Below are positions 1 to 48,581 of a stretch of DNA of 48,581 nt, piece after piece. Each line of letters opens with the position of its first letter. Within the stretch, counting starts at the first letter, position 1. The DNA lies in assembly GCA_020049515.1 (NCBI GenBank), contig JAIFKQ010000030.1:1-48581 (forward strand). The letters run 5' to 3'. A program made the position numbers and the translations under genes. The notes beneath the pieces are model-generated. The model was given only the letters and a program-made list of their open reading frames with translations. It was not told the DNA's origin and searched no databases. The DNA comes from Paludibacter sp. Its GTDB lineage: Bacteria > Bacteroidota > Bacteroidia > Bacteroidales > Paludibacteraceae.

Positions 1-76
1 CTACAAGGCGTTTGTCTTCGAGCAGCGCAATAGAAATTTCGGATGTTTTCACATCAACTACTAGTTCGCTATTCAC
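1..76 (-). CDS. rng: Ribonuclease G/E, N-terminal fragment (runs off the window start)
   Basis: Reverse complement from a GTG at 76 reads MNSELVVDVKTSEISIALLEDKRLV..., the typical N-terminus of Bacteroidota RNase G; position downstream of HU matches the usual gene order. Confidence 0.8.
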   Translation of the reverse strand, partial: MNSELVVDVKTSEISIALLEDKRLV

Positions 77-109
77 TTTATTATTGATTTTGGGGTTTGT
101 TTTTTATAA

Positions 110-158
110 AGAAAAAACAAACCTTAAGCTTAATATAAAGCTTATAAGTTTGTTTTCT
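110..158 (-). terminator. Hairpin plus U-tract (minus strand) between the bL38-like ORF and rng
   Basis: Arms aaaacaaaccttaagctt (114-131) and aagcttataagtttgtttt (138-156); on the minus strand the hairpin runs into TTTTTTC. Overlaps a second 12-bp perfect hairpin (94-123). Confidence 0.5.
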
Positions 159-184
159 TGTACTTTATGATTAAAGACTATAGA

Positions 185-277
185 CTATTTCTTTTTCTTA
201 TGTCTATTTTTTCTAAGTCTTTTCTTTCTTTTGTGAGTTGACATTTTATGTCCTTTTCTTTTTTTACCGCTTGGCAT
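185..277 (-). CDS. 30-aa highly basic AURKAIP1/COX24-domain (bL38-like) ribosomal protein
   Basis: Minus-strand ORF MPSGKKRKGHKMSTHKRKKRLRKNRHKKKK*, below the ORF-track length cut-off; sequence and position between HU and rng match the small COX24-like protein found in Bacteroidota. Confidence 0.85.
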   Translation of the reverse strand: MPSGKKRKGHKMSTHKRKKRLRKNRHKKKK

Positions 278-305
278 CTGAATTGAATTAATTGTATGAA
301 AAAAT

Positions 306-578
306 TTATTTTATTACGCTAACAAAAGTCTTTGCAGGCTTGAAAGAAGGAATGTTGTGCGCTGGAATAATGATAGTTGTATTTTTAGAGATATTACGAG
401 CTGTTTTTTCTGCTCTTTCTTTGATAATAAAGCTACCAAATCCTCTTAAATATACATTTTCATTTTTTGAAAGAGAATCTTTTACTGTTTCCATAAAAGC
501 TTCAACGGTTGTTAATACAGTTGCTTTATCAATGCCTGTATTCTTAGCAATTTCATTTACGATGTCTGCCTTAGTCAT
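306..578 (-). CDS. hup: HU family DNA-binding protein
   Basis: MTKADIVNEIAKNTGIDKATVLTTVEAFMETVKDSLSKNENVYLRGFGSFIIKERAEKTARNISKNTTIIIPAHNIPSFKPAKTF: classic HU fold sequence. Confidence 0.97.
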   Translation of the reverse strand: MTKADIVNEIAKNTGIDKATVLTTVEAFMETVKDSLSKNENVYLRGFGSFIIKERAEKTARNISKNTTIIIPAHNIPSFKPAKTFVSVIK

Positions 579-643
579 TTGAGTAATTATTATTTAATAT
601 GTTAGTAAAAATTGATATTTTTAGTCAGTTTTGAAACGGACTG

Positions 644-651
644 CAAATATA
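644..651 (-). promoter_or_regulatory. Bacteroidota -7 element (TAnnTTTG) for HU
   Basis: Minus strand TATATTTG about 70 nt upstream of the HU start. Confidence 0.45.
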
Positions 652-1402
652 TAGCTTTTATTCTGATTAAAAAACAATTGCACGATTTATTTTCCCTAAA
701 AACGAGTTTTTTTAATTTTTTCTACTTTCAATTGTTGTTGATTTTCTATTTCACAAAAACGTATATTTTTCAATGTGTTGTTTTCTAATTTTAATATCAA
801 ATAAAGATTACGCTACTTTTTGTCGTTTTGATGTTTTTTTATCATAATGTGCGTCCTTATAACGGTTTGACAACTCGAACAAAAAACAATGAAAAAAATT
901 ATTGATTCTCGTTTAATAATGTAATTAAAAATCTGCGAAGCAAATAAAGACAAAGACCTCTTCTGATTATGGAATACTAAGAGAACAAAAAAAAGGAAGT
1001 CTGCGAATTGTAGAATGACAAACTTTCATTTATTGAGATCAAACTTGTAGCATAATGAGCTCTCTCAAGACATAATCTTCTCTTCGTTAATATATTGAGA
1101 TGAATATTCAATATCAGCACATTACAAATAGTTATATAGGATTGGGAAACTCATTTAGGTCTAAATTTCAGTTTTAATGGAATCAACTTTATCAATTCAA
1201 CAAAACCTTATATTTTTCAGTACACGACATTATATAACGAACAGAAAACAAGACAATAAGCCATTTATTCATATAATTTCTTTGTTTTAATCAATTGTTT
1301 TTGTCCACCGTTTATTCTGGATTACTTTTGTGCTCCAAAGTTTCACTTTTCTTCGATACCCAACACCTAAATAATGGTATTATATTGTTTACACAAAACA
1401 CC

Positions 1403-2476
1403 ATGAATACATCAAACTCGAACATTTCGGCAACACTAGCTTTATGGTATGCTCAAAATAAGCGCGATTTACCCTGGAGGAATATAAATAACCCCTATCT
1501 AATTTGGATATCTGAAATCATATTGCAACAAACTAGGGTAAATCAAGGGATGAATTATTATTTAAGGTTTATCGAACGATTTTCAACAGTGAGTGAGCTG
1601 GCAGAAGCTGACGAAGATGAAGTCTTAAAATACTGGCAGGGATTGGGTTATTACTCTCGCGCCCGAAATTTGCACAAAGCAGCTCGCATGATTTCAACAG
1701 ATTTTAAAGGTATATTTCCAGACAAGCACATTGATGTTTTAAAATTGATGGGTGTTGGTGAATATACAGCCGCTGCAATTTGTTCTTTTGCCTACAATCA
1801 GCCTTATGCGGTGGTGGATGGGAATGTTTTTCGGTTTTTATCGCGCCTATTTGGAATTGAAACTGCCATAGATAGCAGTAATGGTAAAAAGGAATTTACA
1901 ACCTTGGCTCAAAAACTATTATCCAAAACAAATCCAGGATTACACAATCAAGCTATCATGGAGTTTGGAGCATTACAATGTGTGCCTATTTCACCCAATT
2001 GTGATAGCTGTCCATTAAAATCAATCTGTAAAGCATTTGAGCTAAACTTGGTTGCAAATTTACCTATAAAAACAATTAAAGCAAAAGTGACTCATCGTTT
2101 TTTCAATTATCTATTTATTGAATATCAAGGATATACTTACATTCAGCAACGAGTATCAAAAGACATTTGGCAAAATTTATATGAATTTCCTTTAATTGAA
2201 TCTAATCGATTACTAGAAATAGATGAACTGCTAGAAGAGAGGGATTTTAAGAGCCTATTTGAAGGAATTGATAGAATAGAAATTATTGAAAAAACAAATC
2301 AAAAGAAGCACATACTCTCGCACAGGGTAATTTTTTCACAATTTATTAGCATTAAAATATCTGGCAAAATTACTGAATTAGATAAGTTAATTATTATTCC
2401 AATAGAAGAAATAGACCGTTACCCAGTTTCAAGGTTAATGGAGTTGTATTTAGAAAAATTGAGATTGAAAAATTGA
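1403..2476 (+). CDS. mutY: A/G-specific adenine glycosylase
   Basis: WYAQNKRDLPWRNINNPYLIWISEIILQQTRVNQGMNYYLRF...LMGVGEYTAAAICSFAYNQPYAVVDGNVFRFLSRLF...C-x6-C-x2-C-x5-C FeS cluster. ORF is open from 1295 but MNTSNSN at 1403 is the likely start. Confidence 0.95.
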   Translation: MNTSNSNISATLALWYAQNKRDLPWRNINNPYLIWISEIILQQTRVNQGMNYYLRFIERFSTVSELAEADEDEVLKYWQGLGYYSRARNLHKAARMISTDFKGIFPDKHIDVLKLMGVGEYTAAAICSFAYNQPYAVVDGNVFRFLSRLFGIETAIDSSNGKKEFTTLAQKLLSKTNPGLHNQAIMEFGALQCVPISPNCDSCPLKSICKAFELNLVANLPIKTIKAKVTHRFFNYLFIEYQGYTYIQQRVSKDIWQNLYEFPLIESNRLLEIDELLEERDFKSLFEGIDRIEIIEKTNQKKHILSHRVIFSQFISIKISGKITELDKLIIIPIEEIDRYPVSRLMELYLEKLRLKN

Positions 2477-2486
2477 GATTTGAAAA

Positions 2487-2535
2487 CTCCCGCTTATTTT
2501 CGTTAAGACAGATACCTAATGAAAAAAAGCGGGAG
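2487..2535. terminator. Possible stem-loop between convergent mutY and thioredoxin genes
   Basis: 9-bp perfect arms ctcccgctt (2487-2495) and aagcgggag (2527-2535) with a long 31-nt loop; only a weak T-tract. Confidence 0.3.
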
Positions 2536-2541
2536 AAAGGT

Positions 2542-2979
2542 TTATTTCTTAAAAAAATGTGTCTTCACTAATGCCTCAAATTCATTATAATCGCGGTAAC
2601 CTAGCTCCGATTTATAGCTTTTATTAGTTCCCATAAATACAATTGTAGGCATTGCCTCTACTTTAAACAGTTTAGCTAATTCAGGCTGTTGATCTACATC
2701 TATCTTATAAACAATAAGTTTACCTTTGTATTTGTCTTGAATAGCTTGTAAATGGGGTGCTAGCATTTTGCATGGACGACACCAAGTAGCATGAAAATCC
2801 AAAATAATAGGAATTTTACTTACCCGAGTAAAAGATTTATTCTTTTCAAAATTCCAAACTTTTTCTTTGAAGGTTTGTGCATTTAGTTCTAAAATTTGAA
2901 CCGTTTTGATTTTTGGTTGTGCCACTACGTAAGACGTAACAAATAGGCATAACAACAATGTTTGAAGAGTTTTTTTCAT
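2542..2979 (-). CDS. Secreted thioredoxin-family protein
   Basis: Signal peptide MKKTLQTLLLCLFVTSYVVA; ILDFHATWCRPCKMLAPHL (WCxPC active site), VEAMPTIVFM cis-Pro. Confidence 0.92.
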   Translation of the reverse strand: MKKTLQTLLLCLFVTSYVVAQPKIKTVQILELNAQTFKEKVWNFEKNKSFTRVSKIPIILDFHATWCRPCKMLAPHLQAIQDKYKGKLIVYKIDVDQQPELAKLFKVEAMPTIVFMGTNKSYKSELGYRDYNEFEALVKTHFFKK

Positions 2980-3144
2980 GGATTTTATTTTCTAATTTAT
3001 TGTACTAACGAAAGAAAGTATCTTTTTGATTTGAACGCTATAAAAGTTTAACAATAATTCCAATTTCTAGATTAAGTATCTTAATGCGAGTTAATTAACA
3101 CATAGCCGTATTATTGCAATTTTTCAAAGAACTTAATCATCATT

Positions 3145-3975
3145 TCATTGAGTTCTATTTTTAATTCTATCTATTTTCAACTTAGCTTTTTTAATTTCTT
3201 TTTGAAGTTTTGCTACATCTTTTTTAACCACCCATAATTTATAAGCTTCTACAACCGCTTTTTTATCTGATTCTGTCAAAAAATAAGTGGCTGTTTTTTT
3301 TCCATGAAGGCTAACTTTTATTGACTGAGATTGGTATTGTAGAATAAATTCAGAAACCCTGTAACTTTCCTCATTTTTAAAGGTAACTGCCTCCCATCGG
3401 GTTCCAGCGTCAGTAAAACTATGGTTGGCAGCATTTGAAATTTCTATGGTATCTGAATTTGCAAATAACTGATTAGCAGATACCTGTACAGAACTATGTT
3501 CAATTTTAGCTCCGCAATAATTACTCACTAAATAGAAATCAGCATTTTCATTCACATAAGCTTTTAGGTAATTTCTATTCGTATTATTTTCTATTTTTTG
3601 AGCTTTATATACATAGTTTCCCACTTCTTGATAAACTGTATCTTTTTCAAATCTAAAATTTCGTTGAATAGAATCTTGCTCTTTGATTTTTAGTGGTAAA
3701 ATGCTGTCACAATAAGCCAAAGTTCGAGCACTTTCTCGTCGAACAATAGTATCTGCAAAAGCAGCAGCAATTTTTCGTCTTGCCACTAAACGCGGAAAAA
3801 GAAGATGTATGCTGTCAATTTGAATTTTGGCCGAATTTAAAGCATTATCATTAATCAATTTTTCTATATTGCTTAATCTAATATCGGCTTGTTTTTCTTG
3901 TGCTTCACGTGAGTTACATGATACCAATAAAAATACCAATAAATAAACGATACTTGAGCTGTGTTTTATTTTCAT
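3145..3975 (-). CDS. Hypothetical lipoprotein with C-terminal coiled coil
   Basis: Likely start MKIKHSSSIVYLLVFLLVSC (lipobox) inside the track ORF 3145..4035; KLQKEIKKAKLKIDRIKN C-terminal helix. Confidence 0.75.
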   Translation of the reverse strand: MKIKHSSSIVYLLVFLLVSCNSREAQEKQADIRLSNIEKLINDNALNSAKIQIDSIHLLFPRLVARRKIAAAFADTIVRRESARTLAYCDSILPLKIKEQDSIQRNFRFEKDTVYQEVGNYVYKAQKIENNTNRNYLKAYVNENADFYLVSNYCGAKIEHSSVQVSANQLFANSDTIEISNAANHSFTDAGTRWEAVTFKNEESYRVSEFILQYQSQSIKVSLHGKKTATYFLTESDKKAVVEAYKLWVVKKDVAKLQKEIKKAKLKIDRIKNRTQ

Positions 3976-4166
3976 TTTTGCGCATTTGTACTTTCCTTTT
4001 TTCTTAACAAAAAGCAAAGATAGATATTTCTGCAAAAATAGATGATAAAATTAGAATATGCAATTTTTAAAATTGAACTTACAGTTTTGTCTATTATAGA
4101 GAATAAAAAAGTATAGCAATTAGGCATCTTTTTTTTGAATAATGCAATCAAATAGCAGAATTTGTA

Positions 4167-4174
4167 TATCTTTG
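4167..4174 (+). promoter_or_regulatory. -7 element (TATCTTTG) upstream of the first EPS gene
   Basis: TAnnTTTG match about 30-50 nt upstream of the first OPX gene. Confidence 0.4.
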
Positions 4175-4202
4175 TTGCAAATTTCCAAAAAAAAATTACT
4201 CG

Positions 4203-5012
4203 ATGCATAAAGCAATAATGAAGTTTTTGTTTATTCTGTCGTTGGCTTTTCAGTTAACTTCTTGTATAACAACACGCCACATAAACTACTTACAGCCCAC
4301 CAAAAATTTCATTCCAGCCTATAAGGATACTGTAGCATATGATGATTATCGATTAAGAATCGGTGACAAATTGTATATTCAAGTATATTCTACAGATGAT
4401 AAAACAAATGCTTTATTTAACGGAAATAGAAGTTCAGGTATGCAAATGATGTCAAATTCGGGTTCTGGTTCTGGCGAAATGATGGATTTATATACAAACT
4501 TAATACATCTAGATGGAAACATCAAATTACCATTGGTGGGCGATGTTTACGTTCAAGGGCTGACTTTGAGGAATGCAAAATTAGCTATAGAAGAGGCAAT
4601 AAAACCCATATTAAAATTAAATTCTGTGGACGTTAGAATGATGGGGCAGTATTTTAGTATTATAGGTGCAGGCAAGTCGGGTCGATTTCCAATTACTAGA
4701 GAAAAAGTAAATATATTTCAAGCAATTGCCCTGTCTGGCGATTTAGGATTTTATGCTGATAGAAGCAATATAAAAATACTGCGTGAAACAGAAGATGGGG
4801 GTACCCAAATTAAAGTATTTGATATTAGAAGCGTAGATATTATTCACTCCGAGTTCTATTATTTAGAACCCGACGATGTAATTTTTTTGCAACCTATGAA
4901 GGAACAATTTTTTGGCGTATCAACTTTCTGGACAGCAGTTTCCACCATAATTACTACTTACTCATTTGGAGTAATTATATATAGAAGCTTTTTCACACAA
5001 CCTAATCCTTAA
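4203..5012 (+). CDS. Polysaccharide export (OPX, Wza-like) lipoprotein
   Basis: Lipobox LTSC; DYRLRIGDKLYIQVYSTDD, LDGNIKLPLVGDVYVQGLTLRNAKLAIEEAI, SLBB-like GRFPITREKVNIFQAIALSGDL, C-terminal hydrophobic helix. Start may be 4218. Confidence 0.92.
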   Translation: MHKAIMKFLFILSLAFQLTSCITTRHINYLQPTKNFIPAYKDTVAYDDYRLRIGDKLYIQVYSTDDKTNALFNGNRSSGMQMMSNSGSGSGEMMDLYTNLIHLDGNIKLPLVGDVYVQGLTLRNAKLAIEEAIKPILKLNSVDVRMMGQYFSIIGAGKSGRFPITREKVNIFQAIALSGDLGFYADRSNIKILRETEDGGTQIKVFDIRSVDIIHSEFYYLEPDDVIFLQPMKEQFFGVSTFWTAVSTIITTYSFGVIIYRSFFTQPNP

Positions 5013-5064
5013 TTTAAGTTTGAAAAGCTCCTATTAATATTAACTTTGGTTTTACAACACTTAT

Positions 5065-5814
5065 ATGATAAAAAAAACTCAATTGCTTCTGATGTTTGTG
5101 GCTTTACTGTCATTTTCATCATGTTACAATTATAAAAACTTACGATTATTGCAAGAAAATAATCATTCGTTGCCCGAATATCCTAAAAATGAATATTCAG
5201 ATTATCGTATTAATATTAATGATGAAATAATATATCGGCTTATCACTTCCGATGAAACCATTTCAAAATTAATTTCTCCAGAAAATGGGGGAGGTAATAT
5301 GCAAAACCAAATATCTTATCGCGTTTTTCCTGATGGTACAATAGATTTGCCTTTTCTAAACAATATTGCTATTGCAGGTTTAACTCTCAGTGAGGCTTCG
5401 CTAGAAGTAGAAAAGCGTTTTAAGGAATTGATACCCGATGCAGTAATCAAATTAAGTCTTTCTAATAAAACATTTACGGTATTTGGCGATGCTGGTTCAG
5501 GAATATTTCCAATTTACAAAGAAAAACTAACCATTTTTCAAGCATTATCCATGTCGGGTGATTTTAACGAATCGAGTGATAGAAAACATGTACGCATTAT
5601 TCGTGAATCGGATAAAGGTATTAATATCATAGAGTTTGATGTTCGTCCTAAAAGTATAATAGACTCTAAATACTATTATATTTACCCTAATGATATAATA
5701 TATATTAGAAGGAACTTTTCAAGTTTCTACAAAGTGAATAATTATTCCGCACTATTAGGCGTAGTAACTTTCTCTATGTCGTTATTGGTGACCGTTTTGA
5801 ATTACAACAAATAA
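5065..5814 (+). CDS. Polysaccharide export (OPX, Wza-like) lipoprotein, tandem paralog
   Basis: LLSFSSCYNYKNLRLLQENN; DYRININDEIIYRLIT; FPDGTIDLPFLNNIAIAGLTLSEASLEVEKRF; same architecture as 4203..5012. Confidence 0.92.
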   Translation: MIKKTQLLLMFVALLSFSSCYNYKNLRLLQENNHSLPEYPKNEYSDYRININDEIIYRLITSDETISKLISPENGGGNMQNQISYRVFPDGTIDLPFLNNIAIAGLTLSEASLEVEKRFKELIPDAVIKLSLSNKTFTVFGDAGSGIFPIYKEKLTIFQALSMSGDFNESSDRKHVRIIRESDKGINIIEFDVRPKSIIDSKYYYIYPNDIIYIRRNFSSFYKVNNYSALLGVVTFSMSLLVTVLNYNK

Positions 5815-5846
5815 GCAACTAAATAAAACTCCAAATATCAGATACA

Positions 5847-8240
5847 ATGGAACAAAACAATTATGAGAAACCCTTTATGGAGGAAGAAGAATCGAGTTTC
5901 GATATCATGGAATGGGTATCGTATTTTCTCCATTTTTGGTATTTATTTGTTCTCGGAATAATCCTTTCGCTTGGTTTAGCTTATTTAGATAACAGATCGT
6001 GGCTTCCTACATTTCAAACAGCTGGTACTGTAATGATTGAGGAATATCGTGGGGTGTCGAGTGGTTCTCAAGCACTGATGCAAGGATTTGGTGTTGAAAC
6101 AGGCTACCGAAATGTAAACAATCAGGTTATTATGCTTGGTTCTTATGATTTGGTTTGTAAAGTGGTTGATAGCTTGCCTTCATTAAAAGTAGATTATATA
6201 TCAAAAGGAAGTTTTAAAACACGAAATCTTTATAAAACGGCTCCAATAAGTATTGAATCTGATTTTATATCGCCAGAGGCATACAACATATTATTCAAAA
6301 TAAAACTTCGTTCCAACGGTACTTATACCATTACTGTAGAAGACAATAAACTATATGACAATTTCTTTTTAGAGGGTCGTTATGGACAACCTGTGCAACA
6401 TAATTTATTTTTCATAACGGTTAATAATGTAGATAAGTTTTTAGGCAATTCTGAAAAATTTTTTCAATTCCGATCAAGAGAATCATTGGTAGCTGATTTT
6501 TCTTCGCGCTTGAGTTTCAAGTACGTTGTAGAAGGCTCCTCAGTACTTCAAGTTTCATTGGTTAGCGAAACCCCTGGGCGAGATGTGGACTTTATTGACA
6601 AATTGGCCGAAACATTTTTGGCACAAAACCTTGAGAGAAAAAATGATGCTGCCAATAAAACTATCAAATTTATTGACACTCAATTAGGTTCTGTAGAAAA
6701 GAAATTGAATGTTTCGGAGGATGAAATGACAAAGTTTAGACAACGGAATCAAATTGTCGATGTTTCTAGTCATACAAGTGATTTGCTAGGCAAAGCTACA
6801 AAATTTGATGCGCAGCAAGCCGAAATAAAATTACGCGAAACGTATTTGGATTATCTATCAAAATACCTAAAAACAAATTTTGAAGATGGAACAGTGGTTG
6901 CACCGTCTAGCTTAGGCTTGAACGAACCAATGTTAATGGCTTCAGTACAACAAATTAACGACTTGGTAACTCAACGAAGTGATTTGAGTGTAAAAAATAT
7001 GTATTATGCAAAATACAGCAAAGAAATAGATAATGTCAAAAAAACGGCATTGGAAGTGGTAAAAAATATGCGTGTATCATTGGAAATAGAAAAAGCAGAT
7101 TTCACGAAACGTTTTTCTTTAGTAAAAAAAGAAATAGAAGAGCTGCCAACCAAAGAGCTGGAAATGATTGCAATAGAAAGAAAATATAAGATGGATGATA
7201 ACTATTATACTTTCTTTCTTCAAAAACGTGCTGAATCTGAAATTTTAAAATCGTCAAACACACCTGATAATAATATTTTGGACAAAGCTAGGGTATTGTC
7301 AGTTACTAATGGGGATAAAAAATCAAAAACAACTTTGATGTTTTTGCTTTTTGGTATTCTTATACCCACTCTAATAGTAGTGATAAAAGAATTGCTTAAC
7401 AATACTGTTCGGTCATCAAAAGATGTGGAGCGGAACTCTTCATTCCCATTAATAGGCGCGGTGCGACATACCCAAAGTAATGACCCAATGTTAGTTGCCA
7501 AAAATCCTCGTTCGGCATTTTGTGAAATGTTTCGGGTTATTCGTACGCGTGTTGAATTTATTGTTCAGCGCAAAACAAACATTATAATGATGACTACTTC
7601 TACTGAATCGGGTGATGGAAAAACTTATTTTTGTATAAATTTGGCAGCAATCTATTCAATGGCTAGTCCTAAAACCATTCTGGTAGATATGGATATTAGG
7701 AAACCAACAATAAATCAGCGCTTCAACATTGTTCAAACCAATGGTGTAACGAATTACTTGATAAACCAATGTACACTTGATGATGTAATTGTAAGACTTC
7801 CTGGTATCGATTTTGACATTTTACCCGCTGGTACTATTCCACCAAACTCTGGTGAATTGATACGTTCTGATAAATTGTCCGAAATGTTTGTTGAGCTACG
7901 AAAACGTTATGAGTATATAATTATTGACACTAGCCCAATTGGAGTAGTTACCGATGCCTACGCATTGGCAGCTATATCAGATGTAAATATTTTTATTGTA
8001 CGTAATGGCAAAACGAATAAAACATTCTTTAAGAAATTAAGTGCCCAGCTTAAATTGGATAAATTACCAAATATGTACACCGTAATTAACGATGTAATAG
8101 CTGATGGAAATAAATACTCTAAATATAAATCATATAAATATGCTTATTTATTTGGATATAGTTATGGTTACACATCCAAACGCAAAAAGGATGGCTCAGA
8201 TAAGTACTTACATTATTATGAAGATGATAGCGAAATATAG
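5847..8240 (+). CDS. Wzc-like polysaccharide co-polymerase / BY-kinase
   Basis: N-terminal Wzz domain; Walker A TSTESGDGKTYF, Walker A' TILVDMDIRKP, Walker B EYIIIDTSPIG; tyrosine-rich tail YSKYKSYKYAYLFGYSYGY...YLHYYEDDSEI. Confidence 0.95.
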   Translation: MEQNNYEKPFMEEEESSFDIMEWVSYFLHFWYLFVLGIILSLGLAYLDNRSWLPTFQTAGTVMIEEYRGVSSGSQALMQGFGVETGYRNVNNQVIMLGSYDLVCKVVDSLPSLKVDYISKGSFKTRNLYKTAPISIESDFISPEAYNILFKIKLRSNGTYTITVEDNKLYDNFFLEGRYGQPVQHNLFFITVNNVDKFLGNSEKFFQFRSRESLVADFSSRLSFKYVVEGSSVLQVSLVSETPGRDVDFIDKLAETFLAQNLERKNDAANKTIKFIDTQLGSVEKKLNVSEDEMTKFRQRNQIVDVSSHTSDLLGKATKFDAQQAEIKLRETYLDYLSKYLKTNFEDGTVVAPSSLGLNEPMLMASVQQINDLVTQRSDLSVKNMYYAKYSKEIDNVKKTALEVVKNMRVSLEIEKADFTKRFSLVKKEIEELPTKELEMIAIERKYKMDDNYYTFFLQKRAESEILKSSNTPDNNILDKARVLSVTNGDKKSKTTLMFLLFGILIPTLIVVIKELLNNTVRSSKDVERNSSFPLIGAVRHTQSNDPMLVAKNPRSAFCEMFRVIRTRVEFIVQRKTNIIMMTTSTESGDGKTYFCINLAAIYSMASPKTILVDMDIRKPTINQRFNIVQTNGVTNYLINQCTLDDVIVRLPGIDFDILPAGTIPPNSGELIRSDKLSEMFVELRKRYEYIIIDTSPIGVVTDAYALAAISDVNIFIVRNGKTNKTFFKKLSAQLKLDKLPNMYTVINDVIADGNKYSKYKSYKYAYLFGYSYGYTSKRKKDGSDKYLHYYEDDSEI

Positions 8241-8316
8241 AAATAAAATAATAACTCGAAGTCTGTTTTTATTATTTAGATAAACAACAATCATTAAAAA
8301 CAAATAAATTTTAAAC

Positions 8317-9465
8317 ATGAAAAAAGTTGCTTTAATAACGGGAGTTACTGGACAAGATGGTGCATATTTAGCCGAACTTTTATTAAAAAAAGGATACATT
8401 GTACATGGATTAAAACGCAGGTCATCAATATTTAATACGGATAGAATTGACCATTTGTACCAAGATCCTCATGTGGATAATCGTAATTTCGTATTGCATT
8501 ATGGTGATATGACTGATTCGATGAATATTACACGAATTATACAAGAAACTCAACCAGATGAAATTTATAACTTGGCAGCAATGAGTCATGTAAAAGTAAG
8601 TTTTGACATTCCTGAATATACTGCAAATGCGGATGGTATAGGTACTTTAAGACTTCTTGAAGCGGTACGTTTGCTCAATATGACAAAAAAAACGCGTATT
8701 TACCAAGCTTCAACTTCAGAGCTTTACGGTTTGGTACAAGAGGTTCCACAAAAGGAAACTACACCATTTTATCCTCGCTCGCCTTACGCGGTAGCCAAAA
8801 TGTACGCTTATTGGATTACAGTAAATTATCGCGAAGCATACAATATGCATGCAAGTAATGGAATATTATTTAATCATGAATCACCATTGCGAGGCGAAAC
8901 ATTTGTAACTCGCAAAATAACCCGAGCTGCTGCGCGTATTGCAATGGGAATGCAAACCAACTTGTTTTTGGGAAATTTATCGTCAAAACGTGACTGGGGT
9001 CATGCTAAAGATTATGTTAGGGCAATGTACTTAATACTTCAACAAGAAACGCCCGATGATTATGTAATTGCAACAGGGATTACTACTGAAGTTCGAGAAT
9101 TTGTACGAATGGCTTTTGCCGAAATTGGTATTGGCATTTCCTTTAGTGGTGAGGGAATTGATGAGAAAGGAAGTATTTCGGAAATAAACGAAGCTTTATT
9201 TATAGAACAAATTGGTGCTGACTTTTTAACAGCTATAAAAGCAATTGATGGACCAATTGTTGAGGTGGATACAAATTATTTCCGTCCTACCGAGGTAGAT
9301 TTATTAATTGGCGATGCCACAAAATCAAGAACTGTATTGAATTGGATTCCAGAATACGATTTGAAAGCGTTGGTGAAAGACATGATGCATTCGGATGTAA
9401 AGTTGATGAAAAAAGAGACCTATTTGAAAGAAGGCGGCTTTACAGTGTTGAATTATTTTGAATAA
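8317..9465 (+). CDS. gmd: GDP-mannose 4,6-dehydratase
   Basis: [102 protein letters not shown]. Confidence 0.97.
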
Positions 9466-9469
9466 AATT

Positions 9470-10522
9470 ATGGATAAGAAATCAAAAATATATATTGCCG
9501 GCCACAACGGAATGGTTGGCTCGGCCATAAAACGTAATCTTGAAGCAAAAGGATTTACAAACTTTGTAACACGATCGTTGGATGAACTTGATTTACTTGA
9601 TGCACAAGCTGTTTCGGAGTTTTTCAATTCAGAGAAACCAGAGTACGTGGTTCTGGCTGCTGCAAAGGTAGGTGGTATAATTGCCAACAACACCTATCGC
9701 GCACAATTTATATACGAAAATTTGATGATTCAAAATCATGTCATTCATCAAAGTTACCTGCATGGTGTTAAGAAGCTGCTTTTTTTAGGTTCTTCATGTA
9801 TTTATCCTCGTATGGCAGCACAACCAATGCGAGAAGATGCATTGCTAACAGGAATATTAGAACCTACAAACGAACCTTATGCCATAGCTAAAATTGCTGG
9901 AATAAAAATGTGTGAAGCATATCATGCACAATACGGCTGCAATTTTATTTCCATTATGCCAACTAATTTATATGGACAAAACGACAATTACGATTTAGAA
10001 AAATCGCATGTATTGCCCGCTTTGATTCGAAAAATGTATTTGGGAAAATGCTTGATGGAAAATGATTTAAGCAGTTTAAGGGCCGATTTGAATAAACGTC
10101 CAATCGAGGGCGTGGATGGATCATTCTCGGACGATGCAATATTCAAATTACTTTTGAAATACGGTATTTCGTCAGCAAATGGAGCCGTTTCAATAACACT
10201 TTGGGGAACTGGGTCACCAATGCGCGAATTTTTGCATGTGGACGACATGGCAGATTCTAGTGTATATTTACTGCTAAATTACGACGCTCCTGACACTTTG
10301 CCTTCTCATGTGAATGCTGGCTGTGGAATTGATTATTCTATCAAAGAATTGTCGGAAATGGTTAGAAAAACTGTTGGTTATGAAGGAAAAATAATTTGGG
10401 ATACAGAAAAACCCGATGGAACACCTCGTAAACTTCTCGATGTTTCAAAACTGAATAGTTTGGGCTGGACACCGTCCATAACATTGGAGGAGGGCATTAA
10501 ACGAGTTGTAGCTGCTTATTGA
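9470..10522 (+). CDS. fcl: GDP-L-fucose synthase
   Basis: KSKIYIAGHNGMVGSAIKRNLE, FLGSSCIYPRMAAQPMREDALLTGILEPTNEPYAIAKIAGIKMCEAY, GTGSPMREFLHVDD. The track start 9458 overlaps gmd; ATGGATAAG at 9470 is likelier. Confidence 0.96.
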   Translation: MDKKSKIYIAGHNGMVGSAIKRNLEAKGFTNFVTRSLDELDLLDAQAVSEFFNSEKPEYVVLAAAKVGGIIANNTYRAQFIYENLMIQNHVIHQSYLHGVKKLLFLGSSCIYPRMAAQPMREDALLTGILEPTNEPYAIAKIAGIKMCEAYHAQYGCNFISIMPTNLYGQNDNYDLEKSHVLPALIRKMYLGKCLMENDLSSLRADLNKRPIEGVDGSFSDDAIFKLLLKYGISSANGAVSITLWGTGSPMREFLHVDDMADSSVYLLLNYDAPDTLPSHVNAGCGIDYSIKELSEMVRKTVGYEGKIIWDTEKPDGTPRKLLDVSKLNSLGWTPSITLEEGIKRVVAAY

Positions 10523-10545
10523 CATTATTGTAATTTAACATACTA

Positions 10546-10588
10546 TTATCCAATTGATTAGTTAATAATCAGTTGGATAATTTTTTTT
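10546..10588 (+). terminator. Rho-independent terminator of gmd-fcl, overlapping the 3' end of the convergent acyltransferase
   Basis: Arms ttatccaattgatta (10546-10560) and taatcagttggataa (10566-10580), one mismatch in 15, followed by T8. Confidence 0.8.
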
Positions 10589-11904
10589 CGCAATAATTGA
10601 ACATGTTTCAACGTATCGGAGTTATTTCGTTCGTGGTGGTGATACCTAACTTTTGCCATTAACCTTTTAGCTTCGCGATACCACCGTAAAGCATACTTTC
10701 CAAATGCATATTGACCCGTCAAAAGAAGCAAGCCAGTCCACCACGGAGCATTCAAAACGGAACAAATTATGACCGATTGAACCACGTAGAATACTGGAAA
10801 GGTAAATAATCCAAACACAAAATGTATAGACATAAAAAAGCCCGAATACTCTACTTTAAGTGCTTTCCGAATCACAATAGGTAATAAAAAAGGCAACACG
10901 TTGAAAATAAAACCTAGAATAAAAAAAGCAGAAGTAGTAAAAAGCAATAAAGCATCAAATATAAGTCTTGTGGAGTTATAAGGTGCTTGCTCCAAAGTCC
11001 AAGTTTTAAGATTTAATTTTTGTACACAACTAGTATATTCTGTGCATAATAAGTCGAGGTGATTTATTTTTTTAAGATCATTTTTTTCGATACTTAGGAG
11101 CATATTTGCCGTTTTTTGTCGAGCTTCAAATCTAGCTACTGTATTAAATGGCAATTGAAATATTTTTAAAATTTCGGTATTGACTACATCTAACGCAGTT
11201 TCAAAACAGTGATAATGAGTTTCAGTGTCCAAATTGACTGTCAATTTACTCAAATCGGAACTTAAATGGTCACGAATTTGATTGGTGGCAGCAGCTGGAT
11301 TTTCGACGTAGCTTATAAAGTAATCAGATATTTCTATAGGTTTTCCGATATTGATAATAACGTGCTTTCCATATTTCACAAAATCGCCAAAATCAATTCC
11401 TATAGGCATTATTTTCACTGCTGGCTGAGTACCATATTTTTGTTGCGCCGCAAAAGCAATTCGGAAAATACCTTTTGAAAAAGGCCTTAATCTCCTCTCC
11501 TCCCCTTGATTTCCTTCAGGCATAATGCCAATTGCCTTATTGTGGTGAAGGACTTCCACACAAAGCTGAAAAATTTCGTTGTTTTTACCCAAATTTTTTA
11601 TGCCGTCACGCATTCTAAAAGCAGGCAACATATCCAACTGGTGGAGAAATTTAGCAATAGTCTTATTTTGGAAAGTATCAGACCTTGCTAAGAAAATTAC
11701 AGGAAGTTTTGGAGGTGCAATGGAATGTACAGCCAAAGCGTCCATTAATGCATTTATGTGATTTGGAGCAAAAATTATAGGGGTATTTACTGGAATATTT
11801 TCTCTACCTACCACAATATATTCACTAAAAAAGCGCTTAAAGGCGAAATTTATTGATTTTCTAAAAAGACGAGCAGGGAGTGGAAAACTAGATATATGGG
11901 ACAT
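10558..11904 (-). CDS. PlsC-like 1-acyl-glycerol-3-phosphate acyltransferase family membrane protein
   Basis: FAPNHINALMDALAV (NHxxxxD), IGIMPEGNQGEERRLRPFSKGIFRIAF (PEG motif), several C-terminal TM segments. The track ORF starts at 11931; MSHISS at 11904 is likelier. Confidence 0.88.
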   Translation of the reverse strand: MSHISSFPLPARLFRKSINFAFKRFFSEYIVVGRENIPVNTPIIFAPNHINALMDALAVHSIAPPKLPVIFLARSDTFQNKTIAKFLHQLDMLPAFRMRDGIKNLGKNNEIFQLCVEVLHHNKAIGIMPEGNQGEERRLRPFSKGIFRIAFAAQQKYGTQPAVKIMPIGIDFGDFVKYGKHVIINIGKPIEISDYFISYVENPAAATNQIRDHLSSDLSKLTVNLDTETHYHCFETALDVVNTEILKIFQLPFNTVARFEARQKTANMLLSIEKNDLKKINHLDLLCTEYTSCVQKLNLKTWTLEQAPYNSTRLIFDALLLFTTSAFFILGFIFNVLPFLLPIVIRKALKVEYSGFFMSIHFVFGLFTFPVFYVVQSVIICSVLNAPWWTGLLLLTGQYAFGKYALRWYREAKRLMAKVRYHHHERNNSDTLKHVQLLRKKIIQLIIN

Positions 11905-12106
11905 TATATATTGATTATAAGAACATTGCAAATTAATGGTTTAAACAGAAAACAAGAATGCTTATTATGGAAACTTAAAATACCAGTAACAAGAATTGAA
12001 TTTGACAATTGATTTAATTGTAGCGCAAATATAGCGAATTTTCATTAACACAGATTCATTTTTCTACTTTATATTCAATTCTTTTCCTAAAAAGAACAAT
12101 TTATTG

Positions 12107-12114
12107 TACTTTTG
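12107..12114 (+). promoter_or_regulatory. -7 element (TACTTTTG) upstream of the cyclophilin gene
   Basis: TAnnTTTG match about 50 nt upstream of the start codon. Confidence 0.45.
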
Positions 12115-12161
12115 CAAAGATAATGCACATCAAAAAATTCATTTATTAGTATTAAAACAAC

Positions 12162-12983
12162 ATGAGCAAAAGTATTCAATTGATATTTATCACATTATTT
12201 TTCATTACTTCATCTTGCATTACAAAAAAGGAATCATCCTCAATAGTTTCATTAGAAACAACTTACGGAAAAGTAAAGGTGAGGCTCTATCCAGAAACAA
12301 CGAAACATCGCGAAAACTTTTTGTTGCTTGTAAAGAAAGGATTTTACGATGGAGTTCTTTTTCATAGAGTTATAGTTGATTTTATGATTCAGGCGGGAGA
12401 CCCAAATTCGAAAAATTCATTGCCAAATGCACAATTAGGAGCCGGAGATGTGGGCTATACAATACCTGCAGAATTTATTTATCCGCAATACTATCACAAA
12501 CGTGGGGCACTATCTGCTGCTCGAATGGGAGACCAATCGAATCCATTGAAAGCATCCTCGGGGTGCCAATTCTACATTGTTCAAGGACGTATATTAACAG
12601 ACGAAGAATTGAATGGGCTAGAAAAGAGTAATCAACAAAAATTGGAAGCCAACTTATTTAAGGATATAATGGCTACAAAACAAGAACAGATAAAAGGATA
12701 CAATATGGAGCATAACCAACAAAAAATAAATACTTTACGGGATTCTATTTTGTTGGAAGTTGGCAAATTAATGCAAAAAAACACAAGTTATAAATTTACA
12801 GAACAACAGCGTAAAGATTACAAAACCGTTGGCGGGACACCTCACTTAGATGGCAATTATAGTGTTTTTGGCGAAGTGATAGAAGGACTTGATATTGTAG
12901 AAAAAATATCGAAAACAAAAAAAGGACAAAATGATAGACCTATAGAAGATTTGAAAATTATAAAAGCAGAAATTGTGAAATAG
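12162..12983 (+). CDS. Cyclophilin-type peptidylprolyl isomerase, lipoprotein
   Basis: Lipobox ITSSC; GVLFHRVIVDFMIQAGDP, GALSAARMGDQSNPLKASSGCQFYIVQG, GNYSVFGEVIEGLDIVEKISK. Confidence 0.95.
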   Translation: MSKSIQLIFITLFFITSSCITKKESSSIVSLETTYGKVKVRLYPETTKHRENFLLLVKKGFYDGVLFHRVIVDFMIQAGDPNSKNSLPNAQLGAGDVGYTIPAEFIYPQYYHKRGALSAARMGDQSNPLKASSGCQFYIVQGRILTDEELNGLEKSNQQKLEANLFKDIMATKQEQIKGYNMEHNQQKINTLRDSILLEVGKLMQKNTSYKFTEQQRKDYKTVGGTPHLDGNYSVFGEVIEGLDIVEKISKTKKGQNDRPIEDLKIIKAEIVK

Positions 12984-13046
12984 AGATTAAAAAATGTATC
13001 AAAAAAAATAGGTTCAATTTTAAAATCAGTCACATTGAACGAAGGT

Positions 13047-13085
13047 CCTTAAAAACAGCTATACTGTTTTTAAGGGCTTTTTTTG
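13047..13085 (+). terminator. Rho-independent terminator of the cyclophilin gene
   Basis: Perfect 12-bp stem ccttaaaaacag / ctgtttttaagg, 5-nt loop, then a T tract. Confidence 0.85.
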
Positions 13086-13364
13086 TTGCATTGAGAAATA
13101 CTTATTTTCTTCTTATTTCATTTAAGAATAAAAAGAATATAATTATTACTATAAAAAAATTGTTGAGATTTAAGAAAAATACGATAGTATAAAATATTAA
13201 AAAAATAATATCTATTGAAATCAAATTGGCCTATTCAAAAACTCAATTAAGCCGAGTTAAAATTTAATGCATTTATAATTATAGGGTTTTATCCACTTGA
13301 ATTTTAGAACATACCCTTATATTATTTGGAACAAAAAAGAAGTATTTTTACCCTTAGAAATACT

Positions 13365-13573
13365 CTAGTTCTACTTTACCAAAATAAAACTTGAAAATAT
13401 TTAAACAATCCGGCTTTTCCCGACATTTCGGGAATAGCTATCGGGAAAGCAATAGTTCACAATATAAAAAATGCTTTCAGCATAATTTTAGTGTATTAAG
13501 TCTTAAAATACCGAATGAAGATTCCGACTTTTCGGTTTGTGGTTAATACTATAATTTAGTAAAGTAGAACTAG
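13365..13573. repeat. 209-bp element bounded by 15-bp perfect terminal inverted repeats (possible MITE-like element)
   Basis: ctagttctactttac (13365-13379) and gtaaagtagaactag (13559-13573); similarity extends a few bases inward; interior non-coding. Confidence 0.4.
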
Positions 13574-13634
13574 AAACAACATTTAGAATATGTGCAAAAT
13601 ATATGATTCTGTTTAATCTTATAATAACCATCTT

Positions 13635-15629
13635 ATGTGGAAAAGGATAACAAAATGCTATTTGATATTATTTATTTTGAGCAGTTGGTTTAGCTTTGTG
13701 CAAAGTAGAACCTACTATTTTTCGGCAGACATGGGCGATGATTCACGCTCTTGGCTGCAAGCTCAAAATAGACATACGCCTTGGAAAACACTTGTGAAAC
13801 TAAACTCGTATATGCAAAGATTGCAACCTGGCGACTCGGTTCTATTTAATAGAGGCGAAGATTATTATGGCTCCATTGATATTGCAAAATCTGGAAATTC
13901 GTCGTTTCCAATTACCTTTGCAGCCTACGGTATTGGCAAAAAGCCCACAATAAGCGGCTTGACAACCTTAAGAAACTGGGTTAACATGGGTACAAATTTA
14001 TGGGAAACTGAATGTGAATTTGATGGTCTAGTCCTAAATAATTTACTAATAAATGGTGTGCAACAGCAAATGGGACGCTACCCTAATACTTCAGCTACAA
14101 ACAAAGGTTATCTGTCAATTGAGTATCACAATGGAAACACACAAATAACTGATAATCAATTAAAATCAACTCCAAATTGGACTGGAGCAGAGTTGGTAAT
14201 TCGCAAAAATCACTGGATAATTGACAAGTCAGAGATTACCAATCATAGCAAAAACAGCTTAACATACCGTGGAGGTTCAGCCTATATACCAATGGATGGA
14301 TGGGGCTATTTTATTCAAAACCACGTTAGTACACTCGATAAATTTGGAGAATGGTTTTATAATGCTAAGACAAAAAAAATGGTGATTTACTCTAATGGCA
14401 TCCATCCTTCTACACTGGCTGTGGACATTACGACTGTTGAAACATTAGTAAAAATACGGGGCTCAAATTATATTACTATAAAAGATATTACTTTTAATGG
14501 TTCAAATACTGCCACAATTTTATTGTCTGATTTGAAACATGTAAATATTATTAGATGTGATTTTATTTCATCAGGATTAAATGCAATAGAAGCTCAAAAC
14601 ACCTTACATTGTAAATTAGAAAATAACACAATTGTGGATACTAAAAACAATGCAATTTATTTTTCGTATAATTGCAATTATACAACCATCATCCACAATA
14701 CTATTTCAAAAACGGGGTTGATGGCTGGGGGTGGAAAAAACAGCGATGATTCATATCAAGCACTTACCATTAGGGGAAATAATAATTTGATATACAATAA
14801 TATAATAGATAGTACGGGTTATATTCCTATTCGTTTTGAAGAAAGTGGAAACTCAGAGGTGAAAAATAATTTGATAACAAATTTTGCCATGACAAAAGAT
14901 GATGGAGGTGGTATTTACTCATGGCGGGGATGTGATAAAGAGGCTATTCCGAGTACAAATAAAATAATTGACAACATCATTATCAACGGAATTGGAGCGC
15001 CTGAAGGGACAAACAATATAAATTACAGATCGGTGCATGGCATCTATATGGACGATAATGTAGCTAATATTGAGATTTCGGGAAACACGATTTCTAACAT
15101 TGCAGGTTCGGGTATTATGCTCCACAACATTAAAAATATAACGGTACAAAATAATACATTGTATAACAATAATAACCAATTAAAGCTCGTATATGACAAT
15201 TGTAATGCAGGCTTTATGAGAAATTTAAATTTAAAGAACAACATATTATTTTCCAAAACCAATAAACAGAGTATAATAGAAGCTTACAGTACAGTGAATG
15301 ATATTGCTAGCTTTGGAGTATTTCATAGTAACTATTACTGTCAGGCAAAGAATGATAGCTTGAGTTTTAGTGTGAATTTTAAAAGAGTGAGTTTCTCGCT
15401 ATGGGAATTTACGGTGGAAAGAAATATAATCAATAAAAACATCTTACTAAACTTTCCGAATTTTGCCAATTCATTTCAGTTGGAATACAATGCTACGCAA
15501 AAGGATAAAGTGATTTCATTGAAAAGCAAGTATTTAGACATTAAAAACAAGAAGTATGCTGATACCATAACTCTAAAGCCATTTTCATCAATAATTATAA
15601 GAAAAATAAAGAATATAACTGCACAATAA
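13635..15629 (+). CDS. Secreted right-handed parallel beta-helix protein (pectate-lyase/epimerase-like fold), no T9SS C-terminal domain
   Basis: Signal peptide; repeated short NNTI/GNNNLIYNNIIDSTG/SGNTISNIAGSGI beta-helix rungs; strongly similar along its length to 16913..19270. Confidence 0.85.
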   Translation: MWKRITKCYLILFILSSWFSFVQSRTYYFSADMGDDSRSWLQAQNRHTPWKTLVKLNSYMQRLQPGDSVLFNRGEDYYGSIDIAKSGNSSFPITFAAYGIGKKPTISGLTTLRNWVNMGTNLWETECEFDGLVLNNLLINGVQQQMGRYPNTSATNKGYLSIEYHNGNTQITDNQLKSTPNWTGAELVIRKNHWIIDKSEITNHSKNSLTYRGGSAYIPMDGWGYFIQNHVSTLDKFGEWFYNAKTKKMVIYSNGIHPSTLAVDITTVETLVKIRGSNYITIKDITFNGSNTATILLSDLKHVNIIRCDFISSGLNAIEAQNTLHCKLENNTIVDTKNNAIYFSYNCNYTTIIHNTISKTGLMAGGGKNSDDSYQALTIRGNNNLIYNNIIDSTGYIPIRFEESGNSEVKNNLITNFAMTKDDGGGIYSWRGCDKEAIPSTNKIIDNIIINGIGAPEGTNNINYRSVHGIYMDDNVANIEISGNTISNIAGSGIMLHNIKNITVQNNTLYNNNNQLKLVYDNCNAGFMRNLNLKNNILFSKTNKQSIIEAYSTVNDIASFGVFHSNYYCQAKNDSLSFSVNFKRVSFSLWEFTVERNIINKNILLNFPNFANSFQLEYNATQKDKVISLKSKYLDIKNKKYADTITLKPFSSIIIRKIKNITAQ

Positions 15630-16188
15630 TTGAGCTAAATTTTTAAGTACTTTAATAAAAACTGCAACCTAATATTAAGTGCTCTGGCAAAACCAAGGTG
15701 TTTTTACACCTTAGACTGAATAATTTCAAAAGAATAGTAAAAATTATATACATTTAAATACTAGTCATTTATGCTAAAAAGTCTCTAATTGACATAAAAA
15801 AAATAACTATTACTCTCTACTAAAAATTATTGATGTACATTTACACCGTTTTCCATTTCCTCCTTCACGAATATAGCATATTCTTAAAAATGTTGAGATT
15901 GAAAATAATTTATTATCACTTTTTCAAATCTCATGTTTTAAATTTCTTGGAATAAAAAATCAGCTATAAACAAATCAAATTTCATCAATCACAGTTTTTC
16001 ACACAATTGTTGCATTCATTATTGTAACATTTCATTTGCCATAATACCCTTTTCAATGGTTATTTATGTCCGCTCTCTTGACAATTAAATGTCAGCACTC
16101 AATACTGAAGATTTACCTATACAATTCGAAAGTATTGTGAGGATTTCTTTTTCACTGCAATTATAGTTTCTATGTATCAAAACGTTAA

Positions 16189-16210
16189 GGACTAAATAAT
16201 CATTTAGTCC
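16189..16210. other. Perfect stem-loop in a long intergenic region
   Basis: ggactaaa-taatca-tttagtcc. Confidence 0.45.
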
Positions 16211-16912
16211 TGTTAAAATTTAATTATTATCCGTTGTATTAGAAACTTCCAACCTGTGTACTCTCTAACTCTTTTCGAACAGACTCCAATTTAACAACCC
16301 TGAATCGCTTAAAAAAATCATCATTCTTTTAGATTGGTATTGATTATAAAATGATTAATACTTCCTTATCTCTAATCTCAATTAAAGATAAACCGATACT
16401 TTACAGACCAAAATCTGTACACTGAATTTTTGTACCCGAAGACTTATTGTTAAAATTAAATAAGTTCCCTCTACGAATTATGAATAACGAAAAATTATCC
16501 ACTTACCTCTTCCATCTCAAAATTCACATGAAAAGGGTATACGACTCAATTTTCCAGCAAATTAATTCGCCTCATACAGCACTTTATGAAAAAAATCCTA
16601 TTAACTTTTCCAATTACTAACATGAATTAATCTCACTATTTGTCTTGCTTCTTTCATGCATACTTATGGCGCAAAGATATTAATTCAATCATCTGAAAAC
16701 AATAGCGTAAACCCTATAAAATGGCTAGTATGATCCCTATAAACAATATGCTTTTTAAATCATCCTTAAGTAGTATGTCTAAAAAATTAATAGAGTAATT
16801 TCTGTCTATTAAGTATTATATCACAAATATAATTCATTGATATTCAATGCATATCTATTTACTTGAGACAAAGCAGCATAAGAATTTACTAAAATTATAA
16901 TTTCAAAAACAC

Positions 16913-19270
16913 ATGAATAAGACATTAAATTTCGATATTTTAACGTTATTCTCTTCATTCGTTCAGTCACACATTGTACAAAAAGCGTGTTTATTTAGCA
17001 AAAAGGAATATATAGTACAATTCCTAAAAATACGTATATATATATTGATTCTACTTTGTTTTTCAATAAACAGGTTAGAATCTACGAACTACTATATTTC
17101 GAGTAGCATAGGCAATGACTCTCGAACAACTGCACAAGCACAAAGCCAACTCACTCCATGGCAATCTCTTACAAAATTAAACGCCTCTGTGAGCAGTTTC
17201 GTAGCCGGAGACTCCATTTTATTTAACCGAGGAGATGTGTTTTATGGATCTATATCTATTAACAAATCAGGCACAGCATCTTTGCATATTGTTTTTGGTG
17301 CTTATGGCTTTGGTGCAAAGCCGATAATAAGCGGACTTACGCGATTAACAAATTGGAGTAGTAAAGGAACCAACCTGTGGGAGTCAGATTGTTCGGCTGG
17401 CGGAGCTACAGTTAACAGTTTGTTAATCAACCATGTACCGCAACAGCTGGGCAGGTATCCCAATGATACCGATGCAAATAAAGGCTATCTGACGTTTGAG
17501 GGTCACGTTTCGAATACTCAAATTACAGATAATCAGTTGATGTCTTCACCAAATTGGACTGGCGCTGAATTAGTTATACGCAAAAATCATTGGATAATGG
17601 ACCGGGCTTTGATAACACAACATTCGGGTACTACGATAACCTACTCAGGCAGTTCGAGTTATGTACCAAACAATACTTGGGGCTATTTTATTCAGAATAG
17701 TCCGCTTACACTTAATAAGTATGGAGAATGGTATTATAACCCAAGTACAAAAAAAATGTTGCTATATACAAATTCAACGAATCCATCGGCTTTGAATATT
17801 GATGTTTCAACTATTGGAACGCTACTCACAATTAGTGGTACAAAATATCTTGATTTTAAGAATTTGGTATTAAAAGGCTCCAATACTTTAACCATTAACA
17901 TGGCCAATACGCAGAACATAAATATTATAGGTTGCGATATTGTTTCCTCTGGTCTAAATGCTATTACTGCTACCACTACTTCATATATTACGCTAGAAAA
18001 CAGCACCATAGTAAATACAAAAAACAATGCTTTATACCTTTCGTACAATTGCAATAATACAACAATACGTAATAATGTGATATCTAAAACTGGTATTATA
18101 GCAGGCGGAGGTACAAAGGGTGATGATACTTATCAGGCAATTACCATAAGAGGTAGCAATAATTTGATGGAATATAACACCATAGACAGCACTGGCTACA
18201 CGCCCATACGTTTTGAAGAAGGTGGATTAACAGTTGTGAAAAACAATTTTATATCCAACTTTGCCATGACAAAAGATGATGGTGGGGGTATTTATTCGTG
18301 GCGAGGTTGCAGTAATTCTCCAATTACAACCGTTAGTAAAATAACTAACAATATCATTATTAATGGTATAGGTGTAGCAGAGGGCACTAACAATCCAAAT
18401 TACAGATCGGTACATGGCATTTATATGGACGATAATGTGGCAAATATTGAGATTTCTGGAAATACCATTTCCAACATTCCAGAAGCAGGAATACACATAC
18501 ATAATGGGCATGAAATATCAATAACCAATAACACATCATTTAACAATGGAAAGCAATTTTATTTTCAATATGATGGTTGTACGGCCAGTGCCATGAGAAA
18601 TATTACGTCGAACAATAACATTTTATTTTCCAAAACTGCTAGTCAAACTATTATTGATACCTATACTACAGCCAATGATGTAAGCAGTTTTGGGGCGTTC
18701 GACTATAATTATTTCTGTCGTCCATCAAATGAAAGTTTGGGAATATTTGTGAATTTTAAAAACTATACTTTACCTCAATGGCAGACAAGTTTTAATAAAG
18801 ACAAAAACACTAGAATTACCCCAACTACCATGCCTAACCCTGAAACTTCAATACGATTTGAATATAATGCAACTAAAACGGCTAAGGTAATTTCACTCAT
18901 TGACAACTATATAGATGTGAAAAATAACAAATATAGCGGTTCAATTACTTTGCAACCTTTTACATCCATTATACTTCTACGTCAATCCATTACTACTGAA
19001 ATCGATAATCCGATTGCTCACAACATCGATTTTAATGCTTTTCCTAATCCAATAAACAATTTATTTGTGTTGCAATTTGATGCTCCTACGCTCGAAACAT
19101 TACAGGTTGAATTATATAACATGCAAGGACAGAAAAGTTGGAGTGAAGTATTGCCAATTGAAACTATTTCCAAACAATTTAACATAGAAAAAGTACCAAA
19201 TGGAATGTATCTATTGGTGTTGAAAGGGAAAAAATTATCTCAAACAAAAAAGGTAATTGTAAGTAAATAA
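16913..19270 (+). CDS. Secreted right-handed parallel beta-helix protein with T9SS type A sorting domain
   Basis: Paralog of 13635..15629 (shared TNLWE, LINxVxQQxGRYPN, NWTGAELVIRKNHWI, DDGGGIYSWRGC, YRSVHGIYMDDNVANIEISGNTISNI); C-terminus FNAFPNPINNLFVLQF...LYNMQGQKSW...VPNGMYLLVLKGKKLSQTKKVIVSK is a type A CTD. Confidence 0.9.
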   Translation: MNKTLNFDILTLFSSFVQSHIVQKACLFSKKEYIVQFLKIRIYILILLCFSINRLESTNYYISSSIGNDSRTTAQAQSQLTPWQSLTKLNASVSSFVAGDSILFNRGDVFYGSISINKSGTASLHIVFGAYGFGAKPIISGLTRLTNWSSKGTNLWESDCSAGGATVNSLLINHVPQQLGRYPNDTDANKGYLTFEGHVSNTQITDNQLMSSPNWTGAELVIRKNHWIMDRALITQHSGTTITYSGSSSYVPNNTWGYFIQNSPLTLNKYGEWYYNPSTKKMLLYTNSTNPSALNIDVSTIGTLLTISGTKYLDFKNLVLKGSNTLTINMANTQNINIIGCDIVSSGLNAITATTTSYITLENSTIVNTKNNALYLSYNCNNTTIRNNVISKTGIIAGGGTKGDDTYQAITIRGSNNLMEYNTIDSTGYTPIRFEEGGLTVVKNNFISNFAMTKDDGGGIYSWRGCSNSPITTVSKITNNIIINGIGVAEGTNNPNYRSVHGIYMDDNVANIEISGNTISNIPEAGIHIHNGHEISITNNTSFNNGKQFYFQYDGCTASAMRNITSNNNILFSKTASQTIIDTYTTANDVSSFGAFDYNYFCRPSNESLGIFVNFKNYTLPQWQTSFNKDKNTRITPTTMPNPETSIRFEYNATKTAKVISLIDNYIDVKNNKYSGSITLQPFTSIILLRQSITTEIDNPIAHNIDFNAFPNPINNLFVLQFDAPTLETLQVELYNMQGQKSWSEVLPIETISKQFNIEKVPNGMYLLVLKGKKLSQTKKVIVSK

Positions 19271-19369
19271 GATAAAACAAAAATACAAATGGGCATGCAT
19301 AATGCTTAATTTTTAAAAGTGTGATAAAACTAAATAAATTTACGTTTAAATTTTATCAGTTCAAATAAT

Positions 19370-19415
19370 AGCCTAAATAACAGTCTAAATATCTGTTATT
19401 TAGGCTTTTTTATTT
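19370..19415 (+). terminator. Rho-independent terminator after the second beta-helix gene
   Basis: Perfect 14-bp stem agcctaaataacag / ctgttatttaggct followed by TTTTTATTTT. Confidence 0.88.
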
Positions 19416-19902
19416 TAAGAATAAAAAAACACAAACTTATAAAAAAGAAAAATGGCATAATGATAAACCCTCATATTAAATTCAGTTTTTAAAGGGTTTA
19501 CTCCCATTTATTTTTAGGGTTATAACTATAAATAGTGTATGGTTCAATACCTAATTTTGTTGCAAGTTATACAAGTAATAAAAATCATAACTATTTCTGT
19601 GTTAATTTAAAAACCCGATAGCTATCTGGTTGAAAATTGTGTGCAGCAACAACTTAATAATAATTCAATACGACACAAATTGCCTAACATTACATTAGTT
19701 TTGAAAGAATAAAAAATGTTTTGCATTGAATCTGAATTATTCAGTAAGTCTTAATAAGCACATTATTAAAGCTTTAAATATACATAAATTAGCACATTGT
19801 ACTTACTAACATCACGCAATACTATTTGATTATCAAGAACTTTAAGATTAGAATATAATTATACTTTAAATAAAACAACAACCCTTTATTGAAAATAACA
19901 AT

Positions 19903-20724
19903 ATGAAATATATGAAACAAATAATAGGCTTTTTGGCAATTTTCAGTATGCTTCTATTCATATCATGTTCAGAAGTGAAAAATATTGCTTATCTCCAAAA
20001 AAGTGAAAAATCAAAAAACATTGCCATTGCACAAAATCAATCTACTGCTTTTTACAACATGCGTATAAAGCCTAAAGACATTTTGAGCATTACTGTGGTA
20101 TCATCAGAGCCCGAAGCTTCAAAGCATTACAATTTAACCGTACCTGAAATTGGGGATCAAAATATGGCAGTTAGTTTATATTCTCAGCCTAGTTTGCAAA
20201 CCTACATTGTGGATAACGATGGAAATATACACTTCCCTGTTTTAGGAATACTAAAAATTAGCTCACTCACTTGTAGTGAATTAGAAGCAATGCTGCAAAA
20301 AAAAATGGCATCGTCTTTTAGTACAGAGCGTCCAATAATCACCATTCGTATAATAAATTATGTAGTAAATATTTTGGGTGAAGTTTCCAAACCAGGCAGA
20401 TACACAACTCAGAATGAACGATTAACGATATTTGAGGCGCTAGCCAATGCGGGTGATTTAACCATATATGGACGGCGGGAAAATGTAAAAATACTACGCG
20501 AAAATGCCAACGGTGTAAAAACAATCATAAACGTGAATTTAAATGATGAAAACATCATCAATTCTGAAGGGTATTTTCTGGAACAAAACGATGTGGTGTA
20601 TGTAGAGCCTAATAAAACAAAATCGAAGGATTCTAAAGTTGGAACAATTGATAACCTCAGTGTTTCAGCCATGTATATACTAATTTCAATTACCAGTCTT
20701 GTTGTCACTTTGCTTAAAAAATAA
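19903..20724 (+). CDS. Polysaccharide export (OPX, Wza-like) lipoprotein (third in window)
   Basis: LFISCSEVKNIAYLQKS lipobox; MRIKPKDILSITVVSSEP; VDNDGNIHFPVLGILKISSLTCSELEAML; LGEVSKPGRYTTQNERLTIFEALANAGDLTIYG. Confidence 0.94.
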   Translation: MKYMKQIIGFLAIFSMLLFISCSEVKNIAYLQKSEKSKNIAIAQNQSTAFYNMRIKPKDILSITVVSSEPEASKHYNLTVPEIGDQNMAVSLYSQPSLQTYIVDNDGNIHFPVLGILKISSLTCSELEAMLQKKMASSFSTERPIITIRIINYVVNILGEVSKPGRYTTQNERLTIFEALANAGDLTIYGRRENVKILRENANGVKTIINVNLNDENIINSEGYFLEQNDVVYVEPNKTKSKDSKVGTIDNLSVSAMYILISITSLVVTLLKK

Positions 20725-20733
20725 TATAATATA

Positions 20734-23100
20734 GTGAAACTTATGAATAATTACACCGACTCTGAAGAAATTTACGAAAAACCAATTGATGTAGTTGGTC
20801 AATTTCTTAAATATGTATTGAACTGGAAATGGTTTTTGTTATCTATGATAGTAAGTATAGGTATTTCAGTGATTTATCTAAAACTTTCAACAGCAATTTA
20901 CGAAGTTAAAACAACTGTATTACTTAAAGATGATAAAAAAGGAGGTGGAATTCCAGAACTGAATGTGTTGAAAGAAATCGGGGTGATAGATGTGAAAAAT
21001 AATGTAGATAACGAACTGGAAGTATTAAAAACAGTGGCGCTTGCCGAACGCGTTATTCGGGATTTAAAACTTTATGTAGGATATGAGAAAATAGGATATT
21101 TCAAAAATGACATTTTATATGGAAGTAATTGTCCCATAAGTATTTCGCTATCTGATGCAGTACTTAGTAATATGAAAAACAACATTGAATTTGAAGTAAA
21201 TATGCATCCACGAGGAGCATTAATATTTACGGGAACTTACTACGATAATGAATATAAAATAAAAGTACCTCCAACTGAAAATGAAGTTATGCTGCCCTTT
21301 GGTAGGGTTTATTTCAAGGTTGGCGATTTTAAACCAATTGAAAGTATGGCCATAAAAGTTACAATACAAAACCCAGCAGAAGTGGCAGAAACGATGTTGA
21401 AAAATATAACGATGGAACTAACGACGAAAAATACATCTGTAGTGAATATTGTGTTAACTACTTCGAGTATTCAGCTTGGAAAAGACTTTTTGGAACGATT
21501 AATAGAGGAGTACAACAATGAAGATGTTAATGAACAGCGACTTATGGCTGCTAATACTGCCGGATTTATAGATAATCGACTTATACAATTAACAAAAGAG
21601 CTGAATGATGTAGAATCGCAAGTAGAGAATTATAAACAAGAACAAGGTTTGACAAGCATTAACTCGGAGGCCAACATGTATATACAACAAACTGGGGCTT
21701 ATGAACAAAAACTGCTTGAAGTGGAAACTCAATTGGCCATTGTAACTGATATTGACGAATATATTCACAAAAAAGAGAACCGATTACAATTACTTCCAAC
21801 TAATACAGGCATTAAAAGTGAAAGTTTAAGTACCTTAATATCAGAATACAACAAATTATTACTTGAACGCAGGCGCTTGTCACGGATTGCATCCAACTCC
21901 AATCAAGCAATGTTAACATTAAATGAGAAAATTGAATCTATGATTAGTAGCATTTGGTCAACCGTTCGGAGCGAAAGAGGAAGTTGGGAAATAGCAAGGC
22001 AAGATTTACTTGGAAAAAACCGGCAAAATACGGTTCGAATTCAAGCTATTCCTCGCCAAGAAAGAGAATATACAGAAATAAAACGGCAACAAAATATCAA
22101 GGAAGCCCTGTTTTTATATCTGCTACAGAAAAAAGAAGAAAATTATGTGAAAATATCTATGATTGAACCAAAATCTAAAATGATAGACAAAGCGAGAAGT
22201 GATGGTAATCCTATTTCGCCCAAGAAGTCATTAGTTCTATTGTTAGCCTTCGTGTTAGGATTGGTGCTACCAATAATAGGCATAAATATATATGATTTAC
22301 TGCGGTATGAAATAGAAAATAAGGAGGAGTTGGAGAAACTTTCAATCGTTCCAGTATTGGGTGAAATACTGAAAAGTTCACATTTAACCAATGTTGTTAT
22401 TCAAGAAAAAAACACAGACAGTTTTTCAGAAATGATTCGTCTGCTGCGTACAAATTTATTATTTATACTTGATAACAAAGAAAAGAAAGTTATCAATATA
22501 TTATCGAGCAGCCAAGGGGAAGGAAAGACATTTACAACTATAAATTTGGGTTTAAGTTTGGCGCTATTAGATAAAAAAGTATTGATAATTGGGTTGGATA
22601 TTCGCAAACCTAAACTTGGAGAATACATGGGATTAGAAAATGAGCAGGGCATAACTTTGTTTTTGTCGGGTAATTTATCGCAGAAAAAACTCATAAAACC
22701 TTCTGGAATCCACCCAAATTTATCTATTATAACAGCAGGACCAACACCTCCAAATCCAAATGAGTTATTGGCTAAACCACTGCTGGACAACCTAATGACA
22801 GAACTCCGCGATGAGTACGATTATATAATTTTGGATACGGCTCCAGTGGGATTAGTATCTGACAGTTTAGTTATCAATCGGTTTGCCGACGTTAGTTTAT
22901 ATATTGTAAGGGTGGCATTTACACATAAAAAAGACGTAGAAAATGCTACTATCCTTTACAATAGCAAAAAAATAAACAACATGTATTTTGTACTTAATGG
23001 TTCCGAAGAAAATAGAAATACATATCGGTATGGTTACGGCAAAAAAAACAGATATGGATATGGAAATGAATCAGAAAAAGCGCCAAAAAACAAGAAATAA
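20734..23100 (+). CDS. Wzc-like polysaccharide co-polymerase / BY-kinase (second in window)
   Basis: Wzz N-terminus; Walker A SSSQGEGKTFT, A' VLIIGLDIRKPKLGEY, Walker B EYDYIILDTAPVGLVSD; tyrosine-rich tail YRYGYGKKNRYGYG. Confidence 0.95.
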   Translation: MKLMNNYTDSEEIYEKPIDVVGQFLKYVLNWKWFLLSMIVSIGISVIYLKLSTAIYEVKTTVLLKDDKKGGGIPELNVLKEIGVIDVKNNVDNELEVLKTVALAERVIRDLKLYVGYEKIGYFKNDILYGSNCPISISLSDAVLSNMKNNIEFEVNMHPRGALIFTGTYYDNEYKIKVPPTENEVMLPFGRVYFKVGDFKPIESMAIKVTIQNPAEVAETMLKNITMELTTKNTSVVNIVLTTSSIQLGKDFLERLIEEYNNEDVNEQRLMAANTAGFIDNRLIQLTKELNDVESQVENYKQEQGLTSINSEANMYIQQTGAYEQKLLEVETQLAIVTDIDEYIHKKENRLQLLPTNTGIKSESLSTLISEYNKLLLERRRLSRIASNSNQAMLTLNEKIESMISSIWSTVRSERGSWEIARQDLLGKNRQNTVRIQAIPRQEREYTEIKRQQNIKEALFLYLLQKKEENYVKISMIEPKSKMIDKARSDGNPISPKKSLVLLLAFVLGLVLPIIGINIYDLLRYEIENKEELEKLSIVPVLGEILKSSHLTNVVIQEKNTDSFSEMIRLLRTNLLFILDNKEKKVINILSSSQGEGKTFTTINLGLSLALLDKKVLIIGLDIRKPKLGEYMGLENEQGITLFLSGNLSQKKLIKPSGIHPNLSIITAGPTPPNPNELLAKPLLDNLMTELRDEYDYIILDTAPVGLVSDSLVINRFADVSLYIVRVAFTHKKDVENATILYNSKKINNMYFVLNGSEENRNTYRYGYGKKNRYGYGNESEKAPKNKK

Positions 23101-24485
23101 TGATAGTAACCAAGTACTTGCCAAAAAGCATTAATGACTACTACGATGGCTTCTTTGTAAAAGGGCATCCTCGAAGTTTAGAAGCAAAAAGGAACATCGC
23201 AGGATCATTTTTAATAAAGGGGGTAAGTATTGCAATAAGTTTGGTTATGGTTCCCATGACAATTAATTATGTAAATCCCTCCCAATATGGCATTTGGCTC
23301 ACATTAAGCTCAATTATTGCCTGGGTAAGTTTTTTTGATATTGGATTTACTAATGGGTTTAGAAATAAATTTGCAATTGCACTGTCGGAAGGAAATACTT
23401 TGCTGGCTCGACATTATGTGAGCACTACATATTTAACATTAAGTGCCATTTTTGTCACTGTTTGGATACTGTTTTGTATATCAAATTTTTGGATTGATTG
23501 GGGCAGTATTCTAAATATCGACAGTGTTGCAGCTTCAGAAGTTAGTATAGTGGCAATTATTGTGTTTACATATTTTTGCATGCAGTTTGTACTCAAAATT
23601 CTAACTACAATTATTACAGCCGATCAAAAGCCAGCAACAGCCTCATTGATAGACACATTAAGTCAAATTCTATCGCTTGTATTGATATTTCTACTCACAA
23701 AATACACAAGGGGCTCGTTAATAAATCTTTCAATTGCACTAAGCGTATCACCCATTATTGTACTAGTAATTGCCAGTTTTTGGTTTTTCAGTCATAATTA
23801 CAAAGCATACAAACCTTCTCTAAAATTCGCAAAATTCAACTATATAAAAGACCTTCTAAATCTGGGTTTTATATTTTTTATAATTCAAATTGCAGGAATT
23901 ATTCAGTATCAGACAACAAATTTTTTAATTGCTCATTATTTTGGAACTTATGAGGTAACCTCCTATAATATTGCATATAAATACTTTTCGGTTTTAGGTA
24001 TGGCATTTTCCATTTTAATACTTCCATTTTGGTCGGCAGTAACAGAAGCATATCAAAAATCGGACATAACATGGATTATAGAGGCAAAAAATAAATACTT
24101 AAAAATATGGATGCTGCTTCTAATATTTGGTTTATCAATGCTTGTAATGTCGTCGCGCGTTTACGACCTTTGGATAGGGAAAGCGGTGGTAAACATTCCG
24201 TTTCAAGTAAGTTTATGGACCTTTATTTTTACTATATCTGCTGCATTTACAAGTATTTATGTATCTATAACCAATGGAATTGGCGCTATTAGACTACAGT
24301 TTTACATTTGTATGATTTCACCGGTCATATTTTTAGGTACATCATATCTATTTATAAAATACTTTTCGTGGGGAATAACTTCAATATTAATTGCATCGGT
24401 ACTTTCTAATATCAATGGAATAATAGTAGCTCCAATTCAATGTAATAAAATTTTGAAAGGACAGAAAGGAATTTGGATAAAATGA
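23100..24485 (+). CDS. Wzx-like polysaccharide flippase (MOP/PST family)
   Basis: About 12 hydrophobic segments; GSFLIKGVSIAISLVMVPMTINYVNPSQYGIWLTLSSIIAWVSFFDIGFTNGFRNKFA; start codon overlaps the stop of the upstream gene by 1 nt (TAATG). Confidence 0.92.
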   Translation: MIVTKYLPKSINDYYDGFFVKGHPRSLEAKRNIAGSFLIKGVSIAISLVMVPMTINYVNPSQYGIWLTLSSIIAWVSFFDIGFTNGFRNKFAIALSEGNTLLARHYVSTTYLTLSAIFVTVWILFCISNFWIDWGSILNIDSVAASEVSIVAIIVFTYFCMQFVLKILTTIITADQKPATASLIDTLSQILSLVLIFLLTKYTRGSLINLSIALSVSPIIVLVIASFWFFSHNYKAYKPSLKFAKFNYIKDLLNLGFIFFIIQIAGIIQYQTTNFLIAHYFGTYEVTSYNIAYKYFSVLGMAFSILILPFWSAVTEAYQKSDITWIIEAKNKYLKIWMLLLIFGLSMLVMSSRVYDLWIGKAVVNIPFQVSLWTFIFTISAAFTSIYVSITNGIGAIRLQFYICMISPVIFLGTSYLFIKYFSWGITSILIASVLSNINGIIVAPIQCNKILKGQKGIWIK

Positions 24486-24541
24486 AAAATTTCGAGTATA
24501 AAATACAGAGTATTTTATACTCAAAATAAATACAAAAAAAA

Positions 24542-25621
24542 ATGAACATATTATTTGATCATCAAGCATTTGGTCCCAGATTTGGAGGTATAGCTCGTTA
24601 TCATTACGAGCTTTTAAAGGGTTTACAAAAACACGAACATGAAGCATATATTTCAAGCATTTTTTCCGAAAATGAGTATCTTCTGAACGATAAACAATTT
24701 AACATGCTCCATCCGTTGGCAAACAAAAGATTTTATGGCAGTTATCAATTATTGGAGCTATTTGAAACTATAAATAAACATTTTTCCATTCGCAATATAA
24801 AAAAAAAACAATTCGACATTTTTCATCCTACTTATTATTCACCATATTTTCTCAAAAAACTCAACAAACCATTTGTATTGACTGTGCATGATTTCGTACA
24901 CGAAAAATATGATAAAACAAATAAAGATGTAGCAAACAAAAGGTTATTAATAGAAAAAGCTGACAAAATAATTGCTATAAGTGAAAACACCAAAGCAGAT
25001 ATAATTGAATACTACCGAGCGCCGGAGGCTAAAATTAAGGTTGTGTATCATGGGTACCACAAACCAAACATAAATGAATACACTGAAAGCGAGTTCGCAA
25101 ATTATATTTTATTTGTAGGTAAAAGAAATGGGTACAAAAATTTTGAGCGATTTATAAAAGTAATTTCTAGGTTATTTTCTAACTATAATTCGTTAAAATT
25201 AATATGTACCGGCAATCCATTTAACGAATATGAAATTGAACTTATAGCAGAATTAAATATAACAAATCAAATAGTTCAAATTTCGGCAGACGAAAATACG
25301 CTAAATACCTTATACAAAAATGCGATAATGTTGGTATTTCCATCACTATATGAGGGATTTGGAATGCCAATACTAGAAGCATTTGCCAATAATTGTCCAA
25401 TTTGTATTAGTAATACTAGTTGCTTTCCGGAAATAGCACAGAATGCTGCCGAATACTTCGACCCGTTTTCGGAAGATTCGATGTACGAAGCAATACATAA
25501 AGTTTTGAATAACGAAAATATAAAAGCAGAATTAATTAGAAATGGACAAAAAAGATTATTAAACTTTTCGTGGGAAAAAACAACTAAAGAAACCATCGAA
25601 GTTTATCATAGTTTATTGTAA
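24542..25621 (+). CDS. Glycosyltransferase family 4-like
   Basis: RFGGIARYHYELLKGL, VTVHDFVHEKY, SENTKADIIEYY, LVFPSLYEGFGMPILEAFANNCPICISNTSCFPEIAQNAAEYFDPFSED. Confidence 0.93.
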   Translation: MNILFDHQAFGPRFGGIARYHYELLKGLQKHEHEAYISSIFSENEYLLNDKQFNMLHPLANKRFYGSYQLLELFETINKHFSIRNIKKKQFDIFHPTYYSPYFLKKLNKPFVLTVHDFVHEKYDKTNKDVANKRLLIEKADKIIAISENTKADIIEYYRAPEAKIKVVYHGYHKPNINEYTESEFANYILFVGKRNGYKNFERFIKVISRLFSNYNSLKLICTGNPFNEYEIELIAELNITNQIVQISADENTLNTLYKNAIMLVFPSLYEGFGMPILEAFANNCPICISNTSCFPEIAQNAAEYFDPFSEDSMYEAIHKVLNNENIKAELIRNGQKRLLNFSWEKTTKETIEVYHSLL

Positions 25622-25653
25622 TACAACGATTTAAAAAATAAAAGAACAATAAA

Positions 25654-26910
25654 ATGGCTCTAATAAATAAACATATAAAACCAAACAATTTAGAGAAACA
25701 AGAAAAGTATTTAAATATTTTTTGGGCAGGGTTTATTATTTATACCCTAAGTAATATTTTCTCTACTACAGGTAAGTTTGACTATGTGGTACTACAGGGC
25801 ATTCAATCACTTGGATTATTGATAATTATTTTTCCATTAAAAAATTTGATACGTTTACAATTTACAAATAAGTACTTACGGATAGTTTATATGTGTTATT
25901 TATGTTGGACATGGTTGGTAGTGATTAGAGGATTTTCATTCGACTATGTATTTATCAAATTCATGCTCTTTGATGCTAAGTTTGGCATGCTACCCTATTT
26001 TGCACCGTTAATTTTATTGTTTCATAAAAATCAATTATTTTACAAAAAACTATTTGATGTAATAATCATACTTTCAGCATTTTATATCGTTTATGATATT
26101 CTTTTTATTTCAGAATTACTCAATTCAGACCGTGAAAGTTATTTAAGTACTAGCATTGTGGAACACTCAACACAATTAAGTATATCGGCTGGTTTTATAC
26201 TACTCACTTACCGTTATCATTCATTTAAAATAAACATATTTTCTATACTCGTAATTCTAGCCACGCTATATTTTGTAGTATTTAGAGCACGTAGAGGACT
26301 TGTTTTCATATACTTAACTATTTCATGTTTTTCATATATTATCTATTTACTTTATTCAAATAAAAAATACTTGGTAGTAATATCATCAATTTTGATATTA
26401 TTTATTGGCTTCGACACGGTAAAAGCTAACCTTCAAAACAGGCATTATGGGGCTTTAAGCTTTTTGCTCGAGCGCGGTATTGAAGATACAAGAACGGGAG
26501 TAGAAAAGTCATTTTACGCAGATATGAAAACTGCTGACTGGATAGTTGGAAAAAGTATAAATGGTAAATATTTCAGTCCTGGCATAGAGGAGAATCAAAT
26601 GACCAATTACAGATACGCTATAGAAACAGGATATTTACAAATAATTCTCAGAGGCGGAATTATCAGTCTTATTCTAATTTTGATGATTGCAGTGCCAGCC
26701 ATTTTTCTTAGTTTTTTCTATGCGCGAAATTTATTATCAAAAGCAGCAGGAATATGGATATTACTGTGGCTATTCTATTTATATCCAGCAACAATGGAAT
26801 CATTTTCACTCTATTATCTAATTTTCTGGATTTCAATAGGAATATGCTATTCAAAATATACGAGAAATTTACCAGAGAAATCAGTGTTAAATAAATATCA
26901 AAATCTATAA
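25654..26910 (+). CDS. Wzy-like O-antigen/EPS polymerase (multi-TM)
   Basis: About 10 TM segments, large periplasmic loop with RGIEDTRTGVEKSFYADMKTADWIVGKSINGKYFSPG..., position in cluster. Confidence 0.78.
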   Translation: MALINKHIKPNNLEKQEKYLNIFWAGFIIYTLSNIFSTTGKFDYVVLQGIQSLGLLIIIFPLKNLIRLQFTNKYLRIVYMCYLCWTWLVVIRGFSFDYVFIKFMLFDAKFGMLPYFAPLILLFHKNQLFYKKLFDVIIILSAFYIVYDILFISELLNSDRESYLSTSIVEHSTQLSISAGFILLTYRYHSFKINIFSILVILATLYFVVFRARRGLVFIYLTISCFSYIIYLLYSNKKYLVVISSILILFIGFDTVKANLQNRHYGALSFLLERGIEDTRTGVEKSFYADMKTADWIVGKSINGKYFSPGIEENQMTNYRYAIETGYLQIILRGGIISLILILMIAVPAIFLSFFYARNLLSKAAGIWILLWLFYLYPATMESFSLYYLIFWISIGICYSKYTRNLPEKSVLNKYQNL

Positions 26911-26967
26911 TAATACTATGTTACGCTTATTTCCTAAAATCAATAGAATCATAAAACTCTAATCAAT

Positions 26968-28284
26968 ATGGATTTACCTAAAGTTTTAATAATCGGACAA
27001 TCATTTAACAACGATACTGGTGGTGGAATTACATTAACAAATCTGTTTAAAGGTTGGGATAGAAATAAAATAGCTGTAGCCTGTTCTGGATACCTATTAG
27101 TTGGAAACATTGATACAGAGGTATGTAATAATTATTATCAATTGGGACACAAAGAGCATAAATTTAAATTTCCGTTTCATCTTCTACAACGAAAATATAC
27201 TTCGGGTATATTGAAGTTTGACAATAATCGAGTACAAAAAATAGTTGTTCCAAAATCGAAATTTAGAATTTCGTTGATAGTAAATGTATTTTTCCCATTT
27301 CTTGAATACATTGGTGTATTTCAAATGATTAACCGCGTGAAATTATCCAATGATTTTTGCAATTGGCTTGATGAATATAAACCAGATGTGATTTATGATC
27401 AAACAGCTTCTAGGGCTGGGGTTTTATTTTGTCTTTCTGTACAGTCTTATCTTAACAAACCACTTATTTTTCACATGATGGATGATTGGCCTTCTACGCT
27501 CAATGACAATGGATTACGGGCTAAATACTGGAAAAAAAAGATTGATCGCGAATTTCGTACGTTGTTAGACAAAGCATCTATTCTATTGAGCATCAGTGAC
27601 GAAATGGCTGCAGAATATAAAATTAGGTACAATAAGAATTTTGTAACGTTTCATAACGCCATCGATTTGAAGTTTTGGAAAAACCACCAACGGAATCATT
27701 ACGAGTTAAGTGCCAATGCTACAATACTATATGCAGGAAGAACGGGTTTAGGGATTGATACGTCACTGGAGCTATTTGCAAAAGCTATAACTAGTGTAAA
27801 CGAAGAGCTAAATATGAGTATGAAATTTATCCTTCAAACTCCAGAAAGACCTTACTGGCTAAAAAAGTACAAAAATATAGAACATAAGAGATTTGTACCT
27901 TATGAAAACTTACCAAAGGTTTTTGCGGAGTCAGACCTTTTGCTTTTACCTTATGATTTTTCGGTAAATGCTATAAAATTCATTAAGCTATCGATGCCTA
28001 CCAAAGCACCCGAATATATGATTAGTGGCACACCAATACTTATTTTTGCACCTGAAATAACTGCAGTTGCTAAATATGCCAATAAATTTAATTGGGCTAA
28101 AACAATAACTAACAACAACTTGAGCGAAATAAAAACCGCCATATTACAAATAATAACTAATAAAGAGTTAAGAAAATATTACGCAGAAAATGCTATAAAA
28201 ACGGCAGAAAAAAACCACAATTCCAGCTTTATTACTTATAAGTTTAGGAGTATTATTTGTTCAATTGCTAATTCTATTGAATAA
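26968..28284 (+). CDS. Glycosyltransferase (GT-B, GT4-like)
   Basis: GQSFNNDTGGGITLTNLFKGW, HMMDDWPSTL, ILYAGRTGLGIDTSLELFAKAI, LPKVFAESDLLLLPYDF...PTKAPEYMISGTPILIFAP. Confidence 0.85.
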   Translation: MDLPKVLIIGQSFNNDTGGGITLTNLFKGWDRNKIAVACSGYLLVGNIDTEVCNNYYQLGHKEHKFKFPFHLLQRKYTSGILKFDNNRVQKIVVPKSKFRISLIVNVFFPFLEYIGVFQMINRVKLSNDFCNWLDEYKPDVIYDQTASRAGVLFCLSVQSYLNKPLIFHMMDDWPSTLNDNGLRAKYWKKKIDREFRTLLDKASILLSISDEMAAEYKIRYNKNFVTFHNAIDLKFWKNHQRNHYELSANATILYAGRTGLGIDTSLELFAKAITSVNEELNMSMKFILQTPERPYWLKKYKNIEHKRFVPYENLPKVFAESDLLLLPYDFSVNAIKFIKLSMPTKAPEYMISGTPILIFAPEITAVAKYANKFNWAKTITNNNLSEIKTAILQIITNKELRKYYAENAIKTAEKNHNSSFITYKFRSIICSIANSIE

Positions 28285-28368
28285 AATAAATATCTTAACA
28301 ACAATAATTTATATAAATTTTAGTGCAATATGCTTCATTGAATAGTTGTTCACACAAAACAAATAAAA

Positions 28369-29271
28369 ATGGATAACCAATTGAAATTAAACCAAATAGC
28401 CGTACTTATAACTTGTCATAACCGGAAGACAAAAACGTTAGCATGTTTAACTTCTTTGCACAATTGCTCGATGCCAGCAGATTATTCGTATGCAGTATTT
28501 CTGGTGGATGATGGTTGTATTGATGGAACTAGTGATGAGGTAAAAAAGCATTTTCCATTAGTCAGTATTATTAAAGGAGATGGAAATCTATTTTGGGCTG
28601 GTGGAATGCGCAAAGCTTGGAATGCTGCTTTAGATTTGGAAGTATTTAGTGCTTTTTTGCTACTTAACGACGATGTTGAATTGGAGAAAAACTGCTTGAA
28701 ATACTTAATTAATACGCACAAATTTTCGTTATCAGAAACAGGAAAAAGTGGAATATATGTAGGCTCAACGGCAGAAAAAATAAATAAAAAAATTTCTTAT
28801 GGTGGACATATTATTACAAAAAATCATTTTGTAATGAGAAGCTACATGATACTTCCAACAGAAACACCACAAGTTTGCCATTTTGCAAACGCTAATATTA
28901 TGTGGGTAAGCAATGAGGTTGTAAAACAAGTAGGAATTTTCGACAACTATTATTCTCACGGTATTGCCGATTTTGATTACACCCTTGTAGCTTATAAACA
29001 GAAAATACCATTATGGGTAACACCCAATATATGTGGGTATTGTGAAAATGATCATGACAAAAATTGGTTATCCTCGAATGCCTCGCTTAGATTGCGCATT
29101 CTGTTTTTAAAAAGTAAAACGGGGTTGGCTTATAAAGAATACCTGTATTATATACGCAAGCATTTTATACTATCTTATCCATATTCATTTACAATGTTAT
29201 GGCTGAAAACACTATTTCCCACACTATGGGATTTGAAAAACAAAATAAATAAAACAGAGATTGAAAAATAA
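28369..29271 (+). CDS. Glycosyltransferase family 2
   Basis: AVLITCHNRKTKTLACLTSL, FLVDDGCIDGTSDEV, GDGNLFWAGGMRKAWNAAL, LLLNDDVEL. Confidence 0.92.
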   Translation: MDNQLKLNQIAVLITCHNRKTKTLACLTSLHNCSMPADYSYAVFLVDDGCIDGTSDEVKKHFPLVSIIKGDGNLFWAGGMRKAWNAALDLEVFSAFLLLNDDVELEKNCLKYLINTHKFSLSETGKSGIYVGSTAEKINKKISYGGHIITKNHFVMRSYMILPTETPQVCHFANANIMWVSNEVVKQVGIFDNYYSHGIADFDYTLVAYKQKIPLWVTPNICGYCENDHDKNWLSSNASLRLRILFLKSKTGLAYKEYLYYIRKHFILSYPYSFTMLWLKTLFPTLWDLKNKINKTEIEK

Positions 29272-29443
29272 TATCCCAAAAAAATCAGAATAAAAAAAAT
29301 GGAGATGTAAAAACCATCAAAATAGATAAAAAATACTGTTCAAATAAATAGGTTTGAGATGGAAAACAGCAGTTCACAAACTTCTTTCAAAGAGAACAAA
29401 TAATTTATAATTTATACACTTTCAAAATTTTAAAATTAAATGT

Positions 29444-30445
29444 ATGAATTCAATTGAATGTAGAAAAGGTTTACCCACAGAGTATGAGTTATTTTTGATA
29501 AATAAATACAATTCATTTATTACTACTTGTAGATATATAGAAGTTTATTATCCATTATACGATATAAACTATATACTAATTTTTGAAGATGATAAATTGG
29601 ACGAATTGATAGTATTTGGTAATAAGGGGAACACTTCAATCTGTTTTAATTCATTGGTGTATATAAAACAAAATGTTGTGGAGGAGTTTCTAAAAATAAT
29701 ATTTAAAAAATTTCAATTTATAAATAAAATAAAAATTGAGGCATCTTACTTTCATTATAATTTAAAAAAAACACTTTTATTATCAAAATCAGATAATCAA
29801 ATATTGAATTTGCCATCATCCATTGAGAGTTATTATTTAGAACTTGGGTATCATACGCGAAAAAATATCAGAAATCGAAAAGTGAGGTTGTTGAGAGACT
29901 ACAAAAACGTAAATTTCATTACCAAGTATGGCAATGAAATAGAAGAGAAGATAGTAGATAAAATAATTCAATTGAATACAAACAGAATGATTCAGAAAGG
30001 AAAAATACCTGGCATAGACCAAAATTATAGAGACAATATTTATAGATACTCACAGCATTATGGATGTGTGAGTTACATCGAAATAGATGGCATTTTGGTA
30101 GCAGGTTGCATTGCTACAATACTTAACAAAGAGATATTTTTGCATGTAATTGCCCATGATAATAATTTATCAAAATACAATGTAGGAGAAGTTTGCATCG
30201 TAAATTATATTGAATACTCGATTAATAAAGGAATGACAACATTTCAATTTTTATGGGGTGAAACAGAATTGAAAAAACGGTTTTTAGCAAAGTCGCATGT
30301 ATTATATTCATATTGCGTCTATCGAGCTTATTCACTGGATTTCATTTTAAAACTTATAAAAAGAATATTTTATGATTCAATAATTCAATTTAAAAATCTC
30401 ACTTTTTCAACAGATTTGAGAAAAGCGATAAAAAAGTTGTATTAA
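29444..30445 (+). CDS. GNAT/BioF2-like acyltransferase (PF13480-like), paralog A
   Basis: GLPTEYELFLINKYNSFITTCRYIEVYYP...HTRKNIRNRKVRLLRDYKNVNFITKYG...YIEIDGILVAGCIATILNKEIFLHVIAHDNNLSKYNVGE...FLWGETELKKRFLAK. Confidence 0.75.
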   Translation: MNSIECRKGLPTEYELFLINKYNSFITTCRYIEVYYPLYDINYILIFEDDKLDELIVFGNKGNTSICFNSLVYIKQNVVEEFLKIIFKKFQFINKIKIEASYFHYNLKKTLLLSKSDNQILNLPSSIESYYLELGYHTRKNIRNRKVRLLRDYKNVNFITKYGNEIEEKIVDKIIQLNTNRMIQKGKIPGIDQNYRDNIYRYSQHYGCVSYIEIDGILVAGCIATILNKEIFLHVIAHDNNLSKYNVGEVCIVNYIEYSINKGMTTFQFLWGETELKKRFLAKSHVLYSYCVYRAYSLDFILKLIKRIFYDSIIQFKNLTFSTDLRKAIKKLY

Positions 30446-30535
30446 AGGATATATTTACATAAATCATATTGCAAAAACTTTTTTGATTTGGAATTTTCTA
30501 AAAATTGAGATGAAAAATATAAAACAAACTACTAC

Positions 30536-31450
30536 ATGATTACGATTGAATATATCAAAGGTTTGCCAATTGTTCATGAAGCTTTTCTGATAGAAAAATA
30601 CGATTCGTTTTTTACAACTTGTGCTTATATTGATATATACTTTCCTTTTTACGACATCTATTACTTGCTTGTAAGAAAGGATACAATTATAATAGATATA
30701 TTGATTTTTGGAAACAAAAGCAAAGAATCAATTTGCTTTAACACATTAACTTCAATTAATCAAGATATTATTCTACAATGTAGCAAAAAAATATTTGAAG
30801 AACACAACTTAATTACAAAATTAAAAATCTCAGCTAATTACATCAAGTATAATTACAACAAATCAATACTAATTTCAATGTCCAAAAATTATGTTTTAGA
30901 ACTTCCCTCATCAATTGATACATATTATTTGGTACTTGGTAAAAGTACTCGAAAAAACATCAGAAATGACAAATCAAAACTACTTAGAGATTTTCCAAAT
31001 GTAAAATTTATTACTCTTTTGCCAAATGAGATCAATTCAACAATCATAAACAAAATAATGCAATTGAATAAGGATAGAATGAAGCATAAAGGGTTAATTT
31101 ATGGAAAAGACAAGTATGAAATGAAAAATACATATTTATATTCAAAGTATTATGGTTGTGTAACATACATAGAATTAGAAGGTGAAATTATTGCTGGAAA
31201 TATATCATATATAATAAATAAAAACATTTACGGACATGTGATAGCGCATGATAATAATTTTTCGAATTACAGTTTAGGTCGATTATGTCAATTAAATACT
31301 ATCCAATTTGCCATAGAAAATGGATTGAAAAATTTTCATTTTTTATGGGGAGAAAATGAGTATAAAATAAGATTAATGTCTAAACCACAACTAATATTTT
31401 CGTACTATATATTTCGGAAACAATCAATTGAATTCTTTTTAACAAATTAA
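30536..31450 (+). CDS. GNAT/BioF2-like acyltransferase paralog B, C-terminally truncated by a frameshift
   Basis: GLPIVHEAFLIEKYDSFFTTCAYIDIYFP...STRKNIRNDKSKLLRDFPNVKFIT...FLWGENEYKIRLMSKPQLIFSYYIFRKQS; stop at 31450, but the frame starting at 31438 reads FNKLKVSILRLLLNLRLSKYTLYLRNAIKIYRKKKLGNIDFGV* to 31569, matching the C-termini of paralogs C and D. Confidence 0.75.
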   Translation: MITIEYIKGLPIVHEAFLIEKYDSFFTTCAYIDIYFPFYDIYYLLVRKDTIIIDILIFGNKSKESICFNTLTSINQDIILQCSKKIFEEHNLITKLKISANYIKYNYNKSILISMSKNYVLELPSSIDTYYLVLGKSTRKNIRNDKSKLLRDFPNVKFITLLPNEINSTIINKIMQLNKDRMKHKGLIYGKDKYEMKNTYLYSKYYGCVTYIELEGEIIAGNISYIINKNIYGHVIAHDNNFSNYSLGRLCQLNTIQFAIENGLKNFHFLWGENEYKIRLMSKPQLIFSYYIFRKQSIEFFLTN

Positions 31451-31576
31451 AAGTTTCAATACTTAGGCTATTATTGAACCTAAGACTTTCGAAATACACG
31501 CTATATTTAAGGAATGCAATTAAGATATACCGAAAGAAAAAGTTGGGAAACATAGACTTTGGGGTTTAAAAAAAAA

Positions 31577-31720
31577 ATGATTCTGAATAACAATAATTTT
31601 GGCAATGATATTATTCTCGATCAAAACAAAACTTACAGCATTAACAATAATACACTTAGACAAATTATTAATACTAACAAAAAGAAATTTATATCTCATA
31701 AAGAAGAAATAAAACCATGA
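31577..31720 (+). CDS. Possible 47-aa small ORF overlapping the next start codon (ATGA)
   Basis: MILNNNNFGNDIILDQNKTYSINNNTLRQIINTNKKKFISHKEEIKP*; stop overlaps the ATG at 31717. No recognised family. Confidence 0.25.
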   Translation: MILNNNNFGNDIILDQNKTYSINNNTLRQIINTNKKKFISHKEEIKP

Positions 31721-32856
31721 AGAAAATCATAATTATACAATCTTCGCTGCCTCAATATAGAAAAGAGTTTTACATTTTACTTAAGAAGAAACTGGTAGAA
31801 CAAGATATTGAGTTACATGTAATTTATGGGAAAGCTTCAAGCACTAATAAACTGCGAAATGATGAAATAATACTTGATTGGGCAAAATACATTCAAAATA
31901 AATACTTCAAAATAGGTAATAAGGAATTATTGTGGCAACCGTACATTAGCCAATTAAAGGATAGTGATTTGGTGATAGTGGATGCAGCGAATAGGTTAAT
32001 TCTAAATTATTATTTAATAATTAGAAGAGCTTTTTCATCCTCAAAATTAGCTTTTTGGGATCATGGACGGAATTTACAGGAAGACATTGGAAGTCTTGGA
32101 AACAGATTTAAGTATCTGTATATCAATAAATGTGACTGGTGGTTTGGATATACAGCAGGTACAAAAAGGTTTTTATTATCAAAAAAATATCCTGAGAATA
32201 GAATCACAGTTGTGCAAAATACAATTGATACATTTAGCCTTATAAAGTATTACACTCATATAAAAACTAGAGAGATAAATGAGTTGAAATCGAAAATGGG
32301 CATACAAAACTGTAAAACAGCCATTTACTGCGGATCAATGTATGCAGGTAAGAATATTGATTTTATTATTGAAACTTGCCACGAAGTAAAAAAAAAGATA
32401 CCAGAATTTCATGTAATATTTATAGGTGCCGGCACTGAAGCCACTAAGGTAATGGAGGCAGCACTATCGTTTGATTGGATACATTATGTAGGTTCAAAAT
32501 TTGGAAATGAACGGGTAATATTTTTCAAAATTGCATCCATACAATTAATGCCCTATTATGTGGGACTTGGCATAGTAGATTCGTTTGCTATGGAAACTCC
32601 TATAATTACAACTTCAAATTCGTCGCATGGTCCTGAAATAGAATATCTTGAGAATGAAATAAATGGAATAATGACCGAGGATAGTTTACAGGAATACTCA
32701 AAATCTGTCATAGAAATCCTGAAAAACGGAAAATATCTTCAATTAATAAATGGTTGTAAAACAGCAGCTAAAAAATACTCTGTAGAGGCCATGGTCGAAA
32801 ATTTTAGCGCTGGTGTAGTCTCATGTCTTGAATTGGAAACTGAAAAACCAAGCTAA
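31717..32856 (+). CDS. Glycosyltransferase family 4-like
   Basis: KKIIIIQSSLPQYRKEFYILLKKKL, WDHGRNLQ, AIYCGSMYAGKNIDFIIETCHEVKKKIPEFHVIFIGAGTEA, LGIVDSFAMETPIITTSNSSHGPEIEYL. Confidence 0.88.
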   Translation: MKKIIIIQSSLPQYRKEFYILLKKKLVEQDIELHVIYGKASSTNKLRNDEIILDWAKYIQNKYFKIGNKELLWQPYISQLKDSDLVIVDAANRLILNYYLIIRRAFSSSKLAFWDHGRNLQEDIGSLGNRFKYLYINKCDWWFGYTAGTKRFLLSKKYPENRITVVQNTIDTFSLIKYYTHIKTREINELKSKMGIQNCKTAIYCGSMYAGKNIDFIIETCHEVKKKIPEFHVIFIGAGTEATKVMEAALSFDWIHYVGSKFGNERVIFFKIASIQLMPYYVGLGIVDSFAMETPIITTSNSSHGPEIEYLENEINGIMTEDSLQEYSKSVIEILKNGKYLQLINGCKTAAKKYSVEAMVENFSAGVVSCLELETEKPS

Positions 32857-32874
32857 CTATATATAAAAATAAAT

Positions 32875-33624
32875 ATGGAAAATACAGTAATTATAACTAC
32901 CAGCTGGGATGATGGGCATGTTTATGACTTAAGAATAGCCGAGTTATTAGAAAAATATCAGTTACAAGGGACATTTTATGTACCAATCAGAAACAGTGAA
33001 AATTCGGTCATGAAACCAACTTCGATGATTGAAATTGGAAAACGATTTGAAATTGGCGGTCATACCGTAAACCACAAATACCTGCAAAATTTGGGAGATG
33101 AAGAAGCTAGTTATGAAATACTTAACTGTAAATCTGTATTAGAAAATATACTCGAGAAAGAAATTTACGCATTTTGCTTTCCTGGAGGTAAATTCTCTAA
33201 TCGTGACGTTCATTTAGTCAAAAAAAATGGTTTTCTTTTTGGGCGAACTACAAGATTTTTTAACACTACATTGAATAATAAGTTTTTGATGAATACAACA
33301 GTACAATGTTATAATCATGATACTTATACACTTAATAAACATTGCCTAAAAAGAGCCTATTTTTCGCAATTGATAAAGTTTGGATTCTTTTTTGATTACA
33401 ATAAAAACTTTAGAAAATTGGCATCTGAAATTACTTCAAATATGATTCTAAATGGAGGTATTTTTCATATCTGGGGTCATTCTTGGGAAATAGACAAATT
33501 TGGATTGTGGTACGAATTGGAAGAAACTTTTAAAATGCTGTCTGACATTCCTAATGCCCTACATCTTAACAATTCTACAAGTTGGAAACTAAAAAAATCT
33601 TTTGCAGACATACAAAAAAAATAA
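32875..33624 (+). CDS. Polysaccharide deacetylase (NodB-like), no signal peptide
   Basis: TTSWDDGHVYDLRIAELLEKYQLQGTFYVP, IGGHTVNHKYL, AFCFPGGKFS, FHIWGHSWEID. Confidence 0.9.
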   Translation: MENTVIITTSWDDGHVYDLRIAELLEKYQLQGTFYVPIRNSENSVMKPTSMIEIGKRFEIGGHTVNHKYLQNLGDEEASYEILNCKSVLENILEKEIYAFCFPGGKFSNRDVHLVKKNGFLFGRTTRFFNTTLNNKFLMNTTVQCYNHDTYTLNKHCLKRAYFSQLIKFGFFFDYNKNFRKLASEITSNMILNGGIFHIWGHSWEIDKFGLWYELEETFKMLSDIPNALHLNNSTSWKLKKSFADIQKK

Positions 33625-33700
33625 TTAACATAGAACTATCCCAAAATAATAATACTAGTGAGCCAAAGCTTGAGAATACATTAACATTAGAAAACTAATT

Positions 33701-35545
33701 ATGAAAAAAAAAATCCTTTTTCTGCTTCATTTTCCACCACCTATCCATGGGTCATCTATAATGGGGCAAGAAATTAAAGAAAGTAATTATATAAATAATT
33801 CGTTTGATTGCAGATACATAAATATGCTTGTTAATCAAAACATTAATGAGTCTGGAAAAATTGGAATTATAAAAGGAATTCAATTTATTCCCACCCTATT
33901 TCAATTAATATCCGAAACCATAAAAAATAGACCAGATGTATGCTATTTGGCATTAACCACTACTGGAATAGGATTATATAAAGATGCTTTGGTGGTGGCT
34001 ATGTTACGTTTATTTGGTATAAAACGGGTTTATCATCTTCATAATAAAGGTATTATTGAGAATAGTAAAATTAAGTTTAACAATTTTATCTATCGGTATA
34101 TTTTTAAAGATGCAGATATCATTCTATTATCCAACCATTTATACAATGATATTGAAGCTTATGTGCCCACATCCAGGGTGCATATTTGTCCAAATGGAAT
34201 TGGTAACTCCGATTATTCAGTTATAAAAACATATCGGTTTAAGCATGAGGAACCAGTACAATTATTGTTTTTCTCTAATTTGATTGAATCAAAAGGTGTT
34301 TATGTGTTGCTGGAAGCATGTAAGTTACTGATAAACAGAAACAATAATTTTATTTGTAGGTTTGCAGGAAGCATTGGGAATGTGAGTGAACAAGACTTTA
34401 ATTTGAAAGTACAACAGTTTGGGCTAGAAAATAATGTAAGATATTTAGGACCGCAATATGAAAATGACAAAGAAATAGTCTTTCAAAATGCAGATATTTT
34501 TGTTCATCCTACTTATAATGATTGCTTTCCGTTGGTTTTGATAGAAGCCATGCAATATTCGTTACCCATAGTTTCAACGGATGAAGGCGGAATACCCGAA
34601 ATGCTTACAAACGGTGTATCAGGATTTCTTGTTCCACAAAAAGATGCAGAAAAACTGTCGGAAAAAATAGAATTATTAATACAAAATCCTACGCTGCGCT
34701 TAAAAATGGGCAAAGCAGGTAGATTAAAATATGAAGCAGAATTTACAAAGGCGACATTTGAAAATAAAATGCATGCTATTTTACAGAATATTATTTCAAT
34801 CGAAAATAATTCAATGAAAATAATAGAAACAATTGGCTTCAATGTATTTTCTGATAATTTAGCTACAATACCTATTCAGGGCGAAAAGTGTAGGGTGATA
34901 AATACCATTAGCCCAAACTCTTATGGTATTTCTACCAAGGATTTAGAATTTGAAAATGCCCTAAAATCTTCCGACTTTCTGGTATTAGATGGAGTTTATT
35001 TTGGCTTATCATCTTTGATTATAAATAAAAAAAATATAAAAAAAAATCAGGGTCCAGATGTGTTTTATCATTTTATAGAAAGAATTAACACACAAAAAGG
35101 AAGTGCATTTTTTTTTGGATCTACAGAAAACACACTTCAAAAAATTAAATCGCGAGCTAGGATTGAATATCCAAATATCGATGTGAATTTTTTCTCTCCG
35201 CCATTTAAAACAGAGTTTACGGATTTAGAAAACGAGCTAATAATAAAAAGAATAAATGCCGTAAAACCAGATATTTTATTTGTAGGAATGACCTGTCCCA
35301 AACAAGAGAAGTGGGCATTAAAGCATCGTGACAAGTTAAATGTAGGATTAATTATATGTATTGGCAATGTTTTCGATTGGTTTGCAGGTACCCAAAAGCC
35401 TATTCCAGCATTTTGGTATAAAATAAGACTTGGGTGGCTTGCTCGCATTTTTATGCGTCCTGAAATTTTCAAAAGAAATATTGGTAATCAAATGGTTTTT
35501 TTATGGCACGTAATATTGATATTTTTAAAAATCAAAAAGGTATGA
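33701..35545 (+). CDS. Fused glycosyltransferase: N-terminal GT4 + C-terminal WecG/TagA/CpsF (GT26)
   Basis: GT4: FPPPIHGSSIMGQ, FFSNLIESKGVYVLLEAC, FVHPTYNDCFPLVLIEAMQYSLPIVSTDEGGIPEM. GT26: SDFLVLDGVYFGLSSLI, GSAFFFGSTENTLQKI, KPDILFVGMTCPKQEKWALKHRDKLNVGLIICIGNVFDWFAGTQKPIPAFWYKIRLGWLARIFMRPE. Confidence 0.93.
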   Translation: MKKKILFLLHFPPPIHGSSIMGQEIKESNYINNSFDCRYINMLVNQNINESGKIGIIKGIQFIPTLFQLISETIKNRPDVCYLALTTTGIGLYKDALVVAMLRLFGIKRVYHLHNKGIIENSKIKFNNFIYRYIFKDADIILLSNHLYNDIEAYVPTSRVHICPNGIGNSDYSVIKTYRFKHEEPVQLLFFSNLIESKGVYVLLEACKLLINRNNNFICRFAGSIGNVSEQDFNLKVQQFGLENNVRYLGPQYENDKEIVFQNADIFVHPTYNDCFPLVLIEAMQYSLPIVSTDEGGIPEMLTNGVSGFLVPQKDAEKLSEKIELLIQNPTLRLKMGKAGRLKYEAEFTKATFENKMHAILQNIISIENNSMKIIETIGFNVFSDNLATIPIQGEKCRVINTISPNSYGISTKDLEFENALKSSDFLVLDGVYFGLSSLIINKKNIKKNQGPDVFYHFIERINTQKGSAFFFGSTENTLQKIKSRARIEYPNIDVNFFSPPFKTEFTDLENELIIKRINAVKPDILFVGMTCPKQEKWALKHRDKLNVGLIICIGNVFDWFAGTQKPIPAFWYKIRLGWLARIFMRPEIFKRNIGNQMVFLWHVILIFLKIKKV

Positions 35546-36558
35546 TAACTGGAGCAGTAATAGGATTGGGTAAAATGGGAATTTCACATGCCGCTATAAT
35601 TGGTGCAAATCCACTGGTCAATTTTGTGGCAGTTTGTGATAGTTCTACTTTAGTATTGGATGCTTTTAAGAAATTTAGCACGGTAAAAACATACCGAAAT
35701 TTCAAAGAAATGATTGATAATGAGTCCCTAGACTTTGTATTGGTGGCTACTCCCACTCGATTTCATTTTCCAATGGTAAAATATGCGCTTGAAAATGGAT
35801 TACATGTATTTTGCGAGAAGCCATTTAACTTAAATTCAAAAGACGGCGAAGAGCTAGTACAATTGGCCAACAGCAAGTCGTTAATCAATCAAGTAGGTTA
35901 TCACAACCAATTTATTGGAACTTTTAGAGAACTCAAAAGATTGCTACAAGCCGATGTTTTGGGAGATTTGGTGCATTTTATGGGCGAGGCTTATGGTGCA
36001 GTAGTTACAAAAGAAAAGGGAAAAACTTGGAGGTCGAATGCTGAAGAAGGTGGAGGATGTTTGTACGATTACGCATCACATGTGTTAAATTTAATTCAGG
36101 AAATCATAGGTAATCCGGTTCATTCTGCTGGCACAAAACTAAAAAGCATCTATTCTAATGATGTTGAAGATGCGGTTTATAGCACATTAAGTTTAGATAA
36201 TGGTTTGAGCGGACTGCTTTCGGTAAACTGGAGCGACAATACATATCGAAAAATGTCCACTACGCTAACCGTAATTGGCAAAAACGGCAAAATTAGTTGC
36301 GATGCCACTGAAATAAAAATATATCTAAAAGAATCGAATAAAAAAGAGGGTTTAGACAAAGGATGGACTATCAAATACATTACGGATTTTGCCCTTCCAG
36401 TAAATTTCTATTTGCGTGGTGAAGAATATAGTGCTCAAATAGAACACTTTGTAAATTGCATTATCACAAAAAAACAGGGAAGTTACAATACCTTTGAACA
36501 AGGGAACAATACAGATAAAGTGATAGAAATGATAATTGCTAATTCTAAAAAAAATTGA
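35542..36558 (+). CDS. Gfo/Idh/MocA family oxidoreductase
   Basis: MITGAVIGLGKMGISHAAIIGANPLVNFVAVCD, VLVATPTRFHFPMVKYALENGLHVFCEKPF. The ATG at 35542 overlaps the upstream stop (ATGA). Confidence 0.93.
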   Translation: MITGAVIGLGKMGISHAAIIGANPLVNFVAVCDSSTLVLDAFKKFSTVKTYRNFKEMIDNESLDFVLVATPTRFHFPMVKYALENGLHVFCEKPFNLNSKDGEELVQLANSKSLINQVGYHNQFIGTFRELKRLLQADVLGDLVHFMGEAYGAVVTKEKGKTWRSNAEEGGGCLYDYASHVLNLIQEIIGNPVHSAGTKLKSIYSNDVEDAVYSTLSLDNGLSGLLSVNWSDNTYRKMSTTLTVIGKNGKISCDATEIKIYLKESNKKEGLDKGWTIKYITDFALPVNFYLRGEEYSAQIEHFVNCIITKKQGSYNTFEQGNNTDKVIEMIIANSKKN

Positions 36559-36564
36559 AACATC

Positions 36565-37419
36565 ATGGATAAAATACTATTTGGCGACAATCAGTTTTTT
36601 GCGGTAAATCATGTTTCGGATGAAAAATCACGAGCTCAATCAATTCAATTTAAGGAAGATGCAGCCATTATTAAAATACTCGACCAAGCTATAGACGTGG
36701 GAATTAACACGTTTATGTGTACCACGCACGAGAGAATTGCAAATATATGTAATTACATTAGGTTAAATCCGAAAAAATACCAAAATTTTAATATCTATCC
36801 GTGCATGCCTTATGCTCACAAATATGCAAACGCTGTTACTGAACTTGGAATTATGGGTACTATCAAAAATTATATTCCAGGTAGTATTTTTGGAACCTTT
36901 GCAAAAGGTGGTTTTGCACTTATGAGCAAAGATTTTATTAAGCTCATGGAACTTTTGATTGATGCCGAAATGAAAATGTTTAAAGACCTAAATACCCCAG
37001 TTATTTTTATCCAAAATGTTATTGTTGATATGATATTGGGGTTAAAAATGTATGACATTTTTAAATCTTACGATCAATATATCCGCACAAAATACAACGC
37101 TGAGCCTGGATATATTACCATGAATATGCCCCTGTTGCTAGATAGTTTGAATTCGGTGGGAATTATGAATCCAATTATCTGTAGCTCAATCAATAAAATA
37201 GGCTTTAGAATGAGTGGCGGAGTAGAAATTTACGAGAAATACCTCTCCGAAAAGCAATTTCGACCAATTGCCATGCAAGTGCTTGCTTCTGGTGCTTTAC
37301 ATCCAAGCGAAGCAATTGAATACTTGGGAAAATTTCCAAATATTGAATCTGTTTTATTTGGCGCCTCAACAAAAAGTCACATACAGGAAACCAAAATGCT
37401 TATAAATAAGCACTTATAA
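36565..37419 (+). CDS. Aldo/keto reductase-like TIM-barrel protein
   Basis: ILFGDNQF start, ILDQAIDVGINTFMCTT; C-terminus PIAMQVLASGALHPSEAIEYLGKFPNIESVLFGASTKSHIQETKMLI resembles the AKR C-terminal region. Confidence 0.55.
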   Translation: MDKILFGDNQFFAVNHVSDEKSRAQSIQFKEDAAIIKILDQAIDVGINTFMCTTHERIANICNYIRLNPKKYQNFNIYPCMPYAHKYANAVTELGIMGTIKNYIPGSIFGTFAKGGFALMSKDFIKLMELLIDAEMKMFKDLNTPVIFIQNVIVDMILGLKMYDIFKSYDQYIRTKYNAEPGYITMNMPLLLDSLNSVGIMNPIICSSINKIGFRMSGGVEIYEKYLSEKQFRPIAMQVLASGALHPSEAIEYLGKFPNIESVLFGASTKSHIQETKMLINKHL

Positions 37420-38016
37420 AATAAAAAACTAAACAATGGAAATTATAAAAATAAATTCTTTATAGGGTTTAATCCATCTATTTATAGTAACCACACTATA
37501 AAAAACCACATTTAAGTAGTGTTTCTTTGCAACCTAATCAGCACCCCCAACCCTCTGAAGGGGTAAATGAGAGTGCACAGATTCAGAAATTTTAACTGGA
37601 AAGAATGTGTGTTTTGTTAATTGATAAAATATAGTTTGTTTTTGAAACGAATTTAAATACTAAGGAGTATTTAAGCAGGAAAACTTGTCGAAATAAGTGT
37701 TAAGTAGATAAGTTTCTTTGCAATTTTAAATATTTATAAAAAGTAGAAAATATGAAATAATTGAGCGAAAATGGCAAAATTAAATTTTAAATTAAATATC
37801 AATCAAAACAAACAATTAGCGACTGGTAACATTTAACACATAAGACCTTATTAAATTGCTGAAAATTGGTACTTAAAAATGAAACTTTTGTGCTCAAAAG
37901 ATATATTGGGAAAGTTTACTTTGTGAAAAATAATAAAGTAGAATTAAATAAAGGACGATAATGAGGTAATCAATAATACAAAAAAAAATTCACCTTAATA
38001 AAAAAAAACAAGTACT

Positions 38017-38742
38017 ATGGAACTTAAATCATTTATTTATTGGAAGTTGGTATATCCAATCATACTTAGATTGGATAAATTTCGTGGTTTGGATTTTTTG
38101 TCGGAAATGTCGCCCGAAGCCCTACAATTCAATCTCAAACGCGCACATGGATATGGTCCGTCTGGCAAAAATTTTTTGAAAGAGGTGCTAAGTGACTTCA
38201 ATATTAGTTCTACCGACTCCATAATAGATGTAGGATGCGGCAAAGGAAGCGCAATGAAGTATTTACTAGATTTCCCTTTTGAAAGGGTAGATGGGATTGA
38301 GCTTTCTGGCCTTATTGCCGATATTGCTACCCAAAATTTCAAAAAATTAAACGAAAATAGATGCCGAGTGTTCACGGGAGATGCTGGATATTTTAACCAA
38401 TATGATGATTATAATTATATCTATTTTTACAATCCATTTCCACCAATAGTTATGGCAGAAGTAATTGAAAATCTGAAATTTTCATTGCAACGAATTGACA
38501 GAGAAATGGTTATAATTTACATGAGCCCTACCTGCAACCATATTATTGCAGAAAGTGGTATATTTACACAAGTAGGCGCATATTATAAAAACGATGCCTG
38601 GATAACAGTTTATAGCAATAGAAGCATAGACAAATCGGTATTATCATATAATAAAAAAATTCATCGAAGTATTGAAGGAACTCCTTTGAACGATGCGCTT
38701 AAAGTGTATTTGCAAAATTACGTATTAAAAGCATACAAATAG
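38017..38742 (+). CDS. Class I SAM-dependent methyltransferase, tandem copy 1
   Basis: SIIDVGCGKGSAMKYLLDFPFERVDGIELSGLIADIATQNFK...RVFTGDAGYF...YIYFYNPFPPIVMAEVIENL. Confidence 0.82.
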   Translation: MELKSFIYWKLVYPIILRLDKFRGLDFLSEMSPEALQFNLKRAHGYGPSGKNFLKEVLSDFNISSTDSIIDVGCGKGSAMKYLLDFPFERVDGIELSGLIADIATQNFKKLNENRCRVFTGDAGYFNQYDDYNYIYFYNPFPPIVMAEVIENLKFSLQRIDREMVIIYMSPTCNHIIAESGIFTQVGAYYKNDAWITVYSNRSIDKSVLSYNKKIHRSIEGTPLNDALKVYLQNYVLKAYK

Positions 38743-38827
38743 AAAAATGAACGAATAAAAGCTTGATTTTATAATGTGAACTTGATGTAAATATTCAGCA
38801 CAATTCAATTAATCAAAAAAAAATAAT

Positions 38828-39565
38828 ATGGATTACAAAGCATTAGTTTATTGGAAGTTAGTGTACCCAATCACTATAAAAATGGATAGTTATCAAGGCT
38901 TAGATTTTTTGCCCAAAATCACTGCCAAAGCTGTAGGTTTAGATATAAAGCGTTCATTTGGATATTCTCCATCGCATAAAAGATTTCTGATAGAGCTGCT
39001 CAATGATTTTAGTATTACGTCCAATGATACCATTATTGATGTGGGTTGTGGCAAAGGAAGTGCAATGCGCACCATGTTAAAATACACATTTTCCAAAGTG
39101 GATGGAATTGAGCTATCTAGTATAATTGCCAATATAGCTATTCAAAATTTTAAAAGATTGAAGGTAAATAGATGTAGCGTTTTTACAGGCGATGCTGGTC
39201 AATTTAAAATATACAACGACTACAATTATGTCTATTTTTTCAATCCATTTCCAGCTGTTGTAATGAAAGAAGTAATTGAAAACTTAAAAAAATCGGCACA
39301 ACTAGTTGACAGGGAAATAATTATAATATACATGAGTCCAACCTGTACCGATGTGATTGAAAAAAGTGGGGTATTTGAACTTAGAGGAATATATAAAAGA
39401 ACAGGCGCTTGGGTCACTGTTTACTCTAACCGGAGCTTAAAAAATTCTACACTTTCATCAAATAAGAAAATGATTCCTTGCACAGAAAGCTCCGACATCA
39501 AAAAGGAATTACAACTATACTTACAAAATTTTATTCAACCCGATTATATAGATCGTATCAAATAA
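38828..39565 (+). CDS. Class I SAM-dependent methyltransferase, tandem copy 2
   Basis: TIIDVGCGKGSAMRTMLKYTFSKVDGIELSSIIANIAIQNFKRLKVNRCSVFTGDAGQF...YVYFFNPFPAVVMKEVIENL; collinear with copy 1. Confidence 0.82.
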   Translation: MDYKALVYWKLVYPITIKMDSYQGLDFLPKITAKAVGLDIKRSFGYSPSHKRFLIELLNDFSITSNDTIIDVGCGKGSAMRTMLKYTFSKVDGIELSSIIANIAIQNFKRLKVNRCSVFTGDAGQFKIYNDYNYVYFFNPFPAVVMKEVIENLKKSAQLVDREIIIIYMSPTCTDVIEKSGVFELRGIYKRTGAWVTVYSNRSLKNSTLSSNKKMIPCTESSDIKKELQLYLQNFIQPDYIDRIK

Positions 39566-39897
39566 TTTATTCTTAAAATTTCATGTAAAAAAATTAGCTA
39601 ATAAGTTATGAGTCCAAGCCGATAAGTGATTTTTGATAAAAAAAGTGCTAAGTAGATAACTTACAGATAAATACCTGAGAGATATTGAGGTCGCAATTAA
39701 ATATTTATTTTGAATATCAATTCTTTGCATCCCGATAAGTATCGAGATTGCGCTCCCTATTCTCGAGATGTTTCATTAGCGTTCTCTCGTTTCTGGGGAT
39801 GTTCTAATAGCATTCAAAAAAAAATAAATTATCGGGGCCAACTCAGTTATTAGTGTTATAATTTACGGATTATCTTATAAATAATTAAATTGAATTT

Positions 39898-40917
39898 ATG
39901 ATAACAATAGAACATTTTGAGGGTTTACCAACAGAACATGAATCATTTTTAATAAACAGATACAATTCATTTATAACTACTTGTAGGTACATTGAAATTT
40001 ATCATCCCGATTATTACATTTATTATATGCTCGTTTACGAAGACAGTGAACTAGTTGATTTATTGATATTTGGTAATAAAGGAAATACGGCAAGATGCTT
40101 TAATGCACTTGTCAATATCAATCAGAATACCATTTCGGGATGCATAAATTTACTTTTTATACAGTCGCCATTTATACAAAAGGTGATGATTGATGCATCG
40201 TTAACGCCGTATAAATTAAAGTATTCATTTCTAATAACCAAATCAGAAGATTATGTTATTAATCTTCCCACAAATATCAACGATTATTATAAAGAATTGG
40301 GACTGAGTACCAGAAGAAATTTAAAAAGTCGCAAAAATAAATTATTAAAAAATTTCAACTCTGTAAATTATTTCACTAAATATAACTGTGATATCAATGA
40401 CGAAATAATTGACAAAATAGTTCAAATGAACTATAACAGAATGAAATACAAAGGAGTAGTTCCGCACATCGACAACAAATATAAAAATAATATTTTCAAG
40501 TACTCTCAACACTACGGTTGCGCTTCATATTTAGAGCTGGATGGTGAAATGGTAGCTGGATGTATAGCTACCATTTTAAACAAAGATATTTTTTTACATG
40601 TATTTTCTCACGATAACAATTTTTCTAAATACAATGTAGGTGAAAGCTGTGTATTTAACCTAATAACAACGGCCATTGAGAATGACTTGTCAACCTTTCA
40701 TTTCCTGTGGGGAAGCAGCGATTTAAAATCAAGATTTCAAGTAAAACCGACAATTTTGTTTTCAAGTTTTGTTTACAGAGGATACTCATTAGACTTCTTT
40801 ACAAACAAATTATCTACTTTTTTTTTAACGGCTTTCAGCCAGTTTAAACTTTCAGCATTTTCCAAACCATTAAAAAAAACCGTGAAATTTTACCGTAAAA
40901 TAAATTCCAAAGTGTAA
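39898..40917 (+). CDS. GNAT/BioF2-like acyltransferase (PF13480-like), paralog C
   Basis: GLPTEHESFLINRYNSFITTCRYIEIYHP...STRRNLKSRKNKLLKNFNSVNYFTKYN...YLELDGEMVAGCIATILNKDIFLHVFSHDNNFSKYNVGES...FLWGSSDLKSRFQVKP. Confidence 0.75.
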   Translation: MITIEHFEGLPTEHESFLINRYNSFITTCRYIEIYHPDYYIYYMLVYEDSELVDLLIFGNKGNTARCFNALVNINQNTISGCINLLFIQSPFIQKVMIDASLTPYKLKYSFLITKSEDYVINLPTNINDYYKELGLSTRRNLKSRKNKLLKNFNSVNYFTKYNCDINDEIIDKIVQMNYNRMKYKGVVPHIDNKYKNNIFKYSQHYGCASYLELDGEMVAGCIATILNKDIFLHVFSHDNNFSKYNVGESCVFNLITTAIENDLSTFHFLWGSSDLKSRFQVKPTILFSSFVYRGYSLDFFTNKLSTFFLTAFSQFKLSAFSKPLKKTVKFYRKINSKV

Positions 40918-41032
40918 AATTAAAAAGCTTAATTACTTGGAGTAATGATTTATACAAGAAATCTCTTTTACATATAATTAAAAAAAAAAGTACCATATAT
41001 AGGTAATTAGTCAACAACTACTGTTAATAAAT

Positions 41033-42073
41033 TTGAGTATGACTACAATCAAATGTTTGAATGGCTTGCCTTTAGAATATGAATCATTTCTGATTAGTAA
41101 ATACGAGTCGTATTTGACCACATGCCGATATATTGAAATATATTATCCTACTTACATCATAGATTTCATGCTTGTATATAATGAAAATAGCTTAATTGAA
41201 TTATTAATATTTGGCACCAATGGAAGCACTTCAAAATGTTTCAATTCATTTGCCAGTATAGATCCAACTATAATTTCAGAATGCATCAATATTTATTTTG
41301 AAAATCATCCGTCTATACCAATGATAAAAGTTGATGCATTAAGTAAAGAGTACAATTTAAAAAAAGCTATTTTACATGATAAAGCCAATGAGTATGTCAT
41401 TAATTTATCTTCAACAGTTGACGAATATTATCTACAACTAGGTCGTAGCACTCGAAAATCTGTACGAAATCATAAATCGAAACTGATTAGAGATTATCCA
41501 AATGTAAACTTTATTACTAAGTATGGGATAGAAATTGAAGAGAAAGTTATTGATAAAATTATAGAATTGAATATTGCCCGAATGAAATATAAAGGAATAA
41601 TGCCAGCGAAAGACCTAAATGAGGCCAAGCGAATATTCAGATATTGTAAATATTATGGCATTGTAACTTACATTGAAATTGATAATATAATAGTAGCTGG
41701 AGATATTGCGTATATTCTGGATAAACGTATGTTTACTGAAGTGATAGGACATGACAATGATTTTTCGGCGTACAATTTGGGCGAAGTATGTATGTTTCAG
41801 CTTATTGAGGCAGCTATAAATGGTGGATTTGAAACATTGTATATGTCGTGGGGCTATAATGAGTATAAAAAGCGCTTATTGGCAAAGCCGCATATTTTGT
41901 ATTCCTATTCAATATATCGAACATATTCTTTGGCTTACATTCTTAAAAGTATTAATGCATTGGTAGTTCTAAATATTACAAGGTTTAGACTCTCGAAATA
42001 CTCAATGCCAATAAGGAATGCTATTAAGTATTACAGAAAAAGAAAATGGTCGTTAGTATTAAGTAGAAATTAA
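41033..42073 (+). CDS. GNAT/BioF2-like acyltransferase (PF13480-like), paralog D
   Basis: GLPLEYESFLISKYESYLTTCRYIEIYYP...STRKSVRNHKSKLIRDYPNVNFITKYG...YIEIDNIIVAGDIAYILDKRMFTEVIGHDNDFSAYNLGE...MSWGYNEYKKRLLAKP. Confidence 0.75.
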   Translation: MSMTTIKCLNGLPLEYESFLISKYESYLTTCRYIEIYYPTYIIDFMLVYNENSLIELLIFGTNGSTSKCFNSFASIDPTIISECINIYFENHPSIPMIKVDALSKEYNLKKAILHDKANEYVINLSSTVDEYYLQLGRSTRKSVRNHKSKLIRDYPNVNFITKYGIEIEEKVIDKIIELNIARMKYKGIMPAKDLNEAKRIFRYCKYYGIVTYIEIDNIIVAGDIAYILDKRMFTEVIGHDNDFSAYNLGEVCMFQLIEAAINGGFETLYMSWGYNEYKKRLLAKPHILYSYSIYRTYSLAYILKSINALVVLNITRFRLSKYSMPIRNAIKYYRKRKWSLVLSRN

Positions 42074-42140
42074 AAAAATTAATGTGGTCAACTTAGTGTT
42101 TGACTATGTATAGAAAATATAATCGTAAAAAATATCAAAA

Positions 42141-43451
42141 ATGAAAAGTTTTACAAGAGTAAATTATTACAAATTGGCAATAATATTATTTTTTAGTTTT
42201 AATGCTCATGGTCAAGATAACATTATAACACAAGAAAATAAGAAGGTGGATGATGCTATTTTGGAAGTAATTGATTCGATAAAAATATGTAAATGGAAAT
42301 ATGACGCTCAATCATGTATAAATTTCTCGTTTGATGACAATCTACTGTCACAAACAAAAATTTCAAAGATATTTGACCAATACGGATTCAAGTCCACCTA
42401 TTTTATCATACCGAATAGTATGTACATTGATAGCCTAAAAGATATGGCGGCACGAGGTCATGAAATTGGTAGCCATACATATTCGCACGTTTCACTTGGG
42501 GGTATTGATAGTTTAGAGATTGATTTTCAGACACGTAAATCGAAAGAAATGATTGAAAATTGTATAGGTATAAAGTGCCTTAGCTTTGCAGATCCGTACC
42601 ACGAAACGACGGAAATGAGCAAAAATATCGTTTTTAGCTACTATTCTTATGCTCGAAATTACTCAAAGTACATAAATCACAGTTACTATCCTCTTTTTTC
42701 TTCTTCCACATTACAGCAGCTTACAAATTATATATCCAAAGGAATATCAAAAGGGGAAATATTGTTAATTGCAGGACACGGATTAGAAGGTGATGGTTAC
42801 AGCCCTATAAGTGAACACTTTTTACGGGAGATTCTAAATTTAGTAAATGATTACAATTATAATGGAGTTTTGTGGGTAACTACTATAAAAGAAGGAATTC
42901 AATATGAGAATCTTTATCATGAATTAATGTTAGAAAAAAAATTTACAAACGACACTCTAATATTAAGTTTTAAAAACTTCAATAAATTGAAATACAAAAA
43001 TGAAGATAAGGCAATGATTAGCATAAAAATACCATTCAATAGCAGTTTCGAAATAACACGGGTAACACAAAATATAGAAAAAAAAATGCATGATGATAAA
43101 TATATTTTCACAATGGACTTAAAAAAAGACACTTCTATGGTGTTGATAATGAAGAACTCAAGTCCATTGACTAAAAATATAATTGATGAGTTTAAGACTA
43201 CAAATTTATTTACAATTTACCCAAATCCTATCCACAAAGTATTAAGAATTCAAGACTCAAGAATAATGGGAAATGGTGAAATTTTAAGCATTGAGATATT
43301 TAACACAGATGGAAAACTTATTCAAAAGCAAATAACAAATTTTTCTGAAATTGATGTTTCACGTCTCAAAAAGGGACTATACTTTGTGAAAAAAAATATG
43401 CAAATAGACTCAACGATCAAGGTTTACATGGCAAAATTTTTAAAGTTCTAA
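42141..43451 (+). CDS. Secreted NodB-like polysaccharide deacetylase with T9SS type A C-terminal sorting domain
   Basis: Signal peptide; NFSFDDNLLSQTKISKIFDQYGFKSTYFIIP, GHEIGSHTYSH, CLSFADPYHE, LLIAGHGLEGDG; CTD NLFTIYPNPIHKVLRIQD...IEIFNTDGKLIQKQ...VSRLKKGLYFVKK. Confidence 0.88.
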   Translation: MKSFTRVNYYKLAIILFFSFNAHGQDNIITQENKKVDDAILEVIDSIKICKWKYDAQSCINFSFDDNLLSQTKISKIFDQYGFKSTYFIIPNSMYIDSLKDMAARGHEIGSHTYSHVSLGGIDSLEIDFQTRKSKEMIENCIGIKCLSFADPYHETTEMSKNIVFSYYSYARNYSKYINHSYYPLFSSSTLQQLTNYISKGISKGEILLIAGHGLEGDGYSPISEHFLREILNLVNDYNYNGVLWVTTIKEGIQYENLYHELMLEKKFTNDTLILSFKNFNKLKYKNEDKAMISIKIPFNSSFEITRVTQNIEKKMHDDKYIFTMDLKKDTSMVLIMKNSSPLTKNIIDEFKTTNLFTIYPNPIHKVLRIQDSRIMGNGEILSIEIFNTDGKLIQKQITNFSEIDVSRLKKGLYFVKKNMQIDSTIKVYMAKFLKF

Positions 43452-43507
43452 TTATCGAATACATTTGTCCAATAATTTAACTGTCAGACACTTTATAAAA
43501 AACAACA

Positions 43508-45184
43508 ATGAAAATAATACTGTCATTTGTAGTGAGTATATATTTAACTTTCAATTTACAAGCAATAACATTAAACGTAGAAATGCCAGGTACATTATCT
43601 ATCTTAATGTCAGACTTTGACAAATCAACTCTAAAATTGCTTACAATAACGGGGAACATTGATGCCCGAGATGTAAAATTTATACGTGACGAACTACCAG
43701 AATTAGAGTATTTAGACATAAACGCCATCACAATAGAAAGTTATGAGGGAAATGACGGAACTTCAAACAATACATATTATCTCAAAGCTGAAATCCCTGA
43801 AAATGCATTCTTCAAAGATGAGTCATCACCCAACAAATTGATTTCTATTATTTTACCAGTATCCATAACTTCCATTGGAAATCGAGCTTTTTATGAATGT
43901 AACCTAATCAACACCATCAATATTCCAAAATTGGTAACTAACATTAGTCATTTGGCATTTCAAGAATGTGCAAGTTTATCTAATATAGAGGTCGATGATG
44001 AGAATACTACTTTTTCGGATGATAATGGCATCTTATTTAATAAGTTAAAAACACTACTTATTAGATGTCCTGTTCAAAAAAAAGGAATATATCAAACTCC
44101 CAATTCTGTTAACATTATAGACACCTATGCGTTTTACAATTGTAGGAATTTGACTGAAATAGAATTTCCAAATTCCATAAGCACATTAAAGTATGGAGCT
44201 TTTTACAATTGTTCAGAGCTTACAAATTTAAAGCTCCCTAATGCATTGATATGGATTGAAGCTTACGCATTTTACAATTGTAGTAGTCTGGAGGGCGAAA
44301 TTACGATACCAAACACAGTGAAAAACTTGGGCGATTATGCGTTTTATGAATGTAGCAGCTTTTCTAGTTTAACGATTGGTAATTCTGTTACTTCAATAAA
44401 TAAATTCTGCTTTTATAATTGTAAAAAACTAAGCTCAATATCCAATGCTAGTTCTGTAAAATTAATAAATGAATTTTCTTTTTTTAATTGTAATGCGCTC
44501 ACTGATGTTTCGTTTGGAAATACAGTAACTCACATAGGAAAGTATGCTTTCTCTGATTGTAATAATCTAATTAATTGCACTTTATCTAGTTCGCTTACCT
44601 ATATTGGCGAAGGGGCTTTTGGATATTGTAGAGGCCTTTCCAACATAGTTATTCCTAATTCTGTTAATTATATTGGAAATGGGGCTTTTGCTTTTTGTAG
44701 CGGAATAGTTACATATTTAATCATTCCGGAATCACTTTCATCAATTGGTGATTTTACATTTCGAGGTTGCAGTGGAATTAGTAACGTTTATATTCCAAAT
44801 TCGGTAACAATTATTGGGAACTCTGCATTTGAAAGCTGTAATAGCATAACTGAATTAGTGATACCAAGTGCAGTAATATCTATTGGCGCAAGTGCTTTTG
44901 CTGATTGTGTTGGAATGACTAAAGTTACAATGTCTGGCAAATTAAATTCTATATCAGCAAATGTATTTTGGGGTTGCAGGGCTTTAACAACAATTGTAGT
45001 TGATTTACCATCACCGATTAATTTGAGCAGTTCAAATGGGGTTTTCGAAGATGTAAACAAATCAGAATGCAAGCTTTTTGTACCTTCAGTAGCTGTAAAT
45101 GAATTTAAAAAAGCCGAGCAATGGAAAGATTTTAAACACATACTGCAACTATCAATTCCTTTACCCCCGGACCCTGGGTTGTAA
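43508..45184 (+). CDS. BspA-type leucine-rich repeat (LRR_5) secreted protein
   Basis: Signal peptide; about 23-residue repeats such as SIGNRAFYECNLINTINIP, GDYAFYECSSFSSLTIGNSVTSI, IGNSAFESCNSITELVIPSAVISI; ends at ...LQLSIPLPPDPGL* without a recognisable CTD. Confidence 0.9.
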   Translation: MKIILSFVVSIYLTFNLQAITLNVEMPGTLSILMSDFDKSTLKLLTITGNIDARDVKFIRDELPELEYLDINAITIESYEGNDGTSNNTYYLKAEIPENAFFKDESSPNKLISIILPVSITSIGNRAFYECNLINTINIPKLVTNISHLAFQECASLSNIEVDDENTTFSDDNGILFNKLKTLLIRCPVQKKGIYQTPNSVNIIDTYAFYNCRNLTEIEFPNSISTLKYGAFYNCSELTNLKLPNALIWIEAYAFYNCSSLEGEITIPNTVKNLGDYAFYECSSFSSLTIGNSVTSINKFCFYNCKKLSSISNASSVKLINEFSFFNCNALTDVSFGNTVTHIGKYAFSDCNNLINCTLSSSLTYIGEGAFGYCRGLSNIVIPNSVNYIGNGAFAFCSGIVTYLIIPESLSSIGDFTFRGCSGISNVYIPNSVTIIGNSAFESCNSITELVIPSAVISIGASAFADCVGMTKVTMSGKLNSISANVFWGCRALTTIVVDLPSPINLSSSNGVFEDVNKSECKLFVPSVAVNEFKKAEQWKDFKHILQLSIPLPPDPGL

Positions 45185-45375
45185 GCACTTGAATTAATCA
45201 ATTCAAAAACCTAAATCTCTAATGCTTAAGAGTCAATAAGATATGTAGTGAAAAATTAATTGATGAATTAATTTCCAAAGTTATGAAATAAATAACAATG
45301 GCATACGAGATTAATTTTCACTTTCAATTATCAAAAAAAACAGCGAATAATTGCAATTATTTGAAGTTTTTCGTG

Positions 45376-45383
45376 TATTTTTG
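45376..45383 (+). promoter_or_regulatory. -7 element (TATTTTTG) upstream of the chorismate mutase gene
   Basis: TAnnTTTG match about 35 nt upstream of the GTG start. Confidence 0.45.
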
Positions 45384-45418
45384 TGCGATATTTATACTAA
45401 CCCAAAATTTATACCCGA

Positions 45419-45724
45419 GTGAAATTATCAAAATCTGCTACCGAATGTAACAGCAAAGAGGACATTAGGTCTCAAATAGACAAAATTGACAAAGAAATAA
45501 TTTCACTATTTGCGGTGCGATTTCAATATGTAAGTGAAATAGTAAAATTCAAATCCGACACCCAAAGTGTAGTAGCACAAGACCGTAAAGATGAGGTGAT
45601 TAGACAACGAGGTGAATGGGCTGCAGAATTAGGATTGGATAAAGAAACATTTGAACAAATATATCGGTTTTTAGTGGATCACAATATCAGTAAAGAATTG
45701 GAAATATTAAATGGAATAGGTTGA
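45419..45724 (+). CDS. Chorismate mutase (AroQ-type, PchB-like)
   Basis: IRSQIDKIDKEIISLFAVRFQYVSEIVKFKSDTQSVVAQDRKDEVIRQRGEWAAELGLDKETFEQIYRFLVDHNI; GTG start. Confidence 0.85.
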   Translation: MKLSKSATECNSKEDIRSQIDKIDKEIISLFAVRFQYVSEIVKFKSDTQSVVAQDRKDEVIRQRGEWAAELGLDKETFEQIYRFLVDHNISKELEILNGIG

Positions 45725-45893
45725 AAGTTTGATTGTTTGAAATAATTATAAAGAAATACTTAAAGATAGACTATCTATTTAAAAAAATCATCAAATGTAC
45801 AGGATTGAATATTGAGCAAATTCAAAAAAAAAAATGAGTTGTAAAGTCCCAATAATCTCTTAAGACAACTAATTCACCTATTTTCCAAACATT

Positions 45894-46043
45894 ATGATAG
45901 AAGATATTAAAGAAAAAGTCCGAACTTATGAGGATAGCTTGAAAACTTACCGCGATTTAAAAAACTCAATTGATACTACTAGAGAAGTAGGTGAAATGAT
46001 TGGAAAAATTAAAGGTAAAAAGGAAGGAATTAAATTACAATAA
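45894..46043 (+). pseudogene. C-terminal remnant of an Rpn-family / PD-(D/E)XK nuclease family transposase
   Basis: 49-aa ORF MIEDIKEKVRTYEDSLKTYRDLKNSIDTTREVGEMIGKIKGKKEGIKLQ*; the YEDSLKxYRDLKNSIDTxxExG...GKxxGKxEG pattern is typical of the C-terminus of these proteins; the nuclease domain is absent upstream. Confidence 0.65.
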
Positions 46044-46083
46044 ATACTAACATACAGCCCACTTACAAGAAAGGGCAAAATTA

Positions 46084-47040
46084 ATGAGCATGTATAAAAA
46101 CGATATTAAAGTAATGGATTGCACCGTTCGCGACGGTGGATTAATGAACAAATGGCAATTTAGCGACGAGTTTGTAAAAGCAGTATATGATGCATGCGTA
46201 GAAGCAGGCATCGATTATATGGAAATTGGCTACCTAAGTAGCGAAAAAGCCTTTGACCGCAACGAAATGGGGCCTTGGAAATTTTGCCACCAAAAGGATT
46301 TGGAGCGAATTGTTGGTAAAAATGAAACCAATCTGAAATTGTCAGCCATGGCCGATATTGGACGTATTGAGCTAGATGATATCCCTTATGCGGCTGACAG
46401 TGCGTTGGATATGATTCGTGTAGCTTGTTATGTACATCAAGTGGACAAAGCGATTGCATTGGCACACCATTGTATGGATAAAGGTTATGAGGTGTGTATC
46501 AATTTGATGGCTGTTTCTACACTTGGAGAATTGGAACTTGATGAAGCGCTAAAAGACATTGCAAAATCACGAGTACCTGTATTTTATGCCGTAGATAGTT
46601 ATGGTAGCATGTATGTGGAATCTATACAACATTTAGTGCGCAAATATACAGCTGCTTTACCTGGCAAAGAGATTGGAATTCATGCACATAACAATATGCA
46701 AATGGCCATGTCTAACACCTACACCGCATTGATGGAAGGATGTACTATGCTGGATGCTACATTATTGGGATTAGGACGTGGAGCAGGTAATTGCCCAATA
46801 GAGATACTGATTGCATTTCTGAAAAACCCTAAATATCGCTTATTGCCTTTGTTGCAAGTAATTCAGGACCAAATACATCCAATGCAAAAACAAATCGACT
46901 GGGGCTACCACATTCCTTATTTAGTATCTGGTGCTTTAAATGCTCATCCCCGTAAAAGTATGGAGTGGATGGAATCGGACCGCAAAAATGATTTTGTTTC
47001 TTTTATGAAAGAAATGCATGATAACGAAATTTTGGAATAG
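46084..47040 (+). CDS. HMGL-like / 4-hydroxy-2-oxovalerate aldolase-like protein
   Basis: VMDCTVRDGGLMNKWQFSDEFVKAVYDACVEAGIDYMEIGY, YAVDSYGSM, EIGIHAHNNMQMAMSNTYTALMEGCTMLDATLLGLGRGAGNCPIEILI. Start may be 46090. Confidence 0.9.
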   Translation: MSMYKNDIKVMDCTVRDGGLMNKWQFSDEFVKAVYDACVEAGIDYMEIGYLSSEKAFDRNEMGPWKFCHQKDLERIVGKNETNLKLSAMADIGRIELDDIPYAADSALDMIRVACYVHQVDKAIALAHHCMDKGYEVCINLMAVSTLGELELDEALKDIAKSRVPVFYAVDSYGSMYVESIQHLVRKYTAALPGKEIGIHAHNNMQMAMSNTYTALMEGCTMLDATLLGLGRGAGNCPIEILIAFLKNPKYRLLPLLQVIQDQIHPMQKQIDWGYHIPYLVSGALNAHPRKSMEWMESDRKNDFVSFMKEMHDNEILE

Positions 47041-47065
47041 AAAAGGATTCCTTACACCGACATGA

Positions 47066-47105
47066 AAAACTCCGGAACTTTATAAAAAGATCCGGAGTTT
47101 TTTTT
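47066..47105 (+). terminator. Rho-independent terminator after the aldolase gene
   Basis: aaaactccgga / tccggagtttt stem followed by a T tract. Confidence 0.85.
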
Positions 47106-47145
47106 ATATCCATTTCTATAGCTGTTATTTATCGCAACTCAACAA

Positions 47146-47838
47146 TCACAGCAACAGCAGTTTAAGATCTTTTTTTGTTCCGTTGAATTGATTGAAATCA
47201 ACGTAACCTTTTATACCATGAACCCTGTATTTTTCGGTGGTTTGCCAAAATGTCCAATCGCAGGTTGGTCTGCCGCGATAATCTACTATCCAAAGTTTAC
47301 ATTTTGAAGGAAGATTATCCTTCACATATTGAAGGTAATAGTTGTACGGGCAATAAATAATGGGGTATGTATTTGTTTTTTTATAAACCGCCGCAACAAA
47401 ATCCTTCAATTCCTTTATTACTGATTCCTTTTTAGGCATCTTTTTAGAAAATTCGGCATCTAGCACCAAAGGCAAATCGCCACGCTGAAACTTTGCCGTA
47501 GTAAGAAAATTATTGGCTTGCATTTTCCCACTTGTCAAGTAGGTGAAAAAGTGATACGAACCAACTGGAATATTCAGTTTACGTATTGCAGTGTAATACT
47601 CTAAGTATTTGGCATCCTGCATGGTAGTGCCTTCAGTGGCTTTTACAAAAATAAATCCAACTTCTTGATCCTTTAACTTACCCCAATCATAAACCTCCTG
47701 GTAATGAGATATGTCAAGCCCCCATGTTTTATCCTGTTCATAAGCATAATTTTCAGGGCTTTCTATTTGTTTTCTTTTTGATACACATGATTGAAAGCCA
47801 ATCATTAGGATCAATAATCTAAGTATATTTCTTTTCAT
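47146..47838 (-). CDS. Glycoside hydrolase family 25 (lysozyme-like) lipoprotein
   Basis: MKRNILRLLILMIGFQSC lipobox; WGLDISHYQEVYDWGKLKDQEVGFIFVKATEGTTMQD, PVGSYHFFTYLTSGKMQANNFL, LPLVLDAEF. Confidence 0.93.
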   Translation of the reverse strand: MKRNILRLLILMIGFQSCVSKRKQIESPENYAYEQDKTWGLDISHYQEVYDWGKLKDQEVGFIFVKATEGTTMQDAKYLEYYTAIRKLNIPVGSYHFFTYLTSGKMQANNFLTTAKFQRGDLPLVLDAEFSKKMPKKESVIKELKDFVAAVYKKTNTYPIIYCPYNYYLQYVKDNLPSKCKLWIVDYRGRPTCDWTFWQTTEKYRVHGIKGYVDFNQFNGTKKDLKLLLL

Positions 47839-47922
47839 CCTTTCTAATATCCAATTTTTAAAAAGGATAATTGAGTAGTTCTAAATTATTTATTGACTGC
47901 TAAAATTTTGATTATATAACCA

Positions 47923-47960
47923 TTAAAAAACAGCCAATTACATTGCTGCAACTGGCTGTT
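47923..47960 (-). terminator. Rho-independent terminator (minus strand) of the Ig-like surface protein gene
   Basis: aacagcca (47929-47936) / tggctgtt (47953-47960) stem with a minus-strand T tract. Confidence 0.65.
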
Positions 47961-47994
47961 ATAATTTAATAATCTACTAGAGTTATTCAATAAA

Positions 47995-48581
47995 TTATTC
48001 TTGTACTTTGATGTTGATTTTTACATAATCATCAGCCAAGTAACTTGTAGTAATACTATTCACTTTAAATATACCAACTTTACCAGCAGCTGTTTTAAAT
48101 ACGACTTCGGTACCTATGGCAAGTCCAGTAACACTAGTATCTGTTGCAGCATCAGCTGCAGCTTTAACTTCGGTATAAGTTGCAGAATCATAATCAATAC
48201 TAGTAGTTTTGGCAAACTTAGTGCTATTTTTTGTAGTCCAAGCTGTAAAAGTAGTTGATAATGTTGCTGGTACGGAGCTTGGTGAGTAAATACCTAATGA
48301 TGTACCACTTGCATTAAAATACACAAAATCAACCAACAATTGTTGAGCAGCAGTAGCTGTCTTTGGTGAATAAGTAGTTCCATCAGCACTAGCACATGTT
48401 GATGTACCTGAACCATCTGCTAAAGTACAATAAATAGTTGTAGCAGAAGCAATTGTTTTCAAAGTAGGTAAAACAACAGCAGCTTCTACCGTAAAAGTAG
48501 CACTACCTACAACATCTTTTTTGTCTGTCGCTGTTAAAATGTAAGTACCATTTGCCAAATTATTTACCGCTATAGTATAAC
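47995..48581 (-). CDS. Secreted protein with Ig-like/adhesin-type repeat, C-terminal part (N-terminus beyond window)
   Basis: Frame stays open to the window edge: ...YTIAVNNLANGTYILTATDKKDVVGSATFTVEAAVVLP...; Ser/Thr/Ala-rich extracellular composition. The track start (TTG read as M) is not the true start. Confidence 0.65.
   Translation of the reverse strand, partial: YTIAVNNLANGTYILTATDKKDVVGSATFTVEAAVVLPTLKTIASATTIYCTLADGSGTSTCASADGTTYSPKTATAAQQLLVDFVYFNASGTSLGIYSPSSVPATLSTTFTAWTTKNSTKFAKTTSIDYDSATYTEVKAAADAATDTSVTGLAIGTEVVFKTAAGKVGIFKVNSITTSYLADDYVKINIKVQE

Follow-up and report, generated by a model that had tools for sequence, protein, structure and literature searches.

Why does one bacterial polysaccharide locus carry four genes of a single transferase family, and what might their products do? 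The window analysed here is a 48,581-nucleotide stretch of DNA from Paludibacter sp. (contig JAIFKQ010000030.1 of assembly GCA_020049515.1), in which four PF13480 genes, hereinafter designated A, B, C, and D, lie within one polysaccharide locus (Table 1). An earlier note on this DNA had described four such open reading frames and placed them in a polysaccharide operon; the frames are present at the coordinates given there, and the placement is supported. The draft genome (2.80 Mb, only 83% complete) yielded no fifth PF13480 copy.

Table 1. Features of the four-transferase locus, in window positions.
Feature	Position	Strand	Basis
Copy A, 333-aa PF13480 transferase of the FemX-like double-GNAT type	29444..30445	+	PF13480; AlphaFold model; PDB folds Sbb17/FemX
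Copy B, same PF13480 family as A, 304 aa, C-terminal tail lost via frameshift	30536..31450	+	PF13480, 46.5 bits
Remnant of the basic C-terminal tail of copy B, out of frame, LRLSKYTLYLRNAIKIYRKKK	31432..31569	+	61% identity to D tail, 23 aa
GT4-type glycosyltransferase	31717..32856	+	PF13692/PF00534
Cytoplasmic-type NodB-like polysaccharide deacetylase	32875..33624	+	PF01522, 59.3 bits; CE4 motifs
GT4 glycosyltransferase fused to WecG/TagA/CpsF glycosyltransferase	33701..35545	+	PF00534, PF03808
Gfo/Idh/MocA oxidoreductase	35503..36558	+	PF01408
Protein without Pfam/NCBIfam match; aldo/keto-reductase-like by eye only	36565..37419	+	
SAM methyltransferase, tandem copy 1	38017..38742	+	PF13649, 27.1 bits; 56% identity to copy 2
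SAM methyltransferase, tandem copy 2	38828..39565	+	PF13649, 31.2 bits
Copy C, 339-aa PF13480 transferase of the FemX-like double-GNAT type	39898..40917	+	PF13480; alignment
Copy D, PF13480 transferase of the FemX-like double-GNAT type, 344 aa (most likely start)	41039..42073	+	PF13480; AlphaFold model; PDB folds
Secreted deacetylase with type IX secretion (T9SS) sorting tail	42141..43451	+	PF01522, 57 bits; PF18962, 46.3 bits

A–D are paralogues, as the earlier note had claimed. Specifically, pairwise identity is 44–53% over 300–340 aa, far above chance, and in the HMM search that it proposed all four exceed the PF13480 cut-off of 22 bits (30.4, 46.5, 29.1, and 35.5 bits for A, B, C, and D, respectively). 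A and C, judged closest by eye, are indeed the top pair (53%). The motifs listed as common to the four hold only approximately: C has INRY and STRRNLKS, while D has ESY, STRKSVRN, and SWG. Copy D most likely starts at ATG 41039, where A, B, and C align, rather than at TTG 41033 (346 aa). None of A–D matches an NCBIfam family at E ≤ 0.01, including the XrtA/PEP-CTERM-associated FemAB family. A, C, and D end in a basic tail with net charges of +5, +8, and +11, which is helical in the AlphaFold models of A and D; net charges of +5 to +12 are found in 24 of the 25 copies in the genus.

Structure prediction, also proposed earlier, gave a double-GNAT fold for both A (pLDDT 90.6) and D (pLDDT 92.5). 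The top PDB matches of the two models are Sbb17/Sba18 and FemX (aminoacyl-tRNA-dependent), with TM scores of 0.58–0.64; MprF-type lipid aminoacyltransferases are also matched. From these fold matches, the aminoacylation that had been raised as one option appears to be a serious one. Sbb17 and Sba18, the top match, attach an amino acid to a small molecule that contains a sugar in streptothricin-type pathways, but they belong to natural-product pathways and are only about 10% identical to A–D. A search of a viral fold library also returned a phage FemAB homologue, which has no bearing on A–D.

The relationship to FemX can also be seen in sequence profiles. The genus family alone has no direct sequence link to any solved structure; the link appears only with a wider Bacteroidota profile (A, B, and D included), which matches S. 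aureus FemX with an E value of 7e-8, while no other PDB match is better than 0.08. The FemX match ends at residue 291–292, short of Lys305. At the motif level, an invariant Lys277 (numbering of A) in a Tyr/Leu-Lys motif resembles DhpH-C Phe328-Lys329, the analogue of FemX Lys305. All 25 genus members match PF13480 at E ≤ 0.001. The sole FemAB-type match is FemAB_like (PF04339), hit by seven of the 25, with A (14.1 bits) and B (22.4 bits) both below the cut-off of 27; no member matches the Pfam FemAB family proper.

The predicted fold does not fix the donor, since acetyl-CoA tandem GNATs match too. A–D could be acyl-CoA- or acyl-ACP-dependent N- or O-acyltransferases that re-acylate deacetylated sugars with acetyl, hydroxybutyryl, or similar groups, following a NodB/NodA-like logic. 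This alternative is a tentative but real possibility: PF13480 carries an acetyltransferase annotation, and VipF, a clavulanic-acid tandem GNAT, and a glucosamine N-acetyltransferase are among the fold matches. However, these fit less well than FemX-type enzymes, with TM scores of 0.40–0.51 (0.40–0.47 for CoA-dependent VipF); the canonical acetyl-CoA motif Q/R-x-x-G-x-G/A is missing at the expected place in all 25 genus copies, and A–D have no match to Pfam NodA.

Two deacetylases had been proposed to work with the transferases. One of them, 32875, does lie inside the block; it has intact CE4 motifs (SWDDG and HTVNH), no signal peptide was seen, and among NCBIfam equivalogs it scores 21.2 bits against NodB (cut-off 240), with HfsH not listed. 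The other, 42141, lies outside the block and is of a secreted type, with a signal-like N-terminal segment, motifs FSFDD and HTYSH, and 38.7 bits against NCBIfam HfsH (cut-off 400). Because of its signal-peptide-like N-terminus and T9SS tail, 42141 should act outside the cell; its participation in a shared cytoplasmic step is unsupported, and it probably serves a different, extracellular step. Another T9SS-tailed secreted protein is encoded nearby, by gene 16913.

Across the genus, 25 PF13480 copies are present in 10 of 48 Paludibacter genomes. In all nine polysaccharide loci of the genus the transferases lie among glycosyltransferase genes, and arrays of two to four copies occur in eight of these nine. 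Consistent with the claimed link between transferases and a NodB-type deacetylase, a NodB-like cytoplasmic-type deacetylase is found within 5 kb of the transferases in nine of nine polysaccharide loci, and in none of the five lone-copy loci elsewhere in the genus.

Phylogenetic analysis indicates that the tandem pairs are old. In four genomes, the downstream array members group in a single clade (support 99/99), and their upstream partners in three of those four group in a separate one (100/99); tandem partners therefore come from different old clades and are not fresh duplicates. Sister pairs {A,B} (AU p 0.015) and {C,D} (AU p 0.036) are rejected, while neither {A,C} (AU p 0.24) nor {B,D} (AU p 0.21) is. 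On the tree, the array is compatible with the earlier suggestion that an ancestral unit, here AB, may have been duplicated. Recent local duplication of all four, {A,B,C,D}, is rejected (AU p 0.0009).

Copy B is not full length in this assembly, which carries an indel near 31432–31440. Its reading frame stops at 31448–31450, the basic C-terminal tail is absent, and the family tail resumes in another frame, where it matches the D tail with an E value of 1.6e-7. Since B lacks the tail, it is not certain that there are four working copies. The tail of a weakly supported relative of B at another locus (L040) is likewise lost through a frameshift. These two frameshifts, and a single-contig genome (G016) that copes with one copy only, would suit an explanation in which the copies are redundant or decaying, with one or two doing the work and the rest drifting, B first. 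We consider this unlikely, as 23 of the 25 genus copies are intact and the pairs belong to the two old, well-supported clades.

Two known systems bear on the role of A–D. FemX, FemA, and FemB make successive additions in peptidoglycan bridges. W. viridescens FemX and S. aureus FemX/FemA share the fold of A–D (TM about 0.6), with the profile link to S. aureus FemX, and they too are several paralogues that may act in succession, as A–D may; they differ in being only about 10–13% identical and in having a peptidoglycan acceptor rather than the presumed polysaccharide. Nearest to A–D is the holdfast system of Caulobacter crescentus, which comprises HfsK, its paralogues CC2278 and CC1244, and the deacetylase HfsH. 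Both the activity of HfsK and its association with the membrane depend on its C-terminal extension, HfsK and CC2278 do not cross-complement, and HfsK has been assigned with HfsH to one holdfast pathway (PMC5362036). The adhesion phenotype of HfsK is strong. HfsK and A–D have in common a FemX-like double GNAT, an exopolysaccharide context, and a C-terminal extension (absent in B), and both systems comprise several paralogues, non-interchangeable in Caulobacter, and are linked to a polysaccharide deacetylase. Unlike A–D, the three Caulobacter paralogues are ~30% identical and do not form a one-operon array, and unlike Caulobacter HfsH, 32875 and 42141 fall outside NCBI's HfsH family. HfsK is a c-di-GMP-binding protein, and A–D are compared with it on fold, tail, and context only. 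Literature searches yielded nothing useful on PF13480 in polysaccharide, on the Myxococcus spore coat, or on Paludibacter exopolysaccharide.

We put about even confidence in the reading that A–D are FemX/HfsK-like double-GNATs that decorate a lipid-linked exopolysaccharide repeat after N-deacetylation. Specifically, 32875 would strip N-acetyl groups from amino sugars on the cytoplasmic side, and A–D would then load the freed amines with an amino acid, for which aminoacyl-tRNA is the likelier donor, or with another acyl group. The acceptor would be the lipid-linked repeat unit at the cytoplasmic membrane, where the basic C-terminal helix may keep the transferases, and separate copies may serve separate sugars or successive additions, like the Fem enzymes. 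That the target of A–D is a lipid or a protein, be it an anchor or a T9SS cargo, is very improbable: although T9SS-tailed secreted proteins are encoded nearby (42141 and 16913) and MprF-type enzymes are among the fold matches, the transferases keep company with glycosyltransferases in nine genus loci, A–D have no MprF-like membrane flippase domain, and the HfsK evidence points to a glycan.

If A–D as glycan-decorating transferases were tRNA-dependent, the charged tRNAs of translation would also supply biofilm polysaccharide. A bolder proposal, to which we give a small chance, is that FemX-like arrays in polysaccharide loci of Bacteroidota build short amino-acid side chains, step by step, on deacetylated exopolysaccharide sugars, each member being specific for a step or an amino acid; such chains would be to a glycan what the FemX-FemA-FemB bridge is to peptidoglycan. 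Old, maintained tandem pairs beside a NodB-like deacetylase, together with the Bacteroidota arrays, offer a natural system for HfsK-like GNAT chemistry, one that bears on aminoacyl-tRNA dependence and on paralogues acting at different positions.

PF13480 arrays of two to four genes are also present in other Bacteroidota. The earlier statement that such proteins are usually single in exopolysaccharide loci is wrong, given these arrays and those in the genus; small FemX-like arrays are fairly common across Bacteroidota, and the Paludibacter locus is a good example and no oddity. Outside the genus, arrays are associated with deacetylases overall (Fisher p 0.006), but the association is lost within the subset of loci that contain GT2 (p 0.44), and beyond the genus the link largely tracks polysaccharide context. 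Four loci from other Bacteroidota (L080, L082, L083, and L088) resemble that of Paludibacter: each is a polysaccharide locus that carries three to four PF13480 genes and, next to them, a PF01522-type deacetylase. They differ in their distant sequences, about 10–23% identical to D among those aligned, and one PF13480 protein of L082 carries a fused DegT aminotransferase-like domain.

The four GNAT genes that the earlier note described in the window are present at 29444, 30536, 39898 and 41033 (A, B, C and D), each above the PF13480 cut-off; the start of D is probably the ATG at 41039. They are true paralogues, with pairwise identity of 44–53% across 300–340 aa, and the motifs that the note listed as common to them are right in outline, not exact in detail. 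A search of the draft genome to which the window belongs (2.80 Mb, 83% complete) gave no PF13480 gene elsewhere, and A–D match no NCBIfam model. A–D are a genuine array of a known kind, namely HfsK/FemX-like polysaccharide modifiers; what merits attention is how old the tandem pairs are, that arrays recur across the phylum, and that the fold points towards aminoacyl transfer.

A and D are both predicted with confidence to adopt a double-GNAT fold. Among solved structures, Sbb17/Sba18 and W. viridescens FemX match them best; MprF/PGS and FemA follow lower in the ranking, and these matches come before most acetyl-CoA GNATs. The family (A–D and relatives, 25 sequences in Paludibacter) has by itself no PDB match by sequence; a profile including distant Bacteroidota members matches S. 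aureus FemX (lipid II:glycine glycyltransferase) with E 7e-8 and gives a weak match to W. viridescens FemX. None of the 25 copies has the usual acetyl-CoA loop motif at its position. Lys277 (A numbering) is invariant, and its surrounding motif resembles that around Lys329 of DhpH-C, which is essential and the analogue of FemX Lys305 (PMC12945691). The fold, the profile, the absent CoA motif and Lys277 favour aminoacyl-tRNA as the predicted donor, none of them being proof.

A FemAB-like gene and a deacetylase also occur together in XrtA/PEP-CTERM loci. Caulobacter HfsK is a FemX-like GNAT whose membrane association and activity require a C-terminal extension; it has two paralogues, and HfsK and CC2278 do not cross-complement. 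The authors suggest that HfsK and the deacetylase HfsH may share one pathway, HfsK possibly acylating amines exposed by HfsH (PMC5362036). A deacetylase likewise accompanies a BioF2-like gene in an Actinoplanes polysaccharide cluster (PMC13390465). A, C and D share the HfsK layout, including a basic tail, which the models of A and D show as a helix. B has no such tail: it is shortened by a stop at 31448–31450, ahead of the family's basic tail, which is encoded in a different frame (31432–31569). This truncation may be a genuine frameshift or an assembly error; because HfsK needs its extension, B may by analogy be impaired. A copy in genome G062 (L040:10437–11414, minus strand) has likewise lost its basic tail by frameshift, at a different point. 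The two copies group weakly in the tree (91/74), and in both the missing tail could mean either that a membrane tether was really lost or that the assembly is wrong.

The family occurs in 10 of 48 genus genomes. Nine carry it in polysaccharide-locus groups, with one copy (G016), two (six genomes), three (G007) or four (the window's genome). A NodB-like deacetylase lies within 5 kb of all nine groups (within 2.4 kb in eight), whereas the five other copies, a single monophyletic group, are solitary at other chromosomal sites with neither glycosyltransferase nor deacetylase as neighbours; thus, the polysaccharide-locus type is the one that accompanies the deacetylase. Four of these five share a chromosomal neighbourhood. 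Five genus loci have a GT-A/GNT-I-like glycosyltransferase, absent from the window, in the interval that separates the deacetylase from the GNAT pair.

In the tree of 25 sequences, the downstream pair members of G063, G066, G028 and G018 group together as a clade (99/99), and their upstream partners from three of these genomes make up another (100/99), so the tandem arrangement of two types is old. A is nearer to copies of G007 (65%) and G071 (62%) than to any of the other three in the window. In AU tests, A–D as a single clade (p 0.0009), A+B sisterhood (p 0.015) and C+D sisterhood (p 0.036) are rejected, while A+C (p 0.24) and B+D (p 0.21) are tolerated. The doubling of an ancestral two-gene unit, proposed earlier, is compatible with these tests.

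Close relatives are scarce beyond the genus: one tandem pair, from a different family of the same order. Arrays of PF13480 genes in general are no rarity, however: the domain occurs in 112 of 148 sampled Bacteroidota genomes, several of which have 2–4 genes clustered within ~12 kb, with more in other sampled genomes. L080 and L088 have four copies each and L082 and L083 three each, all with a deacetylase close by, which abuts or nearly abuts the array in L082, L083 and L088. Among loci outside the genus, picked by score and not independent by descent, a deacetylase lies within 3 kb of 5/10 arrays versus 6/61 single copies (Fisher p 0.006). In GT2-containing loci the counts are 5/10 versus 6/18 (p 0.44), so the link mostly reflects the polysaccharide-locus setting. 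In L082 (7167–9884), a 905-aa protein combines the array's first GNAT with a DegT-type aminotransferase-like domain and lies directly against the deacetylase, which physically ties amino-sugar making to acylation; L083:6845–9580 is its counterpart by size and place.

Features of the window and of related Paludibacter loci
Feature	Position	Setting
Export/co-polymerase module	19903, 20734	upstream of A–D
Wzx-like flippase	23100	upstream of A–D
Glycosyltransferases	24542, 26968, 28369	upstream of A–D
418-aa protein without assigned family	25654	upstream of A–D
GT4 enzyme		between pairs A/B and C/D
NodB-like deacetylase, no visible signal peptide	32875	between pairs A/B and C/D
GT4-WecG fusion		between pairs A/B and C/D
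Gfo/Idh/MocA oxidoreductase		between pairs A/B and C/D
Protein without assigned family		between pairs A/B and C/D
Two tandem methyltransferases	38017-39565	between pairs A/B and C/D
Secreted deacetylase with type IX sorting tail	42141	after D
BspA-type repeat protein		after D
Lone-copy GNAT type	L042:9526-10626, L043:9619-10665, L044:6358-7425, L046:5541-6611, L047:9368-10465	outside polysaccharide loci
~306-aa GT-A/GNT-I-like enzyme, weak Pfam matches only	L036:7816-8736, L037:8039-8959, L039:7506-8426, L041:8517-9434, L045:8564-9514	between GNAT pair and deacetylase

Both deacetylases of the window have intact CE4 motifs. The tandem methyltransferases are 56% identical to each other, a second duplicated modifying enzyme in the block. 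Just upstream of the polysaccharide operon, 13635–15629 and 16913–19270 encode paralogous beta-helix proteins (57% identical), one of which bears a type IX sorting tail. The window has two distinct Wza/Wzc-like export modules (4203–8240 and 19903–23100), which are 24–29% identical.
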